DNA from: Forficula auricularia
Lineage: Eukaryota > Arthropoda > Insecta > Dermaptera > Forficulidae
Direction of reading: 5' to 3'
Assembly: GCA_024734495.1 (NCBI GenBank)
Contig: JALMQS010000073.1
Location: forward strand, 2,551,805-2,615,804
DNA: 64,000 nt
The position numbers and the translations under genes are program-made. Under the pieces are notes generated by a model. That model was not told the DNA's origin, made no database searches, and saw only the letters and a program-made list of their open reading frames with translations. Shown piece by piece: positions 1 through 64,000 of the stretch (position 1 is the first letter of the stretch; every line of letters starts with the position of its first letter).

Positions 1-5
1 GAAAT

Positions 6-90
6 GGATTACTTTTAATTATATGTCAGATGGGTTGTTTCCCGTAGGAAGGTAAAAACAACCCATCTTACATATAATTAAAAATAATCC
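6..90. repeat. Short foldback (hairpin)
   Basis: Two 35-bp arms (6-40 and 56-90) are inverted copies with about two mismatches and a 15-bp loop. No coding potential. It may be the remnant of a foldback MITE. The window edge is too close to look for a target duplication. Confidence 0.7.
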
Positions 91-762
91 CTTCCATCTC
101 GGATCTAATAATGACAATCTCTTGGGATTTTCCTAGACTAAATCGCACATCCAATGCAATAAGGCCCTCGAAATTTTTGAAAATTGAGTTAGGTGTAGAA
201 TAATGTTACGGGGTTTCAAGTAAGTTGACTGCAGAAAGGCTATATACTTATTTTTAAAAATAGCCCATAGGGAGCATATAATGTCCTTAGGTTTCTTAAG
301 AAATCCATTGTTATAATCATATTCACAACACTGTTGTTTAAAACATACCTTTTTTGACATGTGGCTTTACTGCATTAGATGTGCGAAATATTTTTTAATT
401 ATCCCCCTGTGGACCGGGGGTAGAATGTGTCCACAGTATCCTCTGCTTGTCGTAACAGACGGCTAAACGGGGTTGGATGTTAACAACTTATTCCATAAAA
501 ATCATCTGAAATAAAGGAGAAAGGTATCGGATAGGAAACTGACGAATTTCATGGAATAGATCTTGCGTACAAAATGATTTATGAATCGCGATTCGTAGGT
601 ACGGTCTTAAGTCTTTAGAAATTAGAAATCGAATGATGCATTTAGGTGTCGCGAATGGAAAATCCGGAAATGTAGCCATTGCCATTTGGAGATTAATGCT
701 GAAACAGGCCAAGAACCTCTGGAGTCTTTAAAGTCAAGCAAAGATAAAAATTGTATTTAAAA
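91..762. other. No gene recognised; GC-richer repeat-like patch
   Basis: AT-rich sequence with two short ORFs without recognisable domains. Positions 400-485 are GC-richer, with a C-run/G-run and CTGCTTGTCGTAA. This resembles a dispersed arthropod repeat I recall, but I cannot assign it to a named family. Confidence 0.3.
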
Positions 763-1593
763 TACACTACGGTGCAAAAAAATCGAGCCACCAATAAAAA
801 CTTAATTAAATAGTAAATCATTTTTAATTTTTATTTTACAAGGAACCATACATTACTGAAATTATTGCTTATTGACAGTGTACTTGTCACTTGTCGTTGA
901 CTTAACCCTTGATTAATTAGGCACACAATTTGAACAGCTTGAACTTGAGAAATATCTATTTTGTATATTTTGTCAATGATGCTTAATTCAAAATTATTCA
1001 TTTTTTTATATTTCAAATTGAATTGGATCTTTTATTAAAACTTTATTTAAATGTAAGTGATATTGAGAAAGTAGGATAATTTGTAATTGTATCTTTTAAT
1101 TTAATTTAATTTATTTTTATTGGTTTATTAAACAAGAAATTATTTTTAAAATTGCTACAAATAACCATATAATTTGTGCTATTAACTCTTAAACTAACAT
1201 ATTCAATAAATATGGGTGATAATTTTTGAATTTCTTAGTAAAAATAAATAAAATTAAATTAAAAGATACAATTACAAATTATCCTACTTTCTCAATATCA
1301 CTTACATTTAAATAAAGTTTTAATAAAAAATCCAATTCAATTTGAAATATCAAAAAAATGAATAATTTTGAATTAAGCATCATTGATAAAATATACAAAA
1401 TAGATATTTCTCAAGTTCAAGCTGTTCAAATTGTGTGCCTAATTAATCAAGGGTTAAGTCCACGACAAGTGACAAGTACACTGTCAATGGGCAATAGTTT
1501 CAGTAATGTATGGTTCCTTGTAAAAAAATTAAAAATGATTTACTGTTTGATTGGGTTTTTGTTGGTGGCTCGATTTTTTTGCACTTCAGTGTA
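763..1593. mobile_element. Head-to-head dimer of a deleted Tc1-like transposon
   Basis: The outer ends are inverted repeats that begin with TA and continue CACT..GTGCAAAAAAATCGAGCCACC, the usual Tc1/mariner arrangement of a TA target. Two ~355-bp arms (763-1121 and about 1238-1593) are inverted copies around a ~115-bp unique spacer. Each arm encodes the N-terminal helix-turn-helix of a Tc1-type transposase reading outward from the centre, then runs directly into the terminal repeat. The catalytic DDE region has been deleted from both halves. It cannot encode transposase and could only have moved in trans. Confidence 0.8.
831..1016 (-). pseudogene. Tc1-like transposase N-terminal HTH fragment (left arm)
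   Basis: A 61-codon reading frame contains the pattern VQAVQIVCLINQGLSQRQV followed by a second helix ending NVWFLVK. That fits the homeodomain-like DNA-binding head of Tc1/mariner transposases. It begins near the centre of the inverted dimer and stops before any catalytic residues. It is a fragment, not a gene, and is the mirror copy of 1358-1540. Confidence 0.65.
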
Positions 1594-1747
1594 TAATTAC
1601 GAAGTAATTGTATATTTCCTCAGAGTTTCATCTTTTAGAAATATATTTTATTCAGAATTAATTAAGATAATTAGAAGTAAAAGAATATGTAAAAATCTCA
1701 TTATTTTACACGAATATGTATGTAATAGCATTTTATACAATATTTAA
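1358..1747 (+). pseudogene. Tc1-like transposase N-terminal HTH fragment (right arm)
   Basis: Residues 1-60 repeat the helix-turn-helix of the left arm (NQGLSPRQV, NVWFLVKKLK). After codon ~62 the frame runs through the terminal inverted repeat and into flanking DNA, so the C-terminal part of this 129-codon frame is not transposase. No DDE residues are present. Confidence 0.65.
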
Positions 1748-1955
1748 TTGACTAGATGAGTGAGTAAAATTTTCTACTTTATCCACATAATGTCAATTCA
1801 AGTTTACAAGTAAAAAACCGCTATTGAATATTCGAAAAATATTTTTAAATTAATCAGATTACATACTTTTCATTTAATTCTGATGAAAATGTTATAAATA
1901 TTATATTTAAATTAAAAGCTTTTATTATTCAAAATCTTCTTTTTTTCCGCTTACC
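1594..1955. other. No gene recognised
   Basis: AT-rich intergenic DNA; nothing recognisable on either strand. Confidence 0.5.
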
Positions 1956-2076
1956 ATCCCTAGTATCACAATGTTTCAAACTATATAGTAGCTATATAGT
2001 CCCTATATAGATTCTCAAAATCTATATAGGGACAATATAGTTACTATATAGTTTGAAACATTCTGCTACTAGGGAT
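1956..2076. repeat. 121-bp palindromic foldback
   Basis: The outer 10 bp (ATCCCTAGTA / TACTAGGGAT) and the inner ~42-bp arms built on CTATATAG repeats pair around a centre near 2017. It is MITE-like and has no ORF. Confidence 0.7.
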
Positions 2077-2325
2077 ACGTCTCGGTTTGAAGGTATGGTT
2101 CAGGTGTCCCGGTCAGCTTGTCATTTTATTCCAGTTATTTGGAAAAAATTAAGTGCTGCCTCGGCAAAGTTAACTGTGAACTAAATATTAATGAATTTCT
2201 CGAAGCGATTAAAAATACAAAGAAATAGAAGAAAAAGTAAGCTTTTTCAAGACTCGGTATGCTTGTTAGAGCCGAAACAAGTAATTACTTTTGTACATTT
2301 ATGTCTGAATTCTGATGCAATCCAA

Positions 2326-2895
2326 TTTTTTTTTTTTTTTTTCTGATAATGATGAGAGAAGGAGTTACACCAATAAAGGTGCAACCCCTAAAGGCCTGGG
2401 TTGGCCCCTCCATCGTGAAAAGAAGAAGAAAGAATTTTATGGGTTGGGCGGGGGTCGAAGGTATCTGTGGATACGGGTCTTAAATAGCTGAAGGTTATAG
2501 GTCGCGGGAAAGATGGTGGCAGGGAGCGAGTTCCAGTCTCTGGAGGTCAAAGGGATAAAAGAGTTGGCGAAAGCGCTTGTTCGAATTTTATCCAATTTGA
2601 CAGCGAAGGGGTGCTGAGCGTTAGAAAACCGCGTGTTTCTCGTAAAGAGGGCATAGGGGGGATAATTGATTTCAGCTCGACTGAACAGACACCGTGATAG
2701 TATCTGTAGTACAGGGAAAGGGCAGAAACGGTTCTTCGGTGAGCCAGGGAGTCGAGTGAGTTGGTTAGAGCCGGTTCTCCTATTAGTTTAATTGCTCGCT
2801 TCTGAATTGCATCCAGTGTGGCAAGAGAATGCTTGGAGGCACCCCTCCACAGATGAGAGCCGTATTCGAGACAGGGACGAATTTGAGCCTTATAC
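2326..2895 (-). mobile_element. 5'-truncated Jockey-type LINE, 3' end
   Basis: The minus strand encodes the region downstream of the reverse transcriptase. Recognisable blocks are IRPCLEYGSHLWRG, DAIQKRAIKLIG and LTSRDWNSLPATIFP, typical of the C-terminus of Jockey-clade LINE ORF2. One frameshift separates the LTLS and PFAVKL blocks. The element ends in a poly-A tail, seen as the T-run at 2326-2342. Endonuclease and RT catalytic parts are absent, so this is a dead 5'-truncated copy. A degenerate relative lies at 51,225-51,385. Confidence 0.85.
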
Positions 2896-3792
2896 CTTAT
2901 ACAATTGAATATTCTCTCTCTCTATAACAAGTATTGTTTTAATCCGAGTACAAAAAGCCATTCCTAGAATAATAGAAATTAAGAAATTAATCTCTTATAG
3001 TCTGAAACAGGTTTGAACTTGTATTTTGCATCCTTGCAATATACCTTAGCTCTAAAGAAAGAGAGATCATTCTATTCACGCTCTTTTTAGCTCTTTTCAT
3101 CGATTTCTAATGAAAGAATCGCTCACCCGAATATTAAATAATAAAAAAATGAAAACTTTTTCAAGACTCTGTACACTAGAGCGGTCCTAGTAATAATTAA
3201 TAAATTTAAATATAAATTGTTCATTTATGGCTATACTATAACATTATCTTAAAATCTCAATAAAATTATTCAAAAAATATTTTCTGCCTTTTGAAACAGA
3301 TATTCCAAAATCTAATCAGTACTATTCTGTTAATACGAACTGTGTGACTTCCCTTTCTTGGGCTATCGTGAGTCTCGGTATTCATACACACAAAGAGAAA
3401 AAAAATCATAGTTGAAAAATATTTTTCTCCGCGTTTTAGATATTTTGGAACACAATGAGGAAATATTTATTTTTGTGCGTGATTTAACACTAGGGCCGCC
3501 TGAGAGTAATTTTTAACTGCCAGTGATATATAATAATAGTTTAGCCTCAAAAAAGACTAACTTGTTGAATCATAAATACTTTGCTGAATATAATTCTCTC
3601 TTTGTAAAATCAAATAGAAGTTGTTCATTTTTTTATTTCGAATAAACTCTCGAATATGTCTCCTTGTGAGAAAAAAATATTATTTTAAGTTTATTTTTAC
3701 CATAAAAAGTCTCTCAACATTTTTCCAAACCAATATTATATTCATTTTCCTTTGAAATTAATCAGCGAAGCCTAAAAGCTATGCAACCAAAT
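2896..3792. other. No gene recognised
   Basis: AT-rich. A short segment at ~3150-3185 (TTTTTCAAGACTC) resembles 2230-2265 and 44,445-44,470, so part of it is an old dispersed repeat. Nothing else was recognised. Confidence 0.4.
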
Positions 3793-3904
3793 TGTTATAT
3801 TTACTTTAATCAATTGGCTAAAGGTTCAATTATGGGAAAAAGTTGAAATAAAAGCTAACTTTTATTTAATACTTTATTTTGGGCAGACGTAATCGATATT
3901 TTAC

Positions 3905-3945
3905 AACGTTTCGAGAGCTGCACTGCTGCTCTTCATCAGTGCACA
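3905..3945 (-). ncRNA. Hammerhead-ribozyme-like core
   Basis: On the minus strand the core reads CTGATGA, one unpaired A, a stem II of GAGC pairing with GCTC, then (after two extra bases) GAAACG. Stem I pairing is poor and the base after the palindrome is U. It is recognisable but may be inactive. Confidence 0.5.
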
Positions 3946-4099
3946 TCAACTGGAAAAGATTATTGCATGTTTTAAATTTTTGTTTTAACTTTTTATAATA
4001 AATTTCTAAAGGGTGGAATTATCTATTATTTTACCCTTTAAAAATTTATTATAAAAAGTTAAAACAAAAATTTAAAACTTGCAATAATCTTTTCCAGTT

Positions 4100-4145
4100 G
4101 ACGTGCACTGATGAAGAGCAGCGGTGTAACGCTCGAAACGTTGTA
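4100..4145 (+). ncRNA. Hammerhead-ribozyme-like core
   Basis: CTGATGA (4108-4114), one unpaired A, stem II GAGC/GCTC (4116-4119 with 4131-4134), then GAAA (4135-4138) and CGTT. It is the mirror partner of the core at 3905-3945. There is one extra base before stem II compared with the textbook hammerhead, and the base pair next to the cleavage site does not form. Confidence 0.5.
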
Positions 4146-4291
4146 AAATATCGATTATGTCTGCCCAAAATAGATTATTAAATAAAAGTTAGCTTTTATT
4201 TCAATTTTTTCCCCCATAACTGGCACCTTAGCCAATTCATTAAAATAAAATAGAGCCACCAAACACGGTTCTTTTTAAATGTTATATTTAC

Positions 4292-4720
4292 ATTTGTTAA
4301 GACGGTCTACAGGCTTTCTGCCAAATCAAATAAAAATAACTTTTTTATTTTAATTAAGGAAGTCGGGTGCCAACGAAGAAATTAATTAAATGTCTATAAC
4401 TATTTAATTTCCTTGAACTGTGTGATCTTGCCAACTACTTATGTATATAATTCTGTAAAGCCATACGCTAAATAAATAAATAAACTATTTAATTAAATAT
4501 ACGTAGCTTATCAGAAATGTTTCACTGCGTGAGATGTCGATTATCTAAACTATTTTTTTCTATATTTCGATGGTAACTTTTTTGAATAAAATAAATAAAT
4601 GTTCTGGAATCTCCAGTGAATTTAATTTTTAGTTTTTTATACATATCTTGAGACTAAGTAATCCTGAAGTTTCAAGAATTTTTTTTGCTAAAAAATTATT
4701 TTTCCTCATACAAAATGGTG
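4292..4720. other. No gene recognised
   Basis: AT-rich. A TAAATAAATAAATAAA run near 4470-4485 follows sequence resembling a LINE or SINE 3' tail. There is no reading frame to assign it. Confidence 0.35.
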
Positions 4721-5630
4721 TAGGGGAGAGGTGGCATGAAAGGGACACTTATTGAAAGGGACAATTCAAATAACTCGCCAAATAAAAGTCGTCTCGGAAC
4801 GACAGTATTTTTATGCCTAGGCAACCCCAAAGTACATACATTGACATCTTACTTCACACTCCTATCATTTCAAGGATGCCGGTGACGTGCATGTGTTCGT
4901 AATCATATACCAAATTAATTTTTTGGCTCTTCTTTAGAAACATTTTTCCCAGTACTGTAAACTATTAATTAAACAGTTTAGCGTTGTTTATAATTGGTGA
5001 TATACATGCAGATATGAGAAAAAAAGATCAGTAAACTTTTATTTCGGATTGTTGATTTTGTGGTCATGTTTTTAATTTTTGTTTGGTAGTTATGAAAGGG
5101 ACGTCCATTTCATGACTAGTATTTCATAAAAAATTGTTAGTGTTACTTTTTACCATATAGAAAAAAACAATAATTTTAAAAGATAATTATTACTATTAAA
5201 AGAACTATGATTGTTTTGTTTTTTTAATTATATGAAGGTAAATGTTTATTTCCAGTTAATTATCTTTTAAGATGAGAAATTTAAGAACAATTTGATGTTA
5301 ATTACTTTCAAAGATGTGATTTTAAACTAAAGATAGTTAATTATATACGTGCTTCTTAATATTTAGTATGTGTGTAACAAAGTTTACGGTGATTTTCTTA
5401 TATTAACGCGCTGTCCCTTTCAATACAACCTATTTTTGAAAGGGACAACATACACTTTTTTTTAAATGCGAAAATATACTACTTAGAACAATTGAATGTG
5501 TTTTATCGTATTTTATTTCGATAGCCAATAAATTGAAGTTTTTAATTATTTTTTCCTCTTTTAAATGTTATATTATTTATTTGCTAGAGCCTCCACAGCA
5601 AAACTGTCCCTTTCATGCCATCTCTTATAG
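4721..5630. mobile_element. MITE-like element with AAAGGGACA terminal repeats
   Basis: The left end (4731-4747) and right end (5605-5621) are inverted copies of GTGGCATGAAAGGGACA with about one mismatch, and similarity continues outward toward a TA. AAAGGGAC recurs subterminally in both orientations (near 4753, 5096, 5410, 5437 and 5609), as is common in DNA transposons. The ~910-bp element has no transposase ORF. The superfamily is not assigned. Confidence 0.65.
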
Positions 5631-5975
5631 CAATCAAATTTGAACATAGACTACTTTTTTATTACCTAGTGTTCAAACTCTAATCTTAAATAAATAATCA
5701 AAATTAAGAAAAACAACTCCGTCTGTCTTTTGATGTTAATAATTTGACATTTTCTTTCTTTCTTTTATTTATTTTTTATTTTTTATTTATTTATTTTTTT
5801 AATTTCAATCTTCCGATCGATCCACTTTGCGTGCAAATTGATTCCGCCCAATCCAATCGACCCAGTCAATTCAAATTCCAATCACGTCAAACGTATTTTA
5901 TTTCTTTTTGTTAAAATTACTTGGAATAGACACTTTATGTGATACTTTGCAAAAAAGCCTTATTGATTTTCTTTA
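5631..5975. other. No gene recognised
   Basis: AT-rich, with a T-rich stretch of TTTATT repeats at ~5755-5800; nothing coding. Confidence 0.4.
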
Positions 5976-7096
5976 TACAGGGTGGTGACTTGGCAGACGC
6001 AGCATGGCGATTGCAATGTTAATTTTTGAATGTGCATTTATTTGCTCCCCTAATTATTTTAGAGTTAAAGTTCTTATAGGTTTTTTGTAGAGAAAAAATA
6101 CTGAATCCGAACATATTTTTGTTTTCAAATTTTGAAATTTCAGAACCGTAATAATCAACATTATAAATAATTGTATTTTTACAAAAATCACTGAGGCCAT
6201 GGAATTATTAAAACAAACAAGGCATTTCCATTTGTTGTTTTGATGTATTGACGTTTGTTATATTTGAACTTTTTAAAATCAGTTCTTATTAGAATTTATT
6301 TATTCCCATAATGAGAAACTCGTTAAATATGAATGGCCTGAATTTTGTATTCGTCATTGATAAATAAAAATAGTAGATTCACGTAGATGAAGCTTAGAAC
6401 GAGCTTTTAAATTTTCACAAGAATAATCAACGAAATTTAAGTAATATTTTTAAACGTATTTAAGTAATTTAGAATTTAATTTTTTAACATAATTACTAAT
6501 ACTTAATACTTAATTATTTCAACTTTCTTGTAATGAATACATTGTAATAAGAACTGACTTTAAAAAGTTAAGTTTTGTTTTATAATCATAGATTTGTTCA
6601 CCAATATGAATCCATTTTGAGACTAGTAAAAACAATAAAACTTAAACAATCGACAACAATAAAAGTTTTGAATTTAAATTTTTTAAATAAATATCTACAT
6701 TTTTAAAATCGTTTTTTTGGACAAAATCTGATGTAATTATCTTTTAGAATTTTAATTCTGCTCAGTTTTTTGTATTCTAATTATTCTCTAAAATAATCAC
6801 TAAAGACATCACTATTAAACGTCAAATAGAAACTACAAATGCAAATGCCTTGTTTGTTTTAATAATTCCATGGCCTCAGTGATTTTTGTAAAAATACATT
6901 TATTTATAATGTTGATTATTACGGTTCTGAAATTTCAAAATTTGAAAACTAAAATATGTTCGGATTCAGTATTTTTTTTCTCTACAAAAAACCTATAAGA
7001 ACTTTAACTCTAAAATAATTAGGGGAGCAAATAAATGCACATTCAAAAATTAACATTGTAATCGCTATGCTGCGTCGGCCAAGTCACCACCCTGTA
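5976..7096. mobile_element. Large foldback element, mariner-like ends
   Basis: The ends are TACAGGGTGGTGACTTGG and its inverse, so a TA target and a mariner-style TACAGGGTG terminus. Arms of ~265 bp (5976-6240 and 6830-7096) are nearly perfect inverted copies. A second, shorter inverted pair lies inside (about 6258-6292 with 6543-6572). The loop is AT-rich with no ORF. The element at 42,773-43,342 has similar termini. Confidence 0.75.
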
Positions 7097-7540
7097 TAAT
7101 ATATTTTTATATCGTATTTATTTGATTCTATTTTCTGTTTAATATCTTGGCTACGTGTATACTATATTTCTCGTTACACATAATCCAAACTGTATCTCCA
7201 TTAAATTTTAAAATCATTAATTTTTCATTTCGAGTGTAGACATATTCCCAATTTTATAATTATACATAATAATAATTTACAATCCACACACACATGTGGA
7301 CCTGGTGGACAATTTTAGACGGTTTAAGATTTAATCATTTACAATATAAAATAGGCAATAGTACAGTAAATTTATCCTTCATATTGAATTCTATAAATAG
7401 CCTTTTTATGACAGATGTATTTTGATTTTTGCCCATTTTTCCAAATCACATGTAATCTTTTTTTTTAATTTTCTTTTATTACAGAATAGACCAGGTTAAA
7501 GTGATATATATCTATATACATTTCCCTTATGGATGCGAGG
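7097..7540. other. No gene recognised
   Basis: AT-rich intergenic DNA, no feature supported. Confidence 0.4.
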
Positions 7541-8070
7541 ATTAAATGATGTATCTGACCAAAAACATAAATGTGAAAAAGGGGTGAAGTTCGGTACAAA
7601 AGGCTTCACCGACAAAATTGTTGAGATCTAAACGGGTACCAAGTTCCATAGCAGTTGCTTAAATCATAGCCATAGGAATGTACAACGTTCTTCAATTGTT
7701 TTAAAAGAAAATTTGTTACGTTCTTTGATATTGAATTTATAACTTGGCAAGCTATAATAGTCAATAACTTACGTTTAACGTAATGATATTTAATACAAGC
7801 TTAACATTTAGATTTGCTAGTTGTTCTATTTTATAGTAGAAACAATTTAGTTGGATATAAAACTTGCCAAGTTATAAATTTAATATCAAAGAACGTAACA
7901 AATTTTCTTTTAAATCAATTGAAGAACGTTGTACATTCCTATGGCTATGATTTAAGCAACTGCTATGGAACTTGGTACCCGTTTAGATATCAACAATTTT
8001 CTCGGCCAAGCCTTTTATACCGAACTTGGCCCCTTTTTCACATTTATGTTTTGGTCAGATATCATTAATT
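7541..8070. repeat. Foldback element, ~210-bp arms
   Basis: Arms 7541-7753 and 7857-8070 are inverted copies around a ~100-bp unique loop. The 84-codon frame at 7814-8068 is only the translation of the right arm and is not a gene. No target duplication was found. Confidence 0.7.
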
Positions 8071-8159
8071 TTTGAAAACTTTTATCCTTTAATTTATCTA
8101 AATAATTACATTTAAACATGTATATTAATAATTATTTTAAATATTTCTCATAAAATATC

Positions 8160-8640
8160 TGTTAAAAACCCGGTCGGGTTTTCATAAATTTCACCCCTTC
8201 ATTTCGGACCCCGAAGAAGGGAAATTTCAATATCCTCCTTTATTAATGTGCCAAACTTTACCAGTATGCCAAATTTCAGAATTCTAGCTTGATTGTATAT
8301 TTCCACTATATGTTAATTAAGCCTATATAATAAATTTCACCCCTTCATTTTAGGTCCTAAAAAAGGGAAAGTTTCGGTTTTTCGATTTTTCCCTTTAATT
8401 GTAGCCCAAACTCTACCAGAATGACAAATTTCAACATTTTAGGATCAGCGGAAGTACTTTAGGTTTTTTATTTGTCAGTCAGTGAGTGAGTGAGTGAGTC
8501 AGTGTTAAAAATGCCACTTTTCAGACCTTAATAACTCAATAACTATAATAGGTTTTGACACGTGTGTCTAGATAAAAAAAAAAGAAAAACTCTTAGTAGA
8601 AATCCTACTATATTTACATTATAGTAGGCGGGTACAATCT
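8160..8640. repeat. Dispersed repeat with two ~150-bp units and GTCA/GTGA microsatellite
   Basis: A unit beginning AAATTTCACCCCTTCATTT occurs near 8187 and again near 8334, each followed by AAGGGAAA and later CCAAACT.TACCAG. The unit pair ends in a TCAGTCAGTGAGTGAGTGAG microsatellite at ~8476-8503. The layout resembles widespread insect interspersed repeats. Coding potential is absent. Confidence 0.5.
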
Positions 8641-9524
8641 CCAATCTCTATTGTATTTATTTAAATTGAATTAAAATTAAGAGGGTGATTAGTATTCGGC
8701 TCGGTAACCCTTCCAACTCTTCTTCACCGGCAAAGATTTGAAACTCTCAGGTGCATTCTCAGTTCATTTTATTGAACTATGTATGCTTATAATGAGAAAA
8801 TGACTAAAATTACTAGACTGCTTGTCATTAGTTATCTTACATTATCCTTAAATTAAAATAATGATTCGTATTAAAAGAGAGATAGGTGGAAGTATTTTAG
8901 TGAAGGTATAGTCTTCCCAAGAACATTAAACTTCGATTTCTATACACAATTTATCTCTGTTTTTTTTTTCTATAAAATTAATTTTGAACTGGTGGAAAAA
9001 CTTTGATATCAATTTCCAGTCTCGTAATGACCGCCCATTAAAATGTTATTAGGAAAATAATAAAACTTGTTATATGATCATTTTTATTATATTAAATGAT
9101 AATCTCATCTAACCAATAAATTCGAATATTTTAGGATTTAATCATTTAGATTGAATGTGGCCTTCGAAGTTTCCCATCAAATGGATTTCCTATTCGATCT
9201 AAGGAGTTCTTGTAAATGTTAATATTGATTCTGGAGGAAATCCAAAAAACTTTTTTATTGCCTAAACTATTTTCAATACAGATTTCTGCTTTATACGCGA
9301 AATTCTATGAAAATTACTTGATATGATTTTCATTTGTTATGAAACATAAATAAGGGTAAAACTTGGATATGCGATTAAGAAATGAATATGTTTATTTATT
9401 ATTGAAGAGACTTTTTTTCTGAACTGAGTCAAAATAAAGATACATTCGAGTGAAAATGGCTTAATTATTTATTTAATCATTAACATATTTACAAGGAATG
9501 CATTTAAATTTAAGTCATTTAAAA
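8641..9524. other. No gene recognised
   Basis: Mostly AT-rich. 8690-8760 is slightly GC-richer without a recognisable motif. This is the left flank of the LTR retrotransposon. Confidence 0.4.
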
Positions 9525-9528
9525 TAAT

Positions 9529-10044
9529 TGTAATGAAATAAGCACCCCTTGGCCCTTATATTCATAATCGGCATATAGCTTGCCAGGTTTGTTTTATTGT
9601 TTCTTTTAGTAGGTGCAGTTGGCAGTCTGTCATTGCTCTCCGCCCCGTTGCTATCATGAGTTGCGCGTGGAAGGCTATCTCGACTGGCGGAGTCAGTCAG
9701 CCGGAGGCACGCTAGCGGACACAAACTCTATGACTCAGCTGATGCACGCTGTCCACCATTATTGTTCACTTTCTTTGTTAATTAAACTTATATTAAATTC
9801 AGTCACTTTACACACACACAGTTTCAACTTGTTTCAATCGCTGTTTTCATTGTCTTCTTTACTTATATACATAATTATTCTATTAATACACTTTGTACAA
9901 ATTGATTATTCTTCTTTACATAAATTAAAATCTTTTCTTTCAAAACTTCTATCTTTTATTCCAGAGTGCTAAATATACCATTACACAATAAAATCCTAAT
10001 TTGGGCCTCACCCAGATTTAACATAAGTAGGTTAAATCGCCACA
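9529..10044 (+). repeat. 5' LTR
   Basis: Starts TGTAATGAAA and ends CGCCACA. An AATAAA polyadenylation signal lies at 9987-9992. The 119-codon frame at 9613-9972 occurs identically in the 3' LTR and is not a gene. Confidence 0.93.
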
Positions 10045-10060
10045 TGGAGGACCGCACCGA
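10045..10060 (+). promoter_or_regulatory. Primer-binding site of the LTR element
   Basis: TGGAGGACCGCACCG follows the LTR directly and would pair with a tRNA 3' end finishing in CCA. The exact primer tRNA is not identified. Confidence 0.6.
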
Positions 10061-10216
10061 TATGACGAATGAAACAAGGTCAACCTGTGTGTGTTTGTTG
10101 TAATTAATTATCATTTTATTTTTTTAGTCCAAAATCTTGTGATATAATTAGCGTGAAAGGCCTAATTAATTTGATTTATTTTTTTAAATAGTGATACCAT
10201 CTGTCCTGAAATAACA

Positions 10217-11371
10217 ATGCCGTCAATCGCAGAACTGTTGGAAGGAGCAGAGCAACAACCATTGGCACACTCGTCGGCGTTAAACAACCTCGACAACCAA
10301 CCAGATCAGGCCCAAATGGAGACGATATCATGTGAGTTGCAGGGCATTTCACAGCCCAATATTACACAGAATTTTTCACAACCTAGTCTCCCGCAAACAC
10401 AAAGTGTTATGGCACAAATAACGGCATTGTTTAAGGATTTAAAAAATGATATAAAAGATATGAATGGATCAATAAACTGCGTAAAAATCGATTTAGAAAA
10501 GAAAATGGATAGCAATATGAATATTTCAACTATTAACATGGCGGGTTTAAAGACTGAAATGAAGGAAATGGGTAAAGACCTAAAAAATCAAATAGATAGG
10601 CTGGAAGGTAAGGTAGACGGTTATGTTCGGGACATGGAACAAAGGAGAGGGGAGGTTGACGAGATAAAACTTGAACAGGAAAACCTCGTAAAACTATCCT
10701 TTCAGTCCCATGCTGTAGCAATTGAGATAAAGGGTCAAAATTATAGTGTTCCCGAGGTCCCGGTCCATTTTCAAGAGTCTTTTGCGGTGGCCCTTTGTGA
10801 AACCAGGACAACGAGTCTATCCCAACAACTGCTGCCTCTGGAGGATGTGCCTGAGCCCGCATCCTCTCTAGAGAGGCGACAGTTACATGAACTCTTAAAT
10901 GAGTTCCAGGATATATTTTCCCCCGAGCCTGGGTGTAAGAAGGGCTACCAACATGTGATTGAACTAACTGATGTAGTTCCTTTCAAGGCCAAAACCTACC
11001 CGATTCCCATAACCCTTCTAACTGATCGCGGAACTCAATTCACCTCTAAGAAATTTCATGATTTCACTGGTGAAATGGACACTGAATTGCGATTTGTCGC
11101 CATCCGCAATCAACAGGCCAACCCGGCTGAGCGTACCATGAAAGAGTTAAACCGGCCTTTTCGTGCTTATGTGCACCATAACCATCCAAAGGTACTGTCA
11201 TCATTAATTGACAAAGTTTGTCAAAAGTTCTTTCTACTGTATGACGGCCCGTTCCGAGTGGCTGAAATCAGCCCCGGGGGTACGTATGTATTGGAGACCA
11301 CCCGTGGTAAAAAGCAGGGTGTCTACAATATCCGGTTATTAAAACGATTCTACCCTCGCCCAGAGCAGTAA
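10217..11371 (+). CDS. Chimeric Gag-RT-integrase ORF of the LTR element
   Basis: A 384-codon open frame. Residues 1-~170 look like the N-terminal part of a Gag, with a coiled-coil-like Lys/Glu/Asp-rich segment at ~95-165; no CCHC knuckle is present. Residues ~215-260 match the N-terminal edge of a Gypsy-type reverse transcriptase (LLNEFQDIFS, then HVIEL and the YPIP turn). The frame then jumps straight into an integrase core (LLTDRGTQFTSKKF, about residues 263-280; NPAER, about 302-306). It finishes with the integrase C-terminus (YDGPFRVAEI, NIRLLKRFYP). The RT active site, RNase H, zinc finger and first catalytic Asp are deleted, yet both junctions keep the reading frame. It is either a fortunate deletion product or a retained structural protein; enzymatic activity is not expected. 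Confidence 0.85.
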   Translation: MPSIAELLEGAEQQPLAHSSALNNLDNQPDQAQMETISCELQGISQPNITQNFSQPSLPQTQSVMAQITALFKDLKNDIKDMNGSINCVKIDLEKKMDSNMNISTINMAGLKTEMKEMGKDLKNQIDRLEGKVDGYVRDMEQRRGEVDEIKLEQENLVKLSFQSHAVAIEIKGQNYSVPEVPVHFQESFAVALCETRTTSLSQQLLPLEDVPEPASSLERRQLHELLNEFQDIFSPEPGCKKGYQHVIELTDVVPFKAKTYPIPITLLTDRGTQFTSKKFHDFTGEMDTELRFVAIRNQQANPAERTMKELNRPFRAYVHHNHPKVLSSLIDKVCQKFFLLYDGPFRVAEISPGGTYVLETTRGKKQGVYNIRLLKRFYPRPEQ

Positions 11372-11599
11372 CCTCAAAGAAGGTTACAAACCACACGCTA
11401 ATTCAGTGTGGGGGCTTGCTCTAACGAATTCTATATTTTCTTCTTTTTCCCCCCCCCCTTTTTTTAAAAAATCCCACTATTTTTCATTATTTGTAAAATT
11501 TGTAAATAATTTTGTTTATTTTATATTTTTTTATTCTCTTATACTTTAGAGGTAATTCAATAGTCTGTCTGTCTCTTAATAAATTTTGTTAAAATTTAA

Positions 11600-11885
11600 C
11601 TAAGTCCTTTTTTGTTTAAAATTAGGAAATTCTAAAAATTTTCTTTCTATAAAGAAAAATCTTTAATATAATTAAGATTCAAAAAGTCAGTCTTTCTCTT
11701 TCTAAAGAAAAATAAAATTCGAATAAATATCTCATTGTCTGTCAAATTGATGAATTGTGTTATAATTTCATCAAGTCCTTTTTTATATGTAAAATTGAAA
11801 TTCTAAAAAATTCATTCTATTAAGAAAAATCCTTAATATAATTAAGATTTCAAAAGTCCGTATTTTTCTTCCTAAAGGAAAATAC
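11600..11885. repeat. Degenerate tandem repeat, ~176-bp period
   Basis: AAGTCCTTTTTT followed by AAATTCTAAAAA, AAGAAAAATC and TTAATATAATTAAGATT occurs from ~11,600 and again from ~11,776. About 1.6 units are visible, diverged by indels. Confidence 0.6.
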
Positions 11886-13650
11886 ATTTCAAGTAATTGT
11901 CTCTTTAACCTTCAAAAATAATTTTTTTAAGTTTTCTTAGTTGGAAAATTTAAAATAATATTATAATCTTCACTATAATATTTTGAAATTCTATAAAGTC
12001 TTGGATAATTCCAAAAAATTTCAATATAATAATGAATCTAATCCTTATCAGTAATAGATAATTTTCATTAATTAGTCATAAAGAGATAAGCCTAATCCTT
12101 GAATAATTAAAGTTTCAAGTTAAAAGAACAATTGAATTGGTTCTAATGTAAATTTATAATTAGTTAATTTCATTTTACTTACAAATAATTATAATTGTAT
12201 TTTGTTGACAATCTGTCAGTCTGTCCACAAAAATTGAATTATCTCATGTTATCCATTATTGCTAATAATTTCAAGTAAATTGCATAGGAATTATTAAGCC
12301 TATATTTTTTTGATAGATATTCTTCCGAACATAAGTTTTTTTATGGAAAAATTGTTAATTTCCAACCAGGTGTGTTAATGCACCAGAAAATCCCTAAATT
12401 GAATATTGGTTTCTAGAATCGTATAGGATTTCTCTCTGAAAAAGTAATCTCTATCTTGTGTGGTTCGTGCTCGTGCCCTCCGTTCACAAATGTCTGTTCG
12501 AGGTCATGTTTATTTGGTCGGTCTTTGTATCCTGGTTTATCTAAAAATGTTTTCCGCTCATTTTCTAACTCACGTTAAACCTGGGTAATTTTCCAATGGA
12601 TAATAATTCTTAATCTATACTATGCTTGGTATGGGTGCTGTTTATTCAAACTAGTCACGGTCTACCGACGACAAAACTTAGCCAGTCCAGTGTGGGTATT
12701 CTGCAAGCAAATTCGCAGGCTGATTGGCCATCCGACGGGGTTGTAGCCTTGAGTCGCCTGAAGGCAAGCGGGCAAAGTCCCATGGAGTAAAATAAGCCTA
12801 TAGATAATGTTCTGCACTTTATCAAAATGTTTTCATTTCTATATTTACTTTATTAATCAATTGCCGAAGTAAAATTTATTCAATTCTGAAAACAGATATC
12901 AAATGATATAAAAAAATATTTGGTCAGTTGCTATGGGGACCACTAGTATATTTTATACTAGTAAAATTTTTTATTTACATCGAAGTTAACTATATCCAAA
13001 GGTACCATAATATTGTTCCGTAGTAAGGCTGTGTGAACTACTGAACAGAAGTATTTACTGTTAGTAAACAAACCAAAGGTGTGTTAATCGAATGATTAGG
13101 TTCATTCATTTTCTTATATGGAGAATGCCCATCTAATTTTTTATTGGACAATTCTTTGATAAAGTCTAGATTCCATTATCTAAAAATAAAGGGTAGAATC
13201 CCGTTAGGGACATTTTTTTATTTAATTGTTTACAATTGAAATTTAAAACGATAATGGTTAGATATCCGCCGTTAGCCAATTATTCTATTAGTAATCAATA
13301 TTAAATTTCTATAGTTCAATTTTTTTATGGATGTTCAAATATTTCAAAACATTTAGTTTTGATTAAGGAAATCTCCTTAACAAGAATTTATTTGAGAATT
13401 CTTCTTGCATTGTTTTGTAATTACGAATTATTTTATAATTAAATGATCCAATGCGTCCACCTTAAATACATTATTCTATTAATAACAAATGCAATCTACA
13501 ACAGCCTAGTCTAGCTATTTTCGTGAATTTCCGAGTATATAGGAGCATTTATGATAGTAAATAACTTCCCGCTCATTATTCTATGTTTATATAGGCAGTT
13601 TTGATATATTCCCAAACAAGTCCAATTTGTTTATTGAATGCATAACAAGT

Positions 13651-13705
13651 AAAGGTCAGCATAGTTGCCTTCCAAGCAGTTGGTACGGGTTCAAATCCCG
13701 CCAAA
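13651..13705 (+). tRNA. tRNA-Gly(TCC)-like fragment (pseudo-tRNA)
   Basis: AGCATAGTTGCCTTCCAAGC is the D-arm/anticodon-arm block of eukaryotic tRNA-Gly with anticodon TCC. It is followed by GGGTTCAAATCCC, a plausible T-arm. The acceptor stem and 5' half of the D-arm are missing, so this is a fragment or a tRNA-derived repeat inside the LTR element, not a working gene. Confidence 0.6.
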
Positions 13706-14505
13706 ATGAGATGCATTTGTCAACAAACATTCTTGCAATCCTTTTTCTATAGTAGTCTATTTTATTGAAAGTCTCTTTCAAATATTTTTTGTATAACTAC
13801 ATTTAGACAGTCGTTCCAAGGGAACAAACAAACTAAGGGTTAATAGTCATATCAAATAATTTAAATCCTGTGGCCTGTTAACTGTGAATAAAAGATCTGT
13901 GTTGGGAAGTGAAATGTTTTGCAGCCTCACGAAGGTTCTCTAAACTTTATAAGGCTCTATAATCTGAAAGCCATGGTTGTGTTGTTTATTATTTTTGATC
14001 AATCAAAGAATTCAAGGACGGATGGTCGCTATTAATTACGCGTATTTTAATTCTTTAATTTAATGATTATTTTGATTAAATATTTTTACATTAATTTTTC
14101 ACTAATTTTTTTATAGTTTTTATTTTATTAATCGCAAAGAGAAAGAGCAAAGGTGAGATAATGTGTTGAGGTTGCTGGTTATTGGCGAGTCGATGTTGTG
14201 GAAGCGGGCGGTCTAAATTCTGCCATGCTTTAATGGTTTAATATTGTAAGTTGAGTATAATTGTTTTTTTTATAAATATTTAATTTTTTTGTTTTCAGTC
14301 AAGGTCATTAATGGTCCAGTTTAAAGAATGTAGAGCACTGTTGAGTGTTCATCCTGCGTGATTTTTGGAGTGGAACTGGAATTTGAAGCCAGTTTAAAAG
14401 GACGTTCCGCTATGGTCGTGGGTCATTGGCGTGTGTGTGGGACCGGAGATTCGTTGTTGTCAATTCCCCCCCCCTTTTTTTTGCTGTGTGGAAGATGGAG
14501 AAAAG

Positions 14506-14628
14506 AGGCCTAAGAGCCTAGTTATTGGCGGCTAAGTCCGCAGGGCATAGACCCTATTGAGTGTAGTGAAGAAGGCCTAAGAGCCTAGTTATTGGCGGCT
14601 AAGTCCGCAGGGCATAGACCCTATTGAG
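14506..14628 (+). repeat. Tandem duplication, 56-bp identical units
   Basis: 14,506-14,561 and 14,573-14,628 are identical (AGGCCTAAGAGCCTAG through ACCCTATTGAG), with an 11-bp spacer and a 67-bp period. It contains small palindromes (AGGCCTAAGAGCCT; GCGGCTAAGTCCGC). Confidence 0.85.
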
Positions 14629-15236
14629 GAATGAGCTGACTGCAATCCCACCGGGACGAGTTCTGGAGAAATGGGAGGCGGGCCATTCACTCTGAGCAGT
14701 GGAGGAGGCTTTAAAGCCTCGTAAATTATATTAAATTTTGTGCCCAATTGGAGGCGTTGTGGTTGGCCACCCCGACAGCTGTATCCAGCTGTCTAGCATC
14801 CACTCTGGTTCTGATTTGGCAGCGGCTCGTTTTGAGGACATGCTAGTGTCCGCCCTGTAGGCTTCAGAGACCACAGGGTAGGGCTGTGCGCTCTTAACAG
14901 CCATCCCGAATTCCCTTTTTGTTTGACAATGAATCTTTGCTCCCACGTCTTGGCCGTGGCGGGCGCTCGTTGTGGTGCGTCTGGCCCATACTGGTGGATC
15001 TGGAAAGTTCCGTTCCGATTTGAAACCAGTCATGTCCATTCAACACCTATACATTCATTGATATTTTTTTGTTTTTTATTTTAACGTAGCTTCAGTACAG
15101 TAGATTTTCTTATGTATCAATATTATTCCATGAAAGGAGGCATTTGAATGCTGTCTGAAGGCTAACTGAAGCCATTAAAATTGTCGCTACTTAATTCTGT
15201 GAGTGGCTCCAGTTTTAATGTTTCCGGCCGGGGGGA

Positions 15237-15752
15237 TGTAATGAAATAAGCACCCCTTGGCCCTTATATTCATAATCGGCATATAGCTTGCCAGGTTTGT
15301 TTTATTGTTTCTTTTAGTAGGTGCAGTTGGCAGTCTGTCATTGCTCCCCGCCCCGTTGCTATCATGAGTTGCGCGTGGAAGGCTATCTCGACTGGCGGAG
15401 TCAGTCAGCCGGAGGCACGCTAGCGGACACAAACTCTATGACTCAGCTGATGCACGCTGTCCACCATTATTGTTCACTTTCTTTGTTAATTAAACTTATA
15501 TTAAATTCAGTCACTTTACACACACACAGTTTCAACTTGTTTCAATCGCTGTTTTCATTGTCTTCTTTACTTATATACATAATTATTCTATTAATACACT
15601 TTGTACAAATTGATTATTCTTCTTTACATAAATTAAAATCTTTTCTTTCAAAACTTCTATCTTTTATTCCAGAGTGCTAAATATACCATTACACAATAAA
15701 ATCCTAATTTGGGCCTCACCCAGATTTAACATAAGTAGGTTAAATCGCCACA
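15237..15752 (+). repeat. 3' LTR
   Basis: 516 bp, same ends and length as the 5' LTR with one visible substitution. It is preceded by the G-rich polypurine tract and followed by the TAAT duplication. Confidence 0.93.
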
Positions 15753-15855
15753 TAATAAACCATTTTTAAATATTTAACTTGAATACGGCCTTTATTAATC
15801 TTTTAAATATTGCGGCTATTAAAGAGGAGCATCTGTTGCTGGTGATATTTTGGAT

Positions 15856-17319
15856 CAGGGCTGTCCGACCCGTGTCCGGCGGGCCGCATGCGGCTCAGCA
15901 CTGCAATGACTGTGGCCCAACATAAAATCACAAATTTCTTTAAAACATTGATATTTATATGTAGAGATATTTAGTAAATATGAATGTACATTATGTACAA
16001 TATGTGAACCTTTTTCAAGAATAAAATTAACTAAAAGCAAAATTATAAGCTCAGTTGTATAAGATAAAAAAAAATAATGAAGTTTCGAATATTTAAAAAT
16101 TCTTCTTCTTCTCATATATTTTAATGTTCTAAAATATTTATTATTTCAGTAATTTATATGCCACAACACTAACCAAGTCTATAATTATCATTCTAGTACA
16201 AGGAGACAAAAGGAATTGGGGTTTTCTAGAACAATCACAATTAATTGATAATTTCTCTCTTGGATTAAAAGTTGTCAGGACTTGTCTTTTAGATCTTTGC
16301 ACGTTTTTACTTGTCATTAGATAATCGATAGTCAGGGATTATTATATCCGTGATCCTTTTCAAAAATAAATTATCATTCTTCATTTCTTTAATCCCATTC
16401 GATTTAGGGCTGTCCAACCCGTGGTCCAATATAAAGCCATAAAATTCCTTAAAAAATTGAGATTTATATGTAGATACTGGAAAACACACAACAATTTGTC
16501 CTGATGTTTTTTTTTTCTAAAATAATAAATCTGGAAATCTACTGGGAAGTTTTCGAAAAATAAAAGTGCTAATTTTAAATTTTGAATCTGGAACTAGATT
16601 TCAAGATTTCCGAAAAAATATTCATCATTTTGGCCTATTTTCAACACCCTTTTCATTAAAAATAAATTTTCTACTTTAAACTTTTTGATTGAATTTTCTA
16701 GAAGAACAATTAGATACCGATCAAAAAGAAAAATTGAATATTTTTTCTGTTTATTAGAATTTTATATTAATTATCTCCCAGGAAACAATTTAAACAAATA
16801 CTGATATATATTACTTTTTGCAAGTATGTAGGTATGTGAATTGGATGATGGAAGGAGGGGATTATATAAGAGAGGAACCAATCGACTTGATTGGGGAATA
16901 GTGGAATTGAAATAATTATCGGAAAAGAGGTTTTTTTATCTAATTAGATTTTTCCTCTTATTAAAAACAAGGACTAAAGATGAATAAGGACACTCGATAG
17001 TGGAGAAGTAATCTCCGGAATCGAAGCAAAAATACAATGTATACATTAATTAATGTAAAATAATTGGTTTAATAAAATTTATAAAAAAAAATGTAGGTAT
17101 GTATTTACATATACAAGAATCTATTTTCAAGTATAAAATATATGAAAAGTAAAATTAGAAGCTCACTATGAGCTAAAAAATAATAAAGTTCTTATTTCTA
17201 CTTTATTAAATATCTTTTTTGAATAATGAATATCAATAGAATTATAATATTTTATCCTCGGTCGGAGACAATTTTTTTTCAAATGTGGCCCGTGTAAGCT
17301 AAAAAGTTGGACACCCCTA
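15856..17319. mobile_element. Non-autonomous hAT-type element (composite)
   Basis: The left end CAGGGCTGTCC and the right end GGACACCCCTA are inverted repeats of the hAT type. They are flanked by a perfect 8-bp duplication TTTTGGAT (15,848-15,855 and 17,320-17,327). A second left-end-like sequence (GGGCTGTCCAACCCGTGG) lies inside near 16,406. Blocks near 16,010-16,080 recur diverged near 17,120-17,230, so one copy seems to have landed in another. 16,850-17,080 also matches 35,320-35,520, a further repeat. No transposase frame survives. Confidence 0.85.
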
Positions 17320-17327
17320 TTTTGGAT

Positions 17328-17696
17328 AATAGAAAAAGATTATTTTTTTGGAATAGCGAGACAGTCTGGAAACATACCTATTTCCCGTCAGTCGTGGATG
17401 AGCTCATTTCACTTGATAATGATCAGAAAGATAGTGATCGAAATTTTCTGTAATTTATTCAAACACTTCCCAATTAATCACGTCACCTCAATTTTGAATA
17501 TTATTTTTTCTTTGCCCTGGGGCGTAATCGCACTCTTTAAAAGAATCTCGGATACGCGTAAAATCCTGGATTCGATCTCTAGCTAATAATCCTTTTGTTT
17601 ATAATGTAAAATTTTATCTTATTCTATAATTTATTTGTATATGATTTATTAAAATTCCACCCCTTCTTTTTTAAGGCTTGCATAATGTACATTTTT
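17328..17696. other. No gene recognised
   Basis: A 62-codon frame (17,398-17,586) has no domain. CTGGATTCGATCTCTAGC near 17,566 has a B-box-like core and might be a tRNA-derived remnant; this is weak. Confidence 0.3.
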
Positions 17697-17874
17697 AACC
17701 GACGTCATTAAAGGAGGAGGTTCTCTATTCGACTGATTTTTTTATTTTTTTTTTTTGTGCCTATGTTACCTCATATCTCCGCCAATTGTGGACCGATTTT
17801 GAAAAAAAAATTGCATTGGGTTCAGCCTACCTTCCGAATGGTCCCATTTTTTTCATAGGTATTAGACCTTTTTT

Positions 17875-19628
17875 CAATTATTAGTCTATTAGACTAATAA
17901 TAGAAAGGGCTTTTATCAGGGAAGAATCTGTCTACATCGGATTCATAGACCTAGAAAAAGCATTCGATAACGTCAATTGGGAAATTATGTTTAAAATATT
18001 AAAACAGGCAGGAATAAAATTCAGGGAGAGAAGACTAATCTACAATCTATATCAAAACCAGACGGCAATTATAAATATTGGAAATGAGCAAAGAGAAGCC
18101 AAAATAAAATAAACTGCAACGGATCGTTGCTAAACTTTATCCAAATTCATTTGAAATATTAATATGTTCTAGAGTAAAGTACTTTAAAATATAATATGAC
18201 TAAAAACTTTATTTAACCTTTTTTGTGGTTCCCAAGGTACTTAATTAGGATATTAAATTTCATCAAAATTGGTTAAGTCATTTTCAAGATATTTAGAAAA
18301 AACTAAAAAGTACTGAAATAAAGTACTAATGTTTGTGGACCGATATGTACCAAAAACTAATCAGCGCTTCATTTTGTTAAAATACTGGTAGGTTTTCAAT
18401 TTCAATTCATTCGGTGCAACGGTGTGGAAAAATTCGTGGACGAAAAAAACGATAACACACACACATCCATCCATCCATCCATCCGCACGCACTTCCAAAA
18501 AAATGGCACTTTTTGGCCTCTCGGCGAGATCCCAGGTAATTTTTGGCAAAACCGTCACGTGCTAAAATTCAATCTCATTGAATACTTCAATTTGTGACCT
18601 TAATTGAGTCCATGGGTTCCGTAGTCTTTACCTGAGGACCCTTTGAAGTCGCGCTTGCCGCGAGAGCGATTCCAATACTTTCTCCCATGCTTCGCATTGG
18701 ATAAAGTAAAAAGGTGTAAGACAAGGATGTGTGCTGTCACCCATGATTTTCAACTTATACATAGAAGAAGCGATTAAAGAATTCAAAGACAAAATTGATA
18801 CAGGTATCGAAATCCAAGGTCAAAAGATCGCTATGTTAAGATTTGCCGATGACATTGCCCTTCTAGGAAGGAATAAAAAAGAATTAGAGGACGCTCTGGA
18901 TGGAATTTACGAAATCCTAATAGAAGAAATCAAAATGAAAATAAACAAGAATAAAACCAAGGTCCTAGTATGTACAAAAAAAGAACAAACGAGACAGGAA
19001 TGCATCAAAATTAACCAAGAAAACTAGAAGGAGTTAAGGAATTCCGCTACCTAGGAAGTAAAATAACATGGGATGGGAGGAGCGAAAACGAAATTAAATC
19101 AAGAATTTCCCAAGCAAAAATGGGGTTTAATTCAATACAAAAACTACTATGCTCCTCCTCAATCAGCTTAGAAACCAGAAGTTGCTATTCAAGACATATG
19201 TATCGAGCATAGCCATGTACGGGTGTGAAACCTGGACAATTAGAAAAGCGGAGAGAAAGAGATTAGAGGCTTTCGAAATGTAGTGCTACAGAAGAATGAT
19301 GAATATCAAATGGATGGATAAAATTACAAATGAAGAAGTTCTTGGAAGAATCGGAGAAAGAAGAACCTTGTGGAAGAGTCTGAAGAAGAGAAGAGGTCAG
19401 ATGATGGGGCACACACTGAGACATGGGGGACTGCTTAGGGATATCTTGGAGGGGGAGGTGGAAAGAAAAGGGGAAGGGGAAGACCCAGATTAGAATATTT
19501 CAACCAAATAATTGTGGATATGGGATGCCAGTCATTTAGAGAGGTCAAACAGCTGGCGGGGGACAGAGTCGAGTGGAGACGCATTGTTGCATCAAACCAG
19601 TCTTAGGACTGTATACTCAATGATGATG
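17875..19628 (+). mobile_element. 5'-truncated APE-type LINE, copy 1
   Basis: Broken RT sequence: FIDLEKAFDNVNWEIMFK (~17,945), then after an insertion GVRQGCVLSPMIFNLYIEE and the catalytic FADDIALLGR at ~18,842-18,871. The tail has MMGHTLRHGGLLRDILEGEV and an arginine-rich stretch. It ends in CAATGATGATG and is flanked by the duplication AGACCTTTTTT (17,864-17,874 and 19,629-19,639). Endonuclease and 5' RT are absent, with stops and frameshifts after FRYLGSKI. The RT style suggests an RTE-like or related clade; not firmly assigned. The 5' junction holds the palindrome TTATTAGTCTATTAGACTAA. Confidence 0.88.
18108..18708. mobile_element. ~600-bp insertion inside LINE copy 1
   Basis: It separates the RT blocks NIGNEQREAKIK and KGVRQGCVLSP, which are contiguous in related RTs. 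AACTTTATCCAA near 18,132 and its inverse TTGGATAAAGT near 18,697 could be terminal repeats, with a GCAACGGATCGTTGC hairpin at the left edge. A TCCA microsatellite lies at 18,466-18,483. The right part resembles 43,494-43,600 in inverted orientation (GGTAAAGACTA.GGAACCCATGG). The exact duplication is hidden by A-runs. Confidence 0.65.
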
Positions 19629-20285
19629 AGACCTTTTTTGTTAGGTTTGCTCATGCATAACTTCTTTGTTTATGAACCGATTTCGATGATTCTTTTTTTA
19701 TTGGAAAGGGGGTATCTTAGGGATAGTGCCATATTAATTTGGTCAAGTTCTGATGATATGATCACTATTAATAACATCACTAAATAGAGAAAAATAAAAA
19801 TAATTTTTAAGAAAAAAATAAAACCGACTTCAAAAAATTAAATGCAACAAATAAAATACACTAAAAGGTATAAAATAATTATTAACTTATTTAGTTACAA
19901 CTAAACTACGAAATATTAACATGAAATTACTTTTTTATGTCGGTGCCAAACATATACCTTTTATGAATCGCATTGGCACCGAGTAGAAAAAGTAATTTCA
20001 TGTTAATATTTCGTAGTTTAGTTGTAACTAAATAAGTTAATAATTGTTTTATACCTTTTAGTGTATTTTATTTGTTGCATTTAATTTTTTGAAGTCGGTT
20101 TTATTTTTTTCTTAAATTTTTTTTTTATCATATTCATTGTTTCAAGAGTGCGTCATATTTTTTCTGTTTTTTTATCATATCACACCATACTTCTCAAAAG
20201 TATCTTGGCGTCCTATTGGATTTAATAGCTAATTGGGTCGCTCACACGAATATGACCAGAGAAAAAGCCGCTTCCATTCATTTTT

Positions 20286-21143
20286 AACCGACTTCAAAAA
20301 AGGAGGAGGTTCTCTATTCGACTGAATTTTTTTTTTTTTTTTTTTTTTTTGTGTCTATGTTACCTCATATCTCTGCCAATTGTGAACCGATTTTGAAATT
20401 TTTTTTGCATTGGGTTCAGTCTAGTTTCCGATTGGTCCCGTTTTTTTTATTGGTATTAGACCTTTTATGTTAGGTTTGTTCGGGCCTAACTTCTTTGTTT
20501 ATGAACCGATTTCGATGATTCTTTGTTATTGGAAAGGGGGTATCTTAGGGATGGTGCCATATTAATTTGGTCAAGTTCTGATATGATCAACGACGAAATA
20601 ACGTAAATCTACAATTCTTATCAGCAAATAATCGAAATTATTCACTAAAAAGAGAAAAATAAAAATAATTTTAATTATTTATCTTCCATATGACATATAA
20701 AAACATATCCCTATTCACATATAAAAAAATCATTTTTATAAAAATAAAAATAAAACCGACTTCAAAAAACTTAAATGCAACAAATAAAATAATAATAACT
20801 TAAAAATAAAACAAAATCCACTAAAAGGTATAAAATAATTATCTTATTTAGTTACAACTAAACTACGAAATATCAACATGAAATTACTTTTTGAAGTCGG
20901 TGCCAAACATATACATTTTATGAATCGCACTTGACGGATCTTACTTAGTACGTTTGGCGGGTACGCTCGTTTATAGGTATAGTTTGTTTGGCACCGACTT
21001 CAAAAAGTGATTTCATGTTAATATTTCGTCATTTAGTTGTAACTAAATAAGATAATTATTTTATACCTTTTAGTGAATTTTATTTTATTTTTAAGTTATT
21101 TTTATTTTATTTGTTGCATTTAAGTTTTTTGAAGTCGGTTTTA
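20286..21143 (+). mobile_element. ACCGACTTC foldback element, copy B (uninterrupted)
   Basis: The cleanest copy. AACCGACTTCAAAAAAGGAGG start, T-rich tract, middle block (ATTGGAAAGGGGGTATC), then foldback arms 20,754-20,904 and 20,988-21,143. Arms end inward in GAAGTCGGTGCC and GGCACCGACTTC around an ~80-bp unique loop. The ACCGACTTC word therefore occurs at five positions: element start, both ends of each arm. No ORF. Confidence 0.78.
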
Positions 21144-22551
21144 TTTTTTTTTTTTATAAAAATTATTCACTCCCTGTTGGAGCTATACAATTGGCTCTGC
21201 TGTTGGAGCGGACGTCTCAGATGAACAATGTCTCAGGATGTTTGAATGCTCGCAGGCAAGCAGGCATCCGTTGCGTGCGAGGATTTCAATTTTTCCTTTT
21301 CCGTATCCAGTTCCGAATCAATGTTCCCACTAATCAGGCAGAGAGAACTAGTTTAAACGTTCAGTAGGAAATTAATCTAGTTAATCTAAGCACTTAAACA
21401 CTTTCTCATTTTTATTTGATTATAAATTTAATTTTTTGACATATATGAACAATTGAACATACCCTTTACGCTCGGGAAACAAAGTATTCCTACCGGGCGG
21501 GTCTATAGTATTGGTTTCGTTCAATTTTTTCTCATTTTATTAAAAAATAATTTCTTAAATGTAGAGAAATATCATTTTTTCGTCTCTCTACCTATTTAGA
21601 TAACACATGAACAAGAAAATCGTAGAAAGTTCTTTCTAATTGCAAAATGTTTGTATTTCTAATTCGGAGAGCTGATTATTAATGTATTGAGATTTATAAC
21701 TGTTGCACAAATGCATAAACAACAAAAATATTTTTCAATTAAATTAATTAATTGATTTACCTATCAAGACCCACTAATAGTTTTTTAAAACTTTTATTAA
21801 AAATTTAAAATTAGATAATCGATATAATGACAATGTTTTTATTTATCTCTGCAAAAAACTCATTAGATTTCGGATTTCTCCTTTTTGGTTTCAGAACTTA
21901 GTTTTTAAAAATTTACTAAATTTATTGAATGATTTTAGTGACATATTCATGCTATTCCATGATAATAAATAAATAAACATGAGTTTTTCAATTAAATAAA
22001 TTAATCAATTTATTTGGGAATTTGATACTTTAGTCGTAAAGTTGATTAATTGATAAGTTTCGGCATAAACCATCTAGACTGCACATATATAATGAGATAC
22101 TAATAAACCACATTTACCCACACATCATGATATACTTTTAAAAATCTTTAATATATTATACTTCTTTTTAACCTACTTGAATAAATAAATCTATAATTTA
22201 TAATCTACTATGTATATGATCGTATGTAAAGAATATCCACTACATTCCACACTTCATTGTCTATATTTAATTATTTTGCACTCTTCCTATTAATTCTAAT
22301 TTATCATTTATGTCGTCGATAACTTTGACAACGTTTACTATTATCTTCTTTCCTCCTATACATGCAAAGCCATAAGAAATGCTCTGAGGCCGATTACTTT
22401 TTGGAATTTAACACAAGGTATGTACCAGGAGAATGGTATCGTCGTGAAAAGAAACATACCTGACGTACATAAATGAATGATGCGGCCTTCTCCTCAGAAA
22501 TATCATTGTATATGAATGACATGGCACGCAATCTGTTAAAAACAACTCATC
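21144..22551. other. No gene recognised
   Basis: 21,180-21,330 is less AT-rich but lacks an open frame. The rest is AT-rich single-copy-looking DNA. Confidence 0.4.
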
Positions 22552-22918
22552 ATTTATTTATAATTTTCTCATTAATATATCAAAGAATAATTAACATATT
22601 AACAAGAATTGTTTTGATCACGCTTTTTAAACAAGATATATATCGCGAGACTACTGCTGGTTGAAGCTATTGGAGTCTGCTGAGTCTTAAGTCTGGACCA
22701 AGAGAGAATGAAAAAGATATGATCCATTTAGCTATAATTATCATTCTCTCTTGGTCCAGACTTAAGACTCCAATAGCCTCAATCAGCAGTAGTCTCGCGA
22801 TATATTATATCTTGTTTAAAAAGCACGATCAAAAGCAATTCTTGTTTGTATGTTGATTATTCTTTGATGTATTAAGAAAGAAAATATTGAGAAAATTATA
22901 AATTTATTTAATTTCATT
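22552..22918. repeat. Foldback, ~175-bp arms with tiny loop
   Basis: Arms 22,552-22,722 and 22,738-22,918 are close inverted copies. The left arm has a short extra TGCTGAG. The loop is only ~15 bp, so a transcript would form a near-continuous long hairpin. Confidence 0.75.
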
Positions 22919-24110
22919 ATTTCAAGTTAGAAATATTTAAATTCGGATATTATTTTCACTTAATATTTGACAAAAATCACCTGCTTTCGATTCGCGATCG
23001 AATCAAATACAGGAAACTTATGATTCATCATTTATTTATTTATTTTCTATCCATACCCTGCTCGGGTTTTGGATTCTTACATTTTTACTCTTTTTACATT
23101 ACTTAGTAAGATTAACAAAAAAATTATTTTTACTTCTAACACCCTGACAAATTAAGCTTTTTGCTAAGATTTAGTTTTTAGGTCAAACCGTTCGTTGACC
23201 GCCAAATCATTTTTAATAAACATTTTTTATCTTGAGATATTTAAAAAAAGTCAATTTTTTTATACTACACACAATTACAATACTTCTCCGCACTCCATAG
23301 TAAAACAAAAACAAATGGCTTCTGGTGCTGATTATTTTATATGTATATACATTCACGGTATCTCCTAAGATTGGATTTATATACCTTAGGGAAATCTAAT
23401 TTTTTTTTCTTTCTAATCCATCTTATAGCTTTTATCCGAGAATGGTTGTGCCAAGTCTATTGGCAAAGAGTACAAATCTCGACAACAGGTTAGAACCTGT
23501 CGCGTTCCAGTCCAGCGGAAACGTTCAAGTGATGAATGCCACATGTTGCCAAACTGTAACCGTAGCTGCAATCAAGCAACGCTCGTAAAAACGGTTCTTC
23601 ACTGATTTATTAAATAAAGTTCATAAATCGGAAATTACAATCGATCCTTGTGGTTAGCGCCGTGAAACAAAATACAAAACATGCTGCTATTCTAGAGATA
23701 AAAAAATGTATTAATATCAAACCCATCAATTTTAACTTTTAGATTATTTTTGTTTTTATTTGTATTTTGTTTTTTTATTATTATATCGAGATATTAGAAG
23801 CAATTTCGTTAATCGAAATCGCTTAAAATTTTAAGCATGGGGTGTGATTTTTTCCTGTAAAAATCTCATTGAGCAGGGTTAGCTTAATTTTTCTAAATTT
23901 ATTTCGCATTAAAATCTGTGAGAGAAGCCTAATTGGCAATTTTTAAGTAATTTTTTTTACCAGTTTGCATTTAGAAATGGCTTAATTTAAAATTACAAAA
24001 AAATTGGAATTCCCTCATACACTCCGACACAACGAAAAATATGAACAAATTTGACGTTTCAAGTATTTTTCAAGAATTTTATTATTTACCCCATCGAATT
24101 TTACGTGTTT
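22919..24110. other. No gene recognised
   Basis: AT-rich. 23,455-23,690 is GC-richer, containing GGTTAGAACCTGTCGCGTTC, but has no frame or RNA gene I recognise. Confidence 0.35.
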
Positions 24111-24118
24111 ACATAGAC

Positions 24119-24872
24119 CAGTGTTTCTTAATCTGGGTTCCGCGGAACCCCAGGGTTCCACAAAGGGAGGTCTGAGGTTCCTCGCGCCTAGAGGTCAATA
24201 AAAGAAAAAAAAGAAAAACAAAAATAGTAACTAGTAGTATCACCCCTCAAAAAATTTGTCATATAAAAAAAAAATACTAAATTTAGAGTCTAAGTATTAC
24301 CTTATAGTCAAATAAAACCATTGAAACTTAAGAATGCGGTGAACATCACTATTATTGTCTCAGTGATACCATTTTTGTTGCTCTAAAATTTCTTAACATT
24401 CTTATAATACAACGATTACGTTACATTAGTAACAAAATGAAAACATCATTTAAATTGTTTTATTATTATTTTGTTATTAGTGACGTCTGAAGTAATATTG
24501 CTTTTCAAATAGATGAGAATATTATTTATGAGTATACATTGAATATGTAAAAAAAAACTGTCCGATCCGAAAGGGGCATATGGGTATCTCAATGACTACC
24601 AAAAATGTAATAATAAAATTATTCATGAAAATAAAAATGTTAGGTTAAAATGAAGGTTTTTTGTACCCGATTTCCCCAAAATCTAGCAAATTTTTAAAAT
24701 ATGGCAACACCGTCATCGGGGGCGGTATGTTATATTTGGAAACTATAAAAGTAGCATGATGTTGATATTTTGACGAAAAATTAAATATCCCATATTTTAG
24801 TGTTAGGGGGTTCCTCAGAAATAAGTTAAGTGCTCTAGGGTTCCTTCCCCTACAAAAGATTGAAAAACACTG
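24119..24872. mobile_element. Non-autonomous hAT-type element, 754 bp
   Basis: Begins CAGTGTTTCTTAATCTGGG and ends AAAAACACTG. It is flanked by a perfect 8-bp duplication ACATAGAC (24,111-24,118 and 24,873-24,880). Repeated GGTTCC motifs lie near both ends. No transposase. Termini and 8-bp duplication fit the hAT superfamily. Confidence 0.9.
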
Positions 24873-24939
24873 ACATAGACAAAATATAAACACCACATAA
24901 AAGAAAGCTCTGCTTTTATCGCTACTCTTATTGTCACTC

Positions 24940-25800
24940 TTATTTATTTATTTGAACGGAACAAGTCCTTTTACATATTATCAGCATACATATACATATT
25001 AAATTACAAATCAGACTACTAAATAACAGTATAATCTATCTTCCCAGCATTAGTTTCTTAACACTAACAAGAGAACAATTGATAACGTCAACGCCAATGA
25101 ACACCACATTACATATGCTCATCATTCGGTTTAGGGGTGAAGCCATGATGTAGTATGATCTCGGGTAATCAATGTAAAACATGTCTTGCGATCTCAAACT
25201 AAGCCATGGAACATTTATTTTTAGTTGAGATAGTAGTAAATTGCTATCAATTTGGCTATTTAAAAATTTATATATAAAGGCTACATCAAAATAATGACGT
25301 CTGTTATCAAGGTCAGGAGGGTTAAATCGAGTTTGTAAAGAGACATTTGAAGAGGAATCATTTTGGATAAACAGTTTAAAGGACAGCCTGCGAAGAAATT
25401 TATTTTGTACAGATTGGAGAAGTTTTTTTTCTTCTGAGTAAAACGGACGGCATATTCAACAATTGGACGAACTAAGGATTTGTAAAGATGGATGAAGCAT
25501 TGGATATTTCTAAATTCGTAAGAATTGTGAGTAATGAAACCGAGTGTTCTGAGAGATTGTCTGTAGATGTCATGGATATGATCCTTGAAACACAGCTTAC
25601 TATCAAAGAGGACACCAAGGTCACGTATACTCTTAGTTCGGACAAGTTGTCGGCCAAGAAGAGACTAGGAATGCATAATAGGATTTATTTAACGAGAGAA
25701 TGAGATTATGAAACATTTAGAAAGATTCAACTGCAGTTAGTACATCTCCATTCCTGTCTACAGTCTCTTGATTATCGAGGCTATAACGTAAGTGCACTTA
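24940..25800 (-). mobile_element. 5'-truncated Jockey-type LINE, RT end and tail
   Basis: Minus-strand translation in two frames gives LQLNLSKC, SIRDLGVLFDSKLCFKDHI, FIHLYKSLVRPIVEYAV and NKFLRRLSFKLF. This is the standard block after the RT active site in Jockey/CR1-type LINEs. The element ends in a TTATTTATTTATTTG tract (A-rich on its own strand). There are several frameshifts and no catalytic domain. The short frames called here on both strands are fragments of it. Confidence 0.85.
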
Positions 25801-27244
25801 AACAAAAATATTTTCAATGCTTACAGCTCTCGATACCTGTTTTTTTTTTTATCATAAATAATTGAGAGCTTTTTCCCCTACCATAAAATTTTTAATTTCT
25901 TTGCTCCTAATTGAGAATATCAAGCAGTTAAGATATATAATTACAACTCTCCTTTGTCATTTTATTAATGTGCCTCTCGTTTCTGTGCTTTTATATTAAT
26001 TAATCTAAAGGGCTCCCTTTTCCGTGGATGAAAACGCATTTTCACCCAACCCTGATTATACCATTTTATTAAGTTTTAATTTTTAAATATAACATTAAAA
26101 TTCATATAACAAATTCTGTTTTGTTTACAATGGCCTCGAAATTAGCCTTTTGATTAATTTAACCTTCCTGTAATTAATTCCTTCGGGCTTTCGAAATACC
26201 AATTTTAAGTATTTCATAAATGTGACCAATTAAGAATACCTAATCAATTTAGATTAATAATTTGCCAAGTATTTGATCAAGTCTCGCATAAAGTAGACAA
26301 ACTTGCCTCTTAATTAAAATAAAAAGAGCGACAAAGGGCTTTTCCGAGACAATGGAGATAAATTTGCTCTCCAGGCTCGCTTTGGGATTGTGATGGGATG
26401 GAAAGACAAGAACAAATAGGCTCGGTTCTATCCAGAGAGACCACTGGCCAAAGTTGCCAGCCCATCTCTCTTTCATTAGCTTTCGGCTTCAATGCATATT
26501 CACATATTCGAAAACGAATTATATCCTTCCCTTTACTCTCATCAAAGTTTATTAATAGCAAAGCGAAGAGAAAAAAAATAGAAAAAAAATAACAAAAAAT
26601 AAATGAACATTTTTCATTTCTCTTTAACGAATTCAATTGGGTTTTTATTTGTATTATTCCATTTTTTATCAGCTTTTATCAATATTATTGAATCCCCCTT
26701 TGAATGGTTTTAATTAAACTTGTTTCACGATAATTGTATTTAGTATCTCGTTTAAAAATAAAAAATAAATAGATTTTATATTAAATTTGAATTTTTTTAA
26801 TAAAACTTGAAAAGGTTTTTAAAAAAACATTGACTGTAAAAACGAAATACGCCATTTGTGGCCTCCAAATTTAATTTTTTGTTGTATTTTTTTCAATTTC
26901 ATCCAAAAGTTATTTAACCTTCCGATAGACGTATCTATCAAATACGCAACTAAATTTTTTCTTTCCTTATCTTGAAAATAAGTTGTTCTTGGAAGCCACC
27001 CTCTTTTCTCGAGCCCACCATACCTCAGTACTAGCCGCAACTTTCTACGGTGAACATTAGGACAAGAAACATGTGTTTTGTACTCCAGAAATACGCGCGC
27101 CCATCTATGTAAGTTTTTTATATCTTTTATTTTATATGATTTGTTGTCAGATTTCTAATTCATTCGTAATTTAAACTACAATATAAAGTGAATTTACACT
27201 TGATTAAAATGAATGCTGAAATTAAATAGAATTGTATATGCACA
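25801..27244. other. No gene recognised
   Basis: AT-rich. Overlapping short frames at 26,249-26,636 have no domain. 26,330-26,480 is GC-richer and may be unannotated host sequence. Nothing supportable. Confidence 0.35.
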
Positions 27245-27490
27245 GGGCCGAATTTCTAAATAGGCTATGTAGGCTGCAGGCTAGAGCGGCAAATTTTCAG
27301 AGGCGGCAATTTGACAATTTATTCAAAAGTTAAAATGAAGTATTTGAGATGTTAATAATATTTTCCGTACGAATTTAAGAATACATGTTACTTAAAAATA
27401 TGTTTTAGTCCTTCTATCTATCTATATATACATAGCCTACTTTCTAAAACTATAACGCGCGACCTTCTTTGTTAGTCTAGGAGGCGCCCC
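27245..27490. repeat. Possible hAT-like repeat remnant
   Basis: CAGGGCCGAATTTCTAAATA followed by GGCGGCAATTTG looks like the left end of a dispersed insect repeat with hAT-style CAGGG start. No matching right end or duplication was found. Confidence 0.3.
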
Positions 27491-27863
27491 TATCGGAAGG
27501 TTAATCTATATAACTTTATAGAAATCTTAAGGAGGCCCTTTCGTCGCCAATGTTAAAAATAAATATTAGATTATAACTATAACTTATTTTTTTATAATAG
27601 TTTAAGTCTCTATCTATACTTTGGTGAAGTTTCAATCAAACATTAGGGAGCAAATTTTTTAAAATAAAATTTTTGAAAATGTAAAGATTTTCTCCTAGTC
27701 TTATGGAAAATTAAGATCTTGACACTATCTCTTGAATTATACTACTATTAGTTGATTATATAAAGCTAAAAAAACTAAAAATTAGCTTTTGGTAACATGC
27801 AGGTTTCTTTTTTTTTTACAATAAAATATATCATTGACCGAGGAAATTACTAAGAAATTTACT

Positions 27864-28048
27864 ATTATTAGAGTTGGTGGCTGTGATAAAACTGTACTAG
27901 ATGAAGGAGGAGGTATCAGCCAAAGATGGAATCACTGGGTTCAATAAATAATAATAAAATAAAATTCAAGTCGAAACGTCTTATCAAAGGTGTTTTATTG
28001 AACCCAGTGATTCCATCTTTGGCTGATACCTCCTCCTTCATCTAGTAC
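27864..28048 (+). mobile_element. Hammerhead-family foldback retroelement (copy 2, minimal)
   Basis: 185 bp. A 15-bp duplication ACTAAGAAATTTACT (27,849-27,863 and 28,049-28,063) flanks it. A 30-nt unique extension (27,864-27,893) precedes an almost perfect inverted repeat (27,894-27,948 with 27,993-28,048). The loop contains TCGAAACGTC, the 3' part of a hammerhead core, while CTGATGA is missing. Same plan as the copies at 3,805, 44,748 and 52,043. Confidence 0.8.
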
Positions 28049-28484
28049 ACTAAGAAATTTACTTTAAAAATCACATAAATGCTATGTTTGTATGTAAACA
28101 TAAACAGTATTAATACAACGCATTGCCAATTCATACAAGAGATATTATCAGCTGATTTGAATAAATCAAACTAACTTTTGTATTTAATTATTTTTTATAA
28201 TTGTTTTTATTTCAAACATTTACGACTTTCAAACTATTTATTTTTTAATTCTAATATTTTCATTTGAATTTTAACTTATTTGATTAAATATTAGATGCTA
28301 CACTCTTTTGACTCAACTAGAGCGAAAGGACCTCCTTAAATAACTTTTTACTTCCGAACTGTCTCGAAGAGAGAATAATAATGGTGAAAATAAATCAAAT
28401 TCAAAATTTCAAACAGTAGAAAAATTTGGTAGTCCACTTTTCTTAGAGTTCGTAAAAGTAAAATAGTACGCAATTAGTGTAGAA

Positions 28485-28835
28485 TGTAGATACAATATCT
28501 GTCTCAATAAATTATGTCCGTCCGTCTGTTAAAGCAGTTCGTAAATTTGAGAAGATATAAACTTTTCAAGCTATATGTATTTTTTTCCCCGGAAATCAAA
28601 AATCGTATTAAAATTATAATGAAATTTTTATTTAGAGAGGTCAAATTTTTTGTGAGGCCTAAAATAAAAAAATATTTTTTTATTATTATGTTTGAGGTAT
28701 CCCTGTAGAGATCTCCTTAAATAGAATTAGGTTAAATGTGTTTCAATTTAATTTATTTTAAAATGACGGCGTGAAAGAGCTCCAAACTGTCTATTTTCAT
28801 GTGATTTTTGGACATGTGGACAGAAGTGGCTTACT
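28485..28835 (+). repeat. Dispersed repeat, related to 44,640-45,300
   Basis: CAATATCTGTCT, then AAATCAAAAATC.TATTA, GTGAGGC, and AAAATGACGG.GTG occur in the same order here and at 44,640-44,735 plus 45,069-45,300. In the second copy a foldback retroelement splits it. Confidence 0.6.
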
Positions 28836-29288
28836 TTAAAATTTTCATAAAATATAGAAACTCGTTCATTTTCACAACTCGCCTTATCAATGACAAATAA
28901 AAACGAATTTCGTATCTCACTTATTTTGTAAGTTAAAAGGTACGGAACCCTCGTTATGCGATCTCGACTCCCACTTGTTCAGCTTATTTGAAATATCTCA
29001 AAAAGAAACTAAATCTATTTTAATAAAAAGATTTCCTCAAGAATCAATTCCATGTGCCAAGAAGCGTTTAAATTTCGAATAATTCATCAAAAAAAAATTC
29101 TATGAAGTTATTAAGACCTTTAACTGGAATTTAGTCTGTTACTATTTATGTCAGATGGATTTTGCCCCGAAGGACATTCACTGGACCTGATAACTTTTCG
29201 GCTTTTGGATTCGATTTTCAAGGAACAACCACCCTTCTGTCATTATTTATAATATCTCACATAAGCAGCAAGACTCTCTTTGATTTTT
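28836..29288. other. No gene recognised
   Basis: AT-rich intergenic DNA; no feature supported. Confidence 0.4.
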
Positions 29289-29799
29289 AACCGACTTCAA
29301 AAAAGGAGGAAGTTCTCAATTCGACTGATTTTTTTTTCTGTCTTTGTTACCTGATATTTTAGCCAATTGTAAACCGATTTTGATGATTTTTTGCATTGGG
29401 TTCAGTCTAGTTTCCGATTGGTAAAAATATAAATTTCATTAGTATTGGACCTTTTTGTTATGTTTGTTCAGGCATAACTTCTTTGTTTATCAACCGATTT
29501 TAATAATTCTTTCTTTGTTTGGATCAGTATAGCTCCAAGATAGTCAAGATACTATTTAACTATTTATTTATTTATTTTATGTATGTTCAGCGAGAACTTT
29601 TTTCCACGTGTACCGATTTCGATGATTCTTTTTTATTGGAAAGGGGATACCTTAGGGGTGGTCCCATATTAATTTGGCCAAGTTCTGATGATATATATGA
29701 TCATTGATAAAATAACGTAAATCTCCAATTCTTATGAGCCAATAATCGAAATTATAATAAATAAAATCTTTTATAAAAAATCTTAAAAAAAAACATTCA

Positions 29800-29850
29800 T
29801 TTAAAACCCGCTAACGTTTCGAGAAAATTTCTCTATTTATGAATATCATT
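29800..29850 (-). ncRNA. Degenerate hammerhead-like remnant
   Basis: On the minus strand GAGAA pairs with TTCTC and is followed by GAAACGTT, but the CTGATGA box is not intact. It lies inside copy C and is recorded only as a relic. Confidence 0.3.
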
Positions 29851-30039
29851 TTCTGATTCATTCGCCCGATGCTTTCTCTTACGAGATCCATACAAGCTAT
29901 TATATTTAGTCACTATTAATAATATAATTAAAAAGAGAAAAATAATAATAATTTTTATAAAAAAACCGACTTCAAAAAAAATTGAATGCAACAAATAAAA
30001 TAAAATGCACTAAAAGGTATAAAATAATTATCTAATTTA

Positions 30040-31332
30040 ATAAGGAAACCCAAAAACTCTTCGAAAACGTAATGAATAAGAAACTGGAAGAAAAAACACC
30101 CACAAATAATAAAGAAGAAGAAATCGAACAAGAATGGAATGATATGAAATCAAGCCTGACCGAAACTGCCAACGAAGTCCTTCAATCAAAGAAAACCGAA
30201 ATTAAAAAGCCATGGGTCAGACGAAATACTGCAACTGATTGACGAACGAAGAAAAGACGAAGAAGGGAAAGAAACATATAAAAAATTAAGATGGAAAGTT
30301 ATAAGAGAATGTAGAAAAGCAAAAGAAAAAATGATTCAAGAAAAATGTAAAGAAGTCAACGAAAATCTAGTATTGGGAAATGTGGATGTAGCCTATAGGG
30401 CAATAAAAAGAAATTTTCAAGAAGACAAGCCAAAAAGCAAGAACATAAGAAATGAAGGAGGCCACATTATTCTAAACGAAAACGAACAGGCAAATAGATG
30501 GAAGGAATACCTAGAAGAACTCTATGGAGAAGAAAAAACAATGAACCCAATAGAATAAGAAGAATCTGTGGACGAAAACGAATTAGGAGACCCCATACTC
30601 AGGTCAGAATTCGAGACAGCTTTGAAGGAACTAAAAAATAATAGAGCACCTGGAATAGACAATATACAAGCTGAAATCCTAAAGAACTCTGGAGAAAAGG
30701 CACGTGACAAACTTTTTGAACTAATTAGCAAAATCTATAAATTGGGAATCATCCCAAAAGATTTCCAAAAAACAAAATAGTCACACTTCCCAAAAAGACA
30801 GGCGCGGATAAATGTGAAAATTTCAGGACCATTAGCCTAAACTCACATGCCTCCAAAATCCTAACCAAAATAATCCAAAGAAGAATAGAACAAAGAATTG
30901 AAGAAAATCTGGGGGAAGACCAGTTCGGCTTTAGAAGAAACAGAGGCACCCGAGAAGCAATTCTCTCTCTTAGACTAATAATAGAAAGAGCTTTTATCAG
31001 GGAAGAATCTGTCTACATCTGTAAAATTACAAATGATGAAGCTCTTGGAAGAATCGGAGAAAGAAGAACCTTGTGGAAGAGTCTGAAGAAGAGAAGAGGT
31101 CAGATGATGGGGCACACACTGAGACATGGGGGACTGCTTAGGGATATCTTGGAGGAGGAGGTGGGAAAGAAAAGGGGAAGGGGAAGACCCAGATTAGAAT
31201 ATTTCAACCAAATAATTGGGGATATGGGATGCCAGACATTTAGAGAGGTCAAACAGCTGGCGGGGGACAGACGACAGTGGAGACGGATTGTTGCATCAAA
31301 CCAGTCTTAGGACTGTATACTCAATGATGATG
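30040..31332 (+). mobile_element. APE-type LINE, copy 2, with internal deletion
   Basis: Starts in the linker upstream of RT (RWKEYLEELYGEE, NNRAPGIDNIQAEILK), continues KCENFRTISLNSHASKIL and EDQFGFRRNRGTREAIL. At ~31,020 it jumps directly to the tail (ALGRIGERRTLWKSL, MMGHTLRHGGLLRDILE, RGRGRPR, then DRRQWRRIVASNQS). The catalytic FADD region is deleted. It shares the TCAATGATGATG end with copy 1 and has a 10-bp duplication. Several frameshifts; dead. Confidence 0.9.
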
Positions 31333-31632
31333 ATCTAATTTAGTTACACTAAACGACGAAATATTAACATGAAATCACTTTTTGAAGTCGGTGCTAAACA
31401 AACTATATAAGCCAGCTTACCCGCCAAACGTACTAATAAGTAAGATCCGTCGAGTGCGATTCATGAAATGTATATTTTTGGCTCCGACTTCAAAAAGTGA
31501 TTTCATGTTAATATTTCGTCGTTTAGTTGTAACTAAATTAGATAATTATTTTATACCTTTTATTGCATTTTATTTGATTTTTGAGTTCTTATTATTTTAT
31601 TTGTTGCATTTAGTTTTTTTGAAGTCGGTTTT

Positions 31633-32440
31633 ATTTTTTTTTTATAAAAATTGTATATTTTATAAAATCAACACTTCTGCTCTCTTCAATATAACATTCT
31701 CATTACACACTTCTTTACCAATTTTCAGCTCATTTGATAGGTCCCCACATAATAATTTGATTTCTTTTCGCATTTTTCATATTTAAATTATGAAATTAGG
31801 AAGCCCAAAATTTAACCATTTATTTATTTTTGAAATACAAACATTATTGCAAATTAATTAACTATTAAACGATTTTCCTATTCAGTTAATTGAATACTAA
31901 CAACACCCATTGTTTCTCACCCATTATCAACTCCGATAACAAATCAATATAGTTGGGGGATCAAGTCGGGTGAACCTCTTCATTTATCTATAGTTACGCA
32001 GTGTTTCTTTTTGGCTTATAATCCACTTAAATATTCTTTTCCACGGCTTATTTTCTTCTCGGAAGTGAATTTACGACCCCGGAGCTCTGAGTTTGACACT
32101 GATTCACTGTCTCAAGCTATTCTCTTTTTCCCATCGTCTTGATTAACTCTTCTCTGCAGACTTTTTTTTTCTTAAAGACTTAACCCACCTACGCTTTCAA
32201 CTTACTGTGAAAAGGCAGGCCAAACTGACCTAAATGAGATTCCTGGATCTTATCACTATCAGCTAATCATTAATCCACATAGTCTTGGAAAGGCTCGAGC
32301 GTTGTTATCAGTTAGGAATTCTGTCATCAATAAAATCCTCAACAAGATTTATTTTTATTAGTTCACATAAATCTTGTAAAAATGCCTCACTATTTGAGTT
32401 TTGTATTCTGAATGGATTTGTTTTAACCATTATATTTATT
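31633..32440. other. No gene recognised
   Basis: AT-rich with a somewhat GC-richer stretch at 31,930-32,340. Short frames lack domains. Confidence 0.35.
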
Positions 32441-32603
32441 CACTTCATAGTAACAATGACATTCGGAAACAAATGGCAAATTTCCATCAGAGGAATAATG
32501 ATTTGAAAAATATAGTAAAAGGATTTTATTGTTTAAAAAATATATCAAAAACCATCAACATAACTTTTTTTAAGGACAATCTATTCTTTAGATATGATGT
32601 AGT

Positions 32604-32750
32604 TTAAAATAGACATTCGGAAACAAATGCAAAATGTCCATCAGATTGATGTTTTGGGATATATAGTAAAAAGATTAATAGTATATTAATTTAAAAACTC
32701 CGCAGGATTCACAGGAAGTAGTGAATTGTCTCGAAAAATGTTTAATTTTG
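32604..32750 (+). repeat. Dispersed repeat flanking the R2-like fragment (first copy)
   Basis: AATGTCCATCAGATTGATG, then TATAGTAAAAAGATTAATAG and GGAAGTAGTGAATT, recur at 33,841-33,965 in the same orientation. A more diverged partial copy is at 32,455-32,520. Confidence 0.75.
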
Positions 32751-32754
32751 TCAT

Positions 32755-32975
32755 GTTTTTTATTGATAGCCCCTTAGATCTATGCAACCAATATGTCTGC
32801 TTTGGCGAGAATTAATATACCCTACAGTGAAACAAATTCTTAATAAAATTTTAATTCTTTATCTCTAAGCTTTCGATCTTGTAATAAATAGATTTTCATG
32901 GCTATACTATTGAATTTATTTGATTTATTTTTTAATGTGTTTAAAAAAGTCTAAATGAAAATTATTTTCAAATAT
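32755..32975 (+). repeat. Dispersed ~220-bp repeat, also at 40,915-41,150
   Basis: TTATTGATAGCCCCTTAGAT, ACCCTACAGTGAAACAAATT and TTCATGGCTATA occur in the same order in VIPAS39 intron 1. Family not recognised. Confidence 0.75.
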
Positions 32976-33455
32976 ATATTTTTTCATGTCACACTTTGTG
33001 TCTCTCTGGATTCTGATTCCTCTGATAACTTACGAACGTGAATTTGAAGGAAGCTAATTTTAATGCCAAAATGTTTTTATTTATAAAACAAAAAATAAGT
33101 AAATTTTGAATCTTTAACTTTTGAACTTTTGAAAAATGAGAAAAAATCAAATTGTCGAGATCATTCGAATAGTTGTAGCTAATTAGAAAAATGAGGGACA
33201 CAAGCTTGTATTAATAAACTCTTATTTTGTTTATTGGGCCTCCGAGGAGCGGGCCAGCTCTTACAAAGATAAAAGATTATTACATAAATTTATTTACAAA
33301 CCTTTCACACTTTCAGCTTGAGAACAAATAAATTCAGATTCAGGCTGAGAGAACCAAGATTAATCCTGACTTACATTTCTTTTTTTTATATTTATAATAA
33401 AATAATTATACCCCACTCGCTCTAAGTTCTTCTGCTGAAAGTGTACAAATTAAGG

Positions 33456-33531
33456 AGAGATCCCCTCATCGCCCTATATGCCAAATCGTTTATTGTTTTT
33501 TGGGATATACCCAGGGCGATGAGGGACTCTC
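33456..33531. repeat. Inverted repeat at the 3' end of the R2-like fragment
   Basis: AGAG.TCCCCTCATCGCCCT (33,456-33,475) pairs with AGGGCGATGAGGGACTCT (33,512-33,529). On the minus strand this lies just after the reading frame, where LINEs carry structured 3' UTRs. Confidence 0.6.
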
Positions 33532-33830
33532 CGCTTTATGCCGCCACACTCCCTTCCTCGAGAGTGTGATGGCCTCGACCTTGACCGAGCCCGCCCCGAC
33601 GCCAAATCGCTCCGCAATATTATCCACCAGATTGGAGTTGCCCCTATATTTTTCTATTTTGTTTCGGTGGGCAACACTCAGTCCTGCAAGCGCGGAGACG
33701 ATCTGCAAGTCCAAAACCCACACCACCCACGACGCATCCTTTGCCACGATGTCTGGCTTTCTATTGCCCGCCGAGCTGGAGTACAAGTACTCCAACTCGA
33801 CACGCATTCCCTTTTAAGCCAAACTTTCTA
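33487..33830 (-). pseudogene. R2-like LINE endonuclease C-terminal fragment
   Basis: A 105-codon minus-strand frame (33,490-33,807) matches the restriction-like endonuclease end of R2-clade retrotransposons. It has RKPDIV, then WVLDLQIVS about 13 residues later (the PD..D arrangement), AHRNKIEKY supplying the lysine, and IAERFGV followed by RKGVWRH. R2 elements normally sit in 28S rRNA genes, but no rDNA flank is visible here. RT and the N-terminal zinc fingers are absent. Overlapping plus-strand frames are shadows. A related site-specific clade is possible. Confidence 0.75.
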
Positions 33831-33840
33831 ACTCACAACT

Positions 33841-33965
33841 AATGCAAAATGTCCATCAGATTGATGATTTGGAATACATATATAGTAAAAAGATTAATAG
33901 TATAATAATTTAAAAGCTCGGCAAGATTCGTAGGAAGTAGTGAATTATCTCGAAAAGTATTTAAT
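33841..33965 (+). repeat. Dispersed repeat, second copy
   Basis: Same sequence as 32,627-32,750 with scattered differences. The two copies bracket the 32,755 repeat and the R2-like fragment. Confidence 0.75.
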
Positions 33966-33978
33966 TTATTAATAGAAC

Positions 33979-34135
33979 CAAGCACGGCGGAACGATCTTA
34001 GGCCAGGGGGTCAAAACTTGGAAAGTGATGTAGGCCTTCTATGGAATACCCCTCAGCAAACGGGGGTCTGACCCCCTTGACCCCGTAGACAAATTCCCAA
34101 GGGGGTCAGCTGACCCCACAGTTCCGCCGTCCCTG
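33979..34135. mobile_element. 157-bp hAT-type MITE
   Basis: Ends CAAGCACGGCGGAAC and GTTCCGCCGTCCCTG are inverted repeats. A perfect 8-bp duplication AATAGAAC flanks them (33,971-33,978 and 34,136-34,143). It contains GGGGTCAGCTGACCCC-like palindromic sequence. Related ends bound 63,313-63,701. Confidence 0.9.
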
Positions 34136-34144
34136 AATAGAACA

Positions 34145-34530
34145 ACATAGCAAAGCTCTATGTTAGGAGTGTCAAACTCAAACATGTGCCAATTTTTGGT
34201 AGTATTCTGTGGGCCTCCTGAAGTGTAGAAATGCAAAAACTAATCACCCAAAATGGGGGGTGGGGTCAAAAATGTAAATTCTAGCCCGTTGAACCAAACT
34301 CAACAAAATTTTGTATACATATTCTGTGGGCCCCCTGAAGGCTAGAAATGCAAATACTAACCACCCAAAATGTGGGGGGTCAAAAATGAAAATTCTAGTC
34401 CGTTGGACCAAACTCAACCAAATTTTGTATACATATTCTGTGGGCCCCTGAAGGCTAGAAATTCAAAAACTAACAACCCAAAATAGGTGAGGGGCAAAAA
34501 TGAAAATTCTACCCCTTTGGACCAACGTGC
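34145..34530 (+). repeat. Minisatellite, three ~115-bp units
   Basis: Units starting ATTCTGTGGGCC at 34,204, 34,321 and 34,435. Each contains CTAGAAATGCAAA, a G-run followed by TCAAAAATG, and CCAAACTCAACCAAATTTTG. Single or partial units occur at 42,905-43,190, 56,990-57,150 and 58,695-58,785. Confidence 0.85.
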
Positions 34531-34557
34531 TTCCTCATAGCTTACAAAAAGAAGAGA

Positions 34558-34780
34558 AATATCAACCAAAACATTCTGTGAAAAAACAGGCCAAGTTCGA
34601 AAAAGTAGTGAAATCTAGTGAGTAGCCAAGTTAAATTCGCCAAGTATAATTAAGTTGAGAAAATAGTAGATCTCTCAATTTAATTATTCTTGTGGCGAAT
34701 TTAACTTGGCTACTCACTAGATTTCACTACTTTTTCGAACTTGGTCTGTTTTTTCACAGAATGTTTTGGTTGAGATATTT
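34558..34780. repeat. Foldback, ~95-bp arms
   Basis: Left arm AACATTCTGTGAAAAAACAG to GCCAAGTTAAATTCGCCA and its inverse on the right, around a ~30-bp loop. No ORF; no duplication seen. Confidence 0.8.
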
Positions 34781-35640
34781 ATATCTTCGTGTTATTAAAC
34801 AGAAAATTCTGATTTTTCTTTTCAATTTTGAAATTTGAATTACTCACCCTAAAAACATTTCTGAGTTCAAGCATTTCGTATATTTATAAAATATTCAAGT
34901 TTTTTTAATGTTTCCATAGGGTTTTTCCGATCTTCATAAATTCCATCCCTTTGAGATTAAAAATAAATTAATAATGGTTTCATTAGGGTAACAAATAATT
35001 TATATATTTTTCACATTCAACCGTAATTTATCGATTCCTTATATAAAAATATAATTTATGATTGAGCATGATTCCATTGTTTTTTTTTTTTTTTGTTTTT
35101 TTCTAATTTAAATGAAGAAAATTATTGATGAGAATGGCAAGATGAAATTCTGTACTGCAAGAAGAATACTAAATTGAAAATTTATCATTAGATATTTTGA
35201 ACACGCATGGAGCCAACTCTAAATATTTCATTATTTCAGCCTAATACTATAAATCTCACCTCTAGATGTGTAATATTAAATGCATAATATATCACTATTG
35301 ATATTTATCGATTCAAAAGAGATAGGTGAATTGACGGGGAGGATTGATATCGGATGGAAACTAAATCGGAAAAGTGTTTTTTTTTTATTTAATTAGTTTT
35401 TTCCTCTTATTAAAAACAAGGACTAAAAAGATGATCAAGGACAGTCGATGGTGGAGAAGTAATCCCCGGAGTCGAAGCTCAAATACAATGTATACATTAA
35501 TGTAAAATATTTTTTTTCCTCTTCTATTAGCCACCTAGTTCCGTTACATTTCGAAAGAAAGGGCTTACGTTTAGATTTTTTAGAGTCAACGGAAATAAAA
35601 TTAGCTCTCTCCAATAAAACGAATATAATAAACTAAAATA
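34781..35640. other. No gene; contains repeat also at 16,850-17,080
   Basis: 35,325-35,520 (TTCCTCTTATTAAAAACAAG, GTGGAGAAGTAATC, AAATACAATGTATACATTAA) matches 16,850-17,080 inside the hAT-type element. The remainder is AT-rich with nothing recognised. Confidence 0.5.
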
Positions 35641-35710
35641 AAAAAATATATTATAATATTATATTATATTATTATATATTATTATTATATATTATAATAT
35701 TTATATATAA
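35640..35710. repeat. TA-rich simple repeat
   Basis: Imperfect TATTA/TATAA microsatellite. Confidence 0.8.
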
Positions 35711-35769
35711 ACTAAATAATCAATTAGAAGTCAAGAAAAGTACAATCATTGATTACATTCTTTAAATAT

Positions 35770-36190
35770 TTGCAAATTTGTTTTGTGTGTAAATTCTCAT
35801 TTCTCAGAAGACCATTCACCATTAAACAAAATAGACTTCTCTCTCCACTAATTTTAAATATTTACCCTTTTGTTATCTTAAAAATAAATTTTACCATTGA
35901 GTTGTATTCAAATTCGAAATCCTCATTGCTCAAAAGGCCATTCAAAATTAAACAAAAGTAGACTTCCTACCTTTTCTCCCTCAACTAATTTTAAATATTT
36001 ACCCTTTTGTTATCTTAAAAATAAATTTTACCATTGAGTTGTATTCAAATTCGAAATCCTCATTTCTCAAAAGGCCACTCAAAATTAAACAAAAGTAAAC
36101 TCTCTACCTTTTCTCCCTCCACTAATTTTAAATATTTACCCTTTTGTTATCTTTAAAAAATAAATTTTACCATTGACTTGTATTCAATTT
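35770..36190 (+). repeat. Tandem repeat, ~137-bp period, about three units
   Basis: ACTAATTTTAAATATTTACC begins at 35,847, 35,984 and 36,121. Each unit continues through AAATTTTACCATTGA.TTG and ATTAAACAAA. The last unit leads directly into a hammerhead-like core. Confidence 0.88.
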
Positions 36191-36214
36191 CGACTTATCC
36201 AGGTCAGTTACTTT

Positions 36215-36262
36215 CTGTTTCTCCTGAAGATGGGTTAGTCACCCGAAATATATATATCGAGA
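36215..36262 (+). ncRNA. Hammerhead-ribozyme-like core
   Basis: CTGAAGA (36,224-36,230), one unpaired T, stem II GGGT/ACCC (36,232-36,235 with 36,241-36,244), then GAAA and a palindromic TATATATA followed by TC. Stem I is not clear. Confidence 0.45.
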
Positions 36263-36394
36263 TTAAAGGTTCTCCAAAAATAAATTCGTTTTATTTTTTA
36301 TATATTTTTTTTTTTTTTTTTTTTTTTGACTTTTCGGCCTTTCTAACCATAAGCCAATTTACGATACTATATATTTTTTAAATTTTGCATATAC

Positions 36395-36460
36395 CCCGGG
36401 GGTCAGATTTTAGCCGAATGCCTCGAGTCGGATTCGAATCCGGGTCCCCTATTTTTTATA
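36395..36460. other. Short GC-rich patch with palindromic GGATTCGAATCC
   Basis: GGATTCGAATCCGGG resembles a tRNA B-box on both strands. No A-box could be placed, so it is only a possible SINE relic. Confidence 0.25.
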
Positions 36461-36834
36461 TCTTAATGTGAAACCTACCAAGTATTTTTATCCAATAATT
36501 GTAAAATAATTGGTTTAATAAAATTAAAAAAATATATCGATTCAAAGATTTATCTTTCAAATTAATTAATTACTTTTTTAATTTTAAATGCAATTTACAC
36601 TAAGAACTAATAACTTCATTTTTATGAATAAATCCCAAATTTAGATTTTTACACATCTTTCCAGATATTTTATGGTCGCTTGAGCCCAAAAATTAGATTT
36701 TAGATAATGTCTTAGGTAAAGGTTTGAATATCTATTTTTCTCTGCTTGATGCAAATAAACAAAGACACATATATCTTCTTCTTTAAGTGCCATATCAGGT
36801 CTCCCTGACGTTTTGGCTCTTGTCCACATATACC

Positions 36835-37050
36835 TGTGCTGAGTGTGTTTAGGTGTTTTTACACAGATATACGGGACCTACTTTTTAACTCCGGTTCCGA
36901 ATGGCTAGATTGGAGAGGTTACTAGGCAATTATACTCTTGGTAGGTTTCCATTGTCTTCCAAGAGGAGGCGACTGCAAATATCTGCCGAGACTCAGTCTC
37001 GAACCAGCGTATTTCAGGCCAGCTCTAACCACTGACTCACAATCGCCTCA
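36835..37050 (-). mobile_element. tRNA-derived SINE-like element
   Basis: On the minus strand an A-box-like GTCAGTGGTTAGAGC is followed ~25 bp later by the B-box GGTTCGAGACT. Then comes a body with GGAAGACAATGGAAACC. That order is typical of tRNA-derived SINE heads. Ends and duplication were not resolved. Confidence 0.6.
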
Positions 37051-37112
37051 GATATATATATATTTATATATATATATCGAAATTATATATCTGTATATAT
37101 ATATATAATTTA

Positions 37113-37170
37113 TTTTTTGAGACTATAGTTTCGAAGGCTTGGACCTCATCATCAGTCTTTTTAATTATAA
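37113..37170 (-). ncRNA. Hammerhead-ribozyme-like core (solo)
   Basis: Minus strand: CTGATGA (37,149-37,155), one unpaired T, stem II GAGG with CCTTC (one wobble or bulge), GAAA (37,129-37,132), then the palindrome ACTATAGT ending in TC. AGA before the core can pair with TCT after the predicted cleavage site. No inverted partner was found nearby. Confidence 0.5.
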
Positions 37171-39994
37171 ATATTATTTTTCATGGGATCAGTATCACGT
37201 GAATATTGAAAAAAATTTTGAATTTTTTTTTCTATTTTTCTGGCTAATTATGTAATCTTAAAATTAGAGGTTTCATTTAAAATGTAAGAAAGTTACAAGG
37301 GCAGGTTTCAAAATGATATCTTTTAGATTACTTTATTCGATTACTTTTTATTTTTTCACTTTTTCACAAAAATAGCTCAAACAGTTTTCATGAAAAATAA
37401 CTTATTTATCTATACCCAGGCTACAATATCTAAAATAAAAGTTTATTATATAGGTACTGAATAAATGTATTTTTGCAAGATATTTATTTTTTACATAAGT
37501 TAAAGTATTTAAGAATAAATGTCTTCCAAAACGGATCCTATATAGGTAATGCAAATTCTTCCCTTTTTGCGGAGCAATTCAAATTCACAAAATTATCATA
37601 GTAAACCTAAATTGGTTTCCATTTGAGATTATATTTTTAAAAATAAAAAAATCAATTTAAAAATATTCATTTATTAAATGAAAAAAAATGATCTTATAAA
37701 TGTTTCAGCTCAAGATAAATATTTCATTTATTAAATTTCCAGATAACTTTATATAATTTCCCTGAGGAACTTTTACTTTTTCTTATTCCGTATATATGGG
37801 TTAGATTCATTTTTAAATTTTTCTTTTTCTTTTCTCTTTTTCTAGTGACGTGATCGTGATGATTCAATTATTTATTGGACCAAAAAAATGACATTTCTTC
37901 TCTCCTGCGCCCGCATCCTTGCTTTTTGATTATTTTCCAGGTCAATGCTTTATGATTTCACGTATGAATCCTCTCTTGTTCGGGTCATTGGTTTTTTCTA
38001 ATTTCAGTTTCGAAATTAATTCAGCCCTATTTATATAAGCTTTAGAACTGAAAATGAATGTTTTACATCCTTTATATATTTATATATTGAACAGCTTAAG
38101 GATAAACACCCTTTCATTTTTTACAGTACTATAGGATTTAACCAAGTATGAAAAGGAGAAAAGGTTCTCCTAGCCTCAAAAGTATATTACGTAAAAAAAT
38201 GTATTAAGATAATATATATATATATATATAAGCTATATATAAACGTATGCATTCAGATTAAAAATGTTTTTCATAAATGATTTGGGTGTTTTTATACCCC
38301 TACGGTCCCTGTCATTTTTTTAAAACTTTAACATTTAAGCTGATGTTTGATGGAATATATTTTTTTCTTCCTATGCATACACTATAAAACCTTGTAACGT
38401 AAGTCCTTAGTAGAAATGATGCGATCATTTTCTAACGATCTACCTAGTTTACAATAACGACTAGGCAGTAATCAGTAACCGTGAATGAAGCTGAGCTTAA
38501 GAAGCAATGTTTAAAATATTTGGAAAAATTTATGACCACTAAGTAGATATTAATAAAAATAAATCAACAATCATTACTGTTTAATAATATTTTATTATGA
38601 AAGAATTTAATAAATATTTTTTAAGTTTAATTCTTCACTGGAGGAGGTAGGAGCACCCCTTGACCCCATTGTTTTTGCTTCCGGCTAAATCTTTTTTTTT
38701 TTTTTATTTCACAATAATTTCAAATCAAAAAATACTGATTAACTTTGATTTTTTAAATATTTTAATTTAAATTTTTATGAACATTCATTTTTTAGCTTAT
38801 ACATGAAAGTAAAATATTTCTAAGAAAATTTCATATTTGAGTAACCGTAAAAATTCTTTAAAATCGTTATTTACCATCTATTCATAATATCAATAAAATG
38901 TAACCCCTAAATCTGTATATTATATATACTGTTAAAAATTTCTTATATAATAGTATATAAAGTTAGTGACTTATCAACCAGGGGATGCTGTCCAAAAAGT
39001 ACCTACTCTTCATTTTTTGAAATTTTATTTTATTCTTCTCTTTTTTTCAAAATTCATCGAAATCGGCATCATTTTCGTTATTTAACATTAGATTTTTTTT
39101 AAATATATTTTTAAACCTTTGGTCCATACTGCTTTGTTTGAGTGAGGGTAGGAGTCAGAAATTAATTATTGTGACTTCAACTCCACAATCCCTGAGATGG
39201 AAATCGACCATCTTCCACAATGAATCATCCTTTCCTATAAGAAAATCTTAAATTACTTCTAATTCTATTGCTATAAGCAAGCTATGGCTTGTCTATAGGA
39301 CTCTTAGTTATTTCTGATCTTATATATTGAGTGTTCTTAGAAATGGATTAGTCTAAAGATTCCCGAATCATCTTTATTTATTCCTTTTTTGTTCCTCAGC
39401 AGGAACAATTTTTATTCGACTAAAACTCGTCTGAACTTGTCTTTGACCTGCTGGAAGATATACCAGGCAGGGACTTCAAACCTTCTAGACGCGCTCTTTC
39501 CGGAAAAATCATTCATTTTAATTTCCACTTGAAACTATGCAACAATTTCAATTCATTTCGAGAACCAATATATTATAATACTTTTCAAAACAAAAAATGT
39601 TTTTTATAGAAATAGTTGAAATAATAATTTGAAAATTTAAAGATCCTCCTGAAATTTTGAAGTAGACCTTATATATTTATGAAAATACTTTAAATGTTTT
39701 AAATTTTAGCGATGCGCTGCACCCAGAGCATCAATGGACCGCACGCTACTGATATATATATATATATATATATTTAATTCATCCTCAGTAAAGTCATACA
39801 ATATTTATCTCTTTGTGAGAATTTTATTTCACTCTATTTAATTTTTTTTCTTTTAAGCAAATATGTATAATAGTACATATGGCTCTTTCTAAAGTGAAAA
39901 GCCTTTAGATAAAAAAATAAGGAATATTTTTCAAAGATATTTAGATTTTCCGTTTCTCTGAGCTGAAATGTTTTTTTCTTTTGATTCTTTCCAG
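37171..39994. other. No gene recognised upstream of VIPAS39 exon A
   Basis: AT-rich with TA repeats at ~38,209-38,232 and ~39,752-39,773. 39,395-39,500 is diverged and loosely similar to the inverse of 42,590-42,660. I looked here for the missing acidic N-terminal exons of VIPAS39 and found no convincing candidate. Confidence 0.4.
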
Positions 39995-40176
39995 TTGTTT
40001 CCAGTAATGCGTGTGATGTATCAACTGAGCCATCCGAGCGTCCGCCTATCCACACGGTGCTCACTAAACTTTTGCTAGGACATCCTGTTTCTTTAGAGCC
40101 GTTCCGCTCCTTGAATGATAAGACTCAACTTTTGGATGCTGCTTTGGAAATCGGAGACGGGAACGCTGTCCTTAAA
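39995..40176 (+). CDS. VIPAS39: VIPAS39 exon A (first found)
   Basis: Frame ends ...GDGNAVLK at codon boundary 40,176 before GTGAGT. The 3' splice site is either 39,993-39,994 or 40,003-40,004; both keep the frame open. It holds the conserved SLEPFRSLNDK block, so earlier exons should encode the acidic N-terminus. Confidence 0.9.
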
Positions 40177-43100
40177 GTGAGTGTCTTTTTTATCCCTGTT
40201 CTACATCTAATATTTAAATAAACAAAATTAAAATTTTATTATTTCAATGATTATAAATTTTCACTTAACAATATTCTACATCTCTAAGAGAGATTATCCT
40301 TTAAAATAATTTAAATTTTTTTTCCTTTGTTCACTATACTAACATACATATACTCTCTAGCATTCAAAAAGTTGAATTAATTATTTTCTGTAATTCCTGA
40401 AGATGGGTTGATATCCCAAAATATATATTGAAAAAATTTACCTCTTTTATTTTTTAATTTTTAACGTGAAACAAGTAGCCTAAAAAACCTAACTCATAAA
40501 ATTGATATCTCATAAAATATTTATTTATTTTTATCTTTATTAAAGATGTTTGTTTCACCTTGCACCAACACCACAATCTCTATTAATCATAAATATTACT
40601 TATAATTTATAATTAAAAATAAATTAAGGCATTTGTAGAAAGTCGAAAAAATAAAAATTGTTTGAAGTAATTTCAAAAACTAAAAAAAAATGACTTCAGT
40701 ATCTAAAAAATTTTCAAACACACTTCACCAAAATTAAATGCGAGGACCTTTATTTTTCGATACGCCCACCGGGAGTTGAAAGTCCCTCCCACAAATTTTC
40801 CCATACGTCTCTGGCTAAATAAAGTTATTCTGTGGCTTGTACTATATACGGAATTTGAATTATTTATCCATATTTGTGAAAGGTGAAATCAAAGTACGTT
40901 CAGTGGACATTTTTCATATTTTTTATTGATAGCCCCTTAGATCTACGCAACCTATTTGTCTCCTTTGGCGAGAATTCATATACCCTACAGTGAAACAAAT
41001 TATTATTAAGAATCTTGCGGATACAATAATATTTTAATTCTTTATCTCTAAGCTTTTGATCTTTTATTAAATAGATCATCTTCATGGCTATAGTATTGAA
41101 TTCACTTGATTTATTTTTTTGTGTTTAAAAAAGTCCGAATGAAATTTTTTTTTAGAAACTTTTTAAAATATAAAATACTAGGTAGATTTCACATAAATAT
41201 TTATGATATACCTACCTAGGATTTTATATTTTAAATTTTAAAAATCTTCTAAAAATTTTTCAAAAATTTTCTTTACTTTATTTAGAACGTTTGATTTCAA
41301 GATGCGAAAAATCAGAAAAAAATTGAATTATAGAGACCATTGTATATATTATAAAAAAAGTTCACTTCTGAGTAATAACCGTTGCTAATCGATTTTGAGA
41401 GAAAGAGGTGTTACTTAATAAATATTTCAAGCTTATTTTAATAAAAATCTTTGAAAAAAAAACTATATATACCTATATATTCCATTATCTTTTTTATCCA
41501 AGCCTCTTGATTTTACAGAGTTCGCCAATTAAATATTTAAATTTTAGAATGAATTTTACATATTTTATTTAAGATCTAATAACTTTTTATCAACTTTTTT
41601 TATATTTAAAACTTTCTTAAGTAATTTTTTTTTTTGAAATACCAAAGAAATATTATCATCACTTAATAATAATTCAATTTACTCTTCGTTTTCTTATTCC
41701 GAAAGTTTTCAAAGACACTCTTCATCCTGAATTCCTTTTAGTTACTCCGAAGACAATGAATTTATTTTTTAATTATTTATTTTAAGCATAGTATATATAT
41801 ATATCAAATATAAATATGTACGTAGGTATATATAATTTATTTGTTTGAGACTATAGTTTCGATTGTTTGGCATTCATCATCAGTCTTTTTAATTAGAAAT
41901 ATTTTATTTGTTAATTCTCATGTATTCAATTTCCCAATGGATATAGAAGAGTCGTTTTGTTGTTATAACAAGCCAGCCTTCACATAACAAACGATTGTGT
42001 GGTGGCTGGCTTGTTATAACAACAAAACAACTCTTCTATATCCATTGGGGCAATTGAATACACCAGAAATATAAATGTTTCTAATTAAAAAACTGATGAA
42101 GAAGATCAAACCTTCGAAACTATAGTCTCAAACAAATAAATTATATTTATATTTGGTATAAACATGTATAATATGTTTGCAGAGGACAAGCCCATTGATT
42201 TCTCTTTATGAATCAATAATTCTGCTACTCTCGGCAAAACAAAATCTTTCAAATTAAAAAAATATGTACTAAATTTCCGTTCATTAGTCTAGCTTTTAAA
42301 AAGCTTGCTACATTATGTTTAAATCGTTTCCGATTTTCTGCATTTTTCGATTTTAAATTTTAAAGCTTGAAATCTTTCCAGGTCTTCATTTTCGAAATAC
42401 AAATATTTTGGTACCAGAACGAATTTTCTACGACCTTTCGTTCTGGGATCATCGCGGGAAACGGAATTCACAAAGCAGACATTCTATTTTCTAATATCTA
42501 AAAAATGGGCAGTGAAATCGATTATTCATTAAAAGAAGCGAATTGGGAATTTATTTTATGAAAAAAGTTCCCAGCTAGAAGAATAATCCCTCCTCGATAT
42601 CTCTTAGAAGCTGCAAGGAAGTCCAAAACAAGTTCAGACAAGTTTTATCCGATTAGGAATATTTATTAAATTTTGTTATTCTAGAAAGGCCTAAACATTT
42701 TATTAGAAATCCGAAGGATACTCTTTAGCCATGAGAGAGAGGAAAGAAATAATTATTTGCTCTTAACTGAAATACAGGGCGGGGCATGAAGATCTACCAT
42801 ATTTTAAAGAGGCATAAAAAAATGAGAAAATTTAACTAGAAAAAAACTGAATATATTTTTGAAAAGAACTTTTTTAATGTGTTTTAAACATTATATCAGT
42901 CGAAAAAAAGGGGGGAGGGTCAAAAATGAAAATTCTATCCCTTTCGACCAAACTCAACCAAATTTTTATAGATCTTCTATGAAACCCCAGAAGGCTAGAA
43001 ATGCAAAAACTAACCACCCAAAATGGGGGGAGGATCAAAAATGAAAACTCTAGCCCTTTCGACCAAAAAATGTATACAAAATTTGGTTAGTTTTTTGCAT

Positions 43101-46100
43101 TTCTAGACTTTTTGGGGCCCACAGAATATATATACAAAATTTGGTTGACTTTGGTCTAGATGGCAGGAATTTTCATATTTGCGCCCCATCTCCCCCATTT
43201 TTTTGTCTGATAATGTTTAAAACACATTAAAAAAAAATTATTTTCTTTTCTTTTCAAAAATATATACAGTTTTTTTCTTGTTAAATTTTTTCATTTTTTA
43301 TACCTTTTCAAAATGTGGTAGATCTTTATGGCCCACCCTGTACAAGCTAAAGTTGCAAAGGAAAAAATAGAGAGCTATTTTACTCGAAGAACCTAATATT
43401 GAATTCACTCAAAGATGTATTTCTTTTATTTATTTATTTATTTATTTTAATAATTGAAGTGAAGAATGGATAAATTTTTATTTTTTTTATTTTATTCATT
43501 GCAAAGCAGATGGGTAGGGTATTGTAATCGTCGTCTTCAAGAGGCCCCCAGGTAAAGACTATGGAACCCATGGTCTCAATCAAAGTCACAAAATTTTACT
43601 ATTAATTCAAGTTGTATTAGGACCTGGCGGTATATATAGTAAATATATATGTACCTATATGCGTATGTTTATTTGCATCAAGCAGAGGACAACCTTAGAG
43701 ATTTCTCCTTATAAAATAAGACATCTGCTATTTGAATGCGTATGTAATATATTTTCAACTTTAAATAGTATCCGAAACTAAATCAAATGGTAGTCTTAAA
43801 TGAAGAATTGATTACATTTTCATTGGAAGAAATGTAAAAAAATTTAAAGCTTAGTTAAAGTTTTGATTTCGACATGTGAGCTTGGGCGGTTGATTTATAG
43901 CCGAACGGGCTGGCGATTCCAAGTAGTATTAAACCACCAAGTAGGATTCATTAGTGATTAGTGGTGGATTGCGTTTTTCATATGAACCAAACGGAATCGA
44001 TTTTATTTCACCCCGTTAAAGGCGTTTGAGCTCTTTTTGAATACCAATTGGGAATTATGAAACTTTTTTACTTCGAAAAGTTTTCGTTTAAATTTTTATC
44101 GCTAATATTATAGAGTAAAATAATATAAAAATCTCCGGAATATGAACAATCTAATTATAATTCTTCTCGGAGCTTAGGGAGACTTGAGCTCTGCGGGGAT
44201 TTTCCATCTATTTAGAAAATAATCTAAATATAGTAAATGAATCTTTAGTATTCCCTGGAGTCTCTTTTTCTTATCAATATCTCATCTTCACCAATTGAAT
44301 ATTCCACGCTATTTATTACAACGGCTGTCAAAGTAATTTAGTGCGGAATTCAAGGAAATGGAAGCCCTGAAGCAAGGACACTCTGGGAGGTCTAAAATAA
44401 ATAACCTGTCATAGTAAAAATAAAATAAAATTTAAAATGGGGAAAAAATTGAAAACGTTATCAAGACTCGGTACGTTCTCAGAATTTTTCTCAGCTAATA
44501 GTTTCAGCTAGAAAAGTCAAATTTGAAACTTATTTTATATACGCGTATATCGAATTGTACATTATTTATTACAACCGTTATGAATCTTCTTATTTAACGA
44601 TTTGATTTTATCTGGTTTTACCCTTAGGATTCTGTTTAAAAAGTAAATTGGGACCCTATTAATCTCACTACAATATCTGTCTGTGAGAACATTGTTGCTC
44701 GTAAATTAAATAAAATTGAAACTTTAAATTTAGAAGTTATATGTTATCATTATTATCATTCAGTTCCATTATCAGAATTAGATGTGACAAATCAGAAGAA
44801 TAAAGGAACAATTAAACACCGTGTTAAAACTTGTCAATTTATTGTATCTTCAACAGACTGACTCTTGATCAAATTTTGTCATTTTTGTCAAATTTTGGCA
44901 TTTGATCACACTTTGTCAATTAATAAGAAAAGAATTAAATGACAAAGTGTTTTGAAAATTTGATTAAGAGCCTGATGAAGCCACAAAAAATTGGCGAAAC
45001 GTTGCAATTGATCGCAAGTTTTAACACGGTGTTTAATTGTTCCTTTTTTCTTCTGATTTGTCACATCTAGTTATATGTTATATTCCTTTTCCTTCAAATC
45101 AAAAATCCCATTATAATTTTAATCGAATGATTATTTTTGGGAGGTTCGCATTTTATGTGAGGCTAAAAATAAAAAATATTTTTCATAGAGTGTCAAGTAG
45201 GTATAGCTATAAGAATCACTTTACATTTTTTTTAAGTTATTTCAATTTAAAATGACGGTGTGGGATAACTCGAAAGTGGCCGTTCTTAGGTGGTTTTTGT
45301 ACCATGTCAATATCAATCAAATACTTGAATTAAAATAATTTAAAAAAAAATACCAAAAATTTACACTTCCATTCCTTATCGGCGGTAAATAATAACGAAT
45401 ATGATATATCATGTATTTTAGAAGATATAACCATTTTTACGGGGAGTCGGGTAGCTCATTCAGCTAACGCACTGGCTTCGCTTCGGCATCGATCGATTAT
45501 GACGATGTTGGAGTGGAGGTTCGGGGTTCGATCCTAGCTGGCAAATAAAAGTTTCTACCGGCTGAAAACGCGGCTCCCTCACTAACCCTACTAACACTCT
45601 ACTTATGTGCTGTCTAAATGGGATTTGTTCCCGGTGACATTAAATAAATAAAAAAAAAAAAAACATTTTTACTGCTTCATATTGGCCCCTGGGACTCACG
45701 GAATGCTGGGCCATTCAACTAGTAGTTGCATATATTATACAATTTTTTGCTCGTTTAAGGTAGTTCTTTCACAAATGCAAAAATTAAAGAAGTCTTCAAA
45801 ACTTGGAATATTAGTCATTAAAAGCATAATAAACACACTGTGTTTGTGTTTTATTTCATCATAGGCACCACGAGGAGTGCTTGATGAAATTCATGATTTA
45901 AAAAATAAAACAATAAATAAACAAATAAACAGAATAAAATATACAAATAAATAAATAAATAAAGCAAATAAACAAATAAAACAAATATACAAAGTAATCC
46001 TGCCGAGAATATGTCAGAAATCAAGTCCAAGCATGATCGTCGTCTAAAAACTCACCAATCCTTTAGTATGCCTTTTTTCTAGTAGTGTGCGCTTAATGGA

Positions 46101-49100
46101 GGATTTAAATTTATTTAGAGCTAGACTAGCAATTTCCTCCGGAATTTTGTTGTAAAAGCGCACAAGTAAAAATTAAAATTTGAAGACGATTTACCACACA
46201 AAACATGAAATAATTGCAATTAAATATGAAGTTTTTTACATGTGGTAGATTGGGAAAGAGTGGGAAAATGATAATTATTTTTTTTTTCATTGAAGGACTT
46301 TCACCATTTTGATGAAAAACTGATAATTGTTAGAATAATATATTCGGAATATCTTAAAAAAAAATTGAAATTATTTACCGCGTAGTCTTGATAAAAAAAA
46401 TAAAGTAAAAAAAAAACATATTTGGGCGACTATTTTTAGTGGAGGGGATATAATATCAATGGCTTGGAAACTATCCATTCATAAAGAGAATATAATAGAT
46501 TAAAAAGTACAGTCACGTTAAAAAAGATAACCTAAAATTTTAGCATCGTTCATAGTTATAGGGTGGTTACGAGGCTAAATTTTATGGTTTAGATTGTCGC
46601 GAAAGAACCTCCTTAATAAGAATAGATTTAAAAATAATTTCTATGTTGAGAGTGAAATGAACTGCCAATATTTTAAAGATTGATTTGATTTTAGGCAGAA
46701 TATAAATAATTAGAATTAATGAATGTAATTTATTTTTCAATAATGTTTGCAAGCTCTTATATCATATTATCTATAGAAATTACTTGCCTCTAATTATCCA
46801 GGTTAAGTGGAAATATTCAATAAATATTTAAGAGGTTTTACATTTACAAGCACTTGAAAATTTATATCCTCGAAAAGTTAACGGCTCATCTTATTAAAGT
46901 TAGATGGTGGTATTTATTTTAAATTATCTCGGCTCCAAGGGGAGGATCTAATTTTTTTAATAAATGGACGGAATCCCATTCAGAGGCAGTTTAATTATTT
47001 AAGCTCATTTTTTCTCCAGGCTTATTCTTTCGTTTTTTTCTTTTTTATTTCAATTATTTACTTTTTATCTTTCTTCTGCTCTAGTTCATTCTTTATGAAA
47101 TTCTATAAAAGATTATTATTTTCATGTTTTGTTATAATTAAATTTAACTTCTTCACAAAAGCATAAAAAAGCAACAGATTTTTAATACGATTTAGTAAGG
47201 TCTTTTATAAATTTTGACTTAATTTCTCGTCAGTTTTAATTCTAAAATAATGTTTTCGTGGTTATTGATTATTAAACTCTTTCAACTGATAAAAAATTAA
47301 ATAAAGCGTAATTGTAACATTTGTAAAAAAAAAATTTCCACTAATTGACATAACTTGCCAATAGTTTTTTGTTTTTATTTACATTGAACACAAATAGTTA
47401 ATACCAATCAATATTGAATAGAAGAAATCTTAGGAAAAAATTTGAAGCTAATATTTTTGATGCCTTTATTAATGTTGGTTATCTGTTTGTTATTTAAGTT
47501 TTTCTTTGTCATTTAAATCTGATTCCACCTTTGATATCTAATTTTTGGAATATATGTATACCTATATAAATTCTGACTCTACTACGATTTATCATTTTCA
47601 CTAATCTTGCTAAAAGCTGTTAACTGAAAAAAATAATTATGTATTTATATTAATATAGGACCAATATATTAATTTTTTGCTATTTTATCACCCCCCCCCC
47701 CCCACACACACACACACAAAAATTGCTTCTTCACTTCCAGTCACAAACCGAATTGGTTCTCTATCTGTAAAAATTCACGAAAGTAGCTTTCTCTGAGTAG
47801 TACCAAAAAATTATTAATCTAGTAATTCAAATATTTATTTTATAATGAAATATTTTGTTTCAGGTGGTGATGTTTTTGGAATCCACACTTAAAAAAAGTA
47901 TATGGCAACGTTTACTCTTGGAAAGACCTGAGGCACTTAATCAATATGCATCCTATCTTGAAACTAGATTTCGTCACCAAGAATTATCTGATCTTCTTGA
48001 GTAAGTTGAATATTTGAAATTATATATTTGTTAAAATAACTTTTTGACATCAAAATCGATTTACCTGGATAGAGACTGAGAGGGTAATCTGTATTTGGGA
48101 ATGTTTGCGAGATCAAATTATTTTTTTCAATATATATGCAAAAGGGCTTTGACAAAAATGACTTTTTAATCTAAATAAACGGAAGGAAAAGGAAAAATTA
48201 AAAATTCATAATATAGTGATGAGAAAATTCACTGTTGTATCTCAAGTATTATAAAGGTAGACAAATATACACCTACGAGCTTTTCGTGCGTGCCTTTGGC
48301 ACGACCTCGAAGCTCGGCCCTCCGAGCTGGTGCCCTGGCGGGCTGCGTCTCGTTCCAAAAATGTTATTCCTCTTAAAAAACCACACTCCAAATGTATACC
48401 TGTAAACTCCCGAAAATACATAGTCTCATAAAAGTTTCGCCTCATTTTCGTCCTGACACAGCTACAGAAATGAGGCTCTAGATATGAATCTGGAAGTATT
48501 TTTTCTTCTATAATCTACAGCATTGTGATATTTTTTGTGTGTAAATAGATTTATTTGAATAAGTGGGATCGTGTGAGGAGGAGAATTATATTATATCATT
48601 TTTTTTAAATTTGGGATCGATAATCGATATAAGGCTCCAAATATTTAAAAGAGATCAGGTGTTGTTTGTATGACAGGCTGCTCCAGTATTGCCATGAAAA
48701 ACTCATATGGGCATGCGTGTCTTAAGTCGTTCAATTTTGTAAAAATCAAAAAATAAGAATAACAAAATTTAGATTTTTAAAAAATTATAAAAAAGTGGCA
48801 AATTATTAAAAAATAAACAAATAATACATAAAATATAAATCAAATAAGATATGATTGATTTCTTTTTCTGTGCGCAAAAAAAAGCGAATTGAATATTTAA
48901 TTTTTGAGTGATGAGGGGGGGGAGGAATAATTATTAATATATTTAATGTTTCTTAATTTATAATCAATTGGAGTCTTTCATTTCAAAATTCGAGTCCAAA
49001 TTACGATTATATTTCAAATTTGCCACAAATATACCGACGGCGCACTCTGTCGGCAGCATTATGTCAGCGTTGCGGCAAATTAATTTAGGCAAATATATAT

Positions 49101-52100
49101 AGTATAAATCAAAATTGACTCATCCATCTTATAATTAAAGAAAGATTATTAAAACTTGAAGAAAAACCAATATAGGATCGGAGTCTAAATTATCTTTAAG
49201 CGTAGATTTGAAAGAAAATAAAAATTTAGGATTATGGATAAATGGAACCAGCCAAAGAATCCGAGCCTTATTAAGGATAAATGGATGAACAAATACGATG
49301 GTTAGAGTTCTATTTATATGATTCGGCCCCAAAGGAAAGGTGAACGTCGCATATCGTCGGCTTAGAGTGTAAACCTGCTAACTCTATTTTTTATCATATA
49401 TGACATATTAATATTTATCGAAAGAAAAAGACATGCAACATCGTTCCAAGTATAACTGCTACTTAAAATACGATCGTAAGTTGTAGAAAAAAAATGTGAA
49501 AAATAGTTTTTTTCATAATAACAATATTAAATTTTGTTTGTTTTTTCTGTGCCCTGTAAAATTTCCTTGTTGTGAGTTAGCAGGTTTACTCTCTAAGGCG
49601 ACGATATGTTTCATAATAAATGAGGCTTAAGTGCGAATCATTGACTTATAAAAACTTATAAAAAGAAATAAAATAAAAAATAAACACACATCTATTCGAT
49701 TATTTAATGATTTTTTATATTTCGGTAAGTAATAAATACAGTTGATTATTGTAAAACGCCACGGGTTTATTTTAATAAAATCAAAATGTTATTAGAAGGT
49801 TAATAAAAACTCTAATATAAATAGTTAAATTTAATTGATATGAAATAGAAAAATAAATTTTAATTCAAAAAAATATGTTCACTGCATACAACCTAACCAT
49901 AATTGATAATAACTTTTATAATTTATCTTGTTATTTACAATCGATAAACAAACAAGAGCTGAATGGGATTTTTTTAGGGCTTAAGGGAGTGTCATGTTTT
50001 TATTACTGAGGTGCGCACGCGGTGTTAAATTAAGCCATCGGTTTAGTTGGGATTAATCTAAAAAAGCTCTCGTTATTTTTTAGATAGCTCTCTCGAAATC
50101 TCATTAAAACAAGTCGCTTTTTAAAGCTTTTAAGGAAATGAATATTTTTTAAGATTTTCCTATAACGAAGGTAGAATATTAAAGTATAATATTTGAGAAT
50201 GTATTTCTAAGGCAAGGCTATATATATCCTGAGAGGGCGCAAAGAATTTTGAACGTTAGTCAGAAGCGATCTCGCGAATCTATTGAAGAATGGATATGAT
50301 GTTCAAAATAGCTCACTTAATGATTTAAAAAAATGTATAAAAGACGTAAAAATTAAAGTTTCATGGCAATATTGAAAGAAGAGAGCTTGATGTAGACAAA
50401 AGCATCTTATGTTAATAAAAGGCTTTTAGCTGCCAAATGACAGCCAGTCATATCAAACAAGTTGAACGCCTTAAATGGGTAAGCAAAAATAAAAAAGCCT
50501 TTTCAACAAAGCGAAATCATAAAATATTGCTAAATTCATTATTATTATTAGATTCGAACTATATTTATAATGTAGTTAGTTATAGTTTAGTATAAAAATT
50601 AAAAAAATTGAAACATCGTAAAACCCTCAAAACATTTGAAATGATAACTAGATAGTAGATATTATTATTATTTATTATTTGCTTTTTGTCTGTTTGATTG
50701 TAGCCGATTATTGTTTGATATATAGTAATAAGTATGGGGGAGTCGGGTTGCCCGAGCTGGATAAGCCCCTGGCCCCGCTTCATCGTCGTTCATGACGATG
50801 TTCAAGAGGGAGACCTGAGTTCGAGCCTGACTAGCATATAAAATTTCGACCGGCTAAAACTCGGTCCCCTCACTAACCCTATTAACACTTTACTGATGTG
50901 CTGTCTAAATGGTCTTTGTTCCCGGTGACAATAAACAATAAATAAATAAATAAATAAAATAAAATAATAAGTATGCCTGATTATACAATTGAACTCAGGT
51001 CCTAATGAAGAATTTAAAAGAGAAATTCGAAACATCGCTAATGGATAGTGTTTTATTTGTCTGCCTATGATTTTTTCCTTAAATTGATTACAGACTCAAA
51101 AAAAAATATTTGGTCACGTGATAATTATTTATCTCGAAAATCGTTATGATATAAGGCAAGGCCTGAGAGGGCGCGAAAAAAATTCTATTTAATTTTCAAT
51201 ATTATACATTCATCATCAATAATTCGCTTTACACGAAGCACGCGATTCGCGACTTTCTAAAATCCCTTCGCGGTCAAATTGGAGAAGTGCCGAACTACTT
51301 CATTCACCAGCATGTTTATACCCATGACTCCCTGCTTTCCGGATCTTACAATCTTTAAAACCCTTTAAGACCATGATGCACAGAAACTCTAGTCTCCACC
51401 CTTTCGCTTGGCCACTTACTCCTTTTCTTTTTGATAATGTAAGATTCTATAAAAATAACTAATTTTCTCTAAATAATCAAACGAAAAACTTTGACTGTTA
51501 TTGTGTTCATTCTTTACTTGTCTAATTTCAAAGTTTTATTAAAATTAAAAATAATTCTTCCTTAAACAGTTTTTTCTACTTTTGATTCTTTAGATATTCT
51601 CTCCTGAAATAAATAAATTTATATATACTAAGTATATATATATATAAATTTTTTCCACTTAATCCGAGAGAGAGGCATCTTTTTCCTTCCTCTCTGCTAG
51701 CTAGCCATGTGGTATCTACTTTTAATTTCAAAGTAGTTTTATTTCATAAGTAGCCTGTTAAAAATTCTAGATTGTTATTTTGACCCTCTCTACAATTAAG
51801 GTATAAATTTGACTATTAAATTATAATTAATTTTCTGGATTATCAAGAATTGCTTTATCAAGATATAATAATTCTTATATCTAAACCACGCTAATACTAA
51901 AAAAATTAACAAAATCCCTGACAATTCATGCAGAAATTTTCACAGCTGGCTAATTAAACTGCCTTATGATTTCCTAACTAATATAAAATTGGATTAATAA
52001 TTTAGCTAGTGAAATCTCAATTGAAGAAAAACATCTAAATAAAAGATTTCACTGTCGATGGTAACAGAATTGTTTTTATTTTAGGTTAAAAATAAAATAA

Positions 52101-55100
52101 AATGAGAGAGTCTTCTGTTTTTTAAATAAAATAATTTTTAATTATTTCTAGAGACTGTAGTTTCGAAGGCATTGCCTTCATCATCAGTCTATCACAAATA
52201 TTTCAGTTATATTCTAATCTCCCAAGAGGAAACATGAAGAAAAAGACATTATATATTTTTCAAAATTTTCAATGTATAAATCTTAATTTGTAACTAATTT
52301 GAAATATTTGTGATAGACTGATGATGAAGGCAATGCCTTCGAAACTATAGTCTCTAGAAATAATTAAAAATTATTTTATTTAAAAAACAGAAGACTCTCT
52401 CATTTTATTTTATTTTTAACCTAAAACATCTAAATAATCGAAAATATTTATTTTATTATTATTGGTGTAGAATATTGAGGTATTTCGGAAAAATAATATA
52501 ATGTATTATATTATAATGTATTATAATGTATATTTTTCCGAAATACCTCAATATTCTACACCAATAATAATACATACAATCGGAAACCTTGGCTACAAGA
52601 TCACTGTGGACCTTTCCACGAGTCTCCATTAACTTATTATATTTATTTTATTCGGATTTTAGTTTATATAGATTAAAATGCAATAATGAGGCTTAGCTAG
52701 AAATATTAGTAAGTAGTATAATTTAAATATGTATTTAGATTTTAATTTTTTGTAGATTAAATCTATTAATAATATTCTTTATTTATTTGCAGAATGGTTG
52801 GAAAATCAAGAGAAGCATCGGTTTGTATTTTCAATTTCAGTATTTTATTTACTTTCCAAAATATAATGGAAATAATAATAATTCAAATGATAATTATGTT
52901 TTTATATTCAAATTGTAATTAAGTAAAATGTTAATATATGAATAATGAATATATATATATAAATTATTCATTTATAAAATCCTTTTCATTATGAGCTTAT
53001 TCGACTTTTAGCTAAAATAATAATTAGGTTGGAAGATGATTAAAAATGCTTCATATCGGTAAAAAAATATAAAAATTTTATTGGCTAAATATAGGTAAAT
53101 TAAATATTTCCATAGCCTCTATCTATCACTTCTTCATCAGTAGAAGCTGTAACAATGAATTCTTTAATTAAATGTTTCCCTAGCATTACGTAAATAACAC
53201 ATAATCCATAACAAAATTGAGTTATTTATTTATGACCCTTGTGCTGTACAATTTAGGAAAGTATACTATACAGTGATGTACAATATACACATAATGCTAA
53301 TTAATTTACTTAATTGAAAAACTCATCAATATTGATTTTTTACAGCTTCCACTGATGAGCGAGTGGTATAATGATAATAAATTTTATATAATTTTTAACT
53401 GATATAAAACATTTTAATTTACATCTTTCAACCTAATAAATAATATTCAGTAATCACCAAGTCGTTAATAATTAGAATAATAAATATCAAGATCTAAATG
53501 TTTCCAAAAATAAATAAATATATAAAGTTTTAATTTTTAAAGAATAAATTTAAAATTCATTCTAATATCCATATTTTTATTAATTTGAGATCATTTGTTT
53601 CAAATGCCCTGGCTTAATACATAATGTAATATTAATATTTTGCCAGGTTAACTAGTGATATTTATTCTAGAATATTCAGCAAAAGATTCATTTTTCGAAA
53701 TTTTGTAATCTTTTATTTGCATTATTTGATATGGATCCTGTTGTCCAGCTCTGGTTAAACTTGTTTTGAAAGTTAAAATAGTTGTCAGATTGCGGTAGTT
53801 TTGCTCTTACTTTTTTATATGATTTCAAACATCTAATTAGATATCAAAATTATCTGGTAGTTTGGGAGCAATTGACAAATTTCTCCTTAGGAAGTCATTC
53901 TACAGTGTATCTCTGTAAACCTGGATTTTTATCTTTTTGCATTAATTTTTGTTTGTTTTTGTTTTAGAAAAAACAAATACTGTTTTCCCTGAACCCTGGG
54001 AATCCTCAACGTCAATCTGTTCGACTTCGTCAATGTCTCAAGAATCATTTGGCCAATGATGATGACCGGGATCATGTTGAACAATGGTGTACTCTTTTAG
54101 GTGATTTTAATATAAGAAAATACATTTTTATTCTTCTTTCAATTATTTATTAAAATATTATCAAGCGTTATTACTTAAATAGAAGTTTATTGAATCATTT
54201 GAATGAAACAATTATTTATTTTCTTAAAATATTTCATTCCTAGGCACGCTCGAAAAGCGAAACTTGCCGGTCGTAGGGATAAATCCGCTTAAACTATCAT
54301 TTCTTGCTTATTATGTAGAAATATCTAGAAACGTGGATAAAAATCATTTTCCAGGATTATTTTCTTCTGTCTATATGTCAGGATTACGATAACGTCGATA
54401 ACTTAAAAACAGAAATCGAGAAAGTTTGTTCTGGTGACAAAATTTCTGTATTTCTAAAACAAGAATAATCATTTTTTTCTTTTATCTTAAGAACTTTCAA
54501 TTGCAAAAAGAAAGATATCAGAACAAAATCAAATTGTCGAATGAAAACCTTTCGAAACGTTGCAGCTAATGAAATGAAATTTGACTCACATGTAAAATTT
54601 TTAAATCACCAAAATTTCTGAAAAGCGTATCGAGTTTTGAAAAACCTTCCACTGTCATTTTGTTCTCTATTTTTATATATTATAATAAGATTCGTTATCC
54701 AAATTTTTCATTTTGAAAAAGATAAAAAAATTTAATTTTAATTGAAAAGGTAGGAGTTACATGAAAGTTATATGGTTCATAGTCTACTTTATTTATTTAT
54801 TTTAATTAGTTATTCATTAGTCTTTCTTATTTGATAATTTTTTTACCTTATAAACCAAAATTAAAAATTAATTTTACTGTCCGGGAAATGGTCTCCCTAA
54901 ATAAAAACGAAATGGTTGCATAGATTTTAGGGGCTAAAAGAGATTTAATGTCCCATTATAAAATGCATTTCAAAACTTTCAAACCTAAATCTCTGAAATT
55001 TTATCATTGTTATCTAAAGTATGTAAATTCAATTAGATTCGTAGATCCCTTAAAAATTAAATAATTTAATTAGGAAATTAAACCTAATGTTAAAAAGGCA

Positions 55101-58100
55101 TTCATAACACGTACTTCAATAATATTAATTTCTACGATTCATATTCTTTCTTTAATTCTGTATAATTGAAATTTTTTCTTTATTTAAAATAGTGATTACG
55201 GTATTTTTAATATGAGAAACAATTGTATAATAAAAAGATTATATAATTATATAATTATTATATATGCCATTTTTTTTACAGAACTTCATTTTAAACGTTT
55301 TAGTCTTTAAAATTTCTAAGATTTATATATTAGATAATTAGTTTATTTTTTCACCGATACTAGCACAGGGTTGTAAACAGTAACTGTCTAAAAATCGGAC
55401 AATGAAACTTTAATTTTCTTAACCTTTACTTCTCATTTTGGGTAGTTGATAAATGCACCAATATTTTTACCGTGTCCTAAAGAATGACTCTGTAAAACTA
55501 AACCCAGACCAGGCAAAGGAAATAGCTTTAAGTTTTGCACCTCTTTCTCCAATTTTGAGTAATTGATTTTTGCTTATATTGTCTTGTCGCAAATGCGTAA
55601 TACGTATTCCTATGGATGGAAAGTGAGTTTTACACGTGTCTGGGCAAATTATGATTAATAATATAAATAAATAATACATATAAACATAATTTGCCCAGAC
55701 ACGTCCATTCATACATTAATTCCTGTGAATCAATTGTAATAGACTGATGAAGAGGGCAAAGACCTCGAAACTATAGTCTCGTTATAAATAAAATTTATTA
55801 ATCCAGCAGAAGACACTCTTTTATAGTCTCCTTCAATATATAAAAACTCTGCTACCCTCGACAAAAAAACTTTCAATTTAATTTAAAACATATTCCTATT
55901 TCTACACATTTTGAGAAAATCAGATATGTAGAAGTAGGTCGAGATTTGATTACTTGAATTTGCCAAGACAGACAAATAAATAAATAAAAAGGCAGAAAAA
56001 CGGACCTAAATAAAAAGCATTTAGAAAGATTTTGATGATTCTTTTATCATAAAATTTAATAGAATAAATATTAACATTATATTTGCAGAATGGCAGCTAT
56101 CATTATCATCTTCTTCCTCAACAATTGCCGAGTCGCTTCCTGGATCATCAGTTGTGGAAACGGTAGCTCTTGGGTGTCGGTACCATAGGGCTGGAATCGA
56201 ACCTTCACGAACAGACCCAATACATATTGCACAACGATTTAATCTCTCTGCAATGCAAACCGAATGGACCTTAGTTGAAGAATGGGCTCAAGCACAGGCA
56301 TGGGAGGAAATTGAAGCTTTACTTTTTAAAAAGGTACCTACCTAGGATTTCATCTTATTATATATAAAAAGAGAAGGTGATGTTTCATTCATCTATTAAC
56401 GCACACCCTAAACCTCTTGACCTAGAAAGATGAAATTTGGAATGTATATTCTTTCAACGATTTATGTGTATGCTAAGAAGGGATTTTTTGAAATTCGAAC
56501 CCTAAAGGGGGGAAAGAGCTCCAAAATGTGTTTTCAGAGTTTTTTTAAGATCTATTAAACCAGAAATAGATATCGATATGGGTTTAGTTTAGAAATACAA
56601 AAAACATATTTCAGTATTTTGAAGGAGACAATGAGTGTGTCTTCTGCTGGAATTATAAATTTTATTTATAACGAGACTTTAGTTAAAAATATATAAAAAT
56701 TCTGCTACTCTCGGCAAAAAACTTTCAATTTAATTTCAGTATTTTGCTCTATTTGTCCTCGAAAGAGAGATATAGTCATTTTGGGGTAAATTTTTAAAGT
56801 GATCTATCTCCTCGAGTTTTTAAGTTTTAGCATTCCTATTTAGTACATAGGTTTATTAATGCTAAATCTCGGGAGGGTTTTTTTATTTTTTTGAAATTTG
56901 ACCCCTGAACATTAAAAATCGGGAATTTTTGATTTTATGGTCTAAAACAAAAAAGGCTTCGTATCTTTCTAGCCCTTGGACCAAACTCATCCAAACATTG
57001 TATACATAGCCACTAGAAGTCTAGAAATGTAAAAACTAACCACCGAAAATGGGGGGGGGGAGTCAAAAAATAAAAATTCTTGCCCTTCGACCAAACTCAA
57101 CCAAATTTTGTATACATAATCTGTGGGCCTCTAGGGAGCTAGAAATGCAAAAACTGAGTGCGGAGATGTGGATCGGGGTTGGGTGAGGTGCAGGGGGCCC
57201 GGGGTGGATGTGGGGTGGAATGGGGTTAAGGTGCGGGGTGGGGGTTTGGAGATGGGGGAGGTGGAAAGGGTGCGTAGTGGGGTGCAGGGTAGGTGCGGTG
57301 GTGGAATAGGTGCGGGGTGCGGAGGGGGGGGTCAAAGGGGCGTATATTAATACAAAAGACGAGAAATAAATACATTAAATATCTAAAAAGTTAGGATAAA
57401 AACAATATTTTTCCGCTTTAACACATTAAAAAAAAATCAGAGCTTGAAAGTCTAGGGATTGGGGGGGGGGGCAAAGCCCCCCTGCATCCTCCCTGCGGAC
57501 GCCCTCGATAACATATATCATTGTAAGATTATAAAATCATTGTAAGTTTTTATTATCGGTCGCTAATTCAAAAATTGAAACTTTGAATTAAGTACAGCAA
57601 ATTGATGCTAGATGGCGCTAAGGGCAATCACTAATTTATAGGCTAGTCATTATTAAATAAATTTTATAAAATATAGTGAATTAATATGGTTGTCTTAAAA
57701 AAAATACATACTTTAATAAACAATTTAACCACCAATTCAATCTAATATTCAATTATTATAAAAAGTCATCTCATTAGGTACATATTTTAATTTTCAAATA
57801 TTTCTCGTGTAATTAAAATGAGAATCATTAAATATCAAATATATTTTACGAATTATTAATATCTTAATTAGGATAATGGGGTCTCCTCATAAAATAAAAA
57901 AAAAATTAATGAAAATAAACAAAAATTACTTTATAAATATTTCATTGAAAAAAATGGGAAATTTATCCCACTGACAAATTCAAAAATTTAAACTTTCAAA
58001 ATATAATAGACCATACATGGGCCTCAGCAGGAATTTTCTCAGGGCGGGGGCTGTAAAACCTCACTACATTTATTATATGTTCTAATTATGTATACCTATC

Positions 58101-61100
58101 TCGAGGGGTTAACCGCGATCTAATATAGTGTACACCTACTTCCACTTCCACTTTCATTTCCAACTAGAAGACAATAGATGAAGGGGCATTATCTAATGAA
58201 TTCCAAAATAATTCCACATAATTCCAAAGACGTGTACACCTAATTCCAATCTCGGTTCACCCCTCCACCATCTATATACCTATATACCTATATATATTTT
58301 TTACTTTACCATACAGGATATGGTCAAGTATTGTAATCGTGCATGAAAAAAGTGGTTTTTTTCCTTCTTTTTTTCGAAATATCTCAAAAACGGCTGAAAC
58401 TATTTCGATTAAAAAAATTGAGCGAAACCATGGCATTTCGCTCTACAAAAAAGCCCTAAGAAGTGAACATCGAAAAAATTATATTTTTTTCGAGATAATA
58501 ATTTTTTTGTCAAAATGTCTGTTTGTCTGTTAGTCTGTGCGTTACCAAATTTTGTGGACGAGCTAGCTCAAAAACTAGTTTGAATATCGAAACCAAATTT
58601 CACACGTAGTTTCCATTGAGATTAAGAGCTGATTAGATTTTGGTGCACATCGACCCAAAATTAAGGGGGGTGGAGGGGGGTTAAAAATTAAAAATCTAGG
58701 CCATTTGACCAAACTCAACCAAATTTTGTATACATAATTAGTGGGACCCTATAAGTCTAAAATAGAAAAACTAACCACCCTCCCCTACATGATTATAAAT
58801 AATTTTATTAAATATATGTGAGGTGACAGGTTGTATGGTAAAATCAAGTGGATGGCCACACCAGAACACGTCAGCTTATTTATTCAAAAAAAGAGAAATA
58901 AATACGTTGTAGATCTAGATAAAAAAATATTTTTCCACTTCAAATATTTCATAAAAATCAGAGCTAGAAAGCCAGGTGGGTCAAAGCCTCCCCCCCCCCA
59001 TCCCTTGAAAGAACTAAATTTATTGGTGCTCAGCTTTCCACAACTTGCCATTCTTTTTAACCCATTAACCAACAAAAATTATATTTGAATAAGATTGGAA
59101 TAATTTTTGGAAACGGACTGATAAGTGAAATTGAGTGACTGTTGATGAGGCAGTCCAAAAAAAGATAATTTATACTATCTTTTTATTCATAAACCGACGT
59201 TTCTGAGGCTCTTCCCTCCTTCTTCAGGGTCTGTAATCAATTAAAATTGCATTTGGCCATCATTACAAACAAGATCATCACAATTTTTTTTTTTATAAAT
59301 ACAATTAATATATAATTATATACACTTTTTTTAATCAAAGATATTCTACTCACTTTGAAAAGTCACTGAAGGAAATCCAATGCGACATTCCCCTCTGTCT
59401 CCTCTTTCAGTGGCAGTAACAATAATATATTTATATACTATTTTATTCTCAGCAGAATTATAATGTAGTAATGATTTGCAAATTTTGATATAAATATATA
59501 TAATTAGCCAAATTCCCTCCCAGATAAAACGTGCGCCTAGCGGTATTGCGCATAATTATTTGATTTATACAGTACAACAATGTGTATTATGCTTTAATTA
59601 CACTTATATATTTATATATATACAAACTTCTTATAAATTATTATTTTTTTTTTTTTCATAAATCCTAAAAAAGTTTGACAAGTCTTTAAATTACAAATTT
59701 ACAATTATTTACATATTATCTCTTTACATTATTATATTATAACTATACAAGCTTAGATCACCAATTATGCCGTCCCAACAAATACTCAGGTCTATTATGT
59801 CCGTTCTGTAGTTTACGGCGCGTGTCAAGAGATTTTTTTATAGCTATCATTTCCAGGTTTTTCTTTTAAAATAATTATTCTCTTGGAATAAATTGTTACA
59901 ATTGTTGAAGTTAATATTATGTTTTTTTCTGGGCATGAATTGCTAAAGCTGTATTATTTTTAATGGTTTTTGAGACCGAAAGTTCATGTTCTCATAATCT
60001 CTCACCAGTGCGCAGTTTTGTTTGACCGATAGTTTATGAATAAAAAGATAAAAGTATAAATTATCTTTTTTTGGACTGTCTCATCAATTAATATATAATT
60101 CTCATTTATATTTGAATCTAAAATTTGGTTATCTGAAATCTACTTTAAAATATTATCAATCCCATTTTAATTGATTACAGACCCTGAAGAAGGAGGGAAT
60201 AGCCTCCGAAACGTCGGCTTATGAATAAAAAGATAATATAAATTATCTTTTTTTGGACTGCCTCATCAATATCCACTCAATTATATTTGAACCTAAAATT
60301 TGGTTATCTGAATTTTACTAAAAAATATTAATGTATCAACAACTAGAAATTTTTTTATTTTACATTAAGGATTTTCATATTTTTTTTTTTTTTTTTTATT
60401 AAATAAACTGACCATTTATCCTAAAGATTCATTTGTTCAAGTGTTCAAGATATGCGATTTGAAAATATTAACTACCCTTCCTGCTCACATTATAGGTAGA
60501 CAAAACTGACTAACTTAATTCATCAATTCGTTTATACTTGTATTTTAAACAGACACTGATTTGTTTTTTCTATCATCTTCACCGAATACTAAAATCTTCA
60601 ATTTTTCAATACCCTCAGCTTTCTAAAAAAAGCTTCTACAACAAATTAACTCTTTAAAATTTCTAAAGTTTTACTGAACGTAAAAGAAAAAAACATTTAT
60701 ATTAGACTTAAAGATATTCCTTTTTGCATCATTACTATCATATAATAAATATAATACTTATGTTTTAAATAATAATTTTACTTAAAAATTAAAATGCTTT
60801 AAATATTTTCAACAAATCTTTTAATAATAAACTATTCATTGAATTCCCACTAATTGAATTGAATTTTTTATTTAGTCTTGGCTTGGTCGACGAAAACTTC
60901 AAACCTATCACACTCCAGCAAAACTCGTTAATTTGTTGCACAAATACAAGGCTCCTTCGTCTGTAATCGACATCTATTTGCAACAAATCGATTCATTGGA
61001 AGAACGAGGGACCTTAGCAAGAAGGCTTGGGTGTCATATGTCCCTTATCGATGTAAGTATTTAACATTAGATATATTTTAATTTTGTATTATCATTTTAT

Positions 61101-63042
61101 AAAATATATTTAAGCTTTTATAATTGTTTATAAGTCCATTTAAAAATGAATCCAAGAAAATCTAGTATAAAATATATTTTAAAATTTTGTTATATTATTA
61201 AAAAAAAATCTCTCCTCGAAGTATACCTAGTCTGCCCCCCCCCCCCCCCATTCTCCATTTCGGCCCAATACATAACCTTAGGCTTTGTTTTACCCTTATT
61301 TTAACGCGTTACAAAACAACATAACAGATTTTAGCTAATCTTTTATTATAGAATCAGAGTAAAATTATTAATATTTTCATGTATCGCTATTAAATGAAAC
61401 AAGCACAAATAAGATATAAACTTTTTGAAAATAGAAACATGTCATCAATAAAAACCATTTTATTGAAATAGATTTCTCTATAACTTTTATTTGTTTATTT
61501 ATTTATTTTTACAATTTACTGATGAAATGCTCTTATAACAATATATTTAGATCACATTATAAACAGAAAAGTCTACGTTACACTCCGAAACGTCGGTTTT
61601 ATGAATAAAAAGATAGTGTAAATTGTCTTCTTCTTTTTTTGAACTGCCTCATCGATATCCACTTAATATTTAACAAAGACAAAAATTTTATCACTGTTCA
61701 TCACAATGTCAAAGAATTGCAAAATCCGATTTGTATATTTGTTTATTCAGTCAATTACAGTGAAATATCCATACTTATTATTACCATGTAGGGAACTCTG
61801 AACAAGTTGGTAGGCCTAGTTCCATAACTAAAGTACACTTTACTGAGAATTATCGGACACTTAATTTTTTTCATTCAGAAGTTTCGAAAGAAAAGAAAGT
61901 TCAAAGAAACATCATCTTGAATCGAGTGACTGTAAACCAAGATGGACAGGGATATTATATTTATTTATTTATTTGCCATGTACGATGCTCTGGGACAGAT
62001 GCCTCAAAGTGCAGATACAAGTAATATTAGTACAGACGTGTTTTAATTAAGCCACAACCCTGAGTCAGATCTCTCTGATATTCCTTCCAAATTTGTAATT
62101 CATTAACCGCAAAAATGTATCCGTCACTCTCTTCAGGACAGATATAGTTAGATATAGATATGATTTTCGTAATAAGGATTTCATCTAAGAATACGAGTTG
62201 GTTCACTTATGACCTCGAGATATAGAATATTTAAAGAGGTAAAATATAATAATCTATAAAGATATTAATACTATCAACGTATTAAATTCTTAGTGAGAAA
62301 TTATATTTCGTCGGCTTAGAGTGTAAACCTGCTAACTCCATTTTTTATCATATATGACATATTAATACCATTCGAAAAAAAAGAGATACAGCATCGTCCA
62401 AGTAAAACTGCTACTTAAAATTAAGATCGTAAGGTGTAGAAAAAAATGTGAAAAATAGTTTCTTTGCATAACAACAATATGAAATTTTGTTTGTTTTTTC
62501 TCTGCCCTGTAAAATTTCCTTGTTGTGAGTTAGCAGGTCTCTCTCTAAGGTGACGATGTGTATATTTAAAACAAAAATTTTATTTAAATAATTGAAATTT
62601 ATCAATGATCAGTATATTATACTCAATGATGTACCATGTACCAGTTAATTAATTTGATTGAAATTCTAGAGTAATTTTGTAAACTAAACATCTTATTATG
62701 TTTCTTTGTTCAAAAAAATAAAACAATACTAAATATTACATAATGAGTAATTAATTTATGATTTTTAGGTTCTTGCTGCACAAAAAGATCGTCTTGCTCT
62801 TATTTCACTACAAGCCTCATTAGAACCAACTGAAGAGGCCCATCACTATGCGGAGAAAACGTTGAACACCCCCGTAATACAAATAATTATTTATAATCTA
62901 TCTCAATTATATAATATTAATTAACTAATATTTTACTTAAGAGTTATTTTAACAAAAATTTGAAATAACTTATTTATTATAGGAATCATCTAAATTTAGC
63001 TTTTTCATTTCAACTGATAAAATTTTGCTAAATTCTGTATAA
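39995..63042 (+). CDS. VIPAS39: VIPAS39 / SPE-39 (Vps16B), C-terminal part, spliced
   Basis: VIPAS39 partners the Sec1/Munc18 protein VPS33B in the CHEVI-type tethering complex on late endosomes, lysosomes and lysosome-related organelles. Exons: 39,995-40,176; 47,864-48,000; 52,793-52,820; 53,968-54,100; 56,089-56,333; 60,876-61,052; 62,769-62,873; probably 62,983-63,042. All introns are GT-AG and phases join without stops, giving ~355 residues. Family hallmarks as I remember them: SLEPFRSLNDK and GDGNAV in exon A, SWLG and LHKYKAP in exon F, and AAQKDRL in exon G. The family is ~490 residues, so ~140 N-terminal residues are missing; they are presumably upstream or outside the window. No competing family fits. 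Confidence 0.93.
40391..40440 (+). ncRNA. Degenerate hammerhead-like core
   Basis: CTGAAGA (40,397-40,403), T, then GGG/CCC stem. The GAAA box has become AAAA. It is related to 36,215-36,262 and probably dead. Confidence 0.35.
40915..41150 (+). repeat. Dispersed repeat, second copy (see 32,755)
   Basis: Same order of blocks as 32,755-32,975, with an extra ~20 bp (AAGAATCTTGCGGATACAAT). It lies in VIPAS39 intron 1. Confidence 0.75.
41845..41890 (-). ncRNA. Hammerhead-ribozyme-like core
   Basis: Minus strand CTGATGA (41,877-41,883), weak stem II, GAAA (41,857-41,860), palindrome ACTATAGT, then C. AGA/TCT can start stem I. Confidence 0.4.
42085..42140 (+). ncRNA. Hammerhead-ribozyme-like core
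   Basis: CTGATGA (42,093-42,099), one A, stem II GAAG/CTTC (42,101-42,104 with 42,112-42,115), GAAA (42,116-42,119), CTATAG, then TC. Stem I has lost the G seen in the mirror copy. Confidence 0.5.
42773..43342. mobile_element. Foldback MITE with TACAGGG termini
   Basis: Ends TACAGGGCGGGGCATGAAGA and its inverse (CCACCCTGTA), with TA targets. Both arms contain a unit of the 115-bp minisatellite family, so that dispersed family seems to be spread by this transposon. No transposase. Confidence 0.75.
43494..43600 (+). repeat. Diverged repeat, also inside LINE copy 1 insertion
   Basis: GTATTGTAATCGTC and GGTAAAGACTATGGAACCCA match, inverted, 18,570-18,700. A small further piece is at ~58,330. 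Confidence 0.6.
44748..45068 (+). mobile_element. Hammerhead-bearing foldback retroelement (copy 3)
   Basis: 321 bp flanked by AGTTATATGTTAT (44,735-44,747 and 45,069-45,081). A 30-nt unique extension (44,748-44,777) precedes the inverted repeat (44,778-~44,832 with 45,015-45,068). The right half holds one hammerhead-like core. Same plan as copies at 3,805, 27,864 and 52,043. No ORF; inserted in an older repeat in VIPAS39 intron 1. Confidence 0.82.
44965..45012 (+). ncRNA. Hammerhead-ribozyme-like core
   Basis: CTGATGA (44,972-44,978), one A, stem II GCCA/TGGC (44,980-44,983 with 44,992-44,995), GAAA (44,996-44,999), then CGTT. GC/GC can form the first pairs of stem I. The base at the predicted cleavage site is U rather than the favoured C. 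Confidence 0.5.
45441..45663 (+). mobile_element. tRNA-derived SINE, copy 1
   Basis: Starts GGGGAGTCGGGTAGCTCATT (A-box region), B-box GGTTCGATCC, body ending GGTGACATTAAATAAATAAA and an A-run. Flanked by CATTTTTAC (45,432-45,440 and 45,664-45,672). A second copy is at 50,737. Both are in sense orientation within VIPAS39 introns. Confidence 0.9.
45890..46220 (-). mobile_element. LINE 3' end, antisense
   Basis: The minus strand encodes FYNKIPEEIASLALNKFKSS then IKRTLLEKR, the closing motif of Jockey/CR1-type ORF2. It is followed by an AATAAACAAATAAA-type tail (45,900-46,000). Only the last ~60 codons remain. Confidence 0.7.
46221..47863. other. VIPAS39 intron 1, 3' part; nothing else recognised
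   Basis: AT-rich. A C-run followed by CA repeats (47,691-47,719) lies ~145 bp before exon B. No further feature supported. Confidence 0.5.
47864..48000 (+). CDS. VIPAS39: VIPAS39 exon B
   Basis: TTTCAG acceptor, frame VVMFLESTLKKSIWQRLLLE through RFRHQELSDLL, then GA|GTAAGT. It continues the helical repeat region of the family. Confidence 0.92.
48001..49350. other. VIPAS39 intron 2, 5' part
   Basis: 48,265-48,350 is GC-rich (GCGTGCCTTTGGCACGACC hairpin) in an AT-rich intron. It belongs to no family I recognise. The rest is unremarkable. Confidence 0.35.
49355..49603 (+). mobile_element. MITE with 30-bp terminal repeats, copy 1
   Basis: Begins CGTCGGCTTAGAGTGTAAAC and ends with its inverse through GAGTTAGCAGG. 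ATAT on both sides could be the duplication. The 249-bp element has no ORF. Copy 2 is at 62,309. Confidence 0.85.
50737..50965 (+). mobile_element. tRNA-derived SINE, copy 2
   Basis: GGGGAGTCGGGTTGCCCGAG start, B-box-like GAGTTCGAGCC, shared body (ACCGGCTAAAA, CTCACTAACCCTA, GTGCTGTCTAAATGG) and an AATAAATAAATAAA tail. Duplication AATAAGTATG at 50,727-50,736 and 50,966-50,975. Confidence 0.9.
51225..51385 (+). mobile_element. Degenerate Jockey-type LINE fragment
   Basis: NPFAVKLEKCRTTSFTSMFI matches the post-RT block of the 2326-2895 LINE. It has stops and is diverged. Sense orientation in intron 2. Confidence 0.6.
52143..52200 (-). ncRNA. Hammerhead-ribozyme-like motif
   Basis: Minus-strand mirror of 52,305-52,362. 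The core and GAAGGC/GCCTTC stem II are kept, but stem III reads CTACAG instead of the palindrome CTATAG. Confidence 0.55.
52305..52362 (+). ncRNA. Hammerhead-ribozyme-like motif, most complete
   Basis: CTGATGA (52,318-52,324), one unpaired T, a 6-bp stem II GAAGGC/GCCTTC (52,326-52,331 with 52,335-52,340), GAAA (52,341-52,344), stem III CTATAG, then TC with predicted cleavage after 52,352. Stem I pairs TAGA (52,314-52,317) with TCTA (52,353-52,356), then after an internal loop TATTT with AAATA. ACTATAGT is self-complementary, so stem III would be stable mainly in a dimer. The extra base before stem II departs from the textbook core. Confidence 0.6.
52455..52578. repeat. Palindromic foldback
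   Basis: ATTATTATTGGTGTAGAATA through TCGGAAAAATA and its inverse surround a TA-rich centre. It lies 30 bp from copy 4 but outside its duplication. No ORF. Confidence 0.8.
52793..52820 (+). CDS. VIPAS39: VIPAS39 exon C, 28-nt microexon
   Basis: TTTGCAG acceptor, A + ATGGTTGGAAAATCAAGAGA..., ending TCG|GTTTGT. It encodes MVGKSREAS, keeping frame between exon B (phase 2) and exon D (phase 0). Without it exon B would not join exon D in frame. Confidence 0.85.
53128..53366. repeat. Inverted pair with CTGATGA boxes, hammerhead core broken
   Basis: ACAGCTTC.ACTGATGA occurs on the minus strand (53,134-53,152) and on the plus strand (53,341-53,358). Neither copy has a convincing stem II and GAAA. 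Probably an old relative of the hammerhead foldbacks. Confidence 0.4.
53968..54100 (+). CDS. VIPAS39: VIPAS39 exon D
   Basis: GTTTTAG acceptor; KKQILFSLNPGNPQRQSVRL through DHVEQWCTLL, ending in G|GTGATT (phase 1). Confidence 0.9.
54525..54572 (+). ncRNA. Degenerate hammerhead-like remnant
   Basis: CTTTCGAAACGTTGCAGC has the GAAACGTT box after a short potential stem. CTGATGA is not intact. Recorded as a relic in intron 4. Confidence 0.25.
55610..55715. repeat. Short foldback next to hammerhead motif
   Basis: ACACGTGTCTGGGCAAATTA and its inverse flank a ~45-bp AT-rich loop, ending ~30 bp before the 55,732 hammerhead-like motif. Confidence 0.7.
55732..55790 (+). ncRNA. Hammerhead-ribozyme-like motif
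   Basis: CTGATGA (55,744-55,750), one A, stem II GAGG/CCTC (55,752-55,755 with 55,763-55,766), GAAA (55,767-55,770), palindromic CTATAG, then TC with predicted cleavage after 55,778. AG.A/TC plus ATA/TAT can form stem I with an internal loop. The downstream block CAGCAGAAGACACTC is shared with 52,390 and, inverted, with 56,640. Confidence 0.55.
56089..56333 (+). CDS. VIPAS39: VIPAS39 exon E
   Basis: The longest exon. EWQLSSSSSSTIAESLPG, then HRAGIEPSRTDPIHIAQRFN and EEWAQAQAWEEIEALLFKK, ending AAG|GTACCT at a codon boundary. A serine run marks a variable linker. The second half is the conserved region before the WLG motif. Confidence 0.93.
56615..56740 (-). repeat. Truncated hammerhead-element 3' part
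   Basis: Minus strand: AGTCTCGTTATAAATAAAAT, CCAGCAGAAGACACAC and TTGCCGAGAGTAGCAGAATT. It matches the sequence after the 55,732 motif and the TCTGCTACTCTCGGCAAAA repeat at 42,228. The ribozyme core itself is lost. Confidence 0.6.
56990..57155 (+). repeat. Minisatellite-family unit
   Basis: CCAAACTCAACCAAATTTTG and CTAGAAATGCAAAAACT match the 115-bp units at 34,145. The unit's G-run leads into the G-rich block. Confidence 0.7.
57155..57345 (+). repeat. G-rich, C-poor block (quadruplex potential)
   Basis: About 190 bp dominated by GGGGT, GGTG and GGGG runs on the plus strand inside an AT-rich intron. The proline-rich minus frame and glycine-rich plus frame here are low-complexity translations and not genes. 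It sits where the minisatellite unit normally has its short G-run, so it looks like a local expansion. It would be transcribed as G-rich intronic RNA. Confidence 0.75.
57360..57510 (+). repeat. Dispersed repeat, also at 58,880-59,005
   Basis: GAGAAATAAATAC, ATATTTTTCC.CTT and AAAAATCAGAGCT.GAAAG followed by a homopolymer G or C run occur in the same order at both places. Confidence 0.6.
58320..58790 (+). repeat. Dispersed repeat ending in a minisatellite-family unit
   Basis: AATATCTCAAAAACGGCTGA, GTCTGTTTGTCTGTTAGTCT and then CCAAACTCAACCAAATTTTG. This looks like a fuller copy of the interspersed element that carries the 115-bp unit. Confidence 0.5.
59190..59232 (-). ncRNA. Hammerhead-ribozyme-like core
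   Basis: Minus strand CTGAAGA, A, GGAGG with CCTC, GAAACGTCGG. One base next to GAAA has changed from C to A compared with 60,184. Confidence 0.45.
60178..60222 (+). ncRNA. Hammerhead-ribozyme-like core
   Basis: CTGAAGA (60,184-60,190), one A, a 5-bp stem II GGAGG/CCTCC (60,192-60,196 with 60,203-60,207), GAAA (60,208-60,211), the palindrome ACGT, then C with predicted cleavage after 60,215. CC/GG pairs begin stem I. Confidence 0.55.
60876..61052 (+). CDS. VIPAS39: VIPAS39 exon F
   Basis: TTTAG acceptor; SWLGRRKLQTYHTPAKLVNL, LHKYKAPSSVIDIYLQQIDS and ARRLGCHMSLID, ending at codon boundary before GTAAGT. Carries the most conserved family motif (WLG...LHK..AP). Confidence 0.95.
61575..61665 (+). 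repeat. Partial hammerhead-family unit
   Basis: CCGAAACGTCGGTTTTATGA followed by AATAAAAAGATAGTG and CTGCCTCATCGATATCCACT matches the 60,200-60,280 unit. The CTGAAGA box is missing. Confidence 0.6.
61955..62200 (-). mobile_element. Possible LINE 3' tail
   Basis: The minus strand ends in a CATGGCAAATAAATAAATAA tail preceded by sequence without a clear frame. Its composition and tail resemble the other LINE ends in the window. Assignment is weak. Confidence 0.35.
62309..62555 (+). mobile_element. MITE with 30-bp terminal repeats, copy 2
   Basis: Same ends and interior as 49,355-49,603 (ATATATGACATATTAATA is nearly shared; TTTTGTTTGTTTTTTCT and CCCTGTAAAATTTCC are shared), same orientation, 247 bp. 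Lies in VIPAS39 intron 6. Confidence 0.85.
62769..62873 (+). CDS. VIPAS39: VIPAS39 exon G
   Basis: TTTTTAG acceptor; VLAAQKDRLALISLQASLEP and HHYAEKTLNTP, ending CCC|GTAATA. If not spliced here, the frame would end 17 codons later in intron-like AT-rich sequence. Confidence 0.92.
62983..63042 (+). CDS. VIPAS39: VIPAS39 probable terminal exon
   Basis: A 109-bp intron with a TATTATAG acceptor leads to ESSKFSFFISTDKILLNSV and a TAA stop. The family normally ends within ~10-15 residues of this point with a short Ser-rich, basic tail, which the start of this exon resembles. Read-through of exon G is the alternative. Confidence 0.5.
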   Translation, partial: ESSKFSFFISTDKILLNSV

Positions 63043-63238
63043 AGATATTCCTTATTGTCAACTTGTTACAAAATGTTGGTAACAGACTGTTTGAGAAACG
63101 GTCTTGGGCATTTAAAAATCTAAAAAAAAATTTAAATTTAAAAATTCAAAAATTAACAATGCACACGTTTCAATCTCTACAGTCGAAACCGCTTCAGTAT
63201 TCTTCGAACTGCTCACCTCCCTTGATAACGATCAAAGA

Positions 63239-63923
63239 CAGTGGCGTAGCTGGGGGGGGGGGCAAACGGGTGCCACCCGGCCGCGATTGGAAAAAATATC
63301 TTATAAAAACTACAGGGACGTCGGAATCGTGGGTTCAGTGGGGTCAGCTGACCCTCCTGTCAAGGGGTCAAGGCCGTCAGCGGGCCTCCTAAAGAAAGAA
63401 ATTTTACCGTTACTTTACCCAAAAACAACTATGTTGCCAAATTGTTGGTTGTAAAATTAATGTTATTCTATTATCTGTTTGCGTTAACAAAACCTAAAAA
63501 CATTGCGCCATAACGTTATACTATATAAGATTATTACTCAAATTTGTTAAGAATAATACAAGTATATATTGCTAATTAATTTCGTTTTTACCTTTTGAAC
63601 CTAAGCATTATAACTACAAACAAAAATTTGAACTATTTTTTTCTTTCATTTTTCAATAAAACCACAGCTACAAACTGCTTAAGATCGTTCCGCCGTGCTT
63701 GCTTCTATATACTCGTATATGTTTATGATACTTGATTGATAGTTTTGTAATTTGATGATCAATGACTTATAATTTTTCAAATGTTTATTTAAATTGTTAT
63801 ATTAAAATCATACTTCACGCTTAGCTGATTTTTTTCTTTTATATAATGTTGATTTTGACCGTTTTCGAGGGGTGAGACCATCGATATCCGCTCCGGGTGT
63901 CACCCATGCTAGCTACGCCTCTG
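63239..63923. mobile_element. hAT-type element, outer of a nested pair
   Basis: Left end CAGTGGCGTAGCTGGGGGG and right end AGCTACGCCTCTG are inverted repeats, each followed or preceded by GGGTG.CACCC. Flanking 8-mers ATCAAAGA and ATCAGTGA agree at 6 of 8 positions, as expected for an old duplication. No transposase. Confidence 0.65.
63313..63701. mobile_element. hAT-like MITE nested in the outer element
   Basis: CAGGGACGTCGGAATCGT at the left and AAGATCGTTCCGCCGTGCTTG at the right are relatives of the 33,979-34,135 MITE ends; GGGTCAGCTGACCC is shared too. No matching 8-bp duplication was found, so the boundaries are tentative. Confidence 0.6.
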
Positions 63924-64000
63924 ATCAGTGATCACAGATCTCTATCAATTCAAACGTTGTTTATTGTGTATATGTTTTTTAAAAAATAAAAATTAGAATC

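Follow-up and report, generated by a model that had tools for sequence, protein, structure and literature searches.

The window analysed here is a stretch of 64,000 nucleotides from the Forficula auricularia contig JALMQS010000073.1, and its own numbering is used throughout. A 381-bp insertion occupies 52043-52423 and is flanked by perfect 14-bp direct repeats of AAACATCTAAATAA (52029..52042 and 52424..52437), which correspond to the target duplication named in the original prediction; taken as a 15-nt match, with one shared A included, it was equalled in none of 300 random position pairs. Within the insertion lie two inverted arms, also as predicted, each 124 nt long, the left (52082..52205) being a minus-strand pLTR copy and the right (52300..52423) a plus-strand pLTR copy, each with a hammerhead-like motif. 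The arms are identical at 123 of 124 positions, or at 126 of 127 when an AAAA common to arm and duplication is counted, and bases shared in this way with the duplication blur the inner end. Between the arms is a 94-nt spacer (52206..52299), which may be pLTR sequence from further upstream in one copy or in both.

The left pLTR copy has a 3' extension, a minus-strand tail of 39 nt (52043..52081), which is absent from the opposite arm. The length given earlier for this extension was correct, but the claim that it is unique was not, since its core motif occurs four times in the window: TCTGTTACCATCGACA, inside the tail at 52053-52068, follows a pattern common to three other places. The end of the tail also showed a 10-nt match to the left flank (AGTGAAATCT, 52008-52017), which was set aside because 21 of 1000 random windows equal it and the second insertion described below lacks it. 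The 381-bp copy has no ORF of its own, in keeping with the non-autonomous element that had been proposed, and the frames that open at an ATG in stem II of the motif stop after 19 codons in the left arm and 8 codons in the right. No tandem repeat of the unit was found at the locus (51900-52700).

The hammerhead-like motif

The motif lies at 52149..52187 (minus strand) in the left arm and at 52318..52356 (plus strand) in the right, and in both it reads CTGATGA, an extra T, GAAGGC-AAT-GCCTTC, GAAA, stem III and TC. The order is that originally given, from which the extra nucleotide before stem II had been omitted; insertions of 1-2 nt at this position fall within known hammerhead limits (PMC10085705). 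CUGANGA, GAAA, A15.1-U16.1 and H17 are all present around three stems. Stem I pairs around an internal loop, as had been noted, with TCTA against TAGA, then the loop, then 5 further pairs. Stem III comprises 2 bp and a 4-nt loop, C-TATA-G in the 3' arm and C-TACA-G in the 5' arm, and it is a complete palindrome only in the 3' arm (ACTATAGT), the 5' arm having ACTACAGT. Cleavage in the right arm is predicted from the sequence to fall between 52352 and 52353, after the 29th base counted from the A of an ATG formed by A9-T-G at 52324-52326.

A strict scan (core with stem II of at least 4, stem III of at least 2 and stem I of at least 4) found 3 motifs in the window, 2 of them the focal arms, while 400 dinucleotide shuffles yielded 3 in total; core motifs numbered 11 against 0.31 expected. 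Because MAFFT misaligned the mixed motif families, stem II pairing was counted directly, without a covariance model, over the 11 regex matches, the copy at 36224 (GAAAT) being left out. Stem II was paired, with compensatory change, in 41 of 44 cells, a value reached by 1 of 20,000 permutations; in six chosen representatives it was paired in 24 of 24, and 4 of 720 permutations reached the same. Conservation of the core relative to its flanks had been set beforehand as a test, and in six aligned rows of the same family, all of them copies from within the window, the core columns were invariant and the flanks diverged. Self-complementary stem III strings recur, with ACTATAGT in 5 of the 6 focal-family copies and ACGT and ATATATATAT in others. 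The absence of G at H17 carries no weight, since the script took only non-G at this position. Motif and covariation suggest that a minimal type I hammerhead, of putative activity, sits in the pLTR.

The covariance-model check that accompanied the original prediction came out negative: no Rfam hammerhead was found at gathering scores across the whole window, in a scan of the element, or at E<=10 in four motif copies, the right-arm motif included. Two microRNA covariance matches, which at 54.7 of 200 and 46.8 of 85 fell far short of the gathering scores, were put down to hairpin effects. DNA patterns of the motif were also run against viral_contigs (0, 2 and 0 matches) and genome_contigs (5 matches); these 7 matches were regarded as chance, their 40-base flanks being unlike the element by eye, and 5 of the 7 matching records had a G+C of 0.60-0.71.

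Self-cleavage of the focal copy's read-through RNA appears doubtful because the transcript through the element is predicted to fold as a single long hairpin (-205.7 kcal/mol). The isolated motif is also modelled with its core buried, at -15.3 kcal/mol against -4.7 for a hammerhead fold written out, and a longer piece gave a predicted -15.8 against -11.2 kcal/mol when the core was merely kept open. The modelled lowest-energy fold buries the core in 6 of 6 focal-family copies, by 1.9-8.4 kcal/mol, as does that of the 52318 copy modelled as a two-strand dimer (-40.6 against -31.4 kcal/mol with cores open). Given a predicted hairpin transcript, a core predicted to be buried and motifs that sit on opposite strands, self-processing of the element's RNA is not supported in the form proposed. 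An active ribozyme would more probably work on tandem transcripts of the parent than on the focal hairpin RNA, perhaps as a dimer through a palindromic stem III; small PLE hammerhead variants are described as cleaving as dimers (Lunse 2017 and Cervera 2014, via PMC7761336 and PMC6155905).

These results might also be read as those of a decayed or never-active hammerhead look-alike, that is, a hairpin to which the element's protein would bind without self-cleavage. The lack of Rfam support and the core-burying folds of the focal family agree with such a reading, as does the anole PLE hammerhead, which is reported to need protein and whose mutation leaves in vitro insertion intact (PMC11167929). 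However, stem II covaries among family members whose core letters do not vary, and differing self-complementary strings recur in stem III (ACTATAGT, ACGT and ATATATATAT); we consider a look-alike unlikely, though it retains some weight.

Related copies in the window

A second insertion of the family lies at 56608..56746, with a 14-bp duplication of ATTTCAGTATTTTG at 56608-56621 and 56733-56746. Its inserted part (56622-56732, 111 bp) has neither an ORF nor a hammerhead core and consists of a minus-strand pLTR part (56622-56684) and a plus-strand tail (56688-56732), which barely overlap and together represent a nearly contiguous stretch of template with the upstream part inverted. Both this insertion and that at 52043-52423 have a 14-bp duplication and a tail at one end only, and in both the inner end falls about 10-14 nt before TCTGYTAC, as worked out by hand. 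A single-orientation plus-strand copy at 55614..55887 has a hammerhead-like motif, its core at 55744, together with a pLTR and a tail, and shows a possible 12-bp duplication matching at 11 of 12 positions. A more diverged head-to-head pair occupies 41827..42257 (a minus-strand core at 41883, a plus-strand core at 42093 and a plus-strand tail motif at 42221), and a partial minus-strand copy with its core at 37155 spans 37110..37158. Duplications are convincing in two insertions only, the others tested being weak (equalled by 20 of 300 random pairs, and by 25 of 300 for the copy at 55614..55887) or not above chance.

The tail motif had 4 matches in the window against 0.17 expected, and by alignment tail similarity among four related copies was clear in 1, weak in 1 and absent in 2. 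Besides the focal pair, the window holds one more inverted pair of the focal family and three of other motif families. Seven local alignments gave starts of partial copies, two of which lie 3-4 nt past the predicted cut (45006 and 60219) and three 10-12 nt before it (55769, 60204 and 36247); of the remaining two, one precedes it by about 50 nt and the other coincides with the inner start site. The clustering of starts near the hammerhead cut may be a record of ribozyme cleavage, or of reverse transcriptase stops at stem II.

Origin of the insertion

Features looked for in a Penelope-like derivative were pLTRs in a direct or inverted arrangement, here seen as inverted arms, an element-derived tail of 30-40 bp, here 39 nt extending one pLTR at its 3' end, and a short target-site duplication, here 14 bp in two copies. 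The Penelope-like affinity first suggested fits the inverted pLTRs, the one-sided tail and the duplications, and the short, ORF-less element is very probably a Penelope-family remnant. The anatomy, the duplications in two copies, the recurring tail motif and the conserved core with its covarying stem II are all directly observed. In our judgement the element, which lacks an ORF, probably derives from an endonuclease-containing Penelope-like element and was reverse-transcribed from both cut target strands at two start sites; the insertion anatomy also fits the target-primed copying proposed earlier. A regex search of the window for RT and GIY-YIG motifs turned up no autonomous partner, GIY-YIG giving 0 matches and the x-DD RT pattern 4 loose ones, of which one was LINE-like and none PLE-type, and a window ORF at 10217-11371 had no Pfam match.

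From this anatomy we infer both the enzyme and the order of priming. An autonomous relative would supply the RT/endonuclease, which would bind an RNA containing the hammerhead, the 3' part of the pLTR and the tail, and would cut both strands of an A+T-rich site with a stagger put at 14 nt because the duplication is 14 bp. Each 3' end would prime within the RNA: one would start at the pLTR end, the inner start site, and the other at the tail end, some 40-45 nt beyond it, and the two cDNAs would meet mid-way to give the inverted arms and the 14-bp duplication. Head-to-head Penelope insertions in general might then be twin-primed, an enzyme dimer cutting both strands and each priming at a different fixed site on the RNA, a proposal we hold with slightly less than even confidence. 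Twin priming would thus place a tail on exactly one end of every head-to-head insertion and, if it is true, copies like 56622-56732 would be records of the two events on one RNA molecule.

With the Penelope-like origin kept, the inverted arms could instead have arisen by self-priming (snap-back) or by template jumping on one strand. Self-priming on antisense RNA is the published account of inverted PLE repeats with palindromic junctions (PMC3846280), and two pairs in the window would suit it, namely an almost gapless palindrome of another motif family, with 189-nt arms and 2 nt between them, and the 41827-42149 pair, with an inner palindrome of 55 nt. The focal copy, in contrast, has its 94-nt spacer and arms that end at different 3' sites, and the parts of 56622-56732 scarcely overlap, a pattern that two primers on one RNA would be expected to give, which leaves self-priming a possible but distinctly less favoured route. 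Far less probable is a metazoan non-LTR retrozyme moving via small circular RNA, a group also mentioned in the original prediction. Such elements resemble the present one in being short, non-coding and A+T-rich with a type I-like motif, and they co-occur with PLEs (PMC7229834). They are tandem units with canonical motifs, however, whereas the arrangement here is inverted, the locus shows no tandem copies of the unit, and stem III is minimal as in PLEs; the one-sided, PLE-like tail is instead what Penelope insertions show. A further alternative is a DNA transposon of the ordinary foldback or MITE type, or a hairpin locus resembling a microRNA, in favour of which are the inverted repeats flanked by a target duplication and the microRNA covariance matches mentioned above, far below gathering scores as these are. 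Against these alternatives stand the one-sided 39-nt tail with its motif recurring in relatives, the 14-bp duplications, the single-orientation relative with a tail at 55744 and the copy at 56.6 kb, split at the tail boundary, and we regard such an origin as highly improbable.

Comparison with known Penelope-like elements

The kind of element described here is already known; the present copies are a further member and may show how such elements insert, the later steps of Penelope insertion being described as still to be validated in the anole study (PMC11167929). Where an insertion is short and retains both ends, both start sites and the duplication, a single sequence may hold a record of the entire reaction, and end counts in any genome rich in such copies may put both-strand priming to the test. 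The copies also show a minimal hammerhead core retained in elements that encode nothing.

Penelope of Adineta vaga likewise has inverted, head-to-head pLTRs with an optional tail, of 31 bp, at the 3' end of one of them, and its duplications are of 8-10 bp, compared with 14 bp here; in a few cases unrelated sequence lies between solo pLTRs, with duplications flanking (PMC3846280). The A. vaga copies mostly have an ORF or its remains, whereas those described here are ORF-less at 381 and 111 bp, and the word "hammerhead" does not occur in that paper (PMC3846280). In the anole PLE (Poseidon PAc, Anolis carolinensis), which is autonomous, tandem and coding where the focal insertion is none of these, RNA-seq reads ending at the HHR cut were reported as not found, and the available text of the study proposes no route to inverted insertions (PMC11167929). 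The likenesses are that in Poseidon PAc the tail runs from one RT start site to a second, that both strands of its A+T-rich targets are cleaved and extended, and that its ORF begins at HHR stem II, with the cut 26 bp past the start codon, as compared with the 29th base from the ATG at stem II here (PMC11167929). In its diminished stem III and its location in pLTRs, the motif resembles the small PLE hammerhead variants (PMC7761336, PMC6155905).

The insertion at 52043-52423

The focal insertion spans 381 bp (52043-52423) between perfect 14-bp repeats (52029-52042 and 52424-52437) and comprises a 39-nt tail (52043-52081), a minus-strand left arm (52082-52205), a spacer (52206-52299) and a plus-strand right arm (52300-52423). 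An AAA common to the outer arm end and the duplication makes tail lengths of 36-39 nt possible. The arms differ by a single mismatch in 124 positions, located within stem III, and both carry CTGATGA, an extra T, stem II (6 bp, AAT loop), GAAA, stem III (2 bp and a 4-nt loop) and TC, in that order, with stem I forming 4 + 5 pairs flanking an internal loop. In the left flank, 10 nt (52008-52017) match the tail end in opposite orientation, which 21 of 1000 random windows equalled. A second, perfect inverted repeat (52454-52572; 42-nt arms, 35 nt between), without a hammerhead core, begins 16 nt right of the duplication.

Conservation and pairing of the hammerhead-like motif

Blastn searches of the window with the focal arms (E<1e-5) returned four stretches besides the arms themselves (55726-55799, 37110-37158, 41837-41904 and 42092-42154), all four retaining the hammerhead-like core. 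Across six in-window rows, two of them focal arms, mean pairwise identity was 1.0 at CTGATGA, GAAA and TC, 0.94 at CTATAG, 0.75 in the stem I flanks and 0.67 in the stem II region, and outside the motif 0.50 downstream and 0.36 upstream. Failure of the core to exceed its surroundings in conservation had been set beforehand as a possible refutation; in these rows the core was the better conserved.

A strict motif scan gave three matches, against three in total over 400 shuffled windows, and the plain pattern CTGANGA-N8-26-GAAAC, which requires no stem, gave 11 (shuffle mean 0.31, maximum 2; 300 shuffles). When a single additional nucleotide was assumed ahead of stem II, its first four pairs were formed in 41 of 44 cells over these 11 matches, compared with 19 to 36 at seven alternative offsets. 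Redealing the 3' halves among copies reached 41 in 1 of 20,000 trials, a figure that overstates the evidence, as several matches come from opposite arms of the same pair and are thus not independent; for six chosen representatives pairing was 24/24, reached by 4 of 720 orders. Rfam covariance models, to which the original prediction had looked for support, provided none, finding no hammerhead in the whole window at gathering scores, in the focal element at E<=1 or in four motif copies at E<=10. An additional motif at 36224-36262 (GAAAT; ATATATATAT stem III) also fits the hammerhead-like pattern and lies directly after a stretch that by eye seems tandem-repeated; in its diverged second copy (40381-40428) GAAA is broken.

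The tail, a second insertion and other repeats

Permitting up to two mismatches, TCTGYTACNMTCGRCA matched four times, each without mismatch, against 0.17 expected: in the focal tail, 3' of the copies with cores at 55744 and 42093, and at 56701, the last being the independent match since TCTGYTACNMTCGRCA was derived from the first three. Local alignment of the focal tail region matched downstream of 55744 (equalled by 4 of 500 shuffles), weakly downstream of 42093 (92/500), and not downstream of copies 41883 (429/500) or 37155 (354/500).

The fourth match led to a second insertion, 56622-56732, flanked by perfect 14-bp repeats ATTTCAGTATTTTG (56608-56621, 56733-56746; equalled by 2 of 300 random pairs). 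Relative to copy 55744, the left part of this insertion corresponds to about 55769-55833 in reverse complement, and the right part matches about 55835-55880; they therefore represent one nearly contiguous template stretch with the upstream part inverted. By hand, the switch was placed at the inner site, a putative reverse transcriptase (RT) start that precedes TCTGYTAC by about 10-14 nt and at which the focal right arm terminates as well, a placement in which a few bases are common with each duplication.

Another inverted pair of the focal family lies at 41827-41909/42067-42149; its possible duplication is weak (equalled by 20 of 300 random pairs), as is that at the single copy 55744 (25/300). 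Pairs of other motif families occur at 3834-4022/4025-4213, 59129-59253/60158-60282 and 44776-44839/45006-45072, with no duplication above chance (118 to 220 of 300). The first is an almost gapless palindrome (arms of 189 nt, 93%, separated by 2 nt) and bears a hammerhead-like core in each arm (3939 minus, 4108 plus). The second has 125-nt arms with hammerhead-like cores at 59227 (minus) and 60184 (plus). It is accompanied by a third copy, partial and in direct orientation, at 60034-60155, an arrangement that recalls the combination of inverted and direct copies described for Penelope; a further partial copy lies at 61583-61667.

An RT fragment at 30741-31307 has 101 related proteins, nine with an organism name: eight from the sap-sucking insects Kerria, Macrosiphum, Cyamophila, Cinara, Diaphorina and Sipha, and one labelled Pantoea. 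The host is probably insect-like. Two 119-codon stop-to-stop frames with identical translation (9613-9969 and 15321-15677), about 5.7 kb apart, point to either recent duplication or a pair of long repeats.

Predicted folding and comparison with Penelope-like elements

A transcript through the focal element is predicted to fold into a single extended hairpin (-205.7 kcal/mol for one strand, -205.6 for the other), and the best predicted fold of the isolated right-arm motif reaches -15.3 kcal/mol versus -4.7 for a hand-written hammerhead. In predicted folds, holding the core open costs 1.9-8.4 kcal/mol in six focal-family copies, 0-3.6 in six other-family copies and 9.2 in a dimer of the right-arm motif (52318). 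The self-complementary ACTATAGT, present in five of six focal-family copies, is as expected of those Penelope-like element (PLE) motifs that are said to act as dimers (PMC7761336).

We read the focal insertion as a Penelope-like derivative, because of its likeness to descriptions in two papers; it would have been produced when both target strands served as primers, each at a different one of the two start sites. PMC3846280 reports pLTRs in inverted orientation, one of them with a 31-bp tail, together with duplications, and proposes self-priming as the explanation; a literature search of titles and opening abstracts found no proposal of both-strand priming for inverted Penelope. In the anole PLE (PMC11167929), two RT start sites bound the tail and both target strands are cut and extended. 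Its hammerhead cuts only with protein present, leaves no RNA-seq ends at the cut and is dispensable for insertion in vitro. In the same element the ORF starts at stem II and the cut lies 26 bp on; the focal motif has an ATG at the same place, with a frame of 19 codons (left arm) or 8 codons (right arm), and the predicted cut falls just after base 29, counted from the A of this ATG.
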